Notes under the pieces: generated by a model
Database searches by the model: none
Told to the model about the DNA's origin: nothing
What the model saw: only the letters and a program-made list of their open reading frames with translations
Shown here: positions 1-64,000 of the stretch, piece by piece
How the letters are laid out: the number at the start of each line of letters is the position of its first letter
Numbering within the stretch: position 1 is the stretch's first letter
Translations under genes and position numbers: made by a program
Assembly (NCBI RefSeq): GCF_014203045.1
Contig: NZ_JACHIF010000001.1
Coordinates: 744,001-808,000 of the forward strand
Direction of reading: 5' to 3'
Source: Prosthecobacter dejongeii
GTDB lineage: Bacteria > Verrucomicrobiota > Verrucomicrobiia > Verrucomicrobiales > Verrucomicrobiaceae
DNA length: 64,000 nt

Positions 1-264
1 GCCATCGAAGGCGGCATCGTGCAGAGCCAGCTCTGCCTGCATCCGGGCATGGATGTCATCCAGCGTGGCCTGGGTCATCAGCCCTTTGCCCACCCCCTGC
101 TGGCTGGTGGCTAAAATGGTGGCGTAACCACGAGCTCGACAAAAGGCCAGAGCCTCGACAATGCCCGGACTGAAATGAAAATCTTCCCAGCGGAGGACGT
201 ATCCGGCTCCTGGAGAAAGATTGACGACTCCATCGCGGTCAAAAAAAACAACCGGTCGGCTCAT
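1..264 (-). CDS. HAD-IIIA phosphatase, GmhB/HisB-N-like (partial, 3' end outside window)
   Basis: The reverse strand encodes the first 88 residues of a HAD-superfamily phosphatase. The N-terminus carries the catalytic DxDGxxN motif (DRDGVVN, residues 9-15), with the nucleophile and general-acid aspartates, and then a TSQQGVGKG segment that matches the second HAD motif (T/S plus G) of the heptose-bisphosphate/histidinol phosphatase branch. The start codon overlaps the stop of ribD (ATGA), so the gene is second in a ribD operon and probably translationally coupled. Family members dephosphorylate heptose bisphosphate or histidinol phosphate. The ribD context also allows the pyrimidine phosphatase step of riboflavin synthesis, which is inference only. 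The C-terminus lies beyond the window. Confidence 0.85.
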   Translation of the reverse strand, partial: MSRPVVFFDRDGVVNLSPGAGYVLRWEDFHFSPGIVEALAFCRARGYATILATSQQGVGKGLMTQATLDDIHARMQAELALHDAAFDG

Positions 265-1313
265 GCGTGATCAGATTCTAGGTTAGGCCAAACAGGACGA
301 CCTGTGAGGCAGAGGTTATCGCCAATGGGCAAGAGGGTGACGTTTTCCAATGCGACGGAGCTTTGCCAATCTGGACCGCCGATGACAGGCAGCCCGCCCC
401 CACAGAGACGCGGGGCGATGTACCAGCATACCTCGTCCACACAGCGCGCAGCAAAGGCCTGGCCGAGCACGTTGCTACCGCCCTCAATGAGCACACTGGT
501 GATGCCACGGGCGGCGAGATCCCGCAGGACCTCGGGAAAGGCCAGATCCCGCAGCACAAGGGTGCGGTCCTGATAGGCATCGGTAAAGACGTACGCGTCT
601 GCGGGCAGATGACCGCTGCGGGTGAGGATGATGCGAAAGGGCTGTGGCTTGAGGCTGCCGTTTCGCAGGGTGAGACGGGGATTGTCCTGCCGCACTGTTT
701 CCGCTCCCACCAGGATGGCATCTACCCGAGCGCGCAGGCCCTGGCTATGAGCACGGGCGGCCTCGCTGGTGATCCAGGGGCCCTCACCGGGAGGGCGGGT
801 GATGCGACCATCCAGGCTCTGCCCAGCCTTGGCAATGACGTACGGAAGACCCGTGGTGATCCATTTAGCAAAAGGGCGCAGAATTTCCTGGCACTCGCTT
901 TCCAGGATGCCGGTAGTCACGGCGATGCCTGCGCTTTCTAAAAGCTGCTGCGCACGGCCCACGTGGCTGGGATTTGGGTCCTGCGCCCCCCACACCACGC
1001 GTGTGATGCCTGCGGCCTGAATCGCGGAGGTGCAGGGGCCTGTGCGTCCCTGCGTGCTGCACGGTTCCAGCGTGACATATATGGTGGAGCCCGCGATGCG
1101 CTCGGGCGCGCGAATGCGGGCATCCTTAAGTGCCTCAATCTCCGCATGGGGCTGACCCGCTTGACGATGGAACCCTTGGCCAATCAGTTCACCCTCCGCC
1201 ACGATCACCGCCCCCACGGCTGGATTTGGACTGGTGAAGCCGATGCCCTGGCGCGCCTGCTCCAGGGCGAGGCTCATCCAGTGGAGGTCGGATTCGGGGT
1301 TTAGGGCGGGCAT
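261..1313 (-). CDS. ribD: Bifunctional riboflavin deaminase-reductase RibD
   Basis: Cytosolic enzyme of riboflavin synthesis that deaminates diaminohydroxyphosphoribosylaminopyrimidine and then reduces the ribosyl group with NADPH. The 350-residue length is usual for RibD. The N-terminal cytidine-deaminase-type domain shows the zinc site HAE (His56, Glu58) and PCSTQGRTGPC (about residues 82-93). The C-terminal half (from about 150) is the RibD C reductase domain, with the substrate segment AKAGQSLDGRI, the VGAETVRQDNPRLT stretch and the IEGGSNVLGQ motif. The downstream HAD phosphatase gene overlaps by four bases. No FMN riboswitch was recognised upstream. Confidence 0.95.
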   Translation of the reverse strand: MPALNPESDLHWMSLALEQARQGIGFTSPNPAVGAVIVAEGELIGQGFHRQAGQPHAEIEALKDARIRAPERIAGSTIYVTLEPCSTQGRTGPCTSAIQAAGITRVVWGAQDPNPSHVGRAQQLLESAGIAVTTGILESECQEILRPFAKWITTGLPYVIAKAGQSLDGRITRPPGEGPWITSEAARAHSQGLRARVDAILVGAETVRQDNPRLTLRNGSLKPQPFRIILTRSGHLPADAYVFTDAYQDRTLVLRDLAFPEVLRDLAARGITSVLIEGGSNVLGQAFAARCVDEVCWYIAPRLCGGGLPVIGGPDWQSSVALENVTLLPIGDNLCLTGRPVWPNLESDHA

Positions 1314-1431
1314 GGCTAACTTGTTTCATAACGCGCCCAGTCCTGGCAGACAAGGCGGCTTTCATTCAGGATGTCTGACAGGGAACTGCAGGCTTGACCG
1401 TTGATGTCAGACTCTCTTCACTCCCGTCTGC

Positions 1432-2484
1432 ATGAACCGCCGCGCCTTTCTCCACCAGTCTGCCTTCATCACTGCCGCCCTCACCGCCTCCAAGCTGAAG
1501 GCTTCAGACTCGCGCCCTTTGATCGGGATGGACCACTTTTCCGTGCGCGCCACCGGCTGGAAGGCGGGCCAGTACATTGACCATGCCGCCAGTCTGAAGC
1601 TGGACACCTGCTTCATCTCAGAACTGCACATCTTTGAAAACTTCGAAGAGGCCTACCTCAAGGGCCTGAAAGAGCAGGCCGACAAAGCCGGGCTCAAGCT
1701 GTATGTGGGCACGGGTTCCGTCTGCCCCACCTCGAATACCTGGAAGGACACCTATGGCACCCCAGAGGAGCATCTAGCCCTGACCATCCGTGTGGCCAAG
1801 GCCCTGGGCTCGCCCGTGGCCCGCTGTTACCTGGGAAATAACAAAGACCGCGCCACAGATGGCGGCATCCAGAAGCACATCGAAGCCATTCTCAAAGTCA
1901 TCCAGGCCAACCAATCCCGCGCGGAAGCCGAAGGCATCAAAATCGCCATCGAAAACCACGCCGGCGACATGCAATCCCACGAGCTGAGGGCCCTCATCGA
2001 AGCCGCAGGCAAGGGCTACGTCGGCGCGAACATTGACCCCGGCAATGCCGTCTGGGCCATGGAGGAGCCCATGGCGCATCTGGAGGCCCTCGGTGCCCTC
2101 ACCGTCTGCTCCAGCGTGCGTGACAGCATGGTGTGGGACACGGAAGAAGGCGCCGTGGTGCAGTGGACCGCCATCGGTGAAGGACTGGTGGATTTTAAAG
2201 CCTACGCCAAACGCTTTGCCGAGCTCGCCCCTGGCGTCCCCCTCCAGGTGGAGACCATTTCAGGCTTTGCCCGCCCGATGAACTACAAGAGCGAAGAATT
2301 CTGGAAGCCCTACCCCGGCTATCGCGATACCGCCGCCTTCAAGGCCTGGGTAGAAATGTCGAAAAAAGGCAAAGCCATCCCCAGCTTTAAAGCACCGGAT
2401 GGACCGGGTAAAAAGGATGCCGAGATCGCCTACCAAAAGGGTGAACTCCAGCGCAGCACCGCCTGGCTCCAGGCCCATCTGTAG
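1432..2484 (+). CDS. Tat-exported sugar phosphate isomerase/epimerase-like TIM-barrel protein
   Basis: 350-residue protein of the xylose-isomerase-like TIM-barrel superfamily (IolE/hydroxypyruvate isomerase-like). The N-terminus MNRRAFLHQS followed by a short Ala-rich hydrophobic stretch looks like a twin-arginine signal, so export is likely. Barrel-type features include KIAIENHAGDMQSHEL (about residues 170-185), ANIDPGNAVWAME and VQWTAIGEGLVDF, where the Glu/His/Asp residues would bind a divalent metal. Exported members of this family are abundant in Verrucomicrobia and Planctomycetes and usually lack an assigned substrate. It stands alone between ribD (divergent) and a histidine kinase. Confidence 0.8.
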   Translation: MNRRAFLHQSAFITAALTASKLKASDSRPLIGMDHFSVRATGWKAGQYIDHAASLKLDTCFISELHIFENFEEAYLKGLKEQADKAGLKLYVGTGSVCPTSNTWKDTYGTPEEHLALTIRVAKALGSPVARCYLGNNKDRATDGGIQKHIEAILKVIQANQSRAEAEGIKIAIENHAGDMQSHELRALIEAAGKGYVGANIDPGNAVWAMEEPMAHLEALGALTVCSSVRDSMVWDTEEGAVVQWTAIGEGLVDFKAYAKRFAELAPGVPLQVETISGFARPMNYKSEEFWKPYPGYRDTAAFKAWVEMSKKGKAIPSFKAPDGPGKKDAEIAYQKGELQRSTAWLQAHL

Positions 2485-2640
2485 TCTCACCACCTCTCCA
2501 GCCTCCACCAGGCCGCCCCAGGGGAAGTCTGCGCGCTATATTGACGAGAGTTTCAAAAATGAGATGCATTAAAGATCAGTTTCCCGAAAATTAAAGTTTA
2601 CTTAATAATTTAAGATAGCTAAATGGAGCCCTGATTACCT

Positions 2641-4302
2641 GTGGCTGCCATGACACTTTCTCCCGATACACTGCGTCCTGACACACTGGCCGAACTGGAA
2701 GCAAGTCTGCACCAGATGAAAACGGCCAACTACTTCCTCCGAGTCGCGGTGGATCAAGTGCCGGAGGCGGTACTCATCCTGGAGGCCGAACCCACGGACA
2801 ACGCAGGGCCCAAGGTGCTCTTTAGCAACGCCGCCGCCGCCGTGCTGGTAGGCGTCGAGCCTGAAAAAGGCCTTCGCGGCCTCGGCATTGCTGACTTAGC
2901 CGCAGGCGACTCCGATGCTGCCACACTTTTAGGCAGCCTGAAACATGCCACCGAAAACGGCGGCGCACACGAGTGCGAGGCCTTCGTTCAGAACTTTTAC
3001 GGCCATCCTCCCCAGCGCTGCAACTGGCGCGTACGTGCCGTCTTCAACAGCATGCGCAAGCTGCTGAACTACACCCTCGTCGTCACTCCCCTGCCCATCC
3101 TATCGGCAGCGCTGCCTAAACCGGTGCCTGCCCGTGGAGAAGATCTGGACAGCCAGTCAGATCAACTGAAGCAGGACAATCTAGCCGCCCTGGCCCAGGG
3201 CATCGCTCATGATGTCAATAATTTGTTAGGCCCAGTCACCATGCGCCTTTCAGACCTGCTCCAGCAAGTGCAGGGACAGCCTGCTCTGAAGGAAGAGCTG
3301 CAGCTCATATTCAGCGGGCTGAAGCGCGCTCGTCAATTCACCTCCCAGGTGGTGACCGCCTGCAAAGCCAAGCCTAACCAAAAGCAGCCCATTGATGTAG
3401 CCGCCATCATTCATGACACAGTCAAGTTCGCCGGCGCAGGATCCAATGCCCAACTGCGCGTGCGCCTGGGCCAAGCCCTCCGCTGGCCCGTGGCCGATGC
3501 GGTGAAGATCAGCCAAGTGCTGCAAAACCTCATTCTCAATGGCATCCAGGCCATGCCCCAGGGCGGCTACATGGATGTGGATGCAGAGAATGCAGACATC
3601 GGTCTCGGCCAGGATGACATCCTGAAACCCGGCCCCTACGTGCGCATCACCGTGCGGGATCGTGGCTGCGGCATTTCACCAGAAAACCTGGAGCGTCTCT
3701 TCAAAGAAACCTTCACCACCAAGCCCGATGGCAACGGCATCGGCCTCACCACCTGCAAGCTTTTCATCCATGCTCACGAAGGCGACATCCGTGTCTCATC
3801 CAGGCTGAATGTCGGCACCGAGTTCAGCGTTTACCTGCCCGCCGTGCCCGCCATGACAGGACAGGTGGGCACCCCAGAGCGAGACCATGCCCCCGTGCCC
3901 TTGAAAAAAGGCCAGGGCCGCGTCCTCATTGTGGATGATGAAGATGACCTGCGGAAAGTCGCCCAGCTCATCCTCAAACGCTGCGGGTATGAAGTCATCG
4001 AATGCGACAACGGTCAAGATGCCGTAAAGATCTACCACAGCCTCGCCCGCACCGGCACCCCACCCGATGTCGTGCTCATGGACCTGACCCTCCGCGGCGG
4101 CATGAACGGTGGCGAAACCGCTGAAGAGATCCTCCGATTCGACCCCGAAGCGCGCCTCGTCGTCACCAGCGGCAGCGTCAATGAAGACGTGCAAATGACC
4201 TTCCTCGAGAAAGGCTTCGTCGGCGTACTGCCCAAGCCCTACGAAGCCGGTGAATTGACCCAGATCGTCCACCGCGTAGTCACCATGATGAGCCGCGCCT
4301 GA
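2641..4302 (+). CDS. Hybrid sensor histidine kinase with C-terminal receiver domain
   Basis: 553-residue soluble hybrid kinase. A PAS-like N-terminal region (about 15-160) is followed by a HisKA helix with H-box AHDVNNLL (phospho-acceptor about His190). The HATPase domain has the N-box NLILNGIQAM, G1 motif VRDRGCGI and G2 motif GNGIGLTTCK. The C-terminal REC domain (about 427-550) has acidic pocket VDDEDD, phospho-acceptor Asp near 481 in LMDLTLRGGMNGG, the conserved Ser/Thr in VVTSGS and Lys in PKPYE. No membrane segment is visible, so it senses a cytosolic signal or is membrane associated through a partner. A GGAG 12 nt upstream supports the GTG start at 2641; an ATG lies nine bases further in. 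No dedicated output regulator lies next to it. Confidence 0.9.
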   Translation: MAAMTLSPDTLRPDTLAELEASLHQMKTANYFLRVAVDQVPEAVLILEAEPTDNAGPKVLFSNAAAAVLVGVEPEKGLRGLGIADLAAGDSDAATLLGSLKHATENGGAHECEAFVQNFYGHPPQRCNWRVRAVFNSMRKLLNYTLVVTPLPILSAALPKPVPARGEDLDSQSDQLKQDNLAALAQGIAHDVNNLLGPVTMRLSDLLQQVQGQPALKEELQLIFSGLKRARQFTSQVVTACKAKPNQKQPIDVAAIIHDTVKFAGAGSNAQLRVRLGQALRWPVADAVKISQVLQNLILNGIQAMPQGGYMDVDAENADIGLGQDDILKPGPYVRITVRDRGCGISPENLERLFKETFTTKPDGNGIGLTTCKLFIHAHEGDIRVSSRLNVGTEFSVYLPAVPAMTGQVGTPERDHAPVPLKKGQGRVLIVDDEDDLRKVAQLILKRCGYEVIECDNGQDAVKIYHSLARTGTPPDVVLMDLTLRGGMNGGETAEEILRFDPEARLVVTSGSVNEDVQMTFLEKGFVGVLPKPYEAGELTQIVHRVVTMMSRA

Positions 4303-4747
4303 CCCCCTCACGGGCGAAAAACAGACCAGCGAGACGATTCCGCACCTCATATAGCAGAGTCCTCTTCCAAGCCCCAAAGGAAGCCGAAGAGATGGACCCT
4401 CAGGCCCAAGAGAGAAAACCCAGAGCGTCTGGCCTAACCAGACGTTTAGATTCGATTCGCCCCTTTCTTCGGTGTCAACACCGAGCGCCACTTCTCCTAG
4501 CGCCTCCTCCCGAGCGAGCCTGAACATAGTTCCCCTTCATACTCGCCCGGTAGTCATCAACAACAGACACCCCTTCCCCAAGACGTCTACCTTCAAAGCC
4601 ATCCCCCACAAACCAGCCCCTGGTGCAGAGTGCCGCATCCTGTCCAAATGCCCCTCCATCGTCGGCAACCGTCTCTTTTGGGGCCAATTGAAGAGTGCCT
4701 TCCAGGGCAGTGCACGCAGGCTCCGTGACGGGCGCTGGATCGGCCGC

Positions 4748-4944
4748 GAAGAGGCCGAGTACAAAGCTCCCTCTACTGGGCCACCCCCGGTTACGGTTAC
4801 ATCGTCACCGCCACCAGCATCGTGCCGGGCTCCCGCCCGCCCTCCCGCTACAAGGCCAGGAACGTGGACAGGATGAGGCTCATTTGCAACGCCATCGGCT
4901 TCATCCAGGCCGTCCAACGCGGCATCCAGCAAGGATTGATTTGA
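4748..4944 (+). pseudogene. Degraded gene remnant of unknown function
   Basis: One frame reads LYWATPGYGYIVTATS and then SRYKARNVDRMRLICNAIG to a TGA at 4942-4944. The composition looks like real protein, but there is no start codon and an in-frame stop lies at 4726-4728. A different frame immediately upstream (4640-4800) also looks protein-like (GRWIGREEAE), so the original gene was probably broken by a frameshift. The rest of the 765-bp gap between the kinase and the LRR gene shows nothing I can support. Confidence 0.35.
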
Positions 4945-5068
4945 TCTAACCTCTTGTTATACCTAGCTCCATATACAACGCAGCGGATGTCTTGAAGACC
5001 CACTATGCCCACGTCCCATGACCAATTCGCCGGAGGGGATTGCCCTGGAGACAGGCATGAATGACGGG

Positions 5069-5935
5069 CTATGGGTGGTCACTGTTTGCAGCACGCCTGC
5101 TGATGAATTCATTCACTTGTTCACTTGTGTGCGAATAGTCGCGTTTATTAATGAAACCAACTGATTTCAACTTCAAAAGTGGTGACATATCCCCATCTGC
5201 CACTTCCGTTTTTACAAAACGGAACTCCTCGATAGTTTTGCTTTCCTCCAAAAAGCTCAAAGACTGCAGCTTTCCACATGAGGAAAGCTTAATCGAGCGG
5301 ACACGAGCGCACCTACTTAGCAGCGGAATGTCCTGAATATTTCCGCAGGCTTCAAAGTGAACTTGCTCAATGGGAGTGCTTATCAGCGCGGCAATGGTGA
5401 CAAGAGCTTTACAATAACTCACGTCAATCTGGCGAAGCCTCGCCAGCCTCTGCACGCCATCAAGGCTTGTCACTCCTGCTTGGACAAGCTCCAGTGCTTC
5501 CAAGTTAGCAAATGAAGAGAGAGCGTTGAGATCTTTCGTCTTGGGTTTGTAACCTTTAAGATAAAGGGACTCTAAAGAATCTCCGCTGCTGGGCAGGATG
5601 TCACCCGAATGCCAGACGATCCGTAAATCCACCAAGTTAATAAATTCCCTGAAATCAAATCCACGCAATCTCATTCCTCCTAGGCTAATGAAGCGCAACT
5701 CGTTAAAACGAGGCAGTGTTTGGCAATCTAGAGAGCCAGTTTCGGTCACGATAATCCCAGCGAATGACGGTAGTTCATTGAGGAACGACGGATCACCAGT
5801 GAACCCGTGATGAGGGTTCAAGCCAACGCCATCTATCTCGCCTGAACGCAAGAGTTTACCCACCTCGTCGAGATTTCCCGAAGAAACCCATGCAATGCGC
5901 CAACGTCCCCATTTTATGATTTCAGCAGTTTTCAT
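5069..5935 (-). CDS. Leucine-rich-repeat protein, candidate immunity partner of the Rhs tip
   Basis: 288-residue cytosolic-looking protein without a signal peptide. From about residue 75 it consists of irregular LRR units of about 22 residues (for example LRFISLGGMRLRGF, LESLYLKGY, LEALELVQAGVTSL, IRSIKLSSCGKLQSL). Its ATG overlaps the stop of the upstream Rhs gene by four bases, exactly where polymorphic-toxin systems place the immunity gene. The immunity role is inferred from position and overlap only. Base composition is clearly lower in GC than the astacin gene upstream, as is common for Rhs tip/immunity pairs. Another LRR protein of similar style lies at 53717. Confidence 0.65.
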   Translation of the reverse strand: MKTAEIIKWGRWRIAWVSSGNLDEVGKLLRSGEIDGVGLNPHHGFTGDPSFLNELPSFAGIIVTETGSLDCQTLPRFNELRFISLGGMRLRGFDFREFINLVDLRIVWHSGDILPSSGDSLESLYLKGYKPKTKDLNALSSFANLEALELVQAGVTSLDGVQRLARLRQIDVSYCKALVTIAALISTPIEQVHFEACGNIQDIPLLSRCARVRSIKLSSCGKLQSLSFLEESKTIEEFRFVKTEVADGDMSPLLKLKSVGFINKRDYSHTSEQVNEFISRRAANSDHP

Positions 5936-7050
5936 TCGCCGTCTTGTTTGAGGTATTTCTCACCGGGAGAGTTGATTTTGTTGTAGTTTTCCGGATTTTC
6001 AACCCCGCCATCCTCGCGGATACGCCGGGCTTCGTCTTTGAATGCCTCCCGACGGTCCGCAGCAGGCTTGAAGTCCTGTTCGACAACTGGATCTCCGTAC
6101 TCGGTCGCCTTTTCTTTGGCCGAAGTATTCATCCGTTCCTCGGTACCCATACCGTGATACTTTTTCCCACTTTCGTGTGTGTTGGTATACGAGCCCGTTG
6201 GCTTTTTTGCGACAGCACCCAGCACTTTCTTTGTTGCCGCATCCTCCAAGGCATTGGCAGCAGCTCGCACCAAGCCTCGCCCTTCGCCCTCCGAGGCTTC
6301 CACAATACTCTGTCCAGTCTCAACAGCGGTCTGGACGTTCTCAACCAGGTCATTGGCCTTGTCCACAGCCTTGGCCGTTTTGATGATGGTCGTAACTGCC
6401 CTTGAACCTGTCGCAGTCATTCTAACTGCCAGCCCGCCCCCCAAGCCTCCGCTGGCTGCGTCTGCAACTAGAGCTGCTCCATTGAGCGCCATTCTTCCGG
6501 CATAGTCCGATCCGCTGATCTTGCCAGTCGCGTACTGATACGTATCATACGCCGCGAAACCTGCCGTGACCAGAGCACTCAGGAAGAGTCCTTCCGCATC
6601 GAACTTACTCCAAGGGTTCTGTTGGACATAGGCATAGAGGTTGGGGCCGTCCACGAAGCCAGCGGGGTCGCGGCTGAGCCACACGCCGGTTTCCAGGTCG
6701 CGATAGCGGTAGCCTTCGTTCAGCAGGCTCGTATCTTTTTCTTCGTCCTTACTGTTAGCGCGTTGAGTATCGGCGTTGGTATTACTGTTGAAATTCGTTT
6801 CCTTCGTGGTTTGGCCATACGCCTCGTAGCTGGCCGTCCACGACAAGGCGCCTGTGCTGTCGCTATGTGCCACGATGTCGCCACGTCCGTTGCTGTGATT
6901 GTACTTCAGCGTGGTGCCTCGGATGCTGTAAAGCAGGCCGCCTACCCCGCCGCCCATGTCCCGGCCACGCACATACTGCACGGTAGGCACGCTACTGTTG
7001 GTAAGAGGCGTGTTGGGATTGGTACTACCTGTGCGGATGTATTCCGCCAC
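5932..7050 (-). CDS. Orphan Rhs core fragment with GIY-YIG-like C-terminal toxin domain
   Basis: Residues 1-150 match the end of the Rhs/YD-repeat core: YSIRGTTLKYNHSNGRGDIVAH, ASYEAYGQT, YRYRDLETGVWLSRDPAGFVDGPNLYAYVQQNPW and FDAEGL at the tip junction. A pre-toxin Ala/Gly-rich stretch follows. The last 87 residues (286-372) contain GSYTNTHESGKKYHGMG, later AFKDEARRI and YNKINSPG. The order GxY...YxG, R, E, N is that of a GIY-YIG nuclease fold, and I recognise this tip as recurring in Rhs proteins. The GTG at 7050 is only the first possible start after a frameshift; core sequence continues upstream in another frame. A complete Rhs shell and a secretion signal are missing, so activity is doubtful. 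Confidence 0.7.
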   Translation of the reverse strand: MAEYIRTGSTNPNTPLTNSSVPTVQYVRGRDMGGGVGGLLYSIRGTTLKYNHSNGRGDIVAHSDSTGALSWTASYEAYGQTTKETNFNSNTNADTQRANSKDEEKDTSLLNEGYRYRDLETGVWLSRDPAGFVDGPNLYAYVQQNPWSKFDAEGLFLSALVTAGFAAYDTYQYATGKISGSDYAGRMALNGAALVADAASGGLGGGLAVRMTATGSRAVTTIIKTAKAVDKANDLVENVQTAVETGQSIVEASEGEGRGLVRAAANALEDAATKKVLGAVAKKPTGSYTNTHESGKKYHGMGTEERMNTSAKEKATEYGDPVVEQDFKPAADRREAFKDEARRIREDGGVENPENYNKINSPGEKYLKQDGE

Positions 7051-7160
7051 GCTCAGGCCCCCGCTAAAGACATAGGCCGTGTGCTGGGTGGGGAGACCGC
7101 CTCCTGCTTGCGCTCGACACGCAGGCCTGACGTAAAATTGAAGATCAGTTCATCTCCACA
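7051..7160 (-). pseudogene. Frameshifted upstream remnant of the Rhs core
   Basis: Reading on the minus strand, one frame gives ELIFNFTSGLRVERKQEAV and the frame of the downstream gene gives HTAYVFSGGLSVAEYI. Both are typical Rhs core text, so a frameshift lies around 7085-7110. The remnant starts directly after the TGA of the astacin-like gene (7161-7163), with no intergenic space. This suggests that recombination joined an Rhs 3' end to the end of an unrelated gene. Confidence 0.6.
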
Positions 7161-10100
7161 TCAGGGCTCTACGGGAACGCCGATTTCCAGTTTGCCGCTC
7201 CAGATGGGGGCTGTGGCGGGGGTGGTGCTGGGGGTGGGTAACTCTGGGAGGAGAAAGTAGCCTACCCCTCGGCTCAGACGTGGCACGATGAGGCCGAAGA
7301 CGTCGGCCTTCCGTGGTGTTTTGGCAGTGAGCCCGGGCTGGGTAAAGCTGCCGGTCACTAAACCTGTGGCGGGGGCGAGCGTGAGTTTCATTCCCAGTGG
7401 GTTCGTCGGGACCGTGACGGTATTGGGTGCGGTCAAGGTGAAGCTTTGCACGAGTGCGGGATCTAGTCCGCCCTGGCTTAAGCGGACCTGGGCATTCAGC
7501 GGCGGCGCACCTAGACCCAGCAGGGCGTGGAGGCTGACGTTTTTGGCCACATAGAGGCCTCCTGTGACAGTCAGGTTTTGCAGGGCAATGCCGTCTTTGT
7601 AATTGCGGGATGCTTCTTGGGAGGTCTTGAACCAGCTAAGGCTAGGGGCACCCTCCACTTCATGCGTGGCGGCATCAATTTCGACCCAACCCTGCACGCT
7701 GCCAGCCCCGCCCTGGAGCAACTGATGCAGCATGACCTGACCCGTGGGGCCAACAGGTGTGCTGGCAATGACGGCGGAGCCATCGGGCAATTTCGCTGTC
7801 CATTTGGCGGTGCCTTTGCCTGTGACATTCAGGGCCGCAAAACCGTCGCCTTTGGGCGTCGTCGTGAAATCTCCAGACAATCCAGCATCCACGAACAAGG
7901 CGCTGTTGTGGAGACCGTTGTAGCTGGTGAGGCTGGTGGTGCGCCAGCCTTTCACAAGTGGAGCATTGGCACCGCCATCGGTAATCGAACCCGCGATGCC
8001 ACCGCTGGCCAGGTCAAAGCTTAGGTTCAAGGTCACATTTGCCCAGGGTGCTTTGCGCGTGATCGGCAGGGAGCAGGAGAGGCTGCCGTTTGTGGGAGAG
8101 ACGTCCACGGCGCCAGCCAGTCGGTAAGCGACTTGGCTGCCCAGCTTCAGAGTGCCGGAGATGACTCCACCGCTGGTGATCTGTAGCTGCACGGTGCCAC
8201 CGAGGCCGGTGGTGGAGGTGGGTAGGGTGCCATTCACCGCTGCATTGCGGTCTAACAAGCCATTGTAGGTACCTACCAAGCGAGAGTCCAGGGGATGGAC
8301 AATCCAGTCCACCGTCACGGGGCTGCTGGTGCCTGCGGCATTGGTGGCGGTGATGCTGAGCTTGAAGGGCTTCCGAGTTCCGTCTTTGAGGAGAGCGGAG
8401 GCTACCTTGGGCTTGCCCGTGATGCGACCCGTGGCGGCATTGACAGTCACGCCGGCGGGGAGGCCCGTGACGGCATATTTGGTTGGGCTGTTCGTCGAGT
8501 TGATCTGGACATCCACCGATTCACTCACGGTGTAGGTGCGCGGTGGCAAGGCGGCCACTTCAGGTTTGGGCAGGACGGTGACGGTGCTCACGCCGAGGCT
8601 GCCTGTGACGGTGCCGCCGGGGGTGGTCATCTCCACGATGCAGGTGTAAGGCCCGCTGTTTGCTGCCTTCAGGCCCGTGATTTTCAGTGCCTTGGTGCCT
8701 GCGCCAGAGGTGGTCACGCCATTGACAGTTCCGTCTGCCAAGATCTGGCTGCCATTCCGCCACTGATAGCTGCTGATGGAGCAACCTGGGGGCACGGCCA
8801 CGGCGGCATTCAGCGCCAGCGCGGCCCCTTCTTTCAAGGTGCTGGCAGCAGGGAGCGGCGTAGCCACACCTAGATAAGCAGGGTTACTGGTAGCGGTGCC
8901 GTGGTCATTGGTCAATTTCACCCAGTAGAGCGTGGCATCTGCGGCACTGAGGTGGATCTTGGTAAAACCCTGGGAGGTGGTGCCATTCAGCACGGTTTTC
9001 GCTGGACCTTTCAGCCATTGGTATTGCGGACTGTCCCCGCTGGGCGTGACACTGAACGAGACCTGCCCGCCCGCGAGGCGAATCTGTGAGGTTGGATGGG
9101 CGAGGAAACCAGGCTCTAGCCCACCCGCTGCGAAGGATACACGGTCCACCTTGCCACCATCTCCCAGGAAAATGATGCCGGGGCCGCTCTCAAAAGCCCA
9201 GCGGATGGTGTGCGTGCCTGAGCCGATGGCCTGTGTCACCTTGGCCCAGCCTGGAAAACCGGTGATGCTGCGCACGGCGGCACCGTCCACCTTCAGCCGC
9301 AGGTAGTGCTGGTCTGGATCACACTCCACATTCCACCAAAACGTCAGCGTGCCTGGGCCGGTGACGGTGGTCTGCATCCAGGATTCTTTATTGGCGCTGA
9401 TGTAAGCACTGGCGGCGTGATCCACAAAGTCGGACGAAGATGTGCTGGCCACGCCGGCCCACTCGGCGTCTCCGCCTGTGGTGAAGGTCATGGCAGGGGC
9501 ATCCACAGCGTCTGCCAAAGTCAGCGGATAAACCACAGAAAACTGGTCCACCCAGACCCGGTTCAAGTCGCTACCGCCAACGCCATCGCGCTCATACTCC
9601 CAGCGCAAAGTGTGCGTGCCACTGCCCAGAGTAAGGGTGACCAGGGTCCAGTCCCGGTCTCCCGCAAGAGGAGAACCAGAAGTGACGCCATCCACCTTGA
9701 AGGTGAGGGCATCAAAATGTTCCGTGGAAGACTTCCACCAGAAGTTGATGGTGGCCGGACCTGTCACGGTGGTTTCCAGCCAAGAGACCTGATTGTGATC
9801 CAGCTCCCCCGAGGCGGCGGCATCTGTTCCGTCATGGCTGACACCCCCGGTTGCCCCATACCAAGAGGCATCGCCTCCAGTCGTCCACGTGCGTCCACTG
9901 TCATCCAGGGCGGTGACCAGCGGCACCACCTGCACGACGGTGAGAGTGGCCGTACCTGAGGTGACGCTGCCTGCCGCATTGGTCACCACGCAGCTGTAGC
10001 CGCCAGCGTCCCCAGATTGCACATTGCTTAAGGCCAGCGCATCCCCTGTAGCACCGAGGATGTCCTGCGGTGTGCCTGCCCCAGTTTGCTTGCGCCACTG

Positions 10101-13100
10101 GTAACTAGCTGGGCTGCCGCGATTCACCACTCTGAACTCCACCGTGCTGCCAGAGAGCACACTGCGGCTCTGCGGCAGGCCCGCATCCAGAACGACAGGC
10201 AGCAAGACGGAGGCGGGATTCCCATAGATCCGGATGCTCTGGTCTCCCTGAGGAGAATAGACACTGCCAGGGGCAGCCTCTAAAACGGCTAGGCGATCAT
10301 TGGCCGTCAGGCATGTCAGCGCCACGCCTGCGGTGCTGGCTAGATCGGCAAAGTATTGGAGATCGCCAGCGTTGCTGATCTTGCCATAAAATGACGTGGC
10401 CAGACTGAGGCTTTCGCTGAAGAATCCGGTCAAAAGGACATCGCCAGCCGAGGTCACCTGCATATGGGAAGCACCTGCATTTCCTTGCAATTCCGTAGGC
10501 ATCACTCGGCGCGCCCACTTCAGTTCACCTGCATCAGTAAAGCGCAGCACCACGGGGTGGCGGTAATAGTAACCGCTCTCCTGGGTGCCGGGCGTCTCAT
10601 GCATCACGGTGATGCCCTGCGCACCCACCTGCACCCGATAGTCTGTGGTGGCACTTTCCAACCCATCCCCGATGTAAACACCACCCAGCGGACCAAAGGC
10701 GCGCCAGGTCAAATTCAGATTGCTATCAAAACGCAGCAGGCAGGCACGGCCATCGTTTTCACTGACCTGGAAGTTCGCAGTCACATAGGCGATGCCATTT
10801 GCATCCACGGCGAGGTCAGTCCAGCGCTCGGGTGCTTTGCAAAGATTGGTTTCATAGCTGGCCAGCAGATTCGCATTCGGCCCGTACTTCCGCAGGATTT
10901 GTGAGGGGTAAGACACGCCTGCCGTGCCATCGGTGGAAAGGATCCATGTGGTGCCATCTGCCGCGACCACGCAGTGCTCAGGAGACGAGCTTTTGTAAGG
11001 CTGTGCCGGATTGCCACTGACGCCAGTTTGCCCCATCCGCGCCGTGCCCAGGGTGGTTCCTGTGGCCGAAAGACGCACGAGCCAAGCGTGATACTGGGAA
11101 AAGGATTCATTGAATCGGGTATTGTTTCCCATCACCAAACTGACGGTGCCGTCTGCCGCCACTAGAAGGTCATGAACGTGCACGATGGCCAGCCAGTCGC
11201 TGGGGGGAACTAGCCCCGGCACGTAGCGCCGCCAGACGAGGTTCCCTTGGGCATCGAACTTGACCACCAGGACATAACTGCGAGAAGGAAATTTAGGACT
11301 GCCGAAAGGCGAATAATCTGTAAGTTCAAAAGCAGCGTAGGTGTTGCCTGCGGCATCCGTGCAGCCTTTCACCAGCGTGGTGGACAGCACCGAGAATTCA
11401 CCCGCTGTGATCGGAATGGCCGGGCCACCAGGTGACCACCGCTCATAGTAGAAAACATCGCTGCCCGCGATCACCTGCTCCACCATTCGCTGGCGACGCC
11501 AACCATTGGGTCCCACACGCTGGATCACCCCGTGATCCACCCAGTATTCATTGGCGCCAAAGATCTGTCGCTGAGACATGTTGTTGGTCACATAAAAGTT
11601 GCCCGTAGCATCTAGGCCAAAAGAGCGCGGTGTGAGGTAGCCTCCATTCCCTGGCTGCCCATCCAGCCACGGTGTGAAAGTCTGTGCCAGTTCCGACGTC
11701 ACGGTGCTGCCAGCCACAGGTGCCGTTTGATGCACGTTAAAGCGGGCCAACGCATCCTGCGGGCGCAGCCAGGGCGGATTGTAATTTACCGTCACATTCA
11801 CGTCCCGCTGAGTGGTGTTACCTGCGGCATCTTTTGCCACCGCAGTCAGCACATAGGCACCATTCGGCATGCCCCAGTAAAACTGGTTCAGGCATGGAAA
11901 CTCTGTTTGCAAAGCCCAGGCCTCTGACTGCCCCCCCCCGGCGTAAGCACTCGTCAAGATGGCATCCTGGGCATCGTCCTTCCAACCGTTACCCGTGCCG
12001 GGACCGCTCCAAAAATAGTTATCCTTCAATCTCCGCAGGAACAGCGTCACCTGAGGCTGGCCGGATGCATCCGAAGCCGTTCCATGAAAGCTGGACGGGA
12101 GGATGGGAGAGGTGGTGATGATCGCATTGTTGGTTGGGCCGGCGATCTCACACACAGGCGGAGTCAGGTCCGCGCGGAAGAGGATCTGGTTACCGCCTGA
12201 AATCGGCCGGGAGATGTTACCATTGCGATCCGTGACCGTGGCACTGATGGCATACTGCCCTTCCCCTGGGGGCAGTTGGGCATGTGCACCACTGCCATCG
12301 TAGGTCCAGGTGTTGTTCGTGATGTCCACCTCCAGCGCGACCATGTTATCCTGCCATTCGTCGCCATTCCAAAACTTACCTGTGCCGATATTCACCAGAG
12401 TGAAGCTCATGCGGCCATTGTCATAACCCGTGCCAGATGGGTCTGACACCGTTCCCCCGATGGTCCAGCCTGCTTTGGCAAATCCATTGTGGGCGGGACG
12501 GGTGATGGTGACCTGAGGTGGAGCAGTGGCAATGTAGAAAGTTTCCTCCACCAACCGAGTGCCCTGCGGCTCCTCGCGGTTAAAGGCGGTGGCTTGGACT
12601 TTATAAGTGCCGTCTGGCAGTTCGGCGGCTCCTGTTGGCAAGCGAACATCGGTGGCTGGGTCGCCCCACTCACGAGAGGGGGGCGCACTCCACACATGGG
12701 TGGTCGAGTTATAGGTAACTTCCAGATGTGGCGGCGTATTGGGCGACACCGGGGACCACTCGAAACCCGTCCAATAACGGAAGCCATTCGGTGCCCCATT
12801 CATGCCCGGGACTAGGCGCATCAGGTACACCCGCACACCTTTGACATAACTTTGTTCATCATTCGCTGTGCCGATCAGCGTGGGCATCTCATGCACGGCA
12901 TACCGCTGGCCATGGAACGAAGGGGTAATGGCGACATCTGGCACGGTGGTATCCACGGCAGAACGAACGAGTCCATCGATGCCGGTGGGCAGGAGGTTGA
13001 AGTTTCCGGCTTTGTCCTTGGCCTTCACCAGCACGATGTAGTTCCCTGGGGACAAGTCAGACCGGCGCGGCAGGGTGTCCACAGCCGCGGGCTTCCAGCG

Positions 13101-14795
13101 CCCTCCGCTAACTTCGGCAGGCCGCAGCGTCTTCGGATCTGCCGAAGAATCAACCCAGTTCTTGCCATCCCAATACTTCGAACCCGCACTTTTAATCAAA
13201 GTGATGGTGACCGTGGGATTCGGGTCTGTGGCATCCGTGACCGTTCCGCCCAGGTTGAGAGTCTCGAAATCAAAGAACTCAGCCGCAGGAGGCGCATCCG
13301 CCGTCACGACCGGTAGATTTCGATCCAGTGTGAAATTGACCTCTTCCCAGGGCGAGTAGTTATTGGAAAAGTCCCCCGCCCGGATCTGCAAGTGGTGCGT
13401 GCCGTCCGGCAAATTATCGAGTTGATCGGCCGGCAGGGTCCACTTGCCTGCGGAGTCAAACGTGGTGTGAGGAAGGGCATCCGTAGCTTCGTTAAAGGTA
13501 GCTCCAGGCGCACCATAACTGTGCGTGCTCCAGTTCCACCAGCGGCCACCATTATCCATCGCCAGTTGAATGCGATTCAGGCCAGATCCACCCGTGTCAT
13601 GGGCTTCACCCGAAAGAGTCGGGTAGGCTTTGTAAGTCGCTGGCTCAAAGCCGACTGCGTCTGGCGGTGCCTGTGGAGGCACGGTGAAGGAGGGATTCGG
13701 CGGCGTACTGTCAGTGTGGGTCGCGTCAAACAGATGCACCAGGATGGGGGCAGACCCGCCCTGGAACGTGCTTTCCGAAGGGCTGAAGGTGAATTTCGAC
13801 TTGGATAACTGGATCTTGAAACTGCCGGAAGGCACCCCACGAAAAAAGAACTCCCCCTTGCTATTGGTGCGGACCTGGCGCTCCCCGGTTTCTCCTAGCA
13901 GATCCACAAAGGCCTGTTCATCGTGGCCCGAGCCGACCGCGACCAGAGTTGCCCTCACACCACTCAAAGGTTTCCCATCGGGCGTTTTGATCACGCCTCT
14001 GACTTCGGTGGAGGTGCCGTATTCGTCATAGATGGTCTCGCGGTCGCCGTCACTCAGCAGCGAGGTGATTTTGCCGATCTCATCCCCCACTTTCCACTCT
14101 TCGGGGTGCGGCTTGAAGTGAGTGCTGTAGCCCATCGTTCCAGTCTTCGAGGGGTCCACCAACGCTTCCATGCACAGCCCGGTTTTCCAAGTATCGCGAA
14201 AGGCCGTGGCCGGGTAATGCATGATGGAGTCATAGTCATACGTCGTGTGGAGGGTGGCACGCTCCATGTCGAAATTGATGCGGGTGAAGCCATTGATCTG
14301 GTCATAGTCCACTCGCACATAAGTATTACGGTCCTCACGCATGTGCTCGTGGATGAAGCCCAGCGTGTGCCCCATCTCATGCACCACCGTTTCGCCATCC
14401 CAATTGTGGATGGACATGGGCTGCATCAGCGCATTCGGGAAACCGATGTTTCCAGAGCGGCCGATCCAGGCATAATTCACATCCTTCACCACATCGAAAA
14501 ACCGCAGGTCATTCCGCTGCACGAGCAGGTAGTTACCCTCTGGCGACTGATGGAAACCCGACTCCGTAGTTGGCACAAAGCGCACATTGCCAAATCGCTG
14601 CCAAGCCCGCACGCAGCGAAAAAACACCAGCTTTTCAGCGCTGGTGATGTCTGAGTTGAACACATACGGCACCCGGCCACCTGGCCAGCTCATGTCACCC
14701 GGGGTATTCTTGTATTTGATCGCCCCAGCCTCCGAAGAAAGCGGCAAACAAAAGAAGGCAGCCGCGACGAGCGCGAAGAGCGAGAGCGTTCTCAT
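7161..14795 (-). CDS. Giant secreted astacin-like (M12A) metallopeptidase with Ig-like repeats
   Basis: 2544-residue exported protein. Residues 1-24 are a Sec signal peptide. The catalytic astacin domain carries the zinc signature HEMGHTLGFIHEH (139-151) and the Met-turn SIMHYP (190-195) preceded by YDYD. A carboxypeptidase-regulatory-like fold follows (EVRGVIKTPDGKPLSGV), then several extracellular Ig-like modules with TDSTPPNPSF-type joints and a long segment with recurring FDAQGNLVW, FDSNLNLTW and FTDAGELKW phrases that may form a propeller. Then come Ig domains (YQWRKQ...YSCVVTNAAGSV; YQWRNG...YTCIVEM), putative-Ig text (YAVTGLPAGVTVNAATGRITGKP) and a C-terminal beta-rich region. It probably degrades or binds proteins outside the cell. 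The stop codon abuts an Rhs remnant. Confidence 0.88.
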   Translation of the reverse strand: MRTLSLFALVAAAFFCLPLSSEAGAIKYKNTPGDMSWPGGRVPYVFNSDITSAEKLVFFRCVRAWQRFGNVRFVPTTESGFHQSPEGNYLLVQRNDLRFFDVVKDVNYAWIGRSGNIGFPNALMQPMSIHNWDGETVVHEMGHTLGFIHEHMREDRNTYVRVDYDQINGFTRINFDMERATLHTTYDYDSIMHYPATAFRDTWKTGLCMEALVDPSKTGTMGYSTHFKPHPEEWKVGDEIGKITSLLSDGDRETIYDEYGTSTEVRGVIKTPDGKPLSGVRATLVAVGSGHDEQAFVDLLGETGERQVRTNSKGEFFFRGVPSGSFKIQLSKSKFTFSPSESTFQGGSAPILVHLFDATHTDSTPPNPSFTVPPQAPPDAVGFEPATYKAYPTLSGEAHDTGGSGLNRIQLAMDNGGRWWNWSTHSYGAPGATFNEATDALPHTTFDSAGKWTLPADQLDNLPDGTHHLQIRAGDFSNNYSPWEEVNFTLDRNLPVVTADAPPAAEFFDFETLNLGGTVTDATDPNPTVTITLIKSAGSKYWDGKNWVDSSADPKTLRPAEVSGGRWKPAAVDTLPRRSDLSPGNYIVLVKAKDKAGNFNLLPTGIDGLVRSAVDTTVPDVAITPSFHGQRYAVHEMPTLIGTANDEQSYVKGVRVYLMRLVPGMNGAPNGFRYWTGFEWSPVSPNTPPHLEVTYNSTTHVWSAPPSREWGDPATDVRLPTGAAELPDGTYKVQATAFNREEPQGTRLVEETFYIATAPPQVTITRPAHNGFAKAGWTIGGTVSDPSGTGYDNGRMSFTLVNIGTGKFWNGDEWQDNMVALEVDITNNTWTYDGSGAHAQLPPGEGQYAISATVTDRNGNISRPISGGNQILFRADLTPPVCEIAGPTNNAIITTSPILPSSFHGTASDASGQPQVTLFLRRLKDNYFWSGPGTGNGWKDDAQDAILTSAYAGGGQSEAWALQTEFPCLNQFYWGMPNGAYVLTAVAKDAAGNTTQRDVNVTVNYNPPWLRPQDALARFNVHQTAPVAGSTVTSELAQTFTPWLDGQPGNGGYLTPRSFGLDATGNFYVTNNMSQRQIFGANEYWVDHGVIQRVGPNGWRRQRMVEQVIAGSDVFYYERWSPGGPAIPITAGEFSVLSTTLVKGCTDAAGNTYAAFELTDYSPFGSPKFPSRSYVLVVKFDAQGNLVWRRYVPGLVPPSDWLAIVHVHDLLVAADGTVSLVMGNNTRFNESFSQYHAWLVRLSATGTTLGTARMGQTGVSGNPAQPYKSSSPEHCVVAADGTTWILSTDGTAGVSYPSQILRKYGPNANLLASYETNLCKAPERWTDLAVDANGIAYVTANFQVSENDGRACLLRFDSNLNLTWRAFGPLGGVYIGDGLESATTDYRVQVGAQGITVMHETPGTQESGYYYRHPVVLRFTDAGELKWARRVMPTELQGNAGASHMQVTSAGDVLLTGFFSESLSLATSFYGKISNAGDLQYFADLASTAGVALTCLTANDRLAVLEAAPGSVYSPQGDQSIRIYGNPASVLLPVVLDAGLPQSRSVLSGSTVEFRVVNRGSPASYQWRKQTGAGTPQDILGATGDALALSNVQSGDAGGYSCVVTNAAGSVTSGTATLTVVQVVPLVTALDDSGRTWTTGGDASWYGATGGVSHDGTDAAASGELDHNQVSWLETTVTGPATINFWWKSSTEHFDALTFKVDGVTSGSPLAGDRDWTLVTLTLGSGTHTLRWEYERDGVGGSDLNRVWVDQFSVVYPLTLADAVDAPAMTFTTGGDAEWAGVASTSSSDFVDHAASAYISANKESWMQTTVTGPGTLTFWWNVECDPDQHYLRLKVDGAAVRSITGFPGWAKVTQAIGSGTHTIRWAFESGPGIIFLGDGGKVDRVSFAAGGLEPGFLAHPTSQIRLAGGQVSFSVTPSGDSPQYQWLKGPAKTVLNGTTSQGFTKIHLSAADATLYWVKLTNDHGTATSNPAYLGVATPLPAASTLKEGAALALNAAVAVPPGCSISSYQWRNGSQILADGTVNGVTTSGAGTKALKITGLKAANSGPYTCIVEMTTPGGTVTGSLGVSTVTVLPKPEVAALPPRTYTVSESVDVQINSTNSPTKYAVTGLPAGVTVNAATGRITGKPKVASALLKDGTRKPFKLSITATNAAGTSSPVTVDWIVHPLDSRLVGTYNGLLDRNAAVNGTLPTSTTGLGGTVQLQITSGGVISGTLKLGSQVAYRLAGAVDVSPTNGSLSCSLPITRKAPWANVTLNLSFDLASGGIAGSITDGGANAPLVKGWRTTSLTSYNGLHNSALFVDAGLSGDFTTTPKGDGFAALNVTGKGTAKWTAKLPDGSAVIASTPVGPTGQVMLHQLLQGGAGSVQGWVEIDAATHEVEGAPSLSWFKTSQEASRNYKDGIALQNLTVTGGLYVAKNVSLHALLGLGAPPLNAQVRLSQGGLDPALVQSFTLTAPNTVTVPTNPLGMKLTLAPATGLVTGSFTQPGLTAKTPRKADVFGLIVPRLSRGVGYFLLPELPTPSTTPATAPIWSGKLEIGVPVEP

Positions 14796-15017
14796 AAAAA
14801 ATTAGGATGCTGCCAATAAACAGCCACTGCCTACAATTTATACCCATTTATTGTGGGGAAAAGCGCGATTCGTCATGTGTGCAATCTGCATCTCATCGGT
14901 TAGACGGGCACATTCATTTACCTGGATGGATTATTCCAAGAGTAGGCAGCCCCCGACTTTCCAATTGCAGCCACATGACAAAAGAAAAAACCTCATGCCC
15001 CCCTTTTGGGTCATCGC

Positions 15018-15063
15018 TGGAGCCGAGAGTCGGATTTGAACCGACGACCTGATGATTACAAAT
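15018..15063 (-). other. tRNA-Thr(TGT) 3' fragment, distal attachment site of the island
   Basis: The minus strand reads as the 3' part of a tRNA-Thr from the anticodon loop (TTTGTAA, extending a few bases past the box) through an intact T-arm (GTCGG loop CCGAC) and acceptor strand (TCTCGGCT) with CCA. The D-arm and 5' acceptor strand are absent. The 19-bp stretch 15045-15063 is identical to 56845-56863 inside the complete tRNA-Thr, in the same orientation. This is the expected leftover when an element integrates into a tRNA gene and supplies its own 3' end. The integrase gene starts just beside it. Confidence 0.85.
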
Positions 15064-15074
15064 TGTTTTATTGA

Positions 15075-16574
15075 ATGTTTGCTCCTGATCCTGTATGTTA
15101 TCTAGTGAGCACAAAGAAACAAGCTCCTACAAGGGAGAAACGACCAAGGAAGGATATCAGATCGGATCAAAACAGCACAGGTAAGATCTCAAAAACTGCA
15201 CAGAAAATGCACAGCTACCCAAAGGGGGATGTGCGGCATTGGCAGGAGCGAGTGAGGAAGGTGGATTCTCCTGACTACAGCGTTCAGATAGCCTATCGGG
15301 GACAGCGGCATCGATTCCCGCTTGGCACCCCCATCAAGGAGGCCGCAGCCAAAAAGGCACTGAACATTTATCAAATGCTTCGTAGCAATGGCTGGGAGGA
15401 AGCATTGTTAAAATTCAAGCCAGCGTCGGCGTCACCGGTTAAAGGCGCGACGGTGGGTGACTTGCTGGCAGCGGTGACGGAGCTGTCAAATGTGAGAGCA
15501 ACGACGTTGCGTGGCTATGTCGCAACCTTCAGACGCATCGTGGCCGATGTCGAAGGCATTGAGGCTACAGCAGGCCGTTTTGCTCGCTGCGGCGACAGTC
15601 GTAGCACCTGGCTCACCGCAGTGGATGCTGTGCTGTTGGCAAAACTTACTCCTGATCGGATTGAGGCTTGGAAACTCCGCTACGTCAGCAGCCGGGCAGG
15701 CAGAGATGAGACCAAAGCACGCGCTGCTCGCAACAGTGCAAATTCACTCATCCGCATGGGTAAGAGCCTCTTTGCAAAACGCCTTTTGCGTCTGGTCACC
15801 AACCGTGTCGTTCTGCCTTCCCCACTCCCATTTGACGGAGTGGACCTCTATCCACGTCAGTCGATGCGCTACGTTTCAACCATGAACGTCGAATCCCTCC
15901 TCTCAGCCGCACGTAACAAACTGGCGGTTGAGGACCCCGAGGCATTCAAAGCATTTTTGCTGGGGCTATTTGCTGGTCTGCGGCGGAACGAAGCGGACAA
16001 GCTCCGCTGGGAATCCGTGGACCTCGACGCAGGTTTGATCCGCGTAGAATCCCAATCCGATTTTGCTCCCAAGGCCGAAACCAGTTTGGGTGAAGTGCCC
16101 ATAGACGCTGAAGTGACAGAGATCTTAAAGAAGCTCAGAACGAGTGATCCAAACGCCATTTATGTCATGGCCGCCGATCCACCCAAACGGAAATTCAAAG
16201 TGCCGCGACCTGTCCTAACGACCGAGGCGGCGGAACCTACCTGGAGTAAGTACAGGGCTGACCAAAGTTTTACTCGCCTCGTCACATGGTTGCGTAAGCA
16301 CGGTGTCAAGGCCCGCACGCCTCTGCACACGTTGAGGAAGGAAGCTGGCTCACAGATCGCAGCAAAAGATGGATTATTGGACGCTTCCCGGTTCTTGCGC
16401 CATGCCGACGTTGCCATCACGGCGCAACACTATGTTGCCCAAAAGAAGCGCGTTACGGTCGGCCTCGGATCATTACTCGCCACCAACACTGACAATCACC
16501 AACACTTGACTCAACCACGCTCGAAATCACAAAAGCCGAAGTCGAGGAGGAAGCCAGATAAGCGAGGGATTTGA
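15075..16574 (+). CDS. Tyrosine recombinase / integrase of the genomic island
   Basis: 499-residue site-specific recombinase. The N-terminal arm-type DNA-binding part reads HWQERVRKV...YRGQRHRFPLGT. The catalytic core shows Arg303 (FAGLRRNEADKLRW), the HTLRKEAGS box (His418, Arg421), His443 (FLRHADVA) and nucleophile Tyr453 (AQHYV). It lies next to a tRNA-Thr fragment, so it most likely drove insertion at tRNA-Thr(TGT). The start is uncertain: 15075 lies within 12 bp of the attachment core, a GTG follows at about 15105, and ATG 15207 (MHSYPKGDVRHW) would still give an intact arm domain. The C-terminal tail is basic and low complexity. Confidence 0.92.
   Translation: MFAPDPVCYLVSTKKQAPTREKRPRKDIRSDQNSTGKISKTAQKMHSYPKGDVRHWQERVRKVDSPDYSVQIAYRGQRHRFPLGTPIKEAAAKKALNIYQMLRSNGWEEALLKFKPASASPVKGATVGDLLAAVTELSNVRATTLRGYVATFRRIVADVEGIEATAGRFARCGDSRSTWLTAVDAVLLAKLTPDRIEAWKLRYVSSRAGRDETKARAARNSANSLIRMGKSLFAKRLLRLVTNRVVLPSPLPFDGVDLYPRQSMRYVSTMNVESLLSAARNKLAVEDPEAFKAFLLGLFAGLRRNEADKLRWESVDLDAGLIRVESQSDFAPKAETSLGEVPIDAEVTEILKKLRTSDPNAIYVMAADPPKRKFKVPRPVLTTEAAEPTWSKYRADQSFTRLVTWLRKHGVKARTPLHTLRKEAGSQIAAKDGLLDASRFLRHADVAITAQHYVAQKKRVTVGLGSLLATNTDNHQHLTQPRSKSQKPKSRRKPDKRGI
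15197..15214 (+). repeat. Paired TGCACAG repeats near the integrase end
   Basis: TGCACAG occurs at 15197-15203 and 15208-15214, eleven bases apart start to start. The same pair with the same spacing lies at 56751-56768, just inside the other end of the island. They are about 134 and 95 bp from the 19-bp core, a position fitting recombinase arm sites or excisionase sites. That role is inferred. Confidence 0.5.
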
Positions 16575-16644
16575 TGCTTTGATCGAGAGATTGAAATCAA
16601 TGACGACAAAAATTTCTGTCCAGAGAAAAACAATTTATAAACAC

Positions 16645-16715
16645 AAAATAATTTTCACTGCCCGTGGTCGTTCTCTCACGGGAAGCAGATTTATGTACAA
16701 AATTTCCACGACTCT
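16645..16715. repeat. Left copy of a diverged direct repeat flanking the seven-gene operon
   Basis: Two conserved blocks, AATAATTTTCACTGC (16647-16661) and TGTACA...TTTCCACGACT (16694-16713), recur at 22930-22944 and 22976-22996 with the same order and nearly the same spacing. On the minus strand both copies encode a protein end containing SWKF close to a stop codon, so they are homologous gene remnants. Together they bracket the operon 16994-22751. Confidence 0.6.
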
Positions 16716-16918
16716 CTCATTGAACTTTTATACCTGACCGTAGTGATGGCTTTACCGGAGAAACGTGGGACAAGCCCCTCAATTTTGTGGCAATTGGCGT
16801 ACTTTGATCGCTTCCCCTCGGCCCGCTTCAACACGTGCTTTACCTTGTAGAACTTGGCGACAGCCTTCACGCGAATCTGTCGTGCTCGGGTGAGTTCTTC
16901 ACGGGCGAATAAGCACTA
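16691..16918 (-). pseudogene. Start-less coding remnant in the 420-bp gap after the integrase
   Basis: The minus strand has an open stretch of about 70 codons without a plausible start, bounded by an upstream TAG. It includes FAREELTRARQIRVKAVAKF, then KIEGLVPRFSGKAITTVRYK and ends RESWKFCT before TAA at 16691-16693. A homologous end (SEKSWKFLYRS...) lies at the right repeat near 22976. I do not recognise the family. The rest of the gap (16575-16690) shows nothing except AT-rich sequence. Confidence 0.3.
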
Positions 16919-16952
16919 CAGCCCGAGTGCTAGGTAAAGCACTCGAAAAAGC

Positions 16953-16982
16953 TTGACACAACATTTTTGTTGTGTTGCTTAT
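16953..16982 (+). promoter_or_regulatory. Promoter with palindromic operator for the seven-gene operon
   Basis: A perfect -35 box TTGACA (16953-16958) overlaps the inverted repeat ACACAAC (16956-16962) / GTTGTGT (16969-16975) with a 6-nt A/T spacer. A weak -10 (GCTTAT, 16977-16982) lies 18 bp downstream, and the first ATG of the operon is at 16994, which leaves almost no leader. A repressor bound to the palindrome would block the -35 box; the XRE-ImmA protein encoded second in the operon is the obvious candidate. Confidence 0.6.
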
Positions 16983-16993
16983 GAGCACGCCCA

Positions 16994-17437
16994 ATGATTC
17001 CGCCTCACGATCAATTCGGACTGCTGCCCCCAGGGCTGCACTGGACAGCTGACCCTAACGAGTTGGCCAAACGATTCGCAGTCGGAGCAAGACGACGTCG
17101 ACTTTTCGACGGCTTCATTGAAGGTTCGTATTTGCTCCGATTGGCAGGCTGCCGATTTGTGTATCTGGATGGTAGTTTCGTAACAACTAAAGAATTACCG
17201 GAAGATTTTGACGCCTGCTGGGACCCTTTAGGGGTACAACTTGAAAAGCTTGATCCAGTGTTTTTTGACTTCAATAATTTCAGGCAAGCTCAAAAAGCAA
17301 GATTTGGGGGAGAGTTTTTTCCGAGTGGAGCTCAAGCCGAAGGACCAGCACGAACTTTCTTCGAATTCTTTCAAATTAATAAAGATACCGGTGCTCCAAA
17401 AGGATTAGTGGCATTCAAACTTTCTTCACTCCAATGA
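16994..17437 (+). CDS. DUF6932-type nucleotidyltransferase-like protein
   Basis: 147-residue protein that I recognise as DUF6932-like from GLLPPGLHW, the GCRFVYLDGSFVTTKELPEDFDACWDP block, AQKARFGGEFFP and the end DTGAPKGLVAFKL. Gly60-Ser61 followed by Asp71-Phe-Asp73 has the G-S-x9-D-x-D layout of minimal nucleotidyltransferases (MNT/AbiEii-like), so it may transfer a nucleotide to a partner protein or RNA. It is the first gene of the operon and overlaps the next (XRE-ImmA) by four bases. This pairing resembles toxin-antitoxin or autoregulatory modules. The enzymatic role is inferred from motif layout only. Confidence 0.7.
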   Translation: MIPPHDQFGLLPPGLHWTADPNELAKRFAVGARRRRLFDGFIEGSYLLRLAGCRFVYLDGSFVTTKELPEDFDACWDPLGVQLEKLDPVFFDFNNFRQAQKARFGGEFFPSGAQAEGPARTFFEFFQINKDTGAPKGLVAFKLSSLQ

Positions 17438-18855
17438 TCAAGAACGAAAGACAGTACCGCATATCAAAGAGCCAGTTGGATCGGTTCGTTGAAAGAATAA
17501 GTGAAATTGGCACTAGCGAAAATGCCTTCGCAGAGATTCACCGAGCTGCACATCAATCTGAAATTGATTTACTTAGCCTCCAAATTTCAGAATATGAAGC
17601 CTTAGTGAGGGGGGATATATCAGTATTTTCTGTTTCGTCACTAGATGATCTTCCTTCATCGCTAATTAAAGCCCGCATCGCCAGAGGCAAGACTCAAAAA
17701 GAACTGGCCGCAATATTGGGTCTAAAAGAGCAACAAGTGCAAAGATGGGAGGCCGATAACTATGAAGCGGCGAGCTTGGCAACTCTGAAATCCGTCGCTA
17801 CGGCACTTAATGTTGGGGTAGCCAGCGATCTGATTGTAATGAAATCAGCAAGCGATATGCCGAGATTGCTCCATCGTTTGGCGGCTTGTGGGTTTGATAA
17901 GGCAATGCTAGCCAGAATACTTCCAGCTAATTCTTACACTGCACTAATATCTGGCTTGGGTTCGGGCGAGGCCATTTGGAATGCCTTGGTAGAACTTAGC
18001 TCAGTATTTGGTATATCAATTCGACGGCTACTCGATGCTGATTCATCGCTTCCATTTGCATTTGGCTCAAGGGTTCGATATAAATTACGCACTAACGCAG
18101 ACAGCGAGAAAGTCGATGCATTTACAGTTTACGCTCATTATGTCGCTGCGCTTGCGTGTAAAGCTTGTGAACACGTACCGATGATCGCTATTCCGCAAGA
18201 GTGGTCGAGTTTCAGAGATGCCATATTAGCTGATTTTGGCAAAATAAGCCTTCAGTCAGTTTTGGATTACACTTGGAATTGCGGGATTATTGTCATTCCT
18301 ATTTGCTATAGCGGTGCATTTCATGGAGCTGTTTGGAAAATAAGCGGAAGACATGTAATAGTAGTCAAACAAAACACTAGCCAAACTGCTCGATGGTTAT
18401 TTGACCTGCTTCATGAAATAGGACACGTAGTTAACAACCACGTATCTGAAACATCAGCGGTGATCGAAATTGAACCCATCGGTCAAAAAGAGTCGGATAC
18501 TGATGATGATGAAACCGTAGCAAATGAATGGGCTGAAGATGTTCTTTTTGATGGTGATAGTGACAGAATCGAGAAAGCCGTGGTCAAAGCGGCCAGCGGT
18601 AATGTTAAGATGATGAAAGCCGCTATAGAGAAGGTTGCAGACACTTTCGAAATGGACGTAGGCGTACTTGCCAATCACATGGCCTGGAGGCTTGCGGATC
18701 AACAGATTAATTGGTGGGGAGCCGCCGAGAATCTTCAAAAAGGTCTAATTGCCCCAGATGAGATCGTCAGAAAGGGTTTGCTCACTCATGTAAATCTTGC
18801 CGTACTAAATGAGTTTGATCGTGATATGTTTATTCGTGCAATAGAAAAACAATAA
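17434..18855 (+). CDS. XRE-family HTH fused to ImmA/IrrE metallopeptidase
   Basis: 473-residue fusion. A helix-turn-helix of the XRE type lies at about residues 75-125 (IKARIARGKTQKELAAILGLKEQQVQRWE). The C-terminal half is an ImmA/IrrE (COG2856) peptidase with zinc motif HEIGH (327-331) and the downstream acidic ligand in NEWAEDVLF (Glu about 365). Proteins of this class bind operators and, when triggered, cleave a repressor or partner and so switch on stress, mobile-element or defence genes. Here it probably binds the palindrome at 16956-16975 and controls its own operon. It overlaps the upstream gene by four bases. The coding region is AT-richer than the backbone. Confidence 0.85.
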   Translation: MIKNERQYRISKSQLDRFVERISEIGTSENAFAEIHRAAHQSEIDLLSLQISEYEALVRGDISVFSVSSLDDLPSSLIKARIARGKTQKELAAILGLKEQQVQRWEADNYEAASLATLKSVATALNVGVASDLIVMKSASDMPRLLHRLAACGFDKAMLARILPANSYTALISGLGSGEAIWNALVELSSVFGISIRRLLDADSSLPFAFGSRVRYKLRTNADSEKVDAFTVYAHYVAALACKACEHVPMIAIPQEWSSFRDAILADFGKISLQSVLDYTWNCGIIVIPICYSGAFHGAVWKISGRHVIVVKQNTSQTARWLFDLLHEIGHVVNNHVSETSAVIEIEPIGQKESDTDDDETVANEWAEDVLFDGDSDRIEKAVVKAASGNVKMMKAAIEKVADTFEMDVGVLANHMAWRLADQQINWWGAAENLQKGLIAPDEIVRKGLLTHVNLAVLNEFDRDMFIRAIEKQ

Positions 18856-18871
18856 GGGGGGGGCAACGTCT

Positions 18872-19462
18872 ATGCCTAAAAAAAGAGAAAAGCTGGATAT
18901 TAAATGCACGGACTTCAAGTGTGCTGAAGACGAACATTGCTTCAGTCCCAAGAAACCACCGAAAGAAAGACGCCACTCGCCCAGCATTTGCACGAATTGC
19001 GGAGCATCTCCAATTGAGTGGGACCTACTACATAAACGAGATATTAACAACATCAGTATACTGGTTAGTAGCCTGAAAAAGGAGCACATACGCGCATACT
19101 TTTGGAGGAATGACATATCGTGGGTATCAAAACGTCGCCCCCTCATGATAGGTCGCCAGCGCCTGGAAAAAAAAGTTCGTTTGCGGCTTAAAAAATCCAT
19201 AGGCTTAGGACATCACTTTCGTGAAGGACAACAAACTCCCTTGCTGCGAGACGATGATCCTATTCATTACGCACAACATGCAACAGCAACCTGTTGTAGG
19301 AAATGTGTCTTTTATTGGCATGGCATCCCCGAGGAACGGGATCTCCTGCAAGCTGAACTGGATTACCTTGAAAAGGTGATTTGGGCATATCTAAATGTTA
19401 AATTACCAGATCTGCTCGATGAAGAAAACCGGGTTCAATCTGAATTGGATTTGTCATTATGA
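18872..19462 (+). CDS. DUF4186-like zinc-binding protein
   Basis: 196-residue protein with two Cys/His-rich parts. The N-terminus has CTDFKCAEDEHC and ICTNCG, a likely zinc ribbon. The C-terminal half contains GQQTPLL, YAQHATATCCRKC and WHGIPEERDL, which I recognise as the signature of DUF4186 proteins (QTP...QHATATCCR.C...WHGIP). The function of that family is not established; members occur in phage-like and mobile contexts. It lies 16 bp after the XRE-ImmA gene and overlaps the radical SAM gene by four bases, so it is probably co-translated with it. It may bind nucleic acid or deliver substrate to the enzymes encoded downstream. Confidence 0.7.
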   Translation: MPKKREKLDIKCTDFKCAEDEHCFSPKKPPKERRHSPSICTNCGASPIEWDLLHKRDINNISILVSSLKKEHIRAYFWRNDISWVSKRRPLMIGRQRLEKKVRLRLKKSIGLGHHFREGQQTPLLRDDDPIHYAQHATATCCRKCVFYWHGIPEERDLLQAELDYLEKVIWAYLNVKLPDLLDEENRVQSELDLSL

Positions 19463-20466
19463 ATTTTAACACTATAGACACATTACAATACTCGTCTAAG
19501 TTAAGGGCCAAGGCAATACGTCTGGATACTAAGGAATTACTTGTGGCAAAGTTAAGCGGCACGAGTCAAGAAATAGATATTACCGATCCTACCAATTGTG
19601 GAGGAGTCGGACGAATCAGGCATTTTCGTCGTTGGACTGCTTTAGGTTGGCCTGAAAATTCTTTGCCTATTGATCCCGCCAATCATAAGCTTGGGATAGA
19701 TTCAGGAGATGTTGCCTTAGCTCAAGTCTTTCAGAACGCTGCATGTAACTGGCGATGCTGGTATTGCTATGTGCCGTTCGATCTGCTCAAAGCGGATGAG
19801 CAAAAAGGCCTTTGGTTGACTGCCGATGAATTAGTAGATAGATATCGGGCGCACGAGCATCCACCGGCTATTATAGACCTTTCTGGAGGACAACCGGACC
19901 TTACGCCTGAATGGATTCCTTGGACCATGGATGCTTTGGAAAAAGGTGGATTGTCAGAAAGAACATTCCTTTGGTCCGACGATAATTTGAGTACGGACTT
20001 TTTCTGGACAAAGCTTAGCACGTCTGAAATTGATCGAGTGGTATCTTACCGTAATTACGCTAAAGTTGGCTGTTTTAAAGGCTTCGATTCGTCGTCATTT
20101 TCTTTTAATACACGTGCTGCCCCTGCTTTATTTGATCAACAATTCTCTATCTTTAAAAAGATTGTTTCCCTCGGTATAGATGTCTATGGATATGCAACCT
20201 TCACGGCCCCTGACAATAAAGCAATTGATGCTAAAATGACTGAGTTCGTAGATCGATTACAGGCAATTTCTCCGCTGCTGCCATTAAGAGTCGTGCCCCT
20301 TTGTGTGTCAGCTTTTCGACCTGCTCAAGACGAAATGAGAATCAACGCGGTCCATCAAAAATCGATGGAAATTCAACAGGAAGCCATCAAATGCTGGAAT
20401 TTGGAGATCGAATCGCGATTTTCACTTCATCAACGAAATCTCCCAATTTATGAAGTGGCGATTTGA
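19459..20466 (+). CDS. Radical SAM enzyme
   Basis: 335-residue protein with the canonical [4Fe-4S] motif CxxxCxxC (Cys96-Asn-Trp-Arg-Cys100-Trp-Tyr-Cys103) and the SAM-binding GGQP motif in IDLSGGQPDLTPEW. Later strands (TFLWSDDN, YRNYAKVGCFKGFD, DVYGYATFTAP, LLPLRVVPL) fit the partial TIM barrel of the superfamily. No SPASM or B12 domain is visible and the length is near minimal. Substrate is unknown. It overlaps the DUF4186-like gene by 4 bp and the methyltransferase gene by 17 bp, which argues that the three products work as a unit, possibly installing or altering a group on a nucleotide or nucleic-acid base (inference). Confidence 0.85.
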   Translation: MNFNTIDTLQYSSKLRAKAIRLDTKELLVAKLSGTSQEIDITDPTNCGGVGRIRHFRRWTALGWPENSLPIDPANHKLGIDSGDVALAQVFQNAACNWRCWYCYVPFDLLKADEQKGLWLTADELVDRYRAHEHPPAIIDLSGGQPDLTPEWIPWTMDALEKGGLSERTFLWSDDNLSTDFFWTKLSTSEIDRVVSYRNYAKVGCFKGFDSSSFSFNTRAAPALFDQQFSIFKKIVSLGIDVYGYATFTAPDNKAIDAKMTEFVDRLQAISPLLPLRVVPLCVSAFRPAQDEMRINAVHQKSMEIQQEAIKCWNLEIESRFSLHQRNLPIYEVAI

Positions 20467-21712
20467 TAGTCAGCTCCTGTGTGAATCAGATCCAATATTC
20501 GTCCGTCGTCTAGATGAATGTGTTCGAAGTTTTTGGACTGGGGATCATGAAAATTGGGAATCTTTTCTCAGGAAACTTCCAGGATACTACCCACTAGATG
20601 TCTGGCAGTCTCTCTCTCGCTTGAATCTTGAGAGTGGCCTCCTGGGAATAGCCGGAGCAAGTGTTGCTAGGCAGATATTCCCGGAACCTTTCCCAAACTC
20701 TCCTGAGCACCCCCTTGACTATGAATGGAGGTTTACCCAAGAGAGTATTCGCGATATCCTTGATTTTCTAACTCGGGAGATTGGTGGTTCAAAACAGCCT
20801 TCCGTTGCTTGCCTTGGTTGCCCTAGCATTGTGGTGGCAGGTGACAAAATAAGGCCTTCGTGGAGCTGGTCATTGCTAGATCGTCGAGCCGATCTATTAA
20901 AATCTCAGATTAATTCTGCCAACCTCATGGCATGTGATCTTACTAAACCCATCCCCACGCATCCGCTGATGGATATTGCCGTGGTAGATCCGCCTTGGTA
21001 CAATCATCTAACAAAGCACTTCATGGTTAAGGCTCAATCTATAGTGAAACCTGGCGGGTTGATATTATTGAGTTTTCCGTTAGAAGGCACTCGATCCAGT
21101 GCTAGTAAAGAGTTGGCAGAACTGTTAAATTGGTGCAAGGAAGGCGGTTTAGAATTGAATCCAACGAATAAAATTAAACTACATTATAAAACTCCATTTT
21201 TTGAAAGCACTAGCCTCAAAGCCGCAGGATTTAGTGCACGTATTCCCGCCTGGCGGAGCGCCGAAGTACTTATATTCCGAAATCGAGTATCCGATAACTG
21301 TCGGCTTACTTATAATGATGATACGTCTCGACTATTCACTGCTGAATGGAATGAATTTATTATCCAAGGTATAAAGTTTTCAGTTAAAAACTCTGGGGAT
21401 AAAAAAGACGGTAAGCAAGGAGGTTCAGGGCGCGCGTTTCTTTCTCCTGTTTGGCGAGAGGCTATTCTTCCGTCTGTTAGTACAAATTTTCTAGGGCGGG
21501 CCAGGGCTAATTTAGTGACTTCAGGAAATCGTTTTTTCGAATGCAGCGACCCATATTTATTAGCAGAAATGTTGTTGGCGGGCCAGAATCGTGATGGCGG
21601 AATAAACATATCAACCAACGCTGGCGGTGAAAGAAACGCTCGTGAATTGAATTCAGTTCTACACAGCGAAATCAATGATCGGGCAACCTATTTGAAGGAA
21701 ATGTATGATTGA
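20450..21712 (+). CDS. SAM-dependent methyltransferase with DPPW motif
   Basis: 420-residue protein. A Rossmann-like methyltransferase core has a loop at VACLGCPSIVVAGD (about 123-136), where motif I is expected, and the catalytic-type motif VVDPPWYNH with Asp180-Pro-Pro-Trp183. It is followed by a strand-helix KPGGLILLSFP typical of class I enzymes. DPPW/DPPY motifs are characteristic of enzymes acting on exocyclic amino groups, such as adenine-N6 or cytosine-N4, in nucleic acid. The N-terminal 120 residues and the C-terminal 130 residues match nothing I know and could provide target recognition. It overlaps the radical SAM gene by 17 bp and the ASCH gene by 8 bp. Confidence 0.75.
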   Translation: MKWRFDSQLLCESDPIFVRRLDECVRSFWTGDHENWESFLRKLPGYYPLDVWQSLSRLNLESGLLGIAGASVARQIFPEPFPNSPEHPLDYEWRFTQESIRDILDFLTREIGGSKQPSVACLGCPSIVVAGDKIRPSWSWSLLDRRADLLKSQINSANLMACDLTKPIPTHPLMDIAVVDPPWYNHLTKHFMVKAQSIVKPGGLILLSFPLEGTRSSASKELAELLNWCKEGGLELNPTNKIKLHYKTPFFESTSLKAAGFSARIPAWRSAEVLIFRNRVSDNCRLTYNDDTSRLFTAEWNEFIIQGIKFSVKNSGDKKDGKQGGSGRAFLSPVWREAILPSVSTNFLGRARANLVTSGNRFFECSDPYLLAEMLLAGQNRDGGINISTNAGGERNARELNSVLHSEINDRATYLKEMYD

Positions 21713-22187
21713 AGGCCGGGATTCAGCTCTTAACAAACTAAAGGCTGCGCTTGCAGATGATAGGCAGTGGACGGATATTTTGGACTCGGTTGATGAACTC
21801 ATTAAAATTCACCTGGCAGTTTTTGTTGAACCCTATTTTACATTCATTTCAGAGGGGAAAAAGTCTATTGAGACCAGGTTTTCAAAGAATCGCATTGCTC
21901 CTTTTGAATGCATAGAGAAGGGCGATATCATTCTTTTGAAACGATCTGGCGCAGGAATAGCCGGTGTGTGTGTCGTCGATCAAGTTTGGTTTTATCATTT
22001 ATTGCCAGGTTCATTAGATCAAATCAAGGAGCAGTTTGGCAGGGGAATCTGTCCTTCGAACTCTGATTTTTGGGATGAGCGACAGAGTGCCTCATATTGT
22101 TCGCTAATATGGATCACATCATTCCGATCTTTCGAAGATATTCCATTCAAGAAATCAGATCGAAGGGGATGGGTAATATTGAAATGA
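21705..22187 (+). CDS. ASCH-domain (PUA-like) protein
   Basis: 160-residue protein whose residues about 36-125 match the ASCH fold: EPYFTFISEGKKSIETRFSK, GDIILLKRSG, GIAGVCVVDQVWFY. ASCH domains bind RNA or modified nucleosides, and one group (YqfB) hydrolyses N4-acetylcytidine. The conserved GKKxxExR segment, needed for ligand contact, is present. It overlaps the methyltransferase gene by 8 bp, and the kinase gene follows after 12 bp. In this operon it may recognise a modified base or RNA, or reverse the modification (inference). Confidence 0.8.
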   Translation: MIEGRDSALNKLKAALADDRQWTDILDSVDELIKIHLAVFVEPYFTFISEGKKSIETRFSKNRIAPFECIEKGDIILLKRSGAGIAGVCVVDQVWFYHLLPGSLDQIKEQFGRGICPSNSDFWDERQSASYCSLIWITSFRSFEDIPFKKSDRRGWVILK

Positions 22188-22199
22188 TGGAACAAGGCC

Positions 22200-22751
22200 A
22201 TGAAGTCACAAAATAATTTGGTCGTTTTTGCTGGTCACACTGGGTCAGGTAAAACCAGTATTTCCAAGCCGTTTGCCTTGTCGCAGGGCCTTAAATGGAC
22301 GAGCTTCGGGAACGTTGTTCGTTTTGAAGCTGCAAGACTTGGTATGTCTACCGAGGATAAACGAGTTCTTCAGACTATAGGTCAAAAAATGGTAGAAAAT
22401 GAACCAGAACACTTTTGCGATTTAGTCTTTGAGTCGTTGGGCGCAGATTCCAATAGTATCGGGGTTCTCGACGGTCTACGCCATAAGCTGATTCTCGATC
22501 TTTTGCTTGATCGCGTGGGTGACAAATATCTGAAGTTGGTCTATGTCGATGTTGATAATGTCATTAGACACCAGCGACTCTTTGACAGTCGTGGATGGCT
22601 TAAAGAACAGTGTGAAGAATACGACGCTGATGTCACCGAAATTGAATTAATTTCCTTTATTCGTCCTAATGCTGACGTGATTATCGATAATTCTGGTTCT
22701 TTAAGTGACTCCCTAGCGCAGGTTGATATATGGGCGCTAAGTTTTAAATAA
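22200..22751 (+). CDS. P-loop kinase of the nucleotide/dephospho-CoA kinase type
   Basis: 183-residue P-loop NTPase. Walker A is GHTGSGKTS (Gly12-Ser20). The segment WTSFGNVVRFEAARLGM resembles the lid-adjacent region of dNMP and dephospho-CoA kinases, and VLDGLRH is in the position of the DGxR motif of NMP-kinase-like proteins. A basic VIRHQRLFDSRG segment follows. The likely role is phosphorylation of a (modified) nucleoside monophosphate or related small molecule; the substrate is not evident. It is the last gene of the seven-gene operon; the next 470 bp hold no gene. Confidence 0.75.
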   Translation: MKSQNNLVVFAGHTGSGKTSISKPFALSQGLKWTSFGNVVRFEAARLGMSTEDKRVLQTIGQKMVENEPEHFCDLVFESLGADSNSIGVLDGLRHKLILDLLLDRVGDKYLKLVYVDVDNVIRHQRLFDSRGWLKEQCEEYDADVTEIELISFIRPNADVIIDNSGSLSDSLAQVDIWALSFK

Positions 22752-22927
22752 ATTGGTCCTCTTTGTGGGGTGGTCTGCCAACATGTTGGATGTGCTGCCC
22801 TTAATTGTCCGAAGTTAGTTGTCCAACTATCGAGGGGACCATTGAAGACAATTACCAGAGCTTGACCAGCCACGACTGAAGAACCAATGCGACAAAGTTT
22901 CTAGCCTGCGAATCGAATCTTAAAAAA

Positions 22928-22998
22928 CGAATAATTTTCATTGCTGGCGTGCTTTTCACTTATGGCCAACGGATCTGTACAAGAATTTCCACGACTTT
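22928..22998. repeat. Right copy of the direct repeat flanking the seven-gene operon
   Basis: Matches 16645-16715 in two blocks: AATAATTTTCATTGC (22930-22944; 14 of 15 bases) and the TGTACA...CCACGACT block (22976-22996; one inserted base). The minus strand reads SEKSWKFLYRS to a stop, homologous to the end of the left remnant. The remaining part of the gap 22752-23226 shows a weak stem near 22805-22843 but no T-run and no gene. Confidence 0.6.
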
Positions 22999-23226
22999 TC
23001 TGACTGAAAGACTGAAGGCACATAAATAACCGATCCATTTCTTGCCCCGCTCATGCTTTATCGCCTTGAGCTCATGAATGGCAAAAATGGTTGGATGCCG
23101 TCAGCATGGACGGATTGGTTCTCCATGCATTCTGAAAAGGAGTGTGCGATTCATCCAAATTATCCGAAAGACGAGGCAAACCTTTCACATCCTGCTTGAT
23201 CTTCCTTTTTTGGCGATGATCGTTTG

Positions 23227-23625
23227 ATGCATTTTCAAATGAAACGCCTCTGGCAAATTCTCGCACTCATCCTTCTGGCACTCATGGTGCCTGCGTCGAT
23301 GTGTTGTCTGGTGCCACAGGAGGTGGAGAAACAACATGCTGGGTGCTGTTCTCATGGCGATGAGGGCCATGACGTTCCCACAATGCCAGACATCTGCCCA
23401 AGCGGTACCATCGCCCAAAGTTTTCTTCCGGAAATGGTGGCAATGCCGGAAATGCAGATGGTGGAACTAATCTGTCTCATACAGGCTTTCGCATTGCTTG
23501 ATCTGATTGAACAGGCCGCTGCCCCGGTGTCAATGCCAACCACGGCACCGCCGGAGCTGAGAACGACTTGGGCATTTGTGAGCCGTGCTTCATTGCCTGC
23601 ACGCGCCCCTGCCGTTCTGGGGTGA
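23227..23625 (+). CDS. Small secreted Cys/His-rich protein preceding RND set A
   Basis: About 132 residues. The first hydrophobic segment (MKRLWQILALILLALMVPA) is a signal or anchor, followed by a short Cys/His-rich stretch (CCLVPQEVEKQHAGCCSHGDEGH) and a second hydrophobic segment (MVELICLIQAFALLDLIEQ). ATG 23239 gives the cleanest signal peptide; ATG 23227 is also possible. I recognise no family. Similar small exported proteins precede the other two TolC genes of this island (29873 and 43325). A periplasmic metal-binding or pump-accessory role is therefore inferred from position and Cys/His content. Confidence 0.6.
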   Translation: MHFQMKRLWQILALILLALMVPASMCCLVPQEVEKQHAGCCSHGDEGHDVPTMPDICPSGTIAQSFLPEMVAMPEMQMVELICLIQAFALLDLIEQAAAPVSMPTTAPPELRTTWAFVSRASLPARAPAVLG

Positions 23626-23763
23626 TTTGCCGTGCGCTACGTCCGCCTAAAAGGCGGTGACTGAGTGCGCCGGAAGTGATGCACCTCGTCCAAAGGGGGC
23701 ATCTTCGTGTCTCGTGACGAGGCCGTTTCATGCCTTTGCTTGCCCCTCCAACCTGTTCTTTTC

Positions 23764-25041
23764 ATGCGTTCCCTCTGTTACTTTGTCATTATCATGGCTT
23801 TGCCATCGCTCCCTGCGGCGGAGACCAAACCTGCCGCCAGTTCTATTTCAGAACTTGTTTCCCGCACACTGACGGCCAATCCGGAGATTCGCTTCTATGA
23901 GGCGGAGATTGCCTCGGCGAAGGCCACACGCACTACGGCAGGCAGGCTTTCAAATCCTGAACTGAGCCTCGAAATCGGGCAGAACCGCGTCTCATCGGCA
24001 GACAGTCGCTCAAATGGCCTGGCCTTCTCAGCCGCTCTGGCGCAGCCCATCGAATGGCCAGGAAGACTGGGGCTGCGCAAGGCCATTGCGAATCGTGACA
24101 TTACCCTTGCTGAGCTTGGTTTGGAACGCTTTCGCTTTCATCTCGCCTCCCGAGTGCGGGTGCTGGCCTACACGCTCGCAGCACAGCAGGAAATATCTGC
24201 TGCGGCCAGCGAGGTCGCTTCACGTTATGCGGCGTTGCGTGAGGTCATGGTGCAGCGAGAGCCCGCAGGTATTGCCCCCCAATTGGAGATAGTGACCATT
24301 GAGGCGGCGGCACTGGTAGCGGAGTCGCGGGCAGCGACAGCCGCTGTAGCAGTGCAAAAGATACTCTTGGAACTGAACCAGCTCATGGGCCGCCGTGCCG
24401 ACACGCCTCTCGTGGTTAAGCGATCCGGGTTTGACATGAAGACCCCACCCTCCCTTGACTCATTGCTGGGCACAGCCATGCAGAACCATTACGATCTGCG
24501 TATCCGGCGCACGGAGCTTGAGCAGCAGGGGTTCAAGGTCGAACTCGCCAAAAACGAACGTTATCCCTCTTTCACCGTCGGTCCCTACGTTGAAGTTCAG
24601 AACACGAAAAGCCAGGAGGATCAAACTGTCGGCGGACTCGGCATTTCCTTTCCGCTGCCATTCTGGAAGTCTGGCAAAGCCGAAGTCGCCTCGGCGGAGG
24701 CGCGGCTGTCACAAGCCCAGGCTACATTAAACGCTGCCCAACGGGAGGTCGAAAGACTGGTCACCGAGTCCATGTTGCTGTTCAAAACCCAGCAGTCACG
24801 CGTGCTGCTGTGGAAAGGAGATGCCATCACGAGATTCAGTGAAGCGGCAGCGCTGGCGGATCGCCATTACCGTCTTGGCGCAGTCCCCACAGCGACCTTT
24901 GTCGAACTCCAGGACAAGTATCTCGAAGCGGTCGAGTCCATCAGCGAGGCGCAGTCCCAGGCGCTCGAAGCCGGGCTCATGCTGGAAGAACTCACTGGCG
25001 CGATTGGCTCTCTCATCACCCTCAGCGCACCGAAGCCTTGA
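23764..25041 (+). CDS. TolC-family outer membrane efflux protein, set A
   Basis: Outer membrane channel of a heavy-metal RND pump. The ATG at 23764 gives a signal peptide (MRSLCYFVIIMALPSLPAAE); an upstream in-frame GTG at 23707 would add a non-hydrophobic stretch. About 425 residues, with two OEP repeats: NPELSLEIGQNRV... and the long coiled-coil helices AKATRTTAGRLSNPE / AEARLSQAQATLNAAQREVERLV, plus the typical GLGISFPLPFWKSGKAEVASAEA segment at the second repeat. It is followed after 12 bp by the adaptor and then the RND gene. Confidence 0.88.
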   Translation: MRSLCYFVIIMALPSLPAAETKPAASSISELVSRTLTANPEIRFYEAEIASAKATRTTAGRLSNPELSLEIGQNRVSSADSRSNGLAFSAALAQPIEWPGRLGLRKAIANRDITLAELGLERFRFHLASRVRVLAYTLAAQQEISAAASEVASRYAALREVMVQREPAGIAPQLEIVTIEAAALVAESRAATAAVAVQKILLELNQLMGRRADTPLVVKRSGFDMKTPPSLDSLLGTAMQNHYDLRIRRTELEQQGFKVELAKNERYPSFTVGPYVEVQNTKSQEDQTVGGLGISFPLPFWKSGKAEVASAEARLSQAQATLNAAQREVERLVTESMLLFKTQQSRVLLWKGDAITRFSEAAALADRHYRLGAVPTATFVELQDKYLEAVESISEAQSQALEAGLMLEELTGAIGSLITLSAPKP

Positions 25042-25053
25042 CCTGTACCCACC

Positions 25054-25746
25054 ATGAAACTTTTATTTTCCATTCTTTGCCTTCCCATAGCCGCAGCACT
25101 CAACAGTTGCAGTCAATCCAACGCCAGTCCAACTCACACAGCTGCACCGGAAAACGGCGCGCAGTTTAGAGAGGGCAAAGGTGTTTCCCTCACCACGCTC
25201 ATGATGGAATCCATCGGCCTGCAAACGGCTGAGGTTCAGGAGGAAAAAATTGCACCATCCTTCACCGTTAATTTGCAGTCTATACAGCGGGGAAGTGAAG
25301 CCAGCGGCTGGCTTACCGAAGCCCAGGCCCAGCAGGTGAAGCCCGGCATGGATGTGGAAATCAGCTCCACCATAGGCAGCGTGCTCCGCATCGAGAAGGC
25401 CCCTTATCTGACCCTCGGTGACTATGAAGTGACGGTGCAAACAGCCGCACCTGTTGAAGCAGGTGCCGCTCTCACTGCGACCTTCCGCTTTCCTGCGAGC
25501 GATGCCGTCACTGCGATTCCAAAAGCCGCACTGCTCACGACCGCCGAAGGCACGTTTGTCTATGCTAAGAACGACGAGTTTTACCTGCGTACTCCAGTTA
25601 AAGTTGGATCAGCAAGCGGCGAACATGTGGAGATCACCGATGGCCTCTACACTGGGGATGAGATCGTCACCACACCTGTGATGTCGCTCTGGCTTGCCGA
25701 ACTGCAAATCCTACGCGGCGGCAAGGCCTGCAACTGCGGCCACTAG
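25054..25746 (+). CDS. Short RND periplasmic adaptor lipoprotein, set A
   Basis: 230 residues, much shorter than usual adaptors of 370-450. The N-terminus is a lipoprotein signal with lipobox LNSC. The recognisable part is the beta-barrel and membrane-proximal region: GWLTEAQAQQVKPGMDVEIS, AALTATFRFPA, AIPKAALLTTAEGTFVYAKND, VKVGSASGEHVEITDGLYTGDEIVTTPV. The alpha-hairpin and lipoyl parts that contact TolC seem absent. The C-terminus ends CNCGH, a possible metal ligand. It lies 6 bp ahead of the RND pump gene. Confidence 0.75.
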   Translation: MKLLFSILCLPIAAALNSCSQSNASPTHTAAPENGAQFREGKGVSLTTLMMESIGLQTAEVQEEKIAPSFTVNLQSIQRGSEASGWLTEAQAQQVKPGMDVEISSTIGSVLRIEKAPYLTLGDYEVTVQTAAPVEAGAALTATFRFPASDAVTAIPKAALLTTAEGTFVYAKNDEFYLRTPVKVGSASGEHVEITDGLYTGDEIVTTPVMSLWLAELQILRGGKACNCGH

Positions 25747-25752
25747 CATACC

Positions 25753-28700
25753 ATGCTCGCCCATCTCATCACCATCGCTATGCGGCATCGTGCCGCCGTG
25801 TTGCTTGCCATGCTGGTTCTTCTCGGCATCGGCTCGTGGTCGGCCCTCCATCTGCCCATTGATGCTGTCCCGGACATCACCAACCCACAGGTGCAGATCA
25901 ACACCGCTGTTTCCGCTCTCGCCCCAGAAGAGATCGAAAAGCTGGTCACCTTTCCCATTGAAAGCGAAATGGCGGGATTGCCGCAGATGATCGAACTTCG
26001 CTCATTGTCGAAGTTTGGGCTTTCACAAGTCACGATGGTTTTCCATGACGATGTAGATCTGTTCCGCATTCGCCAACTCGTCACCGAGCGCCTACAAGCT
26101 GTGCTGGACGAACTGCCGCCAGGACTTACGCCGAAGCTGGCACCCGTTGCCACTGGGCTGGGAGAAATCTTCTATTACAGTCTTGATTACAGCGACGACG
26201 CAAAAACCAAACCCGCCACCCGTGAGGCGCAGCTCATGGAACTCGCACAAATTCAGGAATATCAGGTGAAGCCATTGCTGCGCAGTACGCCCGGCGTTGC
26301 GGAGGTTAACACCAACGGCGGTTATCAAAAGCAAATCGTCATCAAACCTGATCCCGCCCGTCTTGCCGAACGAGGTCTTTCGCTCGACATGCTGGCAGAG
26401 ATCGTCGAGCAAAACACCCGCAATGCAGGCGGAGGCTATGTCGAGATCGGTGGCGAACAGCTTATTGTCCGCGCTGTCAGTCGCGTGAACGACATCGAAC
26501 AAATCCTCGCCATACCGCTCAAGTTTGCAGGTGGTGTAAAGCCCATCCTCATCAGCGAAGTGGCCACGGTGAGCATCGGCAGCGCCTTTCGTTCTGGAGC
26601 GGCTACCGACGACGGAGACGAGGCCCTTGTGGGTGCCGCCATCATGCTTGCAGGTGAAAGCTCACGACAAGTTGCTGAAGCCGTGCGGGCGAAGCTTACC
26701 GACATCCAGGCCAAGCTGCCGCACGGCGTTGTCATCAGGACGCTCTATGATCGCAGCAATCTTGTCAGCCGCACGATTGCCACGGTGGAGAGGAATCTTA
26801 CCGAAGGGGCTTTGCTCGTCGTTGTGGTGCTGTTTGCGCTGCTTGGGAACTTTCGCGCTGCCTTCATCGTCGCCCTCGTCATTCCGCTTTCCATGCTCTT
26901 TGCCATGACGGGGATGGTGCGCTATCACATCAGTGGGAATCTGATGAGCCTCGGGGCCATCGACTTTGGCCTGATCATTGATGGCGCTGTGGTGATGGTC
27001 GAAAACATCGTCCGCCATCTAGGCGAGCGACAGCACGCGCTTGGTCGCAGGCTCACCGCCAGCGAGCGCACTGAAGAAGTGGTTAAGTCCGCCAAGGAGG
27101 TTGCCAATCCAATGTTCTTCGGCGTGTTGATCATCACGGTCGTTTATGTGCCCATCCTTGCGCTCCAAGGCATTGAAGGGAAGATGTTCAAGCCCATGGC
27201 GCTGGTTGTCATGCTGGCGCTAGGTGGTTCGCTTGTGCTGGCGGTGACCTTGATGCCCGTGCTGTGTTCGTATTTGCTCGGCGGAAAGATTCAGGAAAAA
27301 GACAACTGGCTCGTCACTTTCACCAAGCGGCTTTACACACCGCTCCTGAACTTTGGCCTTCGCTTCCGCCTGCTTGTCGTGCTGCCTATGCTCGTCCTGT
27401 TCGGTTCCTCGCTCTGGGTGTTCTCACGTCTCGGTTCGGAATTCATTCCGCAACTTGATGAGGGCGACTTCGCCTTTCAGCTTATTCGCAGCAGCAGTGC
27501 CGGGCTTTCCTCTTCGCTTGATTTGCAGAAACAGAGCGAGGCTGTCATTCGACGCGAATTCCCGGAGGTTAAGGAAATCTTCTCCCGCATCGGCACGGCG
27601 GAGATCGCGACCGACCCGATGAACCCGAACGTCGCCGATACCTACCTCATGCTCAATCCGCGTGACCAGTGGCGGAAAGAGAATGGCACAATCATCAGCA
27701 AAGAACGCCTCGGTGAACTCATGCGAAAGGCATTGCTCGATCAGGTGCCCGGCCAAAACATCCTGGTTACCCAGCCTATCCAGATGCGCTTCAATGAGAT
27801 CATGGCAGGAGCCCGCGCCGACCTTGTATGCAAAGTCTTTGGAGACAGTTACGATGAACTCGAACGTCTCGCCGGCGAAGTCCGCACTGCCATTGCCAGC
27901 ATTCGTGGCGGAGGCGAGACGGAGTTCGACAGCATTGGCAAAAACCCCATGATTGAGATCCAGCCGGATCGCGAAGCCATGCGCAAGTTCAACGTTCATG
28001 CGGACGAATTGAACCGACTTGTGGAAACCGCACTCGCCGGAAAAGAGGTCGGTACGTTCATTGAAGGAAATCGCCGTAGCTCCATCGTCGTCCGTCTGGC
28101 TGAAGACCGCCGAGCAGATCTCGAAGGCATGAAACGCCTCGCTTTGCGTACCGAGGATGGCGGCATGCTGGCGCTTGGCCAGGTTGCCAAGATCGTGCTG
28201 GTGCCCCAGCCTGTTCAGATCGCCCGTGAAGATACACAGCGCCGTGTCAGCATCCTTATCAACGTGAGAGGGCGCGATACCGAGGGTTTTGTGGAAGAGG
28301 CCACAAACCTCATTCGCGAGACGGTCACATTTCCCGATGGCTATTACTTCGAGTTTGGCGGCCAGTTTAAGAATCTGCAAGAGGCCAAAGCGCGACTGCT
28401 GATTGTCGTGCCTCTCGCGCTCGCCTTGATCTATGTTCTCATTTTCCTGAGCTTTGGTTCATTGAGGCAGGCCACGCTTATCTTCATGTGTGTGCCTCTC
28501 GCCGTCACTGGCGGCATCTTCGCTCTGCACCTCCGAGGAATGCCTTTCACCATCAGCGCAGCGGTGGGATTTATCGCCCTCAGCGGTATCGCCGTTCTTA
28601 ATGGCATCATGCTCATCAGCTTCATTAATCAACTGCGCAGCGAAGGCCGGGAGCTGCGCGAGGCCGTGGTCGAAGGAACCCTCACCCGTCTGCGGCCCAA

Positions 28701-28911
28701 ACTCATGACCGCCCTTGTCGCCAGCCTCGGTTTCCTGCCCATGGCGCTCGCCACCGGAGCCGGAGCCGAAGTGCAACGGCCCATCGCCACCGTCGTCATT
28801 GGTGGCATCCTCACCTCGACTTTCCTCACCCTGCTCGTCGTCCCTGTGCTCTACGACTGGATTGAACGGAAGACCAAGCCGCAACCGAAACTAAACCAAC
28901 TGCCGACATGA
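25753..28911 (+). CDS. HME-RND heavy-metal efflux pump (CzcA-like), set A
   Basis: 1052-residue inner-membrane proton antiporter with the RND layout: TM1, large periplasmic loop, TM2-7, second loop, TM8-12. The N-terminal LPIDAVPDITNPQVQI and SLSKFGLSQVTMVF segments are typical of CzcA/CusA proteins. The TM4 signature IDFGLIIDGAVVMVEN is of the DFGxxxDGAxxxVEN type, which in characterised pumps goes with divalent cations (Zn, Co, Cd). The C-terminal TM10-12 region is intact (AVGFIALSGIAVLNGIMLISFIN). The stop overlaps the next ATG (ATGA). Confidence 0.92.
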   Translation: MLAHLITIAMRHRAAVLLAMLVLLGIGSWSALHLPIDAVPDITNPQVQINTAVSALAPEEIEKLVTFPIESEMAGLPQMIELRSLSKFGLSQVTMVFHDDVDLFRIRQLVTERLQAVLDELPPGLTPKLAPVATGLGEIFYYSLDYSDDAKTKPATREAQLMELAQIQEYQVKPLLRSTPGVAEVNTNGGYQKQIVIKPDPARLAERGLSLDMLAEIVEQNTRNAGGGYVEIGGEQLIVRAVSRVNDIEQILAIPLKFAGGVKPILISEVATVSIGSAFRSGAATDDGDEALVGAAIMLAGESSRQVAEAVRAKLTDIQAKLPHGVVIRTLYDRSNLVSRTIATVERNLTEGALLVVVVLFALLGNFRAAFIVALVIPLSMLFAMTGMVRYHISGNLMSLGAIDFGLIIDGAVVMVENIVRHLGERQHALGRRLTASERTEEVVKSAKEVANPMFFGVLIITVVYVPILALQGIEGKMFKPMALVVMLALGGSLVLAVTLMPVLCSYLLGGKIQEKDNWLVTFTKRLYTPLLNFGLRFRLLVVLPMLVLFGSSLWVFSRLGSEFIPQLDEGDFAFQLIRSSSAGLSSSLDLQKQSEAVIRREFPEVKEIFSRIGTAEIATDPMNPNVADTYLMLNPRDQWRKENGTIISKERLGELMRKALLDQVPGQNILVTQPIQMRFNEIMAGARADLVCKVFGDSYDELERLAGEVRTAIASIRGGGETEFDSIGKNPMIEIQPDREAMRKFNVHADELNRLVETALAGKEVGTFIEGNRRSSIVVRLAEDRRADLEGMKRLALRTEDGGMLALGQVAKIVLVPQPVQIAREDTQRRVSILINVRGRDTEGFVEEATNLIRETVTFPDGYYFEFGGQFKNLQEAKARLLIVVPLALALIYVLIFLSFGSLRQATLIFMCVPLAVTGGIFALHLRGMPFTISAAVGFIALSGIAVLNGIMLISFINQLRSEGRELREAVVEGTLTRLRPKLMTALVASLGFLPMALATGAGAEVQRPIATVVIGGILTSTFLTLLVVPVLYDWIERKTKPQPKLNQLPT

Positions 28912-29180
28912 AAATCACAATCTATATTTCGCTGGTCGCTCTTCTAATATCTTCACCGCTATTTGCAGCAGAAACTTTAGAATCGGTTCATGGTGCTGCA
29001 AAAACGCTCGATTATTGGCGGCAGAACATTTTTTTTTCCAATGTCAGCCACGCGGCTGGCGGCTTCGGACTGGCATTGGTTTTGCCACGTTCTTTGACAG
29101 GCAGGCCCGCCATGCGGTTGGTAGGCTGGTTGCTTATTGGATTCCTGCTGATTGCTCACGCGATGGCGGTCACCGCATGA
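28908..29180 (+). CDS. Small membrane protein after the set A pump
   Basis: 90 residues with an N-terminal signal (IYISLVALLISSPLFAAE), a HAAG-containing middle and a C-terminal hydrophobic helix (LVGWLLIGFLLIAHAMAVTA). It overlaps the pump gene by four bases, so it is probably co-translated. I recognise no family. A His-rich segment (HGAAK, SHAAGG) could touch metal, but this is speculative. Confidence 0.55.
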   Translation: MKITIYISLVALLISSPLFAAETLESVHGAAKTLDYWRQNIFFSNVSHAAGGFGLALVLPRSLTGRPAMRLVGWLLIGFLLIAHAMAVTA

Positions 29181-29253
29181 TTTTGGCTGCCACACATCAA
29201 TGACGCCAGGAACTGAAAAGAACTCCGCCTCCCACTTTCACCGTCATTCTCTG

Positions 29254-29331
29254 AATACCTCATATACTTTCTCATCTTGCTCGTCGTGCCTGTGCTCTAC
29301 GACTGGATTGAACGAAAAACCAAACCACAAC
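29254..29331 (+). pseudogene. Remnant of a second RND pump 3' end
   Basis: The stretch reads LLVVPVLYDWIERKTKPQP, nearly identical to the last residues of the set A pump (28831-28890), with small indels upstream and no pump body. At base level it is similar but not identical to the pump end, so it is either a diverged duplication or the scar of a recombination that brought in the following metal-binding gene together with the tail of its former pump. Confidence 0.7.
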
Positions 29332-29340
29332 CAACGCACA

Positions 29341-29775
29341 ATGAAAACACTGCTAAATATCCTCCTCATCGCCGCCCTTTCCACCACTGCGGTTTTTGCT
29401 GATGCAAAAGTCAAAGCCGGTCCCCGCAAGGGCCTTCTCCTTGAACTCGGCGATAAGCACGCCGAATTCTTGGTTGAGAAGAACCGTACCATCAGCATTG
29501 CCGTTTATGACGCCGCGCTGAAAGCCCAGCCCGCCAGCACTGAAGTCATCACCGCCACAGCCGAAGCGCCGAGCGGCAAGACGAAGATCGAGTTTGAGAA
29601 GAAAGGCGACATGCTGGTCTCGAAGACCCCACTGCCAGATGGCGAAGGCTACCAAATTGTTCTGCAAGCCAAGGCAACACCTAACGCGAAGGTGAAGAAC
29701 TTTCGTATCAAGCTCCAAACCCATGTCTGCAACGGGTGTAGCAACGCAGAATATGCTTGTACGTGCGACGAGTGA
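29341..29775 (+). CDS. Secreted protein with C-terminal CxxC/CTC metal-binding motif
   Basis: 144 residues with signal peptide MKTLLNILLIAALSTTAVFA. A beta-rich middle (GPRKGLLLELGDKHAEFLVEKNRTISI) is followed by a C-terminal motif CNGCSNAEYACTC. It is a paralogue of the protein at 36153, which has CPTCKNKEYACTC at the same place. Both genes follow RND pump genes. The shared fold begins with the GP(R/T)GG-like turn and a phrase (HAEFLVEKNR / HVEFFVNKDK) found in periplasmic proteins near copper/zinc pumps. A periplasmic metal chaperone role is inferred. Confidence 0.7.
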   Translation: MKTLLNILLIAALSTTAVFADAKVKAGPRKGLLLELGDKHAEFLVEKNRTISIAVYDAALKAQPASTEVITATAEAPSGKTKIEFEKKGDMLVSKTPLPDGEGYQIVLQAKATPNAKVKNFRIKLQTHVCNGCSNAEYACTCDE

Positions 29776-29791
29776 TTGAACGACTTCGAGG

Positions 29792-29820
29792 CTCCTGATT
29801 CCGAGCTCAGGAATCAGGGG
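29792..29820. other. 11-bp hairpin between set A and set B
   Basis: CTCCTGATTCC (29792-29802) pairs with GGAATCAGGGG (29810-29820) around a 7-nt loop, with one wobble. No T-run follows on the plus strand, so it is not a classical terminator. It separates the set A genes from set B. Confidence 0.4.
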
Positions 29821-29872
29821 CTTCAAAATTAAAATTGAATATATCGGCCACCAGAGCATCTTAGAACCTCAC

Positions 29873-30319
29873 ATGTCACGTTTCCGCAAACACATCCTCC
29901 TCATGCTGGCCGTTTTGGTCGTGGCGTGCGCGCAGGTGTTTGGCGTGCAGCGTGGCTATGCCTGTAACCATGGCAATGCTGTTGTGGAGACTGAAGTTGA
30001 GCACTGCCATCAAGTGGTGGTGGATGATCAGTCGCATGAAGTTCCCTGCGAGGAAAGCTCCACGAAAGAGTGTGACAATCAGGGCGAGAAGGATCACCAC
30101 GCGCCTTTGGGTGTGGACATGCAGGCTGCCCCTTCAAGTTTGGTGGCAGTTTCGATTCCTACTTTTGTTGCGGTATTGGTCATTGAAACTTGGGTTCATG
30201 ACTGGGTGCTGATTCAAGCGCTCGCTGAGAATGAATGGATGAAGATGCCCCTGGACACAGGGGGGGAGAGTCCGCCTGCATCGTTGCAGGTGGCACGTTG
30301 CATGGTGATTTTGGTTTGA
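29873..30319 (+). CDS. Small secreted Cys/His-rich protein preceding RND set B
   Basis: 148 residues with a signal peptide (HILLMLAVLVVACAQVFG), a Cys/His/Glu-rich middle (YACNHGNAV, EHCHQVVV, VPCEESSTKECDNQGEKDHH) and a second hydrophobic stretch (SLVAVSIPTFVAVLVIETW). No family is recognised. Position (directly before a TolC gene) and architecture match the proteins at 23227 and 43325. A periplasmic metal-binding accessory role is inferred. Confidence 0.6.
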   Translation: MSRFRKHILLMLAVLVVACAQVFGVQRGYACNHGNAVVETEVEHCHQVVVDDQSHEVPCEESSTKECDNQGEKDHHAPLGVDMQAAPSSLVAVSIPTFVAVLVIETWVHDWVLIQALAENEWMKMPLDTGGESPPASLQVARCMVILV

Positions 30320-30433
30320 GGTAAGAAGCCTGCGCTGCCGTCCACGACTGACGGCTGAGGCGCTCTGGCGATCTTCTCACTGCTTCTGGCATGGCATGTC
30401 CACGCCTGCAAACCACAAACCACCGTCTTTCTC

Positions 30434-31684
30434 ATGCTTCGCTCTACCTTTTTGCTTCTACCACTGCTGTGTGCAGCCGCCTCGTCGGCATCTGCCGTTA
30501 CTCTCACCCTTTCGGACATTGGATCAAGGGTCCGCGCCTCGCACCCGTCTCTCAAGGCCGCTCGCATGGCTGTGGAGGAGGCTCGTGCTCGCCAGCTCGG
30601 TGCCGGGCGGCTTTCGAATCCCTCAGTGGGCTTGGATTCACGCAATGAAACATTTCTTTCACCAGGCGAGGTCATCCTATCTCTCGATCAGTCTTTCCCA
30701 ATCACTAGGCGCTTGCGGCTGGAGAAGCAGCTCACCGGGCAGCTCGTTACCGCAGCGGAGCTGGAGGTGAAAGATGCCGAACGGAGTTTGATTTCTGATG
30801 CGCAAACTTTGGCAGTACAGATTCTCGCAATTGAGCAGCAACGGGGGTTGCGCCAGCAGCAGACAGCGTTGGCGACAAAACTCTCAGCGTTCGTTGCCGG
30901 ACGCGCAAAGGCAGGTGAACTCTCGGCGCTGGATGCCGCACAGGCTCAAGTGGACGCACAACGCCTCATTGTGGAAGCCCGCAAGCTGGAAGGCGAGAGC
31001 CGCAGCCTGTTGGGCACTCTCAAGCCTATGCTAGACCTTGACCCAGATGAGGCTCTGTCGATCTCCGGCACCCTCCCTGAAATGGGCGTGCCCGGCAAAG
31101 GTGCAAATTGGATAATGCGTGCAGATTATCAGCTCGCTGAAGCCAAGCTCATCGCTTCTCAAACCGACATCGGTCTTGCCAAAGCCAACAAGTGGCAGGA
31201 CGTGAGCGCTGGCATCTTCGCCGGGCCAGAATATCAAAATGCATCTGGAGATGATCGACGGACCAATGGTGTGATTGGTTTCCGCATCTCGCTTCCGTTA
31301 CCGTTTTGGAACAAGAACGAGGGGCAAGTGGCCGAGAAAACCGCCGCTGCGGAGCGTGTGCGCCTGGAGCAAGCGGCGCTTGCCAAGCAAATCCGTAGTG
31401 ATGTGGAGAATGCCCGGAAAGACATGCAGACCAGCTATGATCTCGCACACGAAACCCGCGACAAGCTGCTTCCGCTCGTGATCGAGCAGACTGGCAAGCT
31501 CGAAAAAGCCTACGAGAGCGGCCAGACCGACTTGCTCACGATTCTCCGCGCCCGCGAGCAGCGCCTGCAACTCGAAGCCGCAGCTCTGGATGCCGTGCGT
31601 GACTTTCACCTCGCCCGTATCCGCTACGAGACGGCCATCGGCAAGCACGCGCCCGCAGTGCCAGTCACTTCTACAAAACGCTAA
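30434..31684 (+). CDS. TolC-family outer membrane efflux protein, set B
   Basis: 416 residues, signal peptide MLRSTFLLLPLLCAAASSASA. OEP repeats with LSNPSVGLDSRNETF and IGFRISLPLPFWNKNEGQVAEKTAAAE; long helices AARMAVEEARARQLGAGR and AYESGQTDLLTILRAREQRLQLEA. It is distinctly different in sequence from the set A and set C channels. The adaptor gene starts 27 bp downstream. Confidence 0.88.
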   Translation: MLRSTFLLLPLLCAAASSASAVTLTLSDIGSRVRASHPSLKAARMAVEEARARQLGAGRLSNPSVGLDSRNETFLSPGEVILSLDQSFPITRRLRLEKQLTGQLVTAAELEVKDAERSLISDAQTLAVQILAIEQQRGLRQQQTALATKLSAFVAGRAKAGELSALDAAQAQVDAQRLIVEARKLEGESRSLLGTLKPMLDLDPDEALSISGTLPEMGVPGKGANWIMRADYQLAEAKLIASQTDIGLAKANKWQDVSAGIFAGPEYQNASGDDRRTNGVIGFRISLPLPFWNKNEGQVAEKTAAAERVRLEQAALAKQIRSDVENARKDMQTSYDLAHETRDKLLPLVIEQTGKLEKAYESGQTDLLTILRAREQRLQLEAAALDAVRDFHLARIRYETAIGKHAPAVPVTSTKR

Positions 31685-31711
31685 TTTCACCATCCCCATC
31701 TGATTTCCAAC

Positions 31712-32887
31712 ATGAAACGACCCCTTGTCTCTTTGATCCTCTCCCTCGCCATGTCTGGTGTGGTCCATGCCGAAGGTGATGCTAAACGTGCTGCAAACAC
31801 CGTCGTACTCGACGAGACTGGAGTGAAGAACCTCCGCATCGAAACCGTCGAGGTCGAAGAAACCGACTTCGAGGCCACCATTTTTTCGTTAGGCCGCATC
31901 GAGGCCATTCCCAGCAAAGTCGCGGCTGTCAGTAGCCGCATTCCAGGGCGCATTGTTGAGCTGAAGGTATCGCCTGGGGAAACAGTGAAGTTGGGCGACG
32001 AAGTTGCGAAGGTGGAAAGCCGCCAGCCAGGCGATCCACCACCAGTTATTTCTCTTGTTGCACCGCTGGCGGGCCTTGTCACCCATGTGGATGCACGCTT
32101 GGGCGATCCCATTGACCCCGAGAAAGCGATGCTGGAGATCACCGACCTCAGCGAGGTCTATGCTGTCGCTCGTGTGCCGGAGCATCAAGCCGGGCGCATG
32201 ACGCCAGGAACCGTAGCGCATATCAAGGTCGCTGCACTGCCGAATGAGAAATTTGATGGCGAGTTGCTGCGCTTCGGCACCAGTGCCGACAAGGAGAGTG
32301 GCACAATCGACGCCATCTTCCGTCTTCCGAACAATGGCGGGCAACTTCGCTCGGACATGAGGGCGGAATTCAGCATCGTAATGAGCAAGCGTAGCAACGT
32401 CGTCAGTGTACCGCGAGCCGCTTTGCAAGGCGAGGGAGGTAACCGCTTCGTCTATGTGAAGGATTTTGACCTCGCGAACGCCTTTGTGAAAACGCCTGTC
32501 ACCGTGGGCGAGATCAATGACCGTTTTGTCGAAGTTACCAACGGACTATTGCCAGCGGATGAAGTGGTCACTCGCGGTGCATATTCACTCTCTTTTGCCG
32601 GAGCCAGCAGTGTCTCGCTGAAGGAAGCATTGGACGCTGCGCACGGCCATGAACACGCCGCCGATGGGGGTGAGTTGACCCCAGAGAAAAAAGCGGAGAT
32701 GGCCGCCAAGCAAGGAGGCGGCGATGGGCATGGACATGAAGAATCTGGCGGGGCCAGCTCTATGTGGATGTATGCCACAGGCGTTCTTTTTGTCCTGCTG
32801 CTGCTTTCCATTTTCACCAAGAAAAGCCGCGTGGATGACGAGAACGACACCCAGGCCCCCACCCCCACCAAGAAGGAGGCGCACTAG
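31712..32887 (+). CDS. RND periplasmic adaptor with C-terminal His-rich tail and TM helix, set B
   Basis: 391-residue membrane-fusion protein. Signal peptide, then the lipoyl/barrel parts: VSSRIPGRIVELKVSPGETVKLGDEVAKVESRQPG, GLVTHVDARLGDPIDPEKAMLEITDLSEVYAVARVPE and NVVSVPRAALQGEGGNRFVYVKD. The hairpin is short. The C-terminus is unusual: a His-rich stretch (HGHEHAADGG, GDGHGHEESGG) followed by a transmembrane helix (MWMYATGVLFVLLLLSIF) and a charged cytosolic end. The His stretch may bind metal for the pump. The RND gene begins one base after the stop codon. Confidence 0.85.
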   Translation: MKRPLVSLILSLAMSGVVHAEGDAKRAANTVVLDETGVKNLRIETVEVEETDFEATIFSLGRIEAIPSKVAAVSSRIPGRIVELKVSPGETVKLGDEVAKVESRQPGDPPPVISLVAPLAGLVTHVDARLGDPIDPEKAMLEITDLSEVYAVARVPEHQAGRMTPGTVAHIKVAALPNEKFDGELLRFGTSADKESGTIDAIFRLPNNGGQLRSDMRAEFSIVMSKRSNVVSVPRAALQGEGGNRFVYVKDFDLANAFVKTPVTVGEINDRFVEVTNGLLPADEVVTRGAYSLSFAGASSVSLKEALDAAHGHEHAADGGELTPEKKAEMAAKQGGGDGHGHEESGGASSMWMYATGVLFVLLLLSIFTKKSRVDDENDTQAPTPTKKEAH

Positions 32888-32888
32888 T

Positions 32889-35800
32889 ATGCTGAATAAA
32901 ATGATTCATTGGGCGCTCGCCAGCAGGGCGCTCATCATTGGCGTCTCGCTCATCCTCATGGTGATGGGCTTGAAGACAGCCACGGAGTTGCCTGTGGAGG
33001 TGCTGCCTGACCTCACCAAGCCAACGGTCATCATCCTGACTGAGGCCTCCGGTCTGGCACCAGAAGAAGTTGAGACACGGGTCACACAGCCCATTGAAAG
33101 CGCCCTCATGGGCGTAGCTGGTCTGACTCGACTGCGTTCCAATTCTGACGTGGCGCTATCGCTCGTCTATGCCGAATTCGGGTGGGACACGGACATTTAT
33201 AAAGCACGAATGTTCGTCCAGGAGCGCCTTCAAGGTGTGCGTGAGCAATTACCAGAAGGCGTGCAGCCTTTCATGACGCCGGTGGCCTCGCTCATGGGTG
33301 AGATTCTTCTCGTCGGCGTGCGCTCTACCATCAAGGAAGGTGAACCCGGCTACCTGCCGCCTCGTGAAGTGCGTTCCCTAGCTGACTGGACGATCAAGCG
33401 CCGCTTGCAAAGCATCTCGGGCATTGCCGAAATCCTAAACATGGGCGGCGGTGTGAAGCGAATCGAAATCCAGCCTGACCCCTTCAAAATGCAGGCTAAT
33501 GGCATCGGCTTTGATGAACTGGAGCAGGCGGCCACGGAGGCGGCCAACACCACGACGGGCGGCTTCATTAATACAGGCCCCACGGAAATCATGGTGCGCA
33601 ACTTGGCGATGACCGTTGAACTGGACGACATCGCCCGCACAGTCATCAAAAAGGTCAATGATCGCCCTATATCCATCGGGGATGTGGCTAACGTTATCTG
33701 GAGTGTGGAGCCGATGCGTGGTGATGCCACCGTGAGCCAGTACCCGGAGAAGTCTGCCACCTACGGCGTCATCATGTCTATAACCAAGTCACCTGGCTTT
33801 GATACACGGGCACTTACGGAACAAATCAAAGTGGCATTGGATGAATTGAACTCCACCTTTCCTCCAGGCATCGAAACCACGCTGCTGTTCCAGCAAAAAG
33901 ACTTCATCGACAATGCAATCGGAAATCTCACCGAGGCCATTCGTGACGGAGCCATCATGGTGACCATCGTGCTGTTCCTGTTCCTGCTGAACTTCCGCAC
34001 CACCTTCATCACGCTGATGGCCATGCCGCTTTCGTTTGGCATTACCATGCTGGTCTTCAAATGGTTCGGTATCAGTGTGAACAGCATGACTCTTGGTGGA
34101 CTCGCCGTCGCCATTGGTATGGTTGTGGACGATGCTATTGTGGATGTAGAGAACGTCTTCCGCCGATTGCGGGAGAACGCTGCTCTGCCGCATCCACACC
34201 CCAGATTGCAGGTCATTGCCAAGGCTTCCGGCGAAGTGCGGAATTCCATCCTCTATGCCACGGTGCTCATCATTCTGGTGTTCCTGCCGCTGCTGGGTTT
34301 GACGGGAGTGGAAGGTAAGCTTTTTGCCCCCATCGCCATCGCCACTATTATCTCGATGATGGCTTCCTTCATCGTCTCTCTCACGGCGATTCCTGTGCTA
34401 TGTTCGATTCTGTTGAATCCCAAAGTAGGCCATGAACACAAAGACGGCTTCCTCACTCGCGGTATGAAATGGCTGCTGGAGAACACTCTGCTGCGATTCG
34501 GCCTCAGCCAGCCGTTCCTCATGCTCGGCATCGTGCTGGTGATCGTCATAGCTGCGTTTTCGCTTTACCCGAAGATGAACAAGGACTTCTTACCCAAGTT
34601 CCAGGAGGAAACAGCCCTTGTGGCGGCCACGGCGGCTCCCGGCACCTCACTGGAGGAGATGAACAAAATCTCCGACGTGCTGGAGCAGCAGATTCTCTCT
34701 GTCGAAGGTGTTTCCAAAGTAGGCCGTCGCTTGGGACGGGCCGAGCGTGGGGATCATGTTGTCCCCGTCTCCACCGCCGAATTTGACGTGGACTTTCGCA
34801 AGGAAGAGGGTGACGGCGAAGGCCATTCCGCCGGAGGCCGGGGTCGCAAAGAGATCATCGAAGACATCACCAAAAAGCTCAAAACAGTGCCGGGTGTTTT
34901 CGCCGTTGTCAGCGGCCCTCTAGCTGACCGCATCGGCCACATGATGAGTGGTGTTTCTGCACCCGTGGCGGTGAAAGTCTTTGGCCCAGATCTCGAAAAG
35001 CTCCGCCAGATTGGTATCGAAATTCAAACCATTGCGAAAACCATCCCAGGATTCGAGGACTGCAAGCTGGATCAGACTTCATCCATCCCGCAGCTTCGCA
35101 TCGAGGCTGACCGTGATCGTGCGAAAGCTTACGGCATCGCCCCAGGCAAGCTGAACGACCAGCTATCCGCTCTCATTGGTGGAAAAGAAGTGGCAGAGTT
35201 GCGCGAGGGGCAACGTGCAGTGAATCTCGTCCTGCGTCTGCCCGTCGAGTGGCGTGACTCACCCGATAAGATCGCCGAGCTCCCCATTGAGGCTGGCGGC
35301 CAGCGCATCCCTCTTTCGCTTGTCGCCGATGTGCGCGAGGCCAAAGGGCCGAACGTCATCTTCCGCGAAAACAGCCAGCGCCGCTTCGCCTTGGCTATCA
35401 AGCCCACCGTGCAGGACGTGTCTAACCTCGTCGTCAAAATGCGGGATGAAGTCACCGAAAAGGTCAAGCTCCCTGAAGGCTACTTCATCACTTTCGAGGG
35501 TGAGTTCCAGGCGCAGCAGGAGGCCACGCAGCGCATTGCCACCTTTACCCTCGTGGTGCTTGCCGTGATTGCCTTCCTTCTCTACGGCTACTTCCGCACA
35601 CCATTCTTCGCCATCCAGGTGCTGTGCGACATTCCGCTAGCCATGGTCGGCGGGCTCGTCTTCACATACTTCAAGCTGAACAACATTAGCATCGCCACGC
35701 TGGTTGGTTTCATCGCCGTCGCTGGTGTCGCCGCCCGTAACAGCATCATGCTCATCAGTCATTACCTGCATCTCATGCAGCACGAAGGCGAGGGCTTCAC

Positions 35801-36065
35801 CCGGAAGATGGTCATTCGCGGCACCAAGGAACGTCTCGTGCCTGTGCTCATGACCGCGCTGGCCGCTGGCATCGGGTTGATCCCGCTCGTGCTCGCTGCC
35901 GATCAGCCAGGCAAGGAGATCCTCCATCCCGTAGCCGTCGTCATCGTCGGCGGCCTCATCACCAGCACGCTGCTTGGCCTCGGCGTCACGCCCACTGTGT
36001 TCTACACCTTCGGGCGCAAGGCAGCCGCCAGTGCCATCGAGAACGATGCGCCTGCGTCTCATTGA
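32889..36065 (+). CDS. HME-RND heavy-metal efflux pump with VDDAxxDVEN signature, set B
   Basis: 1058-residue RND pump; the ATG at 32889 (MLNKMIHWALASRALI) is chosen because the open frame upstream lies inside the adaptor gene. N-terminal LPVEVLPDLTKPTVIILTEA and the LRSNSDVALSLVYAEF segment place it among heavy-metal pumps. TM4 reads LAVAIGMVVDDAIVDVEN, neither the CzcA type (DFG...DGA) nor the CusA type (VDAA), so the metal cannot be read from this signature. The C-terminal TM region is complete (GFIAVAGVAARNSIMLISHY). It carries a glycine-rich insert near residues 635-650 (EEGDGEGHSAGGRGRKE). Confidence 0.92.
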   Translation: MLNKMIHWALASRALIIGVSLILMVMGLKTATELPVEVLPDLTKPTVIILTEASGLAPEEVETRVTQPIESALMGVAGLTRLRSNSDVALSLVYAEFGWDTDIYKARMFVQERLQGVREQLPEGVQPFMTPVASLMGEILLVGVRSTIKEGEPGYLPPREVRSLADWTIKRRLQSISGIAEILNMGGGVKRIEIQPDPFKMQANGIGFDELEQAATEAANTTTGGFINTGPTEIMVRNLAMTVELDDIARTVIKKVNDRPISIGDVANVIWSVEPMRGDATVSQYPEKSATYGVIMSITKSPGFDTRALTEQIKVALDELNSTFPPGIETTLLFQQKDFIDNAIGNLTEAIRDGAIMVTIVLFLFLLNFRTTFITLMAMPLSFGITMLVFKWFGISVNSMTLGGLAVAIGMVVDDAIVDVENVFRRLRENAALPHPHPRLQVIAKASGEVRNSILYATVLIILVFLPLLGLTGVEGKLFAPIAIATIISMMASFIVSLTAIPVLCSILLNPKVGHEHKDGFLTRGMKWLLENTLLRFGLSQPFLMLGIVLVIVIAAFSLYPKMNKDFLPKFQEETALVAATAAPGTSLEEMNKISDVLEQQILSVEGVSKVGRRLGRAERGDHVVPVSTAEFDVDFRKEEGDGEGHSAGGRGRKEIIEDITKKLKTVPGVFAVVSGPLADRIGHMMSGVSAPVAVKVFGPDLEKLRQIGIEIQTIAKTIPGFEDCKLDQTSSIPQLRIEADRDRAKAYGIAPGKLNDQLSALIGGKEVAELREGQRAVNLVLRLPVEWRDSPDKIAELPIEAGGQRIPLSLVADVREAKGPNVIFRENSQRRFALAIKPTVQDVSNLVVKMRDEVTEKVKLPEGYFITFEGEFQAQQEATQRIATFTLVVLAVIAFLLYGYFRTPFFAIQVLCDIPLAMVGGLVFTYFKLNNISIATLVGFIAVAGVAARNSIMLISHYLHLMQHEGEGFTRKMVIRGTKERLVPVLMTALAAGIGLIPLVLAADQPGKEILHPVAVVIVGGLITSTLLGLGVTPTVFYTFGRKAAASAIENDAPASH

Positions 36066-36114
36066 CCCACCCCTTTCCGAATCGACGGAGGCTCAGGCTT
36101 CCGCCGCCAAGGCA

Positions 36115-36149
36115 AAACCAAACAAACCAAACAAACCAAACGAACCAAC
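36115..36149 (+). repeat. Short tandem repeat of a 9-nt unit in a leader region
   Basis: AAACCAAAC occurs three times in perfect tandem (36115-36141) followed by a degenerate fourth copy, ending 3 bp before the ATG of the gene at 36153. Changes in copy number would alter the leader and ribosome-binding region, but no such change can be seen here. Confidence 0.6.
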
Positions 36150-36152
36150 ATC

Positions 36153-36623
36153 ATGAAAAAACTGCTTACCACCACCCTTCTGACCCTCGCTCTGGCCTTC
36201 TCGGCGACCGCTGCTGACAAACATGACCACGAGCATGAAGCCAAAGCCGGACCTACCGGTGGCAAACTCATCACTGAAGTCGAACCCCACGTCGAGTTCT
36301 TTGTGAACAAGGACAAGAAGGTCGAAATCCGCTTCATCGACGACGACATGAAAGTCGTTGCTCCTGGAGCGCAAGTCATCAGCGTAACCCTTGGCGACCG
36401 CTCTGCTCCCACGAAGCTGAGCTTCACCAAAGACGGCGACAAGCTTGTCTCAGACAAGGCAGTTCCCGAAGGCAACGACCTCCCCACCGTGGTGCAGATC
36501 CGCGAGAAGGAAGGTGCCAAGGCAGTGACCGAGAAGTTCAACCTGAACCTCAACGACTGCCCTACCTGCAAGAACAAGGAATACGCCTGCACCTGTTCGC
36601 ACGGTGAAGAGGAGAAAAAGTAA
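36153..36623 (+). CDS. Secreted protein with His-rich N-terminus and C-terminal CxxC/CTC motif
   Basis: 156 residues. Signal peptide (KKLLTTTLLTLALAFSATAA), mature N-terminus DKHDHEHEAK rich in His, beta-rich middle, and C-terminal CPTCKNKEYACTCSHGEE. It is a paralogue of the protein at 29341: alignment holds over GPTGGKLITEVEPHVEFFVNKDKK and the Cys motif. It follows the set B pump after 87 bp. A periplasmic metal-binding or chaperone role is inferred. Confidence 0.7.
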   Translation: MKKLLTTTLLTLALAFSATAADKHDHEHEAKAGPTGGKLITEVEPHVEFFVNKDKKVEIRFIDDDMKVVAPGAQVISVTLGDRSAPTKLSFTKDGDKLVSDKAVPEGNDLPTVVQIREKEGAKAVTEKFNLNLNDCPTCKNKEYACTCSHGEEEKK

Positions 36624-36696
36624 CCTCTCGCCTGCGTCATGCCACAGCGCCGTCCCACCGTGAGGGCGGCGCTGCTGGCTGCGGGCACACACAGTT

Positions 36697-37065
36697 ATGA
36701 AACACTCGATTCTCTTTCTCATTGCCGCCCTCCTCCTGAGCTTCTGGCTTCCTTCGACCGCCGAAGCCAGACACCCGCGAGGCAGCACGATGACCGGCGT
36801 TGTGCAGAGCGTCGATCATGCCTCCCGCTGGATCGTTTTCGCCCAGGATGGCGGCCCTGTCCGCCATTTCGTTTACTCGGAGTGGGCCAAGTTCTGGCAC
36901 GACGAGCCAGAAGCCCTGCCTGCACATCTCAAGACAGGCATGCGAGTCCAGGTCAACCTGCACAACCCTCTCATCGGACCGGATTTTGTCACCCAGATCG
37001 TGCTGCTTAACAAACAAGGAGGAATCACAAGGCCAAAAAGCGGAAGGAGCGTGTCTGCACTATGA
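36697..37065 (+). CDS. Small secreted protein of unknown function
   Basis: 122 residues with signal peptide MKHSILFLIAALLLSFWLPS. The mature part (GVVQSVDHASRWIVFAQDGGPVRHFVYSE...FWHDEPEALPAHLKTGMRVQVNLHNP) looks like a small beta-barrel. It overlaps the next gene by four bases (ATGA). I recognise no named family; it is probably part of the set B metal operon. Confidence 0.55.
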   Translation: MKHSILFLIAALLLSFWLPSTAEARHPRGSTMTGVVQSVDHASRWIVFAQDGGPVRHFVYSEWAKFWHDEPEALPAHLKTGMRVQVNLHNPLIGPDFVTQIVLLNKQGGITRPKSGRSVSAL

Positions 37066-37610
37066 ATACCCGAACCACCTCTACCCGAAGCCGCCGGATT
37101 TCATTCCGCCGGATTTCCGCGCAGATAATCTGCCTTTTGCTCACCACTACTGGATCAGCGCTCGCTGATAACAGCATCAAGCTCCAGGTTGCCGCCAAGA
37201 GCGAGCACAACGACCCCAAAGGCAACAATCCGCAAGAGGTGCAAAGCCGCTGGCTTGAAATCTCGGTCACGGCCTTTCATCTCGAAAAGCCTGCCGCCGT
37301 TCGGCTCGAATGGGCGTTCTTTGGCGACAACCTCGACTCGAACAAGGTGGTTAAACATGAGGGCGGCACTGAGACCGTGGAACTGGTGCAAAGCAAAGAG
37401 GCCGACGCAAAGACCAAGCTCGTCAACTTCACCTTCACTCCTCGCCATTCGGTTCGCACCGGCAGCGGCAAGCGATCACTCTCAAAGGTCATTGAGGCCA
37501 CCGGTGTTCGCTATCACGCCTGGGGCGTGCGGGCCTTTGTGGACGGCAAACTCGCCGGTGAAGCCTACAGTGCGCCGAGCATCAAAAAACTCATGGGTGG
37601 AACGGATTGA
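37062..37610 (+). CDS. Secreted protein of unknown function
   Basis: 182 residues. A basic N-terminus (RTTSTRSRRISFRR) precedes a hydrophobic signal segment (ISAQIICLLLTTTGSALA). The mature part is beta-rich (SRWLEISVTAFHLEKPAAVRLEWAFFGDN...VKHEGGTETVEL). It shares four bases with the upstream small secreted gene. No family is recognised. Confidence 0.55.
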   Translation: MNTRTTSTRSRRISFRRISAQIICLLLTTTGSALADNSIKLQVAAKSEHNDPKGNNPQEVQSRWLEISVTAFHLEKPAAVRLEWAFFGDNLDSNKVVKHEGGTETVELVQSKEADAKTKLVNFTFTPRHSVRTGSGKRSLSKVIEATGVRYHAWGVRAFVDGKLAGEAYSAPSIKKLMGGTD

Positions 37611-37639
37611 AGCTCATGAAACATCCTTTCTCTCCGAGC

Positions 37640-37680
37640 GGAAAAATCCCGCCAGAGCTCTTGCACATTCTGGCGGGATT
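37640..37680 (-). terminator. Rho-independent terminator of the minus-strand His/Ser-rich gene
   Basis: AATCCCGCCAGA (37645-37656) pairs perfectly with TCTGGCGGGATT (37669-37680) around a 12-nt loop. Read on the minus strand the hairpin is followed by a run of five T. It lies about 30 bp after the stop of the gene at 37712. Confidence 0.75.
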
Positions 37681-37711
37681 GGTGAAATCCTCCGATTCTA
37701 TTCACTCCCCG

Positions 37712-38041
37712 TTAGTGACGGCTACGGCCGCCAAAATCGAAGTGAAATCCAGGCAGGCTGATATGGCCCCTGTTATCGCGGTGGTGGCTGGAGCGATGAG
37801 AGGGGCTGTGCCTGCCGTGACTGGAACCATGACGAGAGTCATAGCCGTGACTGCCACCACTCCCGTGGTTGGATCTGTGTCCCGAGTTGTGATGGCTGGA
37901 GTGGCCTCCATTGTGGTCGGAGCTATGACCGCTTCCATGACTGGAACGGCTGGAATGATGGCGGTCTCCCGCCTGCACTGCGGCAGGAGTGAAGATGGCG
38001 AAGCTGGCAGTGATCGCCAGCAGAGTGATGACCTTTCTCAT
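37712..38041 (-). CDS. Secreted His/Ser/Gly-rich low-complexity protein
   Basis: The ATG at 38041 gives signal peptide MRKVITLLAITASFAIFTPAA; a longer frame starts at 38077. The mature part of about 85 residues is almost entirely Ser, His, Gly and Arg (SSRSSHGSGHSSDHNGGHSSHH and similar), ending HISLPGFHFDFGGRSRH. The His density suggests zinc, nickel or copper binding in the periplasm. It is the only minus-strand gene in the metal region and has its own terminator, so it is probably controlled separately. Confidence 0.65.
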   Translation of the reverse strand: MRKVITLLAITASFAIFTPAAVQAGDRHHSSRSSHGSGHSSDHNGGHSSHHNSGHRSNHGSGGSHGYDSRHGSSHGRHSPSHRSSHHRDNRGHISLPGFHFDFGGRSRH

Positions 38042-38137
38042 AATGCGTTGGTTTTGGATTTGAGTCGTTACCGCCAAAGAGCGGCATGTAAGTCGGACGG
38101 GTTGCCGTCGCGGTTATTCATTTGATCCATTCCTCTC

Positions 38138-38461
38138 ATGAAAACTTTCATTCTCTTCTTCATCACAGCCCTTGCCGAAATCAGCGGTTGTTTCGCCACC
38201 TATGCTGTTTTGCGCCAAGGACGGCATCCTTTGTGGCTGCTGTTGGGCGCAGTGACCCTCGCGCTTTTTGCTTGGCTGCTGACACTGCATCCCGCAGAAG
38301 GTGCCGGGCGCATTTACGCGGCTTATGGTGGTGTTTACATCGCCGCATCCTTGCTCTGGCTTTGGAGGGTTGAGGGCATTGTTCCTGACCGCTTTGATTT
38401 CACTGGCGCTTTCCTATGCCTGCTTGGGGCGAGCGTCATCATACTCGCACCAAGAACTTGA
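38138..38461 (+). CDS. YnfA/UPF0060 family membrane protein
   Basis: 107-residue inner-membrane protein with four hydrophobic helices. The sequence matches the family closely: [20 protein letters not shown] at the N-terminus, [27 protein letters not shown] in the middle and [17 protein letters not shown] at the end. YnfA proteins have the SMR-transporter topology; their substrate is not firmly known. It lies 3 bp before the P1B ATPase gene and likely shares its transcript. Confidence 0.93.
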
Positions 38462-38464
38462 TTT

Positions 38465-40435
38465 ATGAACACACAAGACCACCCCGCCTCCGAATCCAAA
38501 TCCTGTGGCTCCTGCGAGCACGGGCACGATGAAACACCGCTGCCGCGCAATGCGCTCGTCATCATCTCCGGTGCGCTGCTTGGCAGCGGGATGCTGCTGC
38601 AATGGCTGAAACTCGGCCCCGTTCAGCTACACACGGCCTGCTTTGCCCTCGCCACACTGGCGGGAGGTCTGCTGGTTTTTCCTGCCGCCTTCAAGGCGCT
38701 TAAAAAAGCACGCCTCGACATGAACGTCCTGATGACCGTAGCCGTCACGGGAGCGTGGCTCGTGGGCGAAGGCGCTGAAGGAGCGGCTGTGGTCTTCCTC
38801 TTTGCTCTGTCTGAAATGCTTGAGTCTTGGAGTGTGGGTCGTGCGCGACGTGCCATCGCCTCCCTGCTGAAACTCACGCCGCAGACCACGCTCGTGCGCG
38901 GAGCCGATGGTGTTACCAAAGAAATGCCCGTGGCAGAAGTCGTCGTGGGAGCGGAGATCAGCGTGCGCAGCGGCAGCAGTGTTCCTTTGGATGGTGAGGT
39001 CATTGCCGGTGAGTCTGCCGTGAACCAAGCGCCTATCACTGGCGAGTCCGTGCCAGTGGAAAAGAAGCCCGGTGACCCCGTGTTTGCGGGCACCATCAAC
39101 GGCGAAGGCTCGCTCACCGTGCGTGTCACCAAAGCGGCAAGCGACAGCACTCTCGCACGCATCATCAAGCTCGTGGAGGAAGCCGAAGAGCAGAAGGCAC
39201 CCACGCAGCGCTTTGTGGACAAGTTTGCCGCCATCTACACGCCTGCGATTTTTTTGGTGGCGTTGTTAGTGGCCCTGCTGCCGCCATTGTTCATGGGTGG
39301 CGCGTGGTCAGAGTGGACTTACCGCGCACTCGTGCTGCTCGTCATCGCCTGTCCCTGTGCTCTCGTCATCGCCACACCTGTTTCGATTGTCTCCGGCCTC
39401 ACTGCGCTCGCACGACGCGGCGTGCTCATTAAAGGCGGTGCCTATTTGGAAGCGGTGGGCAAATTGCGTGCTCTCGCCGTGGACAAGACCGGCACCATCA
39501 CGCAAGGCCGCCCCCAGATCACCAGCGTCATTCCCATTGGCGATATAGCAGAGGAAGATGTCCTGCGTCGTGCCGCTGCCATTGATGTGCATTCCGAGCA
39601 TCCTCTGGCGAAAGCCGTCGTCGCTGCTGCACAGGCCAAGGGTATCACCTGGATCGAGTCTTCTCAGTATAAATCCGTTACGGGTCGAGGAGCCACCGCC
39701 ATTATTGACGGTCACCCGCACTTCATAGGCAATCACAAAATGGCGCATGAACTGGGGCTATGCAGTCCGGATATCGAGGCCCGCCTAACTGAGATCGAAA
39801 TCAAAGGCCAGTCCCTGGCCATCCTCGGCCACGCGCCGCATGAAGGCTGTAATGGCAAAGTGCTGGGCATTCTTAGCATAGGTGACACCATCCGGCCAGA
39901 AGCCGCCAATGCCCTCACCCTGCTACATAACGCGGGCATCGAAAAAGTTGTCATGCTCAGCGGCGACAATCAGCGCACCGTCGATGCCATCGCACGTCTT
40001 GCAGGCATTGACGAAGCCTATGGCGATCTCATGCCTGAGCAAAAGATCGAGCACATACGCCGCCTCATGACAGAGCATCACTATGTCGGCATGATTGGCG
40101 ACGGAGTGAATGACGCTCCCGCGCTGGCCCTTGCCAGCGTCGGCATCGCCATGGGAGCCATCGGCAGCGACACCGCCATCGAGACTGCTGACATGGCCCT
40201 TATGAAAGACGACCTTACCCGCGTGGCTGAAGCCATTGCACTGGGCCGCCGTACCCTGCGCATCATTCAGTTCAATGTCACCTTCGCACTCGTTGTGAAA
40301 GCCATCTTTCTCATCCTCGCCTTCACCGGCCACACCAGTCTGTGGCTTGCTATCCTGGCGGATACCGGCGCGACGTTGCTGGTCATCATGAACGCACTCC
40401 GGCTTCTTGGCGCTGCACAAACCACCAAGCAGTAA
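38465..40435 (+). CDS. P1B-2-type heavy-metal-translocating ATPase (Zn/Cd/Pb-like)
   Basis: 656-residue metal pump. Features in order: short Cys/His-rich N-terminus (CGSCEHGHDE) instead of a full HMA domain; actuator motif TGES; membrane CPC (Cys296-Pro-Cys298); phosphorylation motif DKTGT (Asp340); HP motif (HSEHPL); MIGDGVNDAPAL hinge. The last helices contain VVKAIF and LADTGATLLVIMNALRLL, i.e. the Lys and DxG residues of the P1B-2 class exporting Zn, Cd and Pb. It would remove divalent metals from the cytosol to the periplasm, where the RND systems take over. Confidence 0.93.
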   Translation: MNTQDHPASESKSCGSCEHGHDETPLPRNALVIISGALLGSGMLLQWLKLGPVQLHTACFALATLAGGLLVFPAAFKALKKARLDMNVLMTVAVTGAWLVGEGAEGAAVVFLFALSEMLESWSVGRARRAIASLLKLTPQTTLVRGADGVTKEMPVAEVVVGAEISVRSGSSVPLDGEVIAGESAVNQAPITGESVPVEKKPGDPVFAGTINGEGSLTVRVTKAASDSTLARIIKLVEEAEEQKAPTQRFVDKFAAIYTPAIFLVALLVALLPPLFMGGAWSEWTYRALVLLVIACPCALVIATPVSIVSGLTALARRGVLIKGGAYLEAVGKLRALAVDKTGTITQGRPQITSVIPIGDIAEEDVLRRAAAIDVHSEHPLAKAVVAAAQAKGITWIESSQYKSVTGRGATAIIDGHPHFIGNHKMAHELGLCSPDIEARLTEIEIKGQSLAILGHAPHEGCNGKVLGILSIGDTIRPEAANALTLLHNAGIEKVVMLSGDNQRTVDAIARLAGIDEAYGDLMPEQKIEHIRRLMTEHHYVGMIGDGVNDAPALALASVGIAMGAIGSDTAIETADMALMKDDLTRVAEAIALGRRTLRIIQFNVTFALVVKAIFLILAFTGHTSLWLAILADTGATLLVIMNALRLLGAAQTTKQ

Positions 40436-40439
40436 GCCG

Positions 40440-40826
40440 ATGAGCAAGCTCTCCCACAAAAAGAAAGCTGTGACGCCACCCGCCACGCTAAAGCTGCGTG
40501 AGAAAGTGTTTTTTATTGGCTTTGCACTCCTATTTTTTGGTCTTCCATCCTTCTTCTTGCATCGCCGCTCCATTCACGACCAGACTGCCTCCATTTCAAA
40601 GACTGTTCAGAAGTGGAAGCACATTTATCACATCGACGACGAGAAGGCGGAACTCATCCAGCAGATCGAACTCGACTTCCATGGCAACGGCAGTCCCTTC
40701 AGCATCAAACCCGCCCGAACCAAAGAAGAAAAGCACCGCCACCATCAGGAGATCAGTTCCTTGATGGCACCCGAAGATGGCGCTCGATTCATGAAGGCAA
40801 TGGAAAAGAGCGATGACAGACATTGA
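40440..40826 (+). CDS. Small membrane-anchored protein after the P1B ATPase
   Basis: 128 residues. A basic N-terminus (SKLSHKKKAVTPPA) precedes one TM helix (VFFIGFALLFFGLPSFFL). The rest is a charged, probably helical region (ISKTVQKWKHIYHIDDEKAELIQQIELDF, KEEKHRHHQEISSLM), reminiscent in style of CnrX/Spy-like sensors but without convincing similarity. It starts 4 bp after the ATPase stop. Function unknown. The 350 bp that follow (40827-41177) hold only a promoter-like element near 41106. Confidence 0.55.
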   Translation: MSKLSHKKKAVTPPATLKLREKVFFIGFALLFFGLPSFFLHRRSIHDQTASISKTVQKWKHIYHIDDEKAELIQQIELDFHGNGSPFSIKPARTKEEKHRHHQEISSLMAPEDGARFMKAMEKSDDRH

Positions 40827-41105
40827 GCGCCGCCATCAATGACCAGGCCATCAGTTGTCTTGTTGTCCGTCACACCAGCGTTGCCAAGATGATGATGGTT
40901 ATGTCGTCAGAACTGATTACGAAGGTGCATGGCAGTTGTGCGGGGGATTGAAAACGCCTTTTGCAGCAAAGGCGATGAAAGAAATCGCAAGCGGGATGCC
41001 CGCAAGAGTGGCGAAGCGTAGTGGATTTCATGGATGGCCCATGGAGTCTCCTCAGACGAGCCCTTTGCCCCACTATTCGTCTCGTCTGCGTTTTTGATCA
41101 AAAAG

Positions 41106-41135
41106 TGAGGGGTTTGCGTGCAGGCGGAGTTGCAC
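41106..41135 (+). promoter_or_regulatory. ECF-type promoter element, copy 1
   Basis: TGAGGGGTT (41106-41114), an 11-bp spacer and GGAGTTGCAC (41126-41135) lie 43 bp ahead of the ATG at 41178. The same two boxes with the same spacer length and almost the same distance to the start codon occur at 42948-42977; the surrounding sequence is unrelated. They are candidate -35 and -10 elements for the ECF sigma factor encoded at 42360. Confidence 0.65.
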
Positions 41136-41177
41136 TGCATGAACGCGATTAATGCGTCCGACCAAATAAATCTAACC

Positions 41178-41468
41178 ATGAAAATGAAACTTACCCTCCT
41201 CGTCGCCACTCTCCTTTTCGGCTTCGCTTCCACCAGTGTTCAAGCGGTCCCGTCTAACTGGAGTTTCGCCAACGGCCAAACGTCCGCCAAAAGCGGTAGC
41301 GTCAAGTCGGAACGAATGTCCTGTTGCGATACCAAAACGAGCTACAGTACAACTCCGGGTGGCCGTGGCCTCCAAGCAAACAAGAGCATTGTGTGTAACA
41401 CTGGCTGTAGTGTACGCCATGCCGCTAAGAACTGCACGGCTGCTGAACGCAAGCAGTGTGCCAACTAG
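41178..41468 (+). CDS. Small secreted Cys-rich protein
   Basis: 96 residues; ATG 41178 gives signal peptide MKMKLTLLVATLLFGFASTSVQA. The mature part has seven cysteines, among them MSCCDTKT and VCNTGCSVRHAAKNCTAAERKQC. No family recognised. It has its own ECF-type promoter element and a strong terminator, and stands directly before the anti-sigma/sensor/sigma trio, so it is probably a metal-induced periplasmic protein. Confidence 0.6.
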   Translation: MKMKLTLLVATLLFGFASTSVQAVPSNWSFANGQTSAKSGSVKSERMSCCDTKTSYSTTPGGRGLQANKSIVCNTGCSVRHAAKNCTAAERKQCAN

Positions 41469-41482
41469 GAACAACCTACCAG

Positions 41483-41517
41483 CCCGTCAGGTATCAGGTG
41501 ACCTGACGGGTTGTTTT
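41483..41517 (+). terminator. Rho-independent terminator
   Basis: CCCGTCAGGT (41483-41492) pairs perfectly with ACCTGACGGG (41501-41510) around an 8-nt loop, followed by TTGTTTT. It lies 15 bp after the Cys-rich gene and would separate it from the sigma-factor trio. Confidence 0.85.
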
Positions 41518-41547
41518 CAGTCACATCATCCACCATCTTTCTCCTCC

Positions 41548-41868
41548 ATGAATGACGACGAAATCGATTGTCTAATCCGCCAGACTCATCCCAAACCCGA
41601 GTTTGGTTCTTCCTTTCAGCGTGAGGTCTGGGGGAAAATCGCTGTGGTTGAGCAACATTCGTGGTCAGCTCAATGCAAGCAGTGGAGTCAGATGTTTTTC
41701 CTCTGGCTTGCTCGTCCGATGCCAGCACTTGCCACCGTGGCAGTCATGCTCGCTGCCGGTATCAGCCTCGGCAACCTCACTGCACCCGACCATAGCGATT
41801 CCATGCGTGCCGCATACATCGAGTCCATCAATCCGCTGAAAGCAACCAACGCTTCCATGCAGCCATGA
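41548..41868 (+). CDS. CnrY-like membrane anti-sigma factor
   Basis: 106 residues with a cytosolic N-terminus of about 65 residues (MNDDEIDCLIRQTHPKPEFGSSFQREVWGKI), one TM helix (MPALATVAVMLAAGISLG) and a short periplasmic tail. Sequence identity to CnrY is not obvious; the call rests on topology and gene order with the CnrX-like and ECF sigma genes downstream. It would hold the sigma factor at the membrane until the sensor responds to metal. It overlaps the sensor gene by four bases. Confidence 0.6.
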   Translation: MNDDEIDCLIRQTHPKPEFGSSFQREVWGKIAVVEQHSWSAQCKQWSQMFFLWLARPMPALATVAVMLAAGISLGNLTAPDHSDSMRAAYIESINPLKATNASMQP

Positions 41869-42344
41869 AACGTGGATTTTTGATCTTCCTCACCGCACTA
41901 CTTGTCGGCATTGTCGGTTATTTTGTCACGCGCCAGCCGCGCTGCGACACCAGCGGTGAAGAGATGGCTACCCATGACGGCGGCTCTCTGCTGCCGGAGC
42001 TGAAATGGCTGCACCATGAGTTGAAGCTTACAGACGAGCAGTTTGCGAAGGTTAAGGAAAGACACCTTGCCTACCGCCCCACCTGCGAGGCGCTGTGCAT
42101 GAAGGTAGCCGCTTCACAGAAGAAAGTTCAGACGCTTGCGCAGGCAAGAAACATCGCCTCACCTGAACTTTCTGCTGCACTTGAGGAACAGGCCGCCGTG
42201 CGGGCAGAATGCCAGAAAGCCATGCTCAAGCATCTGCATGAAACGGCTGCCGTCATGTCGCCCAACCAGGCGAAGCACTATCTTGACACCATGCTTCCGC
42301 AGATCATCGGCCCAGATGCCGGGCACAGTCCCGGTGGCCACTAA
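41865..42344 (+). CDS. CnrX-like periplasmic metal sensor
   Basis: 159 residues: N-terminal anchor (GFLIFLTALLVGIVGYFV) and a periplasmic four-helix domain of the Spy/CnrX family. The text ELKWLHHELKLTDEQFAKVKERHLAYRPTCEALCMKV, then SPELSAALEEQAAVRAECQKAMLKHLHETAAVMSPNQAKHYLD is very close in pattern to CnrX, including the His and Glu positions used to bind Ni/Co there. It should sense periplasmic metal and release the sigma factor through the CnrY-like protein. Confidence 0.75.
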   Translation: MKRGFLIFLTALLVGIVGYFVTRQPRCDTSGEEMATHDGGSLLPELKWLHHELKLTDEQFAKVKERHLAYRPTCEALCMKVAASQKKVQTLAQARNIASPELSAALEEQAAVRAECQKAMLKHLHETAAVMSPNQAKHYLDTMLPQIIGPDAGHSPGGH

Positions 42345-42359
42345 CCGTTCTCGCCGCGC

Positions 42360-42929
42360 ATGACATCCTCATCTGATGACGACATCCAGCTCATGCAGCA
42401 GCTCGCCAATGGTGAAGACCTTGCCTTGAACACGCTCATGGCACGCTGGCGCGGGCGAGTCGCCGCCTTCCTTCTGCGCATGGTGGGCGATCATGCGACG
42501 GCGATGGACCTCACCCAGGAGAGCTTTGTGCGCCTCTATACCAGCCGTCACCGCTACCAGCCCACAGCCGTTTTTTCGACGTATCTCTTTCACATCGCTG
42601 CCAATCTGGCCCGAAGCCATATTCGCTGGAAAGGCAGGCATCCGACCGTGCCACTCACCGACAACGAAGGCGCTATGATCCACGAGTCTGCTGATCCGCA
42701 GTTGTCCCCTGATGATGCGGCGGCTCTGCATGAGAAAACCACGCTCGTGAACCAAGCCATCGCCATTTTGCCCACCGACCTGAGGGAGGCGCTGCTGCTC
42801 TTCACCGTCGAAGACATGAGCCACACCGAAGTGGCAGCAGCCCTCGGCTGCTCCGCCAAAGCCATCGAAGTTCGCATCTATCGGGCGAGGCAGATGCTGA
42901 GGGGGATCATCGCAAAACAGGCCCCCTGA
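42360..42929 (+). CDS. ECF RNA polymerase sigma factor (CnrH-like)
   Basis: 189-residue group 4 sigma factor. Region 2 is visible as AMDLTQESFVRLYTSRHRYQPTAVFSTYLFHIAANLARSHIRW, and region 4 as LPTDLREALLLFTVEDMSHTEVAAALGCSAKAIEVRIYRARQMLRG. It follows the CnrX-like sensor after 15 bp. The Y-X-H gene order matches the cobalt/nickel cnr system. Its likely targets are the two matching promoter elements at 41106 and 42948, the second of which starts right after this gene. Confidence 0.88.
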   Translation: MTSSSDDDIQLMQQLANGEDLALNTLMARWRGRVAAFLLRMVGDHATAMDLTQESFVRLYTSRHRYQPTAVFSTYLFHIAANLARSHIRWKGRHPTVPLTDNEGAMIHESADPQLSPDDAAALHEKTTLVNQAIAILPTDLREALLLFTVEDMSHTEVAAALGCSAKAIEVRIYRARQMLRGIIAKQAP

Positions 42930-42947
42930 ACTTTTTCGACGGAATCT

Positions 42948-42977
42948 TGAGGGGTTCTTCACTGCCTGGAGTTGCAC
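42948..42977 (+). promoter_or_regulatory. ECF-type promoter element, copy 2
   Basis: TGAGGGGTT (42948-42956), 11 bp, GGAGTTGCAC (42968-42977), 43 bp ahead of the ATG at 43021. The boxes are identical to copy 1. This would drive the YHS-like gene and possibly the whole set C pump operon downstream. Confidence 0.65.
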
Positions 42978-43020
42978 GAGTTGTCAGACACTCACAAAAC
43001 CAACGACCTCCTCATCTATC

Positions 43021-43278
43021 ATGAAACTCACCCTCGCCCTGCTCTCCAGCCTGCTTCTCAGTACTGGCCTTGCTTCCGCCGCTGATACTGCTGTACCAGC
43101 CACTTATCCGCTCAAAACATGCGTCGTCTCTAACGAAGACCTTGGCACCATGGGCAAGCCTGTTAAAGTCACCTACGAAGGCACCGACGTATATCTCTGC
43201 TGCAAAGCCTGCACAAAGGACTTCAACAAAGAGCCTGCTAAGTTCGTCGCCAAGGTGAAGGCGGCAGAGAAGAAATGA
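43021..43278 (+). CDS. Secreted YHS/TRASH-like metal-binding protein
   Basis: 85 residues: signal peptide MKLTLALLSSLLLSTGLASA, then a single domain with YPLKTCVVSNEDLG...VKVTYEGTDVYLCCKACTKDFNKEPAKFVAKV. The spacing of Cys residues (TCVVS and CCKAC) and the F..EP..F end are typical of YHS/TRASH heavy-metal domains. It would bind copper or a similar metal in the periplasm and hand it to the set C adaptor. Just upstream lies the second ECF-type promoter element. Confidence 0.75.
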   Translation: MKLTLALLSSLLLSTGLASAADTAVPATYPLKTCVVSNEDLGTMGKPVKVTYEGTDVYLCCKACTKDFNKEPAKFVAKVKAAEKK

Positions 43279-43324
43279 GCTTTGTCAGCGTTATACGACA
43301 CGAGACCTGCTGCTTTTGACTCCC

Positions 43325-43690
43325 ATGAGACACGCCTGGATCAGAATCCTCACCGCTGCCATCTTCCTGATGGTGCAGGTGGCAGGCGTTTCTGCAACAG
43401 GCCCGTCATGCAGGGCGGAGCAGCCAACAACAGTTCGTTGCTCGCTGCCTTGCTGCTCCGGTGCCATCTGTGGATGTGGTATGGCTCCGAATAGTGAGCC
43501 GGTAAAGCCCGCGCCTGTGGCTCCGGTATCGCATATTCAGGAGCTCAAGTTCATGCCAGTGCTCATGAGTGTGGTCGTGCTGCGCTTTTTTCCGCTCCTT
43601 TCCCAGAAACCGCTGAGGCTTCTGGCAACGGATACCTTCCTTCCGCATTGCCCGCCAGCTTTGGCGCTGCATTGCGCCCTCCTCATCTGA
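43325..43690 (+). CDS. Small secreted Cys-rich protein preceding RND set C
   Basis: 121 residues from ATG 43325. Signal segment (WIRILTAAIFLMVQVAGVSA), then a compact Cys-rich stretch (GPSCRAEQ...RCSLPCCSGAICGCGM), a Pro-rich linker and a second hydrophobic stretch (FMPVLMSVVVLRFFPLL). It resembles in layout the proteins at 23227 and 29873, which also precede TolC genes. Function unknown. Confidence 0.55.
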   Translation: MRHAWIRILTAAIFLMVQVAGVSATGPSCRAEQPTTVRCSLPCCSGAICGCGMAPNSEPVKPAPVAPVSHIQELKFMPVLMSVVVLRFFPLLSQKPLRLLATDTFLPHCPPALALHCALLI

Positions 43691-43772
43691 CGAAGCTACG
43701 TTTTCACAGGCGAATTGTGCCCGCATCCCACGCTGCACGAACCCGTAACGAAGCTTTTCCAATGAGGACTCA

Positions 43773-45047
43773 ATGAAGACATCACAATCACTCTCTGCCC
43801 TGGCTCTGTCCCTTGCAGTAGTATTCACGGCTCAGGCCGAAGACAGCGCTACTCCCGTCGCCCCAGCATTCATCGAACGTCTGGTCAAAGAGGCGGTCAC
43901 GACACATCCTTCAGTCGAAGCCGCTCAGGCGCGTGCCCAGGCTGCCGCTTCTGCCATCGGAGCCTTGCGGCTGTGGGAAGATCCGCAGCTCGGCCTCGGT
44001 ACCCTGTTTGCCAGCCAGATGAACCGCCAGGGACAGGGTGACATTGTCACAGGCATCGAACAGATGTTGCCGCGTCCCAAGCTTTATCAGGCGGAAAAAC
44101 GCCGCGCCATTGCCGAACAGCAGGTGCAGCAAGCCACAAAGCGGCAGACGGCGAATGAGATCGCCCTCGCTGTCGCTCAATCAGTGCTGGAGCTGGCACT
44201 GGCGGATGAAGTCGTGAATCTTCAGTCGGAGAACCTTGGCTGGCTGCAAACCATCGTGAAAACCGCCGAGGAACGTGCCAAAAGCCCTGATGCGACAGCC
44301 ACGGAAACACTGCGGCTGGAAAGTGAGTTGGCGGTGCAAACGCAGACAGTGGAGGCAGCAAAGCGTCAGCGTACGCTGTATGCAACCACGCTGAATCTGC
44401 TGATGGGACGGGCGACAAACAGCGCATGGCAACGACTCTCGCTGCCGATGAAAGTACCGGAACTTACCAGCACCGCCGCATTGAAGGCACGCCTGGAGCA
44501 TGACAATCCCAAGCTCGCCGCGTTACGCCATCAAGTGGCGGGTGCGCAGGCTGAGACGGATGCTGCGAAAGAGAAGCGCAAGCCAGCTTTTTCAGTGGGC
44601 GTCCAGGTGAATGCCTACTCGGCGGGGAGCAGCCACGATGCGATGACCATGTTTACGGTAGGAATGAACCTACCCTGGTTCAACCGCTCCGCTTATCGAG
44701 CCGACATCGCTCGTGCGGAAAGCATGCGTGCTGCCGCGCAAGGTGATCTGGCCGCCGAACAGCGTAAACTGTACACGCAGTTCACACTTTTGATGACTGA
44801 GGCGGAGAACAACCGCCGTCTGGCCGCTGCCTATACCAGCGAGGTACTGCCGAAGACGGAAAAGACCGTTGAGACCCTGCAAAACGCCTGGGTGTCATCC
44901 AAGGCCACACTCCTTGAGGTACTCGAAGCCCGTCGCGCTTTGCTCCAGGCGCGTCAGGAGCAAAAACGGGCGCTTGCGGCTCAAACCGTAGCGGCTCAAG
45001 CACTGTCCGCGCTCACTGGCAGCCTCGTCAAACCTTCATCTCGTTAG
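43773..45047 (+). CDS. TolC-family outer membrane efflux protein, set C
   Basis: 424 residues with signal peptide (SQSLSALALSLAVVFTAQA). OEP repeats: LRLWEDPQLGLGTLFASQMNRQ and MFTVGMNLPWFNRSAYRADIARAESMRAAA; helices AQARAQAAASAIGA and EQRKLYTQFTLLMTEAENNRRLAAAY. It is more similar in style to CusC-like channels of copper/silver systems. The adaptor gene begins 3 bp after the stop. Confidence 0.88.
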   Translation: MKTSQSLSALALSLAVVFTAQAEDSATPVAPAFIERLVKEAVTTHPSVEAAQARAQAAASAIGALRLWEDPQLGLGTLFASQMNRQGQGDIVTGIEQMLPRPKLYQAEKRRAIAEQQVQQATKRQTANEIALAVAQSVLELALADEVVNLQSENLGWLQTIVKTAEERAKSPDATATETLRLESELAVQTQTVEAAKRQRTLYATTLNLLMGRATNSAWQRLSLPMKVPELTSTAALKARLEHDNPKLAALRHQVAGAQAETDAAKEKRKPAFSVGVQVNAYSAGSSHDAMTMFTVGMNLPWFNRSAYRADIARAESMRAAAQGDLAAEQRKLYTQFTLLMTEAENNRRLAAAYTSEVLPKTEKTVETLQNAWVSSKATLLEVLEARRALLQARQEQKRALAAQTVAAQALSALTGSLVKPSSR

Positions 45048-45050
45048 GCC

Positions 45051-46754
45051 ATGAAGAACCTCATCACACTTTTGTTCATCATCGCTGCACTCGCCGGAGG
45101 CTGGTTCCTCCGTGACAAATTTGGAGGCACTCCCATAACTGCCGCGCCGTCGTCCAGTGAGCGAAAGGTGCTCTTTTACCAGAGTGCCATGCATCCGTGG
45201 ATCAAGAGCGACAAGCCAGGGCGCTGCACGATCTGTGGCATGGAGTTGACGCCCGTCTATGAAGGTGAAAAGGGTTTCGACGCCTCTGGTGGCGATGTCG
45301 TGCCGCTCACACAAAATCAAATCCAAGTCCTCCATGTGCAAACAGTGGAGGCCAAAAAGCAGCTGCTCACCAAATCACTGCCAGTCTCCGGTATCATCAA
45401 TGACGATCAGCGTCGCCACCGCATCCTGAGCGCGTATGTGGACGGGCGCATCGACCGCCTGTTTGCCAATCATCATGGCGTCGAAGTCGTCGCGGGCGAG
45501 CCGCTGGCACTGCTTTACAGCCCCACGCTTTTGCAAGCAGAACGTGAATATCGGCAACTCACTGGTGAGCTGAAAAAGAACACCGCGCTACGGCTGCGTC
45601 AATTAGGCCTCACTGAAAAACAAATCGTGGCTCTCGACTCCAAACCTGCGGATGCACTGAACTCAGAAATCCTCGCGCCACTTACTGGCACCGTGGTCGA
45701 GCATGAGGTCTTTGAAGGCCAGTATGTGACCATGGGACAGAAGCTTTTTGCCATCGCTGATTTCAGTGTCATGTGGTTTTTGTTCAATGCCTATGAGCAA
45801 GACATGCCATGGATCAAGGTCGGACAAAAGGTGCAGATCACCACACCATCAGTGCCGGGCAAAGTCTTCACAGGTGAAATCACCTTCATTGATCCGAACT
45901 TTGATGAAACCACACGCTCCACCCAGGTGCGTGTCGAACTGCCGAATCCGATAGTCGAAGGTCGCCGCGAATTGCTTCACCGACTTTATGCCGAGGGAAC
46001 GGTGAAGGTGGACTTACCGGAAGTGCTCACGGTGCCAAAGTCCACCGTCATCCAGACTGGACCAGAAGCCGTGGTCTATGTTGATCAAGGTGGAGGTGCC
46101 TACGCACGAAGTGTGGTGAAGATCGGACGACGTGGTGACACCTTGCTGGAGGTGCTCTCTGGCATCAAGGCTGGCGATAAGATCGTAACGAACGGCAACC
46201 TTCTGATTGACGGCCAGGCGGAGATGAACCGTTCTTTTGCATCACCAATGGAACCCATGGCACCCGCCACGTCTATCGCCGAGCTGACAGCGCCACAGAG
46301 CAAAGCTATCAGCAGTTTTATCAAAGTCGCTGATGCCATGGCTGCCACGCTTTCCAATGATGATCTTGCCGCTTTCAACAAAGCCAGCGAAGCCGCGATG
46401 GTGCAGACAGGCGATCTCATCACCGCCTTGAGCACGAATCCCGAATGGAAACCCAAACTCGATGCACTCGACAAAGCGCGACACTTTCACGGCTTTGCGG
46501 ACATCAAGCAGGCGCGTATCGCCTTCCACACCTTCACGGTCGCCACCACCGCCCTGCTGGAACCGCTACGCATGGCGAAAGGCGCTCCTGAGTTCAAAGT
46601 CTGGGAATGCTTCATGGTGGATCAAATCGTGCCAAAGGTGCCCGCCAAAGGCCGCTGGATACAGCTCAGCACCCGCGCCGGGCACAGTCCTTTCTTCGGC
46701 AGTGACATGCTGGAGTGCGTGAAGGAAATCAAACCTGGGGAAGTGTTGCCATGA
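45051..46754 (+). CDS. CusB-like adaptor with heavy-metal-binding domain and C-terminal DUF3347-like domain
   Basis: 567 residues. After an N-terminal anchor (ITLLFIIAALAGGWFL), a heavy-metal-binding YHS-like domain reads YQSAMHPWIKSDKPGRCTICGMELTPVYEG. The membrane-fusion core follows (RIDRLFANHHGVEVVAGEPLALLYSPTLLQAEREY; LAPLTGTVVEHEVFEGQYVTMGQKLFAIADFSVMWFLFNAYEQDM; VPKSTVIQTGPEAVVYVDQGGG). The last 150 residues form a helical DUF3347-like domain (MAATLSNDDLAAFNKA...HFHGFADIKQARIAFHTF...WECFMVDQ). It would take copper/silver from the periplasm to the pump. The pump gene overlaps by four bases. Confidence 0.9.
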   Translation: MKNLITLLFIIAALAGGWFLRDKFGGTPITAAPSSSERKVLFYQSAMHPWIKSDKPGRCTICGMELTPVYEGEKGFDASGGDVVPLTQNQIQVLHVQTVEAKKQLLTKSLPVSGIINDDQRRHRILSAYVDGRIDRLFANHHGVEVVAGEPLALLYSPTLLQAEREYRQLTGELKKNTALRLRQLGLTEKQIVALDSKPADALNSEILAPLTGTVVEHEVFEGQYVTMGQKLFAIADFSVMWFLFNAYEQDMPWIKVGQKVQITTPSVPGKVFTGEITFIDPNFDETTRSTQVRVELPNPIVEGRRELLHRLYAEGTVKVDLPEVLTVPKSTVIQTGPEAVVYVDQGGGAYARSVVKIGRRGDTLLEVLSGIKAGDKIVTNGNLLIDGQAEMNRSFASPMEPMAPATSIAELTAPQSKAISSFIKVADAMAATLSNDDLAAFNKASEAAMVQTGDLITALSTNPEWKPKLDALDKARHFHGFADIKQARIAFHTFTVATTALLEPLRMAKGAPEFKVWECFMVDQIVPKVPAKGRWIQLSTRAGHSPFFGSDMLECVKEIKPGEVLP

Positions 46755-49700
46755 TTGAGACCATCATTCATTGGAGCCTGAAAAACCGTTTCTTAGTCGC
46801 TTGTGCTGCACTGCTGCTTATCGCGCTGGGCGTGCGAGCCATTTACCTCACACCTGTCGATGCAATTCCCGACCTCACGGAGAACCAAGTGCTCGTCTAT
46901 GGCGAGTGGATGGGCCGCAGCCCGCAGGAGGTGGAGGATCAGGTGACGTTCCCGCTTTCGACTGGCCTGCAAGGTCTGGCAGGCGTCAAAGAGGTGCGTG
47001 CGACTTCGATGTTCGGCTTCTCACTCATCACCATCATCTTCGAGGACAAGGTGGACACCTACTTTGCACGAGCGCGAGTGTTGGAGCGGTTGAACTACTT
47101 GCAAGGCTCCATGCCTGAAGGTGTGAAGCCGCAGCTTGGCCCTGATGCCTCCGGCCTCGGCTGGGTGTATCAATACTACTTCGATGTCGATGCCTCCAAA
47201 GCAAAGGACGGCGGCTATGATCTCGCGGAGCTTCGTTCGCTGCAAGATTGGTATGTGCGCTACCAACTCGCCAGCGTGCAAGGTGTGGCAGAAGTGGCGA
47301 GCATCGGAGGTTTTGTGAAGCAGTATCAGGTCGAGCTAAACTCCACCCAGATGCGCATGTCGAACGTCACACTCATGGATGTGATGACGGCGGTGCAGAA
47401 TGCGAACCTCAATGTCGGTGGCAAGGTAGTGGAGGAAAATGGGGCCGAGTTCGTACTGCGTGGCATCGGCCTCGTCACAAGTGTCGAAGACCTGGAACTC
47501 GTCACCGTGAAGGCAATGGGGGGCACACCCATTTACTTGAAGGACATCGCCACCGTGCAGATCGGTGGCGACTTTAGACGCGGTGCGCTTGATTTAAATG
47601 GCCATGAAGCCGTGGGTGGCACCGTGGTCATGCGCACTGGCGAAAACGCCAAAGCCGTCATCGAGCGCATCAAGGAAAAGATCGCACAGATCGCGCCCAG
47701 CCTGCCACCTGGTGTCACCATCAAGCCCTTCTATGACCGCAGTGAGTTGATCGACAACACCATTGGCACGCTTAAGCACGCGCTGCTGGAGGAGTTCATT
47801 CTCGTCACGTTCGCACACATCATTTTTCTCTGGCACTTCCGCAGCATCCTCATTGTAACACTGCCATTGCCGATCTCGATCTTGATCTCCTTCCTGCTGA
47901 TGAAGGAGTTTGGCATTACCAGCAATATCATGTCGCTCACCGGCATCGCCATCGCCATCGGCGTGCTGGTGGATGCCGCTATCGTCGTCACAGAGAATGT
48001 CATCCGACACTGTGAAGAAGCTGAGCACAAAAAAGGCGGGCGGCTAAACTCTAAAGAGACCTGGGATGTCACGCTCGTTGCCTGCACACAGGTCGGCAGG
48101 CCCATCTTCTTCGCCATGGCGATCATCATCCTCGCTTTTGTGCCGGTGTTTGCGCTCAGCGGTCAAGAAGGCAAACTGTTCCATCCGTTGGCCTTCACGA
48201 AGACCTTTGCCATGATCGGCTCCACTCTGCTTGCGGTGACACTGGTGCCCGTGTTGTGCTCGTTACTTGTACGCGGGCCGTTTCATTCAGAGGAAAGCAA
48301 CATCGTGATGAAGTTCCTGCTCCGTTTGTATGAGCCAACTCTCAACTGGGCACTCAATCATCGGAAAACGGTCATCACGGCAGCCATGTGTATCCTCATG
48401 GTAGCTTTGCTCACCGCTTTTGGCCTGCCACGCGCCACGGTGAAGGGCATCCGCGATGCTGGCTATCCGCGTCTCAGTGAGATTGTCACTGGTTTTGGCA
48501 AAGAATTCATGCCTCCGCTCAATGAAGGCAGTCTGCTCTACATGCCTGTGATGATGCCAAAAACCGGCCTCAAAGAGATCCAGCGCGTCATGTCCTGGCA
48601 GGACGCTGTCATCGCCGCGACTCCCGAAGTCGAGTCTGTCGCGGGCAAGCTGGGCCGCTTTGAAACCGCAACCGATCCCGCGCCCACGGAGATGCTGGAA
48701 ACGACGATCATGCTCAAACCTGAGTACATCCGCGATGGTCGCTGGAGCGTAAAACGCAACCCTGCATGGCGTGAAGGCATGACAGTGGAAAAACTCAAAG
48801 CCGAACTAACTGAAAAGATGAAGCAAGTGCCTGGCTATGTGCCAGCCTTCCTGCAACCCATCGAGAACCGCATCCTCATGCTCTACACTGGCATTCGAGC
48901 GCAGGTCGGCGTGAAGATCTATGGTGACGACCTCGATAAGATTCAGCGCAAAGCCTTCGAGATCGAAAAACTTATCAACAGCATCGAAGGAGCTGCCGGA
49001 GTATCGCCCTCACGCGTGCAGGGAAAGCCCTACCTCAATATCCAGGTGGATCGCCAATCTATGGCCCGCTATGGCCTCAGTGCCAAGGATGTGCTTGATG
49101 CCGTGGAGATTGCCATCGGTGGCAAGAACGTCAGCACCACCATCGAAGGTCGGCAGCGCTTCCCCATCCAGATCCGCGTGCAACGCGGCGAGCGTGACGA
49201 CATCGAGAAACTCAGCAGCATCCTTGTTGCTGAACGTCAGGGCATGAGTGCATCCGGTGCCGATCCGTTGGGAAGTGGCGGAGGCATGACCGGTGGCACG
49301 GGTGCAGCACCAGCCGCAGGTATGGCATTGAGCTCGGGAAACACTCCCGTCACTTATATCCCGCTTGGCATGGTGGCGAAGATCACCCGTGAAGTTGGTG
49401 CCAATGAGATTGCCAGTGAGAACGGACGACTTCGTTCCTACGTTCAGGCGAACGTGCAAGACCGAGACCTAGGCGGTTTCGTTCAGGAGGTCGAGCAGAA
49501 ACTCAAGGCCATCAATTGGGAAGGCATGACCTACAAAATGACCGGCGAGTATGAAAATCAGCGCCGTTTCGTTCAGACGATGCAGGTTGTCTTTCCCATC
49601 GTACTGCTCATCATCTTCGTGCTGCTCTATATCGTGTATCACAGCGCACTGGAGGCCGCTCACGTCATGCTCGCCGTGCCCTTCGCTTTGAGTGGTGGCG

Positions 49701-50125
49701 TGCTGCTGCAAAAACTGCTCGGTTACAACTTCAATGGAGCCGTCTGGGTCGGTTACATCGCCCTCTTTGGCACCGCTGTTCAAACCGGCGTCGTCATGGT
49801 GGTGTATCTGGAGGAGACCGTGAAAGCCCGCATGGCGCAACTTGGAGCCGCTTTCGCCTATAGTGACCTTGTACAGGCCGTGAAGGACGGCGCACGCTTG
49901 CGCCTGCGCCCAAAAGTGATGACCGTTGCCACCATTGTCGCCTCCCTGCTGCCGATCATGTGGAGCCACCGTCAAGGATCTGAAGTCATGCAACCCCTCG
50001 CCACGCCCGTCATCGGCGGCATGATCTCCAGCTTGATCCACATTCTTATTGTCACTCCAGTCATCTTTCTCTGGCTACGAGGGCGGGGGTACCATGATAA
50101 AAACGACGCGATGAAAACCTTTTAA
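46751..50125 (+). CDS. HME-RND efflux pump of the CusA type (Cu/Ag), set C
   Basis: 1124-residue RND pump; ATG 46751 overlaps the adaptor stop (ATGA). N-terminus IHWSLKNRFLVACAALLLIALGVRAIYLTPVDAIPDLTENQVLVYGEWMGRSPQEVEDQV is typical of CusA. TM4 reads GIAIAIGVLVDAAIVVTENVIRH, i.e. the VDAAIVxxEN signature of pumps for monovalent Cu and Ag. A Gly/Ala/Met-rich insertion (GGGMTGGTGAAPAAGMALSSG, about residues 843-865) is longer than usual in the second periplasmic loop. The C-terminus is complete. Confidence 0.93.
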   Translation: MIETIIHWSLKNRFLVACAALLLIALGVRAIYLTPVDAIPDLTENQVLVYGEWMGRSPQEVEDQVTFPLSTGLQGLAGVKEVRATSMFGFSLITIIFEDKVDTYFARARVLERLNYLQGSMPEGVKPQLGPDASGLGWVYQYYFDVDASKAKDGGYDLAELRSLQDWYVRYQLASVQGVAEVASIGGFVKQYQVELNSTQMRMSNVTLMDVMTAVQNANLNVGGKVVEENGAEFVLRGIGLVTSVEDLELVTVKAMGGTPIYLKDIATVQIGGDFRRGALDLNGHEAVGGTVVMRTGENAKAVIERIKEKIAQIAPSLPPGVTIKPFYDRSELIDNTIGTLKHALLEEFILVTFAHIIFLWHFRSILIVTLPLPISILISFLLMKEFGITSNIMSLTGIAIAIGVLVDAAIVVTENVIRHCEEAEHKKGGRLNSKETWDVTLVACTQVGRPIFFAMAIIILAFVPVFALSGQEGKLFHPLAFTKTFAMIGSTLLAVTLVPVLCSLLVRGPFHSEESNIVMKFLLRLYEPTLNWALNHRKTVITAAMCILMVALLTAFGLPRATVKGIRDAGYPRLSEIVTGFGKEFMPPLNEGSLLYMPVMMPKTGLKEIQRVMSWQDAVIAATPEVESVAGKLGRFETATDPAPTEMLETTIMLKPEYIRDGRWSVKRNPAWREGMTVEKLKAELTEKMKQVPGYVPAFLQPIENRILMLYTGIRAQVGVKIYGDDLDKIQRKAFEIEKLINSIEGAAGVSPSRVQGKPYLNIQVDRQSMARYGLSAKDVLDAVEIAIGGKNVSTTIEGRQRFPIQIRVQRGERDDIEKLSSILVAERQGMSASGADPLGSGGGMTGGTGAAPAAGMALSSGNTPVTYIPLGMVAKITREVGANEIASENGRLRSYVQANVQDRDLGGFVQEVEQKLKAINWEGMTYKMTGEYENQRRFVQTMQVVFPIVLLIIFVLLYIVYHSALEAAHVMLAVPFALSGGVLLQKLLGYNFNGAVWVGYIALFGTAVQTGVVMVVYLEETVKARMAQLGAAFAYSDLVQAVKDGARLRLRPKVMTVATIVASLLPIMWSHRQGSEVMQPLATPVIGGMISSLIHILIVTPVIFLWLRGRGYHDKNDAMKTF

Positions 50126-50360
50126 AATGGCTATAATTGGCTAAGAGGAGTCACTTGGACTTCGTCCAGATGTCCTGGGGCAGAAGCTTTGAAAACAGCC
50201 TAAATTTCGTGACACACTCAGTGCAACATGGCCATCTGCTGCTTCTCAGTGACGTGCGCCCTAAAACGTGGACAGATTCGCCTGTTCATCACTACCGAAC
50301 TTGCAGCAACTATGCACATCGCGAGCGACACCAATCTTTATTGTCAATATGTAACAAGCA

Positions 50361-50609
50361 CTAAGCGGCGGATTTGCTGATTAAATCAGCCACGTCTTCT
50401 GAGCGATAGCGGATAAGCCTTGGGCCAAAGTATATAGGGGTCAAAAGACCACGCCCCTGCAACCGCTTGACGGTCATATTTGATACACACATGATACGGC
50501 AGACGTCTTTTCTAGATAATAAAGGTGCCTCTATGTCATTTTGAATTTTTTTGTTTGGTTTAACTGAAATCATACTAACTAAGTAAGATAACCCCACAGA
50601 CATTGCCAT
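50361..50609 (-). CDS. Excisionase-like / MerR-type helix-turn-helix protein
   Basis: 82 residues. The C-terminal 55 residues (LLSRKDVCRIMCVSNMTVKRLQGRGLLTPIYFGPRLIRYRSEDVADLI) form the winged-helix DNA-binding fold of the AlpA/excisionase HTH_17 type. Either of two ATGs (50609 or 50573) can be the start. In an integrated element with a tyrosine recombinase, such a small protein is the likely excisionase or directionality factor, though it lies far from the integrase. The 235 bp before it hold nothing recognisable. Confidence 0.7.
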   Translation of the reverse strand: MAMSVGLSYLVSMISVKPNKKIQNDIEAPLLSRKDVCRIMCVSNMTVKRLQGRGLLTPIYFGPRLIRYRSEDVADLISKSAA

Positions 50610-50935
50610 TCAAGAGTTAATTTCCAGTTAATAAGAAAGCATCTTTGTGCCGACATTTCAGTAGACCACTAATGGAACCATCGGATCTTGTACGTACTAT
50701 GGAAAAATATGGAATGAATGTTGGCCAAAATTTTTTTGAGCGTCTGACTTTATAAAACCAGATGAAGGTGATCTCAGATTCTCTAAGGCATGTTTCAAGA
50801 TTAGTTTCTGAGGAATAAGATGCAGATACCGAACAGGTCAAAAGCCATGAAGAAACATCGGTTTTATCATATCGCGTGGCGGTGCGGCGCATCCCATGCT
50901 CGACAGCCTCAAACGAGGCAGGACGTGCCGGATGA

Positions 50936-51145
50936 GCAGATCAAGCCACGGACCAAATTTATGTCCGGCTCCACGGCACCATCCGATGGTACCCACATGA
51001 CGATACCGATGCGGAATTCCAGACATGGGTGAGTCGCAGCCGCCTCAGCGGTGCCAAGCGGACATGGGCCTCCTTCAACAATGATCGCGACGGCTACTCG
51101 TTGAAAAACACCGGAGAGTTTCGGCGATTACTGGAGACCGAATAA
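50936..51145 (+). pseudogene. C-terminal remnant of a DUF72 (YecE-like) protein
   Basis: The frame reads IYVRLHGTIRWYPHDDTDAE, then GAKRTWASFNNDRDGYSLKN and LRRLLE-like end before TAA at 51143-51145. The YVRLHG and FNND.(D/E)GY..KN motifs are those of the DUF72 C-terminus. An in-frame TGA at 50933 precedes it and the N-terminal two thirds are absent. The rest of 50610-50935 shows no gene. Confidence 0.6.
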
Positions 51146-51173
51146 AACTGTCCCTGTCCATGCGCCAATCTCA

Positions 51174-52466
51174 CTAGGCTGCTATTTGTTTTAATGACAT
51201 CGACGTGTCATAATCTTTGTTTACACAAGTAGTCCGTGCATGGATTTTAGCACCTTCACCAATGACATCGCCTGCAAGAGTCTCGACTTTCAGTAAGAGA
51301 GGATAGCCAATAATTATTTTAGCTGCATCTTGGATGGCGTTATTGAAGTACACAAGATCCTCTTTTGAGATCAATAGACCGTCATGCATAGACACGTGAA
51401 AACGGCTTTCATTCTTAAAAGTAAATCTAAAGATTTTGGTTTCGATTTTCCCTAGTTTCCTGGCCACCGTCACCCCGCTTTTATGAATCTTTTGCAGGGC
51501 TGCGTGAAGAGATGGAAAATCTCTCTGAATCACTGTACGAATCTGTTGGACCTTTTCATTGTGTTTTAAGTCCTTACTGGACATAGCTTCCATAAATGGG
51601 GTTTTCCATTCATTTTTCTCAATCTTATCAACTCCGACAAGATCTGTGTAAAAATTACCCGACATGCATATTCTTAACCAGCGATACCTTTCTTTCCAAT
51701 CTTCAATTTCACTAGCCAAAAGAATTGGGTTCATGGCTGAAGCGTCAATAATGAGTAGAGGTTTGCCACCGACATGACGAATATATTTTCTCAACGCCTT
51801 TTTCATGCATATGACATCGTGATATATTCTACCTGTCTTCTCTTCGTCCATCGCATCTGGATCGCCATCTGAGATCAGATACTTCTTGGTAAAAAAAGAG
51901 CGAACATAAGAATTTGATTCAAGATAGTCAAAGTCCGGGTCACTAAATACTTCGTCGGCAATAATGAGCTGGTCCAAATTATTTTTGATTATAAGAAATT
52001 TATCTTTTACCTTACTGCTTGGTTTGTGAGAACCATACTTGTGTGTCAGAGCTGGATTTGGGATCTGAAGGTATATTATTATAAATTCTCTATTCTTTAT
52101 TTGATTCCAAATTTCGTCATTGACTGTGTACTTTTTACTGAAAGATGCCTTCTTGCGCTGTGAATAAGATTCAATGTTTACTTTACTGCGAAATATATTA
52201 ATTAGTCCTAGGGCCTCTGCCTCAAGAATTGTTTTTCTGTAATTCTTTCCCAATACCGCCGTGAGGTCTCTCTTGGCGCTGAGCGAAGTAAACCGATAAT
52301 CCACAAACTGATTTGCAGTTTTATTCTGAAATTTGTTTCTTCGGTTAGAAAGTTGCTTGCGAAGCTTATGGATAAGGAGTGCGAGCAGCCTGTCGATATT
52401 CGAGATCCTAGAATAAGCGCCTCGAGTTAGGACAAATTGAGATTTTACGTATTTGGGTTGTTTCAT
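51174..52466 (-). CDS. Hypothetical protein, possible mobile-element polymerase-like replication protein
   Basis: 430 residues, AT-rich, basic N-terminus. Two segments recall the palm of family A polymerase-like proteins of mobile elements: LLIIDASAMNPILLASEIEDW (an Asp-led strand, about residue 240) followed by FYTDLVG and a FPSLHAALQKIHKSG...KIETKIFRF helix pair, and HVSMHDGLLISKEDLVYFNNAI near residue 360 (an HDG/HDS motif). The remainder shows no known domain. The resemblance is by eye only and other folds remain possible. The 430 bp upstream (52467-52897) contain an AT-rich stretch near 52560 that may hold its promoter, but no supported gene. Confidence 0.5.
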   Translation of the reverse strand: MKQPKYVKSQFVLTRGAYSRISNIDRLLALLIHKLRKQLSNRRNKFQNKTANQFVDYRFTSLSAKRDLTAVLGKNYRKTILEAEALGLINIFRSKVNIESYSQRKKASFSKKYTVNDEIWNQIKNREFIIIYLQIPNPALTHKYGSHKPSSKVKDKFLIIKNNLDQLIIADEVFSDPDFDYLESNSYVRSFFTKKYLISDGDPDAMDEEKTGRIYHDVICMKKALRKYIRHVGGKPLLIIDASAMNPILLASEIEDWKERYRWLRICMSGNFYTDLVGVDKIEKNEWKTPFMEAMSSKDLKHNEKVQQIRTVIQRDFPSLHAALQKIHKSGVTVARKLGKIETKIFRFTFKNESRFHVSMHDGLLISKEDLVYFNNAIQDAAKIIIGYPLLLKVETLAGDVIGEGAKIHARTTCVNKDYDTSMSLKQIAA

Positions 52467-52897
52467 TAAACTTGAATTTTGGGTCTCCTCCCATTGGTGA
52501 GTAGGGAAAGTTGTCCAGATCTCCTGATTTGTATCTATTGAGGTGGACTGTATTAATTAGAATGTATATATAATATATTAGGTTGTGTGAGGGTCGGCGA
52601 AAATCATCAATGGATTAAAGCAATATGTTACACCCTCGGCGGCGTTGATTGATTGCTCACACCATATTCTGGCAAATTTGGCCTGGCAGAACGGAAGAGC
52701 GAGGGACGTCTATGCCTAGAATACCAAATGGCTCAGTCCAAGGCCCTTGTAGCCATCGGCTTAGAAGGGACCTCGCTAGAGGTTTTCACATGCCTCGCCT
52801 TGTTAAAAAGCCAGATTCTGACCAGACCCTGCTTTGCGTTAATACTGACATTGAGGTGATTATTCAATCAAATCACTGTCGCGACATGCCTCTAAGT

Positions 52898-53143
52898 TCA
52901 CAGCCTCGAGGTCAATATTTGAACTCCCTTTTCAAAAGACATCTTGTCCAAGTTCTTTACCAGACCACTCGCGGTAACAAATAACCCTGATGAAGGATGG
53001 TAAAATGTCCCCTTTCGTCCTGACACGAATCCATCAGGTCCACTCAGAAACATGTGCTCGTCAGGATTCAGTTTTGCGATAGCCCCTTTAAGTCTATCGA
53101 TATTTCGATTTCGGATGTTTAGAATTTTGGTGTTTTTATTCAC
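52898..53143 (-). CDS. Small hypothetical protein
   Basis: 81 residues (NTKILNIRNRNIDRLKGAIAKLNPDEHMFLSGPDGFVSGRKGTFYHPSSGLFVTASGLVKNLDKM). Amphipathic N-terminal helix and a beta-like middle; no family recognised. The amino-acid distribution and low antisense competition suggest a real gene, but evidence is thin. Confidence 0.4.
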   Translation of the reverse strand: MNKNTKILNIRNRNIDRLKGAIAKLNPDEHMFLSGPDGFVSGRKGTFYHPSSGLFVTASGLVKNLDKMSFEKGVQILTSRL

Positions 53144-53424
53144 AGGAATAATTTATACTAAAATAGTATGGTATGCAAGCCATTTATCAAAAAATTGAAT
53201 GTCACGTAGAATGACAAACTATTTCAAATGAGAATGTTTATGCTGATAAACTTATTCAGCAATTCTTTGAAGCGTCTGGGTTAAGCGGTGGGCGAAATTT
53301 TCATTCTGAATAAATTATTGGCGTCCATTTTCCAACCAACTGTGATTGACAATCGCATTTCGATGCATTATACTAGAAGCCTCTGGGGCGAAAAAAAACC
53401 AAAAATGAATGACCCCTATATTCT

Positions 53425-53502
53425 CAATTTGAGAACTATAGAATAGTTTTCAAATTGTACATGTAATTAATATCCATAACATTGCAAATATTATGGATAT
53501 TA
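53425..53502. other. Two adjacent strong hairpins in an AT-rich gene-free gap
   Basis: Hairpin 1: 53425-53439 pairs with 53443-53457 (14 of 15 bp) around a 3-nt loop. Hairpin 2: 53468-53479 pairs perfectly with 53491-53502 (12 bp, extendable by one) around an 11-nt loop. No T-run follows. They lie in the 570-bp gap 53144-53716, which otherwise holds no gene. Origin, transfer-origin or structured-RNA roles are possible but unproven. Confidence 0.55.
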
Positions 53503-53716
53503 AGAGAAGATTACAGAATGTATCCGCCAGCGTCTCTCCTCCCATATTATTTGGCTCAAAAGCACTCAATTTCGTTACAAAATGTACCCCCAAAATCCTC
53601 AAATTAGAGGGGTTCCTTCAACTTTTTCGATTTGGATTTAGTTACTAAGCTTGGCGTGCATTTGTCGATGTTAAAATCTCTATGCTGTAGGACATTTCCA
53701 GTCTCCTTTTACACAT

Positions 53717-54766
53717 TTGATATCCCAGACATTTCCACGGTCCATAATTGTCAATGTTCAACCGTTTTTCAAAGATTCTGACCGCTGCCCATTTTCTGAC
53801 TTCCAATTTTCTGCTGCCTTATTCTGGACGATGGTTGGTCATGGAAGTCGAGACATCGGGTTCTTATTAGACATTCCCGACGATGCTCAGCTCAGCGGCA
53901 ATACTCTGATTCTGAATAAACCTGAAGATGTCCCTTCTCAGGTACAGGCATTTGGCATTCTCTGCCCACTGCCATCGAAAGTCAGGGAACGGGATTCCGT
54001 ATGGACATTTGAATTTCTAAAATATGGCGGCTGGGATACGTTAGTGGTCAATTCTATTCCCGTCGCGGTCCTCGGTTCCGACGTTTGTCCGCCCGGCCCT
54101 CTACCGCCCGGTGACGAGCCTATAGCAGTGTCCTGGTGCGCCTACAGAGGCCTGGAAGGGCTCGTGCCCACATCTCGTATTAAACGGCTTCAGATCCAGG
54201 CTCTGAAGCCATTGACAGCCATGGTGTTGAAAGCTGTTTCACATTTGTCAGACCTCAAGTATTTAGAATTAGTGGCAAAGTCTGCGCAGGAACTTTCTGC
54301 GTGGCTGTTTCCCCAATCTTTGACTGGTCTCTCTGTCAATCTGCCAGAGGATGTAGAGGATCTGAATTCATTTCGCTTTCTGAGCAATCTTACAGTTCTT
54401 CACTTAGTGCAGTGCAAATCATTGCGAAATGTCGAAGTCTTGGGCAAACTTCTAAAAATTGAGAACCTTAAACTTCAGGGGGCAACAACTCTCACTGACA
54501 TTACTGAGATCGGTGATATGAAATCACTCCGGGTACTTGATCTTTCTGGAGCCATGGTTCTAAGAGATCTCAGTCCGCTCGCTCGCCTTCAACGCTTGCA
54601 CAGCGTGAACCTGATGCATTGTGACATGGTCACAGATATCTCGCCTCTAGCGGCCCATGAAGGGCTAAAGCGGCTCGATTTAAGCGGCTGTGGCAAGCTC
54701 AGGTATCTTGGTCCCTTAAATTCGTTGATTGACACGGAAGTTACGCTTCCGACTGGTGGGGTTTGA
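53717..54766 (+). CDS. Leucine-rich-repeat protein
   Basis: 349 residues if the TTG at 53717 is used; no good ATG exists near the N-terminus, so the start is uncertain and the gene may be 5'-truncated. The C-terminal half consists of internalin-like LRRs of about 22 residues: LKYLELVAKS, LTVLHLVQCKSLRNVEVLG, IENLKLQGATTLTDITEIG, LRVLDLSGAMVLRDLSPLA, LHSVNLMHCDMVTDISPLA, LKRLDLSGCGKLRYLGPLN. No signal peptide is evident. It is similar in style to the LRR protein at 5069, but there is no Rhs gene next to it. Possibly an orphan immunity-type or adaptor protein. Confidence 0.6.
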   Translation: MISQTFPRSIIVNVQPFFKDSDRCPFSDFQFSAALFWTMVGHGSRDIGFLLDIPDDAQLSGNTLILNKPEDVPSQVQAFGILCPLPSKVRERDSVWTFEFLKYGGWDTLVVNSIPVAVLGSDVCPPGPLPPGDEPIAVSWCAYRGLEGLVPTSRIKRLQIQALKPLTAMVLKAVSHLSDLKYLELVAKSAQELSAWLFPQSLTGLSVNLPEDVEDLNSFRFLSNLTVLHLVQCKSLRNVEVLGKLLKIENLKLQGATTLTDITEIGDMKSLRVLDLSGAMVLRDLSPLARLQRLHSVNLMHCDMVTDISPLAAHEGLKRLDLSGCGKLRYLGPLNSLIDTEVTLPTGGV

Positions 54767-54893
54767 AATCATCGGTGACAACCTCACGTGCAATGTGTCA
54801 GTCCTTATTTGACATTTCCTCAGACTGAAGGGACAACCGAATCCAGATAATCTGTGTGATTGACATGCAGACTGTCGCAATCTTTAGATGCCC

Positions 54894-56213
54894 CTACTTT
54901 ATTGATTCAATGACAAACATTTTCGTTTCGTCAATACTGACGGAATAACTGTGGGAATACCCAAAGTATTTTGTCTCAAAATTTGTCTGGCGAGTAAACC
55001 CGTCGCTGACCTCAACAAGCTCACCTTCCAAATCAGGCAGATCATACTTGGAATGCATAAAACTGGCAAATTCCTTATTGGACATAAATCCTGTTCCAAA
55101 GAAAACCTGTGCCGCCATAGGACTGATCAAGACTTTGTTAATGATCCCATCCTTGTCAGCATAGATGATGGGAGCCTTTAAAGTTTTTAGTTCGATAGTG
55201 CCTCCAATGAATCCGTCTTCGCCAGCTAGTGCTCCAAACAAAAGAGCCGCTGATTTGTCTTTTGAAGACTGCACTGCATTCTGAAAACCATGAAGAACAC
55301 CCATCTTCTGAAGCGCCTTTAAACCTTGTGCCGTGGTGCATATGATGGCAGAATTGTCGGGGGCTCTCCTCATCTCCATTTCTTCACCCTGTAATTCAGA
55401 TCTATATTTCTTATTGAAGACATCGCGGATTTCGAAAATGTGGTCACCAAGTTGAATATCAAGAATCTTTGGCCCTTTGATATTAGGGTTCACGGGTTCT
55501 TGTGTTTTCACTTCCATGGATACCTCCTCAGGATTGTCTATATTTTCCATTCTTGCTTCTCCAAGATCATGCCTGACAAGCATCCCTGTACCAAACTCTT
55601 CAATTATTGCCGAGAAATACACCACTTTATCTTTATGGAATGAACTGACATCTTCTGACAGGAATGTGACGTTTGCATGGTTCCAGGTGTCCAGTATGAC
55701 AGTGATTGTACGGTTTGATTTCACATCCGTCACATTCCCTTTAAAAAAGTACCTCTTGCCTAGATGCTCACGTTCATACTGTTCCTTTTGAAGAGTGGTC
55801 CCTTCAGATGCATTAGCAATAATGGCATTCCCGTCTTTCGCCTGCCTCTTGGCTTCGTTTGCTTTTTGTTCTTCTGTCAAAGAGGCTTCAACTTTTGAGG
55901 AGTCAGAATCTCCAAACATAGCTACCAGGATCACCAGTCCAAAGATGGCTGCTAACACCAGTCCGAAAAGATGCTTACAGCCGAACTTTTCCTCTGCTTG
56001 GCTTACAGGGACTGGCGGTGGTACAGGAGGACTACTGATTCCACTGGGAAGGAGAGAAGGAAATATTGATGAAATAGGCAGCCATTCAGCAAGGCCTTCC
56101 CGCCACACCAGGTCATTTACATGAAAACGACCAGAATTAACACCTGTGGTGATTTCATTTTCAGTCAATGGTCCAACCTGCTGACCATCTTTGTGGATGT
56201 GGTAATGCATCAT
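54894..56213 (-). CDS. GYF-domain membrane protein with OB-like domain
   Basis: 439 residues. N-terminal GYF_2 domain (YHIHKDGQQVGPLTENEITTGVNSGRFHVNDLVWREGLAEWLPIS), a Pro-rich linker, one TM helix (HLFGLVLAAIFGLVILVAMFG), a coiled region rich in Lys/Glu, then an OB-fold-like domain of the tRNA_anti-like type (YFFKGNVTDVKSNRTITVILDTWNHANVTFL) and a C-terminal beta-rich domain with no clear match. Such proteins are common in Verrucomicrobia and are thought to be envelope proteins that bind Pro-rich partners. Divergently oriented to the XRE gene at 56293. Confidence 0.7.
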   Translation of the reverse strand: MMHYHIHKDGQQVGPLTENEITTGVNSGRFHVNDLVWREGLAEWLPISSIFPSLLPSGISSPPVPPPVPVSQAEEKFGCKHLFGLVLAAIFGLVILVAMFGDSDSSKVEASLTEEQKANEAKRQAKDGNAIIANASEGTTLQKEQYEREHLGKRYFFKGNVTDVKSNRTITVILDTWNHANVTFLSEDVSSFHKDKVVYFSAIIEEFGTGMLVRHDLGEARMENIDNPEEVSMEVKTQEPVNPNIKGPKILDIQLGDHIFEIRDVFNKKYRSELQGEEMEMRRAPDNSAIICTTAQGLKALQKMGVLHGFQNAVQSSKDKSAALLFGALAGEDGFIGGTIELKTLKAPIIYADKDGIINKVLISPMAAQVFFGTGFMSNKEFASFMHSKYDLPDLEGELVEVSDGFTRQTNFETKYFGYSHSYSVSIDETKMFVIESIK

Positions 56214-56292
56214 AATTTTCAGTCCTTCTCAGAATGAGTAATGCCCATTTTAATGGGCGTGCTAGTGTCGTCAACGCGGGATTTGTGACGAG

Positions 56293-56514
56293 GTGGAAAA
56301 CCCATCTCAAATTGATCCCCGCGAACGCGCCATTGTCATGGCATTGAAGGCCGAACGAGAACGACAAGGAATTTCAGCGGCCCAACTCGCAAAGAAAATC
56401 AAAATCAGCCGGAACACCATTCCCAACCTGGAGAGAAATGAAGCCCGACCGACCCTCTGGGTGCTTTTGAAAATCGCGGATGGTCTGAAGGTCAATCTGA
56501 AGGATTTATTTTGA
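56293..56514 (+). CDS. XRE-family transcriptional regulator
   Basis: 73 residues, GTG start. A complete HTH_3 domain: AIVMALKAERERQGISAAQLAKKIKISRNTIPNLERNEARPTLWVLLKIADGLKVNLKDLF. No effector domain. It lies close to the island end and divergent from the GYF gene; it may control element genes or its neighbour. The 300 bp after it hold only the TGCACAG pair near 56751. Confidence 0.85.
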   Translation: MENPSQIDPRERAIVMALKAERERQGISAAQLAKKIKISRNTIPNLERNEARPTLWVLLKIADGLKVNLKDLF

Positions 56515-56750
56515 GTGGTGAAAAATATCTAAACACAGAGGCCAGTCCATGACACCGCCTCACTATGAGCGGTCGAAGACTTCGTGAACGTCAGATCTGG
56601 CAGATTGACGCGGAACTCTGTGTCTGTGGTTATATCAATTCGCCTGCTTCAGCTGTCAAAATGACGAATTCCAGGCATGTTGTGAACATCACCTACATGG
56701 TGGATTCGCCCAGGCTAACCTGAGAGTCAGGATCACATGCCCTGTTAAAA

Positions 56751-56768
56751 TGCACAGAGTCTGCACAG
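56751..56768 (+). repeat. Paired TGCACAG repeats near the tRNA end
   Basis: TGCACAG at 56751-56757 and 56762-56768, eleven bases apart, on the same strand and with the same spacing as at 15197-15214. They lie about 80-95 bp inside the attachment core in the tRNA gene. Confidence 0.5.
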
Positions 56769-56820
56769 TTAGAAATTATTTATGCAGCCAAATTCAACGT
56801 AACTCGTTGAATTTCAAGGG

Positions 56821-56892
<72 letters not shown>

Positions 56893-57034
56893 GTTCGCCT
56901 GTTTGGCGGGCAAGTAGATTAATCGCACTCAGGCGCTCGGCAACCAGATTTCGATACGAACATGTATTTGTGTTCCTCCGAGCCAAAAGAGTCTCGGTTT
57001 TACAAATCAATCCACGTCAAAGACTATTCACTCG

Positions 57035-57241
57035 ATGAGCGTCAAAGAACAAACTCTATCGTGGCTGTCGGATCTGCCTGAAAGCTCAGAGGCCTGGGCC
57101 AATTTGCATGAGGAGGCCCGATTTCTGCATGCTGTCGTCGAAGCGGAAGCCGATATCCGTGAAAGACGCACTTTGGGTTTGGAAGAATTGATCCCTCAGA
57201 TGGAAGCCAAATGGGCACGCCGACTTTCCAAATCCGCCTAA
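57035..57241 (+). CDS. Addiction-module antitoxin (RelB/StbD-like component)
   Basis: 68 residues. The C-terminal part (RRTLGLEELIPQMEAKWARRLSKS) resembles the putative addiction-module component family that accompanies RelE/ParE toxins, in which an LxxLxP-type helix wraps the toxin. The toxin frame begins 30 bp before the antitoxin stop. Since the toxin is frameshifted, this antitoxin is probably a relic. Confidence 0.65.
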   Translation: MSVKEQTLSWLSDLPESSEAWANLHEEARFLHAVVEAEADIRERRTLGLEELIPQMEAKWARRLSKSA

Positions 57242-57539
57242 CAGAGTCTGCCCTTCGTGATCTCAACGAGATAGACGACTATTGGACGCTGCACAGTGAA
57301 CCAGAGAGGGGGAGGGGACAATATGTGCGTGATCTTGCCCATGTAACTCACCAATACCTGACGATTCCAAGCAAAGCGTTGGCTGGGAAAAACTCAAATC
57401 CGCTCTTCTACCTGGAACACGCGAAATCAAAGTCTTCAAAGCCAGTTATCGCATTATTTATCGAGTGGAGGCGGATCAGAGCCTCGTTTACGTGCTACGG
57501 TTTTGGCACAGTCATCGAGCCGAGCCTGACTCGTTTTGA
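57211..57539 (+). pseudogene. Frameshifted ParE/RelE-family toxin
   Basis: The first frame reads FQIRLTESALRDLNEIDDYWTLH...RDLAHVTHQYL, and after a shift near 57355-57380 a second frame gives WEKLKSALLPGTREIKVFKA, SYRIIYRVEADQSLVYVLRF and WHSHRAEPDSF to TGA at 57537-57539. Together these make a normal ParE fold with the conserved PGTRE, YRIIYRV and H-R end. The unshifted frame continues as non-homologous sequence to 57714 and overlaps the next gene. The toxin is almost certainly inactive unless the shift is a sequencing error. Confidence 0.75.
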
Positions 57540-57625
57540 ATGCGCTAAAAAATCCAGCTTTTCACCTGTGCCCAGAAAGGTTCTCTACGTGACAGAAGCA
57601 CCTCCCTGTTTTATCTGCGGGGCGC

Positions 57626-58834
57626 ATGCGCATTCTCTGGGTAAAAACGGGGCCACTTCATCCGCTCGATACGGGGGGAAAACGCCGCACGCATGCGATG
57701 CTGACGGAGATTAGTCGCCTGCATGAGGTGACGTATCTGGCCCTGCTGCCAGAGGGGACGCAGGTTTCTTCGGAAGAGGAGGCGGATGCTTATGCCCAGC
57801 GAAAAATCTGGATCACGTCCAAGCAGGTGCCGAAGAGTTCGCCCCGCTTTTGGGTGGATCTGGCGCGCAGTACGGTTCTGACCAGCCGCCCCTATGCGGT
57901 GCAGCGCTACGAAGAGCCGAAGCTGCGGGCACGACTGCAAGAGATGGCAGCGGGGAAAGAATTTGATCTGGTGATCTGTGATTTCCTAGCTCCAGCGCTG
58001 AACTTTCTGGGCGTGGACTTTGCCTGCCCGACGGTGCTGTTTCAGCACAACATCGAATCTCAAATCTGGAAACGGCTGGCGGAGGCGGAGGCCTCACCCA
58101 TCAAACGCCGCTACCTGCACCTGCAATACCGGCGTATGCACCGATGGGAGGACAAGCTCTCTCGGCTCTTTGACGGCGTCATCACCGTCTCCCCTGATGA
58201 CAGCCGCTTGGCCCGCGATCTCTATGGCCTGACGAATGTGCTGGGCGATGTGCCGACGGGCGTGGATGTGACGTTTTTTAAACCAGGAGCGGCTCCTCTG
58301 TCACCCTTCACATTAGGCTTCTTGGGTTCCATGGATTGGATGCCGAACATTGATGCCTGCCAGTTTTTCCTGGATGACATCCTCCCCCTCGTGCATGCCC
58401 AGCGGCCCGACTGCCACCTAAAGATCATCGGCCGGAATCCACCCGCGAGCCTGCGTGACCGAGCCAGCGACCGCATCCACATCACCGGTACAGTGGACGA
58501 CGTGCGGCCGCATGTGCAGAGCTGCCACGCCATCATCGTCCCGCTGCGCGCGGGCGGCGGCACCCGCATCAAGATCTACGAAGCCATGGCCATGGGAGTG
58601 CCAGTGATCTCCACCCGCATCGGGGCGGAAGGCCTGCCGGTCGTGCATGACAGCGACATCCTGCTGGCCGATGAAGCGGGCGATTTTGCCCGTGAGATCC
58701 TGCGACTCGCTGCCGAGCCTGTGCTGGCAGATAAAGTGGCAAAACAGGCTCGCATGAACGTGGAAGACCACTATTCATGGACGGCTGCCACGGGCATCTT
58801 CCTGGACCTGTGCGCTGCCTGCACGCAACGATAA
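57626..58834 (+). CDS. GT4-type glycosyltransferase (EpsH/PEP-CTERM-style)
   Basis: 402 residues, GT-B fold. N-terminus ILWVKTGPLHPLDTGGKRRTHAML is typical of the sugar transferase of exosortase/EpsH-linked clusters. The donor domain includes GFLGSMDWMPNIDACQFFLDDILPLV, GTVDDVRPHVQSCHAIIVPLRAGGGTRIKIYEAMAMGVPVISTRIGAEGL, with the E-x7-E element. It would build an exopolysaccharide or lipopolysaccharide. A methyltransferase and a second GT4 enzyme follow closely. Confidence 0.88.
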   Translation: MRILWVKTGPLHPLDTGGKRRTHAMLTEISRLHEVTYLALLPEGTQVSSEEEADAYAQRKIWITSKQVPKSSPRFWVDLARSTVLTSRPYAVQRYEEPKLRARLQEMAAGKEFDLVICDFLAPALNFLGVDFACPTVLFQHNIESQIWKRLAEAEASPIKRRYLHLQYRRMHRWEDKLSRLFDGVITVSPDDSRLARDLYGLTNVLGDVPTGVDVTFFKPGAAPLSPFTLGFLGSMDWMPNIDACQFFLDDILPLVHAQRPDCHLKIIGRNPPASLRDRASDRIHITGTVDDVRPHVQSCHAIIVPLRAGGGTRIKIYEAMAMGVPVISTRIGAEGLPVVHDSDILLADEAGDFAREILRLAAEPVLADKVAKQARMNVEDHYSWTAATGIFLDLCAACTQR

Positions 58835-58842
58835 TACCTTAT

Positions 58843-59667
58843 ATGGCCTCTGAATCATCCCGCACCCTGGACCGCCTGCGTCATCATTATGAGGTGGAGC
58901 GCGAGCTGGCCGCACGCCTGAGGAAGTCCACCAAGGAAGAACGTACGACCCTTTTCGCCACCCTGTATGGCGAGCTCTTCGACCGCGTGCCGGATCATCC
59001 ACGCCTGACCCGCCGGGATACGCCGGAGGATAGCAAACGCAAGGTTGCCTCCCAGATGCGGCTCCTGGCCCCCTTCTTGAAGCCGGATAGCGTGCTGCTG
59101 GAATTTGCCCCTGGCGACTGCCGCCTAGCTGCCGCCGCTGCTGCCAAGGTGAAAAAAGTCATCGGGGTGGACATCTCAGACCAGCGCTCTGCCACGGAAG
59201 AGTCCCCGCCTAACCTTGAGTTGGTCGTCTATGACGGTTACTCATTGGATGTCGCGCCGCAGTCGGTGGATATCTGCTTCAGCTACCAGTTTCTGGAGCA
59301 TTTGCATCCGGATGACATCGCTCCCCATTTCCAGATCGCCCGCCGGGTGCTGAAACCGGGCGGTGTTTACGTCTATGACACCCCGCACCGCTACACGGGG
59401 CCGCATGACATTTCAGCCTTTTTCACGGACAAGCTGGAGTGCTTTCACTTTCAGGAATGGACCCACCGGGAGATGCGCAAGCTGCTGAAGAAGCATGGCT
59501 TTTCCACCACCTGGGTCTTCCGTTTTGGCAAACCCCAGCGCAGCGCTTTGATCAATGCCCTGGTGGACACCACAGAGCTACTGCTGAGTCCCCTGCCCCA
59601 TAAGCTACGGCGCAAGCTCTGCCAGCGTCTTTTTCCCTCCGTGGGTCTGGTGGCCGTGGCTGACTGA
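58843..59667 (+). CDS. Class I SAM-dependent methyltransferase
   Basis: 274 residues from ATG 58843. SAM-binding motif LLEFAPGDCRLAAAAAAKVKKVIGVDIS, then motif IV region VDICFSYQFLEHLHPDD and ARRVLKPGGVYVYDTPHRYTG, as in Methyltransf_11 proteins of polysaccharide clusters. It probably methylates a sugar or carrier in the same pathway as the flanking glycosyltransferases. The second GT gene starts 3 bp after its stop. Confidence 0.85.
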   Translation: MASESSRTLDRLRHHYEVERELAARLRKSTKEERTTLFATLYGELFDRVPDHPRLTRRDTPEDSKRKVASQMRLLAPFLKPDSVLLEFAPGDCRLAAAAAAKVKKVIGVDISDQRSATEESPPNLELVVYDGYSLDVAPQSVDICFSYQFLEHLHPDDIAPHFQIARRVLKPGGVYVYDTPHRYTGPHDISAFFTDKLECFHFQEWTHREMRKLLKKHGFSTTWVFRFGKPQRSALINALVDTTELLLSPLPHKLRRKLCQRLFPSVGLVAVAD

Positions 59668-59670
59668 AGC

Positions 59671-60798
59671 ATGAGCACCTCCCCCACCGTCCGCGTCCTG
59701 CACGTCCTCGACTCCCTGGCCCCAGGCGGGCTGGAGAACGGCGTGGTCAATGTGGCTCAAAGGCTGAATGGCCAAGGTTTTGACATTCATTCGGCCTGTC
59801 TGCGCTTTCGCGGCGACTTCGCCGAACGCATGCCCGAGCCTGACAAGGTGGTGGTGATGGGTAAGACGGGCGGCTTTTCTCTCAAGGCCGTGCTCGCCCT
59901 GCGAAAACACATTTTAAAGACGCAGGCAGAGGTCATCCATTCACACAATTTAGGCACGCTCATCTATGCGGCGCTGGCCACTCTGGGCGGCCTCACGCAC
60001 CCCATCGTGCATGGGGAGCATGGGCAGGTACAAAAGCAGGACCTCACCCCGAAACGGCTGGCCCAACGGCGCTGGTTTTTTAAGCTGTGCCACAGCGTGC
60101 ATGTGGTGAGCAGCAGTGTGCGGGATAATCTGCAAGAGCTGGGCCTGGACCCCCAAAAGAAGATCGTGGTGACGCCGAATGGCGTGGACAGCGAGCGCTT
60201 TTCGCCAGCCCGAGATCGGGCCCTGGCCAAACAAGATCTGGGCCTCCCCGGCAATGCCATCGTGGTGGGCATCGTGGGCCGCCTCGTGGCGCTGAAGCGG
60301 CATGAGATGCTCTTTGCCGCCTTTGAAAAGCTGGCCGTTCAATGGCCCAGCCTGCGCCTGCTGGTGGTGGGCGATGGTGGAGCGGACCGTGAACGCCTCA
60401 TCGAAGCCATGAAGGGGCATCGTTACGCGGATCGCATCCTCTGGGCCGGGCATCAGAACGACCTGCCTAAGTACTACCGCGCCATGGATCTGCTGGCCGC
60501 TCCGTCCGAGATCGAAGGTCTATCCAATGCGGTGCTGGAGGCCATGGCCTGCGCCGTGCCTGTGCTGGCGCATTCCGCCTGTGGCAATGCCGAAGTCATC
60601 GAAGATGGCCTAACCGGATTTTTGTCAGACATCCAGAATGCAGACATGCTTGCGGACTGCATCGAGGCCCCGCTAAAGGACCCTGCACTCCTCGCGCGCT
60701 GTGGTAGCGGTGCCCGAGAGACGGTGCTGAAGCGCTACTCCATGGAAGCCATGGCCGAGTGCTACCGCAGGCTTTATCGTGACGCCGCAGGACGGTGA
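59671..60798 (+). CDS. GT4-type glycosyltransferase
   Basis: 375 residues. VRVLHVLDSLAPGGLENGVVNVAQRL at the N-terminus and the donor-site text VVTPNGVDSERFSPARDR, VGIVGRLVALKRHEMLFAA, ILWAGHQNDLPKYYRAMDLLAAPSEIEGLSNAVLEAMACAVPVLAHSACGNAEV show a complete GT-B enzyme. It is of the sugar-transferase type found in EpsH/exosortase loci. It is probably co-transcribed with the two preceding genes. Confidence 0.88.
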   Translation: MSTSPTVRVLHVLDSLAPGGLENGVVNVAQRLNGQGFDIHSACLRFRGDFAERMPEPDKVVVMGKTGGFSLKAVLALRKHILKTQAEVIHSHNLGTLIYAALATLGGLTHPIVHGEHGQVQKQDLTPKRLAQRRWFFKLCHSVHVVSSSVRDNLQELGLDPQKKIVVTPNGVDSERFSPARDRALAKQDLGLPGNAIVVGIVGRLVALKRHEMLFAAFEKLAVQWPSLRLLVVGDGGADRERLIEAMKGHRYADRILWAGHQNDLPKYYRAMDLLAAPSEIEGLSNAVLEAMACAVPVLAHSACGNAEVIEDGLTGFLSDIQNADMLADCIEAPLKDPALLARCGSGARETVLKRYSMEAMAECYRRLYRDAAGR

Positions 60799-60902
60799 TG
60801 AGGGATGAAAGCCCCCGTGGGAATGGGAACGGTCTAAAGGCAGCCCTTATCTGACTGACATTTCGTTTGCCCCGTCGCGCTGAGGCTGGAAAGTACACGT
60901 TC

Positions 60903-61541
60903 ATGATTGGCGACTTCCTTGATCTCATCCTGCACGTGGACAAGCACCTGCTCACGTTTGCCCAGAACTATGGCACGCTCATTTACGTGCTGCTCTTCGC
61001 CATTGTTTTTTGTGAGACCGGGCTGGTGGTCACGCCGTTTTTGCCGGGGGATTCCCTGCTCTTTGCCGTGGGGGCACTGTCCGTCCAGGGCTTTGTGCGG
61101 CTAGAGCTCATCATCCCGCTGCTGATCGCGGCGGCCATCATCGGAGACAACCTGAACTACTGGATCGGCCGCAAGGCCGGGACCTGGATGGTGACGCAGA
61201 AGTGGTTCAAACGAGACTACCTCTCCAAGACCGAGGCCTTCTTTGTCAAGCATGGCGGCAAGGCCATCATCCTCGCGCGTTTTGTCCCCATCGTGCGCAC
61301 CTTTGCCCCCTTCACCGCAGGCTTCGGCCAGATGCAATACTCCCGATTCCTCAGCTACAGCCTAGGCGGTGGTTTCATCTGGGTGCTCAGCTTCACCCTG
61401 GCCGGCTACTTCCTCGGCAGCATCCCCTTCATCAAGAATAACCTGAAGCTCGTCTTTGTGCTGATCATCTTCGTCTCTGTCCTGCCCATCGTGATTGAAG
61501 TGATCAAACACAAGCTGGCGGCGAAGAAAAAGGAGGAGTGA
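60903..61541 (+). CDS. DedA family membrane protein
   Basis: 212 residues from ATG 60903. The family hallmarks are present: FCETGLVVTPFLPGDSLLFAVGAL, AAIIGDNLNYWIGRKAG, FVKHGGKAIILARFVPIVRTFAPFTAGFGQMQY, then two C-terminal TM helices. The E-x6-P-x-PG and R-x3-R residues important in DedA proteins are all there. These proteins act in membrane lipid (undecaprenyl phosphate) flipping and envelope homeostasis. Confidence 0.93.
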   Translation: MIGDFLDLILHVDKHLLTFAQNYGTLIYVLLFAIVFCETGLVVTPFLPGDSLLFAVGALSVQGFVRLELIIPLLIAAAIIGDNLNYWIGRKAGTWMVTQKWFKRDYLSKTEAFFVKHGGKAIILARFVPIVRTFAPFTAGFGQMQYSRFLSYSLGGGFIWVLSFTLAGYFLGSIPFIKNNLKLVFVLIIFVSVLPIVIEVIKHKLAAKKKEE

Positions 61542-61598
61542 TCGAACGACGGCGAACGCCGACAAGCCTCTTGAACAACGGAGTGAAATGAGTCTGCC

Positions 61599-62123
61599 AT
61601 GAAGAACCGTAAGGTTTTGATTGTCTCTTTGATATGGTGCCTTTCGACTCTTCTTTGGGTTGCTCACCCGTTCCTCATGATAGGGTTTTTTGAGGTGACT
61701 CAACACCTCGACTGGTATCCGCCAGAGGCTGATTCTATTGGGATCCCCATCGCTGGAGGCTTCTTGATTGCGGTCTTGGGCTACCCCTTTTTCTTTGTGC
61801 TTTGCTGCGCAGCGTCCGTAGCAGCCCAACCCCCGCTCAGGCTTCTCAGTTGGGACAGAAGCCGCCCGTGGCAGTCGTCGCTTATTAGTGCTCTGTTCGG
61901 GATCCTGGCATTATACAGTCTCGAATCGGCTTTCTACAGCTACAAGCTACTCCAGGAAATCAGAGCATCGGAGCTCAAAGACAGGCAAGATGTGGCTGTT
62001 TACCGGATTGTGTTTTCGCTCGGGTGGGTCTTGCTCTGGCTAACGCTGAGAAGCTGTTTTATGTCCCGCAGTCAAAAGACTGATGGGGGGAACGCCCCAC
62101 TTGATGAATCGGCGTCAGCGTAA
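61599..62123 (+). CDS. Hypothetical membrane protein
   Basis: 174 residues with four hydrophobic segments (LIVSLIWCLSTLLWVAHPFLMIGFF; IAGGFLIAVLGYPFFFVLCCAASVAA; SLISALFGILALYSL; IVFSLGWVLLWLTLRSCF) and a charged C-terminus. No family recognised; no operon partner is evident. Confidence 0.55.
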   Translation: MKNRKVLIVSLIWCLSTLLWVAHPFLMIGFFEVTQHLDWYPPEADSIGIPIAGGFLIAVLGYPFFFVLCCAASVAAQPPLRLLSWDRSRPWQSSLISALFGILALYSLESAFYSYKLLQEIRASELKDRQDVAVYRIVFSLGWVLLWLTLRSCFMSRSQKTDGGNAPLDESASA

Positions 62124-62125
62124 AC

Positions 62126-62428
62126 TCACTCACGCTCCACGCGCACTGCTTCCACCTCGATCACCTTCACGTCGTGAGGGGGATTTTCACGATGTGCTTG
62201 ATCATTCAGCGGAGATGAGCGATAACTGGTGCTAGTGAGTTTGCGGCGAACGGCATAATAAAGTGCTGCGCAGGCAGACACACCCAGGCCTACCGCCGCA
62301 ATGGCAAGGCCTACAAAGACAAATAATGCAATGAGCCCAATGGCGACAATCGCCATGAAGATCAGCGGCAAAACGGCCGGAAGACCGCGTTTGCCCTGAA
62401 ACTGAAAGTGAATGCCTTTTGGGTTCAT
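62126..62428 (-). CDS. Hypothetical two-helix membrane protein
   Basis: 100 residues from ATG 62428 (an alternative start at 62440 adds four). Hydrophobic segments AVLPLIFMAIVAIGLIALFVFVGLAIAAVGLGVSACAALYYAV, then a polar tail ending VKVIEVEAVRVERE. The stop lies 2 bp from that of the convergent gene upstream. No family recognised. Confidence 0.55.
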   Translation of the reverse strand: MNPKGIHFQFQGKRGLPAVLPLIFMAIVAIGLIALFVFVGLAIAAVGLGVSACAALYYAVRRKLTSTSYRSSPLNDQAHRENPPHDVKVIEVEAVRVERE

Positions 62429-62542
62429 GCAGTGATACAAACGTAAGATACCTCAATTAACAAACGCAGAGTTTTCCAGCCTGGACGCTTGTCACCTACA
62501 AACAAAGGTGACGCCCGGCGGAGTTTCTGTGTAACCTCCTTT

Positions 62543-64000
62543 ATGGAATCGAAAATTCTGAAACTGCTCGGGCAGGCCGATTACGCGCCTTCGAACGTCC
62601 CTGAGCTGATTGACCTCCTGCGCCTGAACCCAGGTCAGCAACAAGAGCTGCAAGCTGTGCTGGTGGACCTCGTCAAACAAGGCCTCATCATCCGCACCAA
62701 AGGCAATCGCTACATCGAATCGCGCAATGCCGACCTCGTGCCGGGCATCATCCAGATCACCCGTGGCGGGCGTGGGTTTGTCCAGCCGGATGAATCCGGC
62801 ATCGGCGAAATCAGCATTGCTGAAAGCGCCACCTCCACCGCCCTGCATGGGGACCGCGTGCTGGTGCGGCGCGACGTCAAGCCTACCGGCCTGCGCAAAG
62901 GCGTAACGGATAATAATTCCGGGACGGTGGTTCGTATCCTGGAGCGCAAGCGCACCCAGTTTGTGGGCACCCTGCAGCGCAGCAAACAGTTCCTCTACGT
63001 CATCCCAGACGATCCCCGCATCCCACACAACATCTACGTGCCCGAGCCGCGCGATGTGGGCCGCCAAGCGAACATGGGTGATAAGGTGGTGGTGGAAATC
63101 ACCGCCTGGGAAAACCGCCAGACACCACCCGAAGGCGAAGTGATCGAAGTCCTGGGCGCGCCCGATGCCGAAGGCGTGGACATGCTGTCCGTGCTCCGCC
63201 ACTACGCCCTGCCGCTGCACTTCCCCAAAGAGGTGCTGGCCGAGGCCAACAGCATCGCCAAATCCCGCCCGGATAACCAACCGAGTGTGGAGGAAAGTGC
63301 TCAGCGCGTGGATTGCCGGGGCCATAATGTCATCACCATTGACCCGGACGATGCGCGTGACTTTGACGATGCCATCTGCATCCAGTCTGCCGCCGGCGGC
63401 AAGTGGAAGGTGTGGGTGCACATTGCCGATGTGTCACACTACGTCCGCCCCGGCAGCCCGCTGGATGTGGAGGCGAAAAAGCGCGGCAACTCGACCTACC
63501 TCGTGGACCGCGTGATTCCCATGCTGCCTGAGGCGCTGAGCAACGAGCTGTGCTCGCTGAAACCAGACGTGGATCGGCTAACCAAATGCGTGGAATTTCT
63601 CTTGTCCAAAACCGGCGAGGTCATCTCCACGAAGTTCTACGCTGCCGTCATCCGGTCCAAGCGTCGCTTCACCTACAAGGAAGCCTTCGCTGTCATCCAG
63701 CGCCAACCTGTGGGCGAGATCGAATCCATGCTGCATGATGCGCATGACATGGCGCAGCTCATCCGCAAGGCTCGCTTTGACAATGGTTCCCTGGATCTGG
63801 ACTTCCCAGAGAACAAGATCCGCCTGGATGGACAAGGCCGCGTCTTGCGCATCGAACGCATCGAAAACGATGTCTCTCACCAACTCATCGAGGAATACAT
63901 GCTGCTGGCGAATGAAGCCGTGGCCGCCGACCTCATGAAGCGGAATCGCCCCGCTGTTTACCGCATCCATGAAGCGCCGAAGGACAAGAAACTGCAAGAC
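62543..64000 (+). CDS. rnr: Ribonuclease R (RNB-family 3'-5' exoribonuclease), 5' part
   Basis: First 486 codons; the frame is open to the window end. N-terminal winged-helix (VPELIDLLRLNPGQQQELQAVLVDLVKQGLIIRTKGNRYI), cold-shock-type OB domains (GRGFVQPDESGIGEISIAE; TQFVGTLQRSKQFLYVIPDDPRIPHNIYV) and the RNB catalytic start with the metal-binding motif TIDPDDARDFDDAI (about residues 269-282). It then continues VWVHIADVSHYVRPGS and YPVDRVIPMLPE-like text. It degrades structured RNA processively. The C-terminal RNB and S1 domains lie outside. Confidence 0.92.
   Translation, partial: MESKILKLLGQADYAPSNVPELIDLLRLNPGQQQELQAVLVDLVKQGLIIRTKGNRYIESRNADLVPGIIQITRGGRGFVQPDESGIGEISIAESATSTALHGDRVLVRRDVKPTGLRKGVTDNNSGTVVRILERKRTQFVGTLQRSKQFLYVIPDDPRIPHNIYVPEPRDVGRQANMGDKVVVEITAWENRQTPPEGEVIEVLGAPDAEGVDMLSVLRHYALPLHFPKEVLAEANSIAKSRPDNQPSVEESAQRVDCRGHNVITIDPDDARDFDDAICIQSAAGGKWKVWVHIADVSHYVRPGSPLDVEAKKRGNSTYLVDRVIPMLPEALSNELCSLKPDVDRLTKCVEFLLSKTGEVISTKFYAAVIRSKRRFTYKEAFAVIQRQPVGEIESMLHDAHDMAQLIRKARFDNGSLDLDFPENKIRLDGQGRVLRIERIENDVSHQLIEEYMLLANEAVAADLMKRNRPAVYRIHEAPKDKKLQD

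Follow-up and report, generated by a model that had tools for sequence, protein, structure and literature searches.

The window analysed here, a 64,000-nt stretch of Prosthecobacter dejongeii DNA (contig NZ_JACHIF010000001.1, positions 744,001–808,000, forward strand), carries a bipartite element, TGAGGGGTT-N11-GGAGTTGCAC, at two places on the + strand, 41106–41135 and 42948–42977. The genes between the copies encode a small Cys protein, an anti-sigma-like protein, a CnrX-fold sensor and an ECF sigma factor, and genes for a YHS/TRASH-like protein, a Cys-rich protein and a tripartite pump lie beyond the second copy:

41106–41135, + strand: promoter 1 (predicted, autoregulatory), with a −35-like box, GAGGGGTT, at 41107–41114, an 11-nt spacer and a −10-like box, GGAGTTGCAC, at 41126–41135
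41136–41177, + strand: putative start region (about 41139–41143) and 5' leader of promoter 1, with a weak stem, 41143–41146/41154–41157
41178–41468, + strand: small secreted Cys-containing protein, gene 1 of the sigma operon, present in relatives
41548–41868, + strand: anti-sigma-like protein in the CnrY position, 106 aa, hydrophobic stretch from residue 61
41865–42344, + strand: periplasmic metal sensor of predicted CnrX fold (PF13801, Foldseek, conserved residues)
42360–42929, + strand: ECF sigma factor in the CnrH position (Pfam domains, CnrH match)
42948–42977, + strand: promoter 2 (predicted, target), with GAGGGGTT at 42949–42956, an 11-nt spacer and GGAGTTGCAC at 42968–42977
42978–43020, + strand: predicted start region and leader of promoter 2, with a stem, 42978–42981/42990–42993, not significant in the window
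43021–43278, + strand: YHS/TRASH-like small secreted protein, under the Pfam cut-off
43316–43690, + strand: Cys-rich small protein with a signal-like N-terminus, probable ATG at 43325, in agreement with the start in relatives
43773–45047, + strand: TolC-type outer membrane factor (family matches)
45051–46754, + strand: CusB-type adaptor with a heavy-metal-binding domain (family matches)
46715–50125, + strand: CusA-type RND pump with a conserved Met triad

All 19 specified bases are exact in both copies, and no third match occurs in the window at up to 3 mismatches, whereas the spacers and flanks of the two copies are unlike; the first-pass annotation was correct in describing identical elements set in differing surroundings. 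The exact pair is expected 0.02 times, and none of 100 dinucleotide shuffles contained two matches. Across relatives the conserved core is GAGGGGTT-N11-GGAGTTGCAC, the initial T of the first box being variable. With a scoring matrix built from 28 sites of relatives, window sites excluded, both copies reach 33.4 bits; the runner-up place in the window scores 9.8 bits, under the maxima of five mono-shuffled windows (11.8–14.9 bits), and the scan yielded neither extra targets in the window nor a site before the Cys-rich or the TolC gene. The genome-wide search for further copies that had been proposed covered all 6.0 Mb and, with up to 3 mismatches allowed, returned four places versus 0 for the reversed control. 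Besides the two in the window, these comprise one upstream of a sigma paralogue (contig 5) and, on contig 8, one with 3 mismatches within an ORF read on the opposite strand, which we take as a chance match.

Among the products of the regulatory genes, the first (41178–41468) gave no convincing match in family searches, and the anti-sigma-like protein matched no family and no solved structure; the place, size and single hydrophobic stretch of the latter fit the CnrY type, with a sequence match to CnrY absent. In two relatives, the anti-sigma-like and sensor parts are one ORF, and the fusion in L036, for which a Pfam search gave no match, is linked by blastp to P0001 (1.7e-4) and P0002 (4.5e-14). 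The sensor fits the membrane-anchored CnrX type with its four-helix hairpin: it scores 46.6 bits against PF13801 (cut-off 29.2), and its top 15 Foldseek matches in the PDB are all CnrX or NccX, with a best E of 5e-3 and none below 0.001. VIA gave Z of 8.1–9.3 (rmsd 2.7–7.0, 104–131 aligned), Z below 13 being rated weak for helical bundles, and phmmer reached NccX/CnrX with E of 0.02–0.07 at best. Residues H67, C74, C78, C116 and H123 are kept throughout clades A, B and C. In the sigma factor, Sigma70_r2 and Sigma70_r4_2 both exceed their cut-offs; its match to CnrH (4cxf) stands at 3.8e-13, and eight other ECF sigma sequences score better. In the RND pump, all three Met aligned to CusA M573/M623/M672 are conserved. 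Because the sensor has conserved Cys and the pump the Cu/Ag Met triad, the predicted metal points away from Ni/Co and is likely Cu(I)/Ag(I).

To compare the element across genomes, we scored 189 genomes of the order for copies with no more than 1 mismatch. Of the 18 genomes that encode a close sigma homologue, 15 contained the motif, against 2 of the 171 that lack one (Fisher 2e-17, the relatives being non-independent samples), a comparison that supports the earlier proposal of an ECF sigma recognition sequence. The three exceptions, G010, G108 and G137, possess such a homologue and have sites at 2 mismatches only. For an initial set of 56 genomes, a hand count at the same threshold gave 13/14 versus 0/42 (Fisher 7e-12); for the 140 of the 189 genomes outside that set, the figures were 5/7 versus 2/133 (Fisher 1e-6). 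At the clade A sites, chosen at up to 3 mismatches, the boxes are 85–96% identical versus 35–37% for the spacer, and the 11-nt gap between them is constant. De novo word-pair counting found the same boxes in 20–21 of 29 regions around 15 clade A sigma genes, with a maximum of 3 in the control of one shuffle per region. A site at up to 2 mismatches lies upstream of the sigma operon in 13 of the 14 evaluable clade A loci, window counted in (promoter 1 of L061 is not evaluable, its contig starting too near sigma); the downstream site of L064 is at 4 mismatches.

The sites have the generic layout of ECF promoters, with two boxes, a fixed gap and a variable spacer, 23–65 bp before an ATG. In the window, the second box ends 42 bp before the ATG at 41178 and 43 bp before that at 43021, as had been measured, but this equality is a coincidence and not a constraint, because distances within clade A vary widely: 43–65 bp at the sigma-operon site, 49–62 bp just downstream of sigma (60 bp for the far copy in L061) and 23–27 bp at extra pump-operon sites. 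Sigma clades B and C have different motifs with the same geometry at the same places, and diverged sigma clades have correspondingly diverged motifs in most loci. Motifs B and C were derived from the same loci in which they were later counted, and only the shuffle-controlled word-pair counting avoids this circularity. Among six more distant sigma loci, five gave no site with the gap fixed at 11 bases and as many as 4 mismatches allowed.

In many relatives, a candidate short hairpin lies at the predicted 5' end of the RNA, and the stem in the promoter 1 leader is stronger in many of them than in the window. It is supported at the autoregulatory promoters of clades A and C and, for clades A and B, at the promoter that follows sigma, its distance from the second box being constant where it occurs. 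It is unsupported at clade B upstream sites and absent from the pump-operon and other far copies (0 of 4 clusters). A role as part of promoter recognition was rejected on account of these far copies without a hairpin. The two window hairpins are not significant, either per site (z −1.06 and −0.24) or when clustered (z −0.45 for the window with L056, +0.68 for window site 2), and a MAFFT alignment left the stems unaligned between sites. The hairpin was also rejected as a general feature of leaders: for 152 control genes, the mean z was −0.06 to −0.29 at fixed starts; choosing the best of five starts lowered it to −1.27, with 23% below −2. Most clade A relatives have an ATG 3 nt past the −10 box of promoter 1; a leaderless start there was rejected, because in several loci (e.g., L057, L058 and L062) this ATG is in the wrong frame or soon meets a stop codon.

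The best explanation for the two elements is that they are, very probably, promoters of the ECF sigma factor encoded at 42360–42929. In the periplasm, the CnrX-fold sensor (41865–42344) would bind a soft metal, probably Cu(I) or Ag(I), and the metal-bound form would loosen the presumed membrane anti-sigma protein (41548–41868). At promoter 1, RNA polymerase directed by the freed sigma would then amplify expression of the sigma operon itself; at promoter 2, it would transcribe the genes for the YHS and Cys-rich proteins and, by putative read-through, those for the TolC-CusB-CusA pump. Transcription would start about 4–8 nt past the second box. Two boxes at a fixed distance, placed before co-regulated genes, are also compatible with a dimeric regulator, and the elements could serve as operators for an activator or repressor of conventional type, for instance a metal-responsive DNA-binding protein, with nearby promoters read by a housekeeping sigma. 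This appears improbable: the boxes are neither inverted nor direct repeats of one another, in most loci the motif varies with the clade of the adjacent sigma, its occurrence tracks the sigma gene over the 189 genomes, and the leader hairpin, where present, keeps the constant offset that a transcript start predicts. Exact identity within one locus could also reflect a recent local duplication or a small mobile repeat devoid of regulatory meaning, to which we give almost no credence, given the differing spacers and flanks and the recurrence of the pair in other genomes at the corresponding two positions, again with unlike flanks.

Autoregulation and pump control, both claimed by the first-pass annotation, are predicted because of the placement of the motif before the respective genes, yet the pump in the window has no site of its own, and its genes would rely on read-through from the YHS-gene promoter. 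Thus, promoter 2 might drive the YHS gene only, leaving the pump under other, unrelated control, as would suit both the window, with no site before the Cys-rich or TolC gene, and loci such as L057, L039 and L067, in which the YHS gene follows the site with no pump homologue within the stretch examined. In the window, however, only short gaps separate the YHS, Cys-rich and TolC genes, all on the same strand, and in L056, L062, L063, L065 and L066 the Cys-rich gene-TolC unit, parted from the YHS gene by other sequence, has a motif copy of its own directly before it. Because these five relatives with a displaced unit carry their own copy, the claim of pump control is strengthened, and we regard promoter 2 acting on the YHS gene alone as unlikely.

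In Cupriavidus metallidurans, according to the accessible part of PMC9045368, the CnrH-dependent promoters cnrYp (regulatory genes) and cnrCp (efflux genes) are experimentally known. The window shares with CnrYXH (cnrYXHCBAT) and NccYXH the gene order Y-X-H (anti-sigma, putative in the window, then sensor and ECF sigma), and with CnrYXH the CnrX sensor fold, here predicted; a two-promoter plan, before the regulatory and before the efflux genes, is likewise predicted here from sequence placement. Unlike CnrYXH, the window operon opens with an extra small Cys-protein gene, has YHS and Cys-rich genes before the pump, and encodes a sensor with conserved Cys74/78/116 and His67/123 and, instead of a Ni/Co pump, a CusA-type pump with the Met triad. 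As far as sequence can tell, the system follows the CnrYXH plan already known, except that its sensor contains Cys and its pump is of the CusA type. With CusCBA, the E. coli copper/silver pump, it has in common a CusA homologue retaining all three aligned Met and a CusB-type adaptor. E. coli cus is controlled by a two-component system and is not known to depend on an ECF sigma.

Another ECF sigma tied to copper is CorE of Myxococcus xanthus; for the window sigma, copper is a prediction. According to the accessible part of PMC3107203, CorE-type sigmas have their own Cys-rich domain and no linked anti-sigma, and CorE-like proteins with a Cys-rich domain are reported in two Verrucomicrobia. The window sigma, unlike CorE, has a single Cys and linked anti-sigma-like and sensor genes, and is not of the CorE type. 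A literature search limited to titles and the starts of abstracts, with few subscription papers covered, returned neither a verrucomicrobial CnrX-type sigma nor this motif, nor any ECF promoter motif for this bacterial group, and the accessible parts of the ECF papers PMC8103513, PMC3817407, PMC10880074 and PMC7406223 make no mention of Verrucomicrobia. The locus offers a testable candidate sigma/promoter pair, with a predicted copper/silver response, for a group without an ECF promoter motif in the literature searched.

The sigma clades and their motifs, diverging largely in step, amount to a natural experiment in the evolution of ECF promoter specificity and a source of possibly orthogonal sigma/promoter pairs. 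A broader reading, which we offer tentatively and consider somewhat doubtful as a whole, is that a metal-sensing sigma module diversified within one order into at least three lineages, sigma and promoter changing together, and that the RNAs of many of these promoters kept a 5'-terminal stem-loop. Under it, the sigma/promoter pairs would be natural and possibly non-interchangeable, with three kinds, namely clade A, clade B-like and clade C, in the P. dejongeii genome, and the stem-loop, whose bases would change while its pairing stays, might constitute a second, RNA-level layer (control of stability or decay) of the metal response. The leader hairpin, if real, would give metal-response mRNAs a built-in 5' structure. 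Two clade C sigmas have the clade A form of a helix residue that otherwise differs between clades, and therefore this residue by itself does not set the motif.

The first-pass annotation had noticed two identical bipartite elements, and this observation held exactly: TGAGGGGTT-N11-GGAGTTGCAC, a -35-like and a -10-like box parted by an 11-nt spacer, lies at 41106-41135 and 42948-42977, with 19/19 specified bases matching in both copies. The elements and genes of the locus, from left to right, are as follows.

41106-41135, putative promoter 1, the first element, preceding the sigma operon
41178-41468, small secreted Cys-containing protein, after promoter 1
41548-41868, anti-sigma-like membrane protein
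41865-42344, sensor (Pfam Metal_resist, 46.6 bits; cut-off 29.2)
42360-42929, ECF sigma factor
42948-42977, putative promoter 2, between the sigma gene and the YHS/TRASH-like gene
43021-43278, YHS/TRASH-like protein (below the Pfam cut-off)
43316-43690, Cys-rich protein (probable start 43325)
43773-50125, TolC, CusB and CusA-type genes

No third copy was found in the 64-kb window at up to 3 mismatches (expected 0.02). With a scoring matrix trained on 28 sites of relatives, the window sites being excluded, both copies scored 33.4 bits, the next-best place in the window 9.8, and the top places in five mono-shuffled windows 11.8-14.9. The search for further copies that the annotation had proposed, run over the whole genome (5,995,932 bases, up to 3 mismatches), yielded four places and none with the reversed control. 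Besides the window pair, these are a site preceding a sigma paralogue (contig 5) and a match on contig 8 that falls within an ORF of the opposite strand, in a stretch (L038) without a sigma gene. A second CusA/CzcA-type pump, a YnfA-family protein and a heavy-metal P-type ATPase are encoded upstream of the locus (32724-40435), without motif copies; this pump reads VDDAI, and the first pump VDAAI.

In total, 56 related genomes were searched, every one of which contains an ECF sigma match at E 1e-10, and 55 stretches were chosen by hand: one at the contig 8 motif, and 54 at listed sigma matches with identities from about 40% upward, a selection among these matches. The resulting 55 sigma loci, the window included, were grouped by a tree into clade A (15 loci; support 100/98), clade B (17; weak, 93/73), clade C (17, comprising C1 with 10 and the likewise weakly supported C2 with 7) and six others; L036 and L044, with shortened reading frames, were left out of the tree and assigned by motif and identity. 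The genome of P. dejongeii contains all three kinds, A in the window, B-like on contig 12 and C on contig 5.

The motif emerged de novo from clade A. When all pairs of 5-base words with gaps of 8-20 bases were counted in 29 clade A regions, without use of the motif, the commonest were parts of GAGGGGTT-N11-GGAGTTGCA, each present in 20-21 of the 29 regions, with a maximum of 3 after one shuffle per region. Upstream of the sigma operon, 13 of the 14 evaluable clade A loci (window counted) have a site with at most 2 mismatches; the L040 site has 4, and L061 lies too close to a contig end to be evaluated. Downstream, 540-1250 bases past the sigma start, such a site is found in 12/15 loci, the exceptions being L040 (3 mismatches), L064 (4) and L061, with an exact copy farther away at +2809. 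In 197 shuffles of the upstream regions, at least 5 mismatches always remained to each of the A, B and C motifs. Among the 13 upstream sites compared, pairwise identity was 96% and 94% for the boxes against 37% for the spacer; the corresponding values for 18 downstream sites were 95%, 85% and 35%. This comparison favors the boxes because sites were preselected at up to 3 mismatches. In another family, four loci (L064, L161, L162 and L164, in G047, G182, G066 and G079) combine a clade A sigma with the motif variant GAGGGATT..GGAGTTGCAC, and their spacers are the same or almost so; this module has possibly moved horizontally.

The motif also follows the sigma factor across genomes. In the first set, in which G017 has only a partial sigma gene, the pattern occurred in 19 genomes at up to 2 mismatches (5 matches in reversed controls) and, at up to 1 mismatch, in 13/14 genomes with a clade A sigma versus 0/42 others (Fisher 7e-12). 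Among 189 genomes of the order, 49 of them shared with the first set, 17 had the pattern at up to 1 mismatch (2 matches in reversed controls), 18 had a sigma match with E no higher than 1e-70, and 15 had both (Fisher 2e-17); for the 140 new genomes alone, the counts were 5/7 with sigma versus 2/133 without (Fisher 1e-6). Two genomes have the pattern and no such sigma match: in G079 the sigma gene is cut by the end of the stretch (74% identity over 104 residues), and in G190, which is 77% complete, the site precedes a YHS gene, with no sigma gene within the 3 kb examined. Conversely, the three genomes with sigma in which the pattern is missed at 1 mismatch (G010, G108 and G137) all have it upstream with 2 mismatches, in G108 at -876 versus about -1240 elsewhere. 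Both sites are present in the previously unused G124, G163 and G182, the upstream one between about -1210 and -1265 and the downstream one at about +585 to +589.

In most loci, the motif changes with the sigma clade. The clade B motif, AAGGGTTT-N11-GGTGTTTGTC, was the best class at up to 4 mismatches in 12/16 evaluable upstream regions (tied with A in L069) and in 13/17 downstream regions; at this threshold no site was found upstream in L073, L074 and L076 or downstream in L036, L044, L045 and L080. The clade C motif, GAGGGATC-N11-GGGGTAGCAC, occurs upstream with at most 2 mismatches in 11/17 loci and with 4 in four others (one tied with A); L090 has only a weak site with a 12-base gap, and the upstream sequence of L086 is missing. 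In the downstream regions of clade C, a search allowing up to 4 mismatches found no C motif, L052 having a weak A-like site. Among the six other loci, only L079 had a site at this threshold with an 11-base gap (B type); in L083 there is a weak site whose gap measures 12 bases. The sigma region 4 helix reads the -35 box, and the clades differ in the region 4 residue that follows KA[IV]E or KV[VI]E: clade A has V, clade B has T, and clade C has L, M, I or V (V, as in clade A, in L051 and L086); we infer that this residue reads the -35 box. The third sigma module of the genome (L037, contig 5), of clade C type, has its own promoter motif, GAGGGGTC..GGGGTAGCAC (C5:294270-294299). In two genomes (G029:C7:65428/65505 and G020:C543:9495/9572), two clade B motifs lie upstream of sigma, one on each strand and separated by 77 bases, and look, from their arrangement, as if a single sigma factor drove divergent transcription.

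The single-sequence AlphaFold2 model of the sensor (mean pLDDT 72.5) consists of an N-terminal helix followed by short, long, long and short helices. CnrX/NccX structures take the top 15 places among its PDB matches (E 5e-3 for the best, with no value under 0.001) and fill the first nine rows of VIA-align, with 104-131 aligned residues, rmsd 2.7-7.0 and Z 8.1-9.3, values under 13 being weak for helical bundles by the tool's own warning. In L036 (contig 12; positions 2076-2693 of the stretch) and L044, the anti-sigma-like and CnrX-like parts are fused in a single ORF adjoining a clade B-like sigma gene, supporting the view that the two parts work jointly; the L036 fusion (205 aa) matches the window anti-sigma-like protein at 1.7e-4 and the sensor at 4.5e-14 in blastp and had no match in a Pfam search.

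The cnrYXHCBAT locus of C. metallidurans has the same plan, with CnrH-dependent promoters cnrYp and cnrCp 24 and 25 bases upstream of their genes (PMC9045368), and CorE represents a distinct copper-linked ECF type (PMC3107203). The two elements, which the annotation had read well, are a sigma-linked pair that resembles promoters and is conserved in relatives; they belong to a variant of the CnrYXH plan. New are the motif family changing with its sigma, the Cys-containing sensor paired with a CusA-type pump, and a candidate 5' hairpin.

The best evidence that the pump is in the regulon comes from five relatives. The YHS, Cys-rich and TolC genes are closely consecutive in the window; in L056, L062, L063, L065 and L066, the YHS gene lies about 2-6 kb from the Cys-rich gene-TolC unit (with a P-ATPase-like ORF intervening in L056). 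In all five, a further A site with 0-2 mismatches stands 23-27 bases ahead of the Cys-rich gene, the product of which is 33% (L065) and 32% (L066) identical to that of the window. By alignment (hand-counted, offset 8), the Cu/Ag-binding residues M573, M623 and M672 of E. coli CusA are each matched by a Met in the window CusA-type protein. Sensor residues H67, C74, C78 and H123 are conserved in 44/44 and C116 in 43/44 sequences (14, 13 and 17 from clades A, B and C), a count that leaves out L036, L045 and five rows of other loci; of these, L045 lacks C74, L055 lacks C116, L054 lacks C116 and H123, and the L079 row is in the wrong frame. Together, the Met positions and the conserved sensor Cys/His suggest, at the sequence level, that the metal is Cu(I)/Ag(I), not Ni/Co.

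At many sites, the stretch about 4-28 bases past the -10 box shows stronger folding than its shuffled counterparts. In 24-base windows with mono-shuffles, the lowest mean z was -3.5 at 6 bases past the box for A upstream, -2.7 at 4 for A downstream, -2.6 at 4 for both B downstream and C upstream, and a weak -0.9 for B upstream, and it was about 0 from 12 bases onward. When dinucleotide shuffles were used and sites were grouped into clusters at 75% identity, mean z was about -1 or lower in 5/6 A-upstream, 10/12 A-downstream, 6/8 B-downstream, 11/11 C, 3/8 B-upstream and 0/4 pump or other clusters. In the mono-shuffle analysis, 152 control genes gave a mean z of -0.06 to -0.29 at fixed starts and of -1.27 with the best of five starts. 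The stems vary in sequence (e.g., ACGC/GCGT, CGCC/GGCG, TGCCTG/CAGGCA and GTCCG/TGGAC), and in the window itself the hairpin is weak at both sites (-4.0 and -3.0 kcal/mol, with z of -1.06 and -0.24). A role in mRNA stability is plausible. Directly 3' of the promoter 1 -10 box (41136-41177), most clade A loci share ATGAACGC, which in several of them is out of frame or runs into a stop; it probably belongs to the start region and hairpin.
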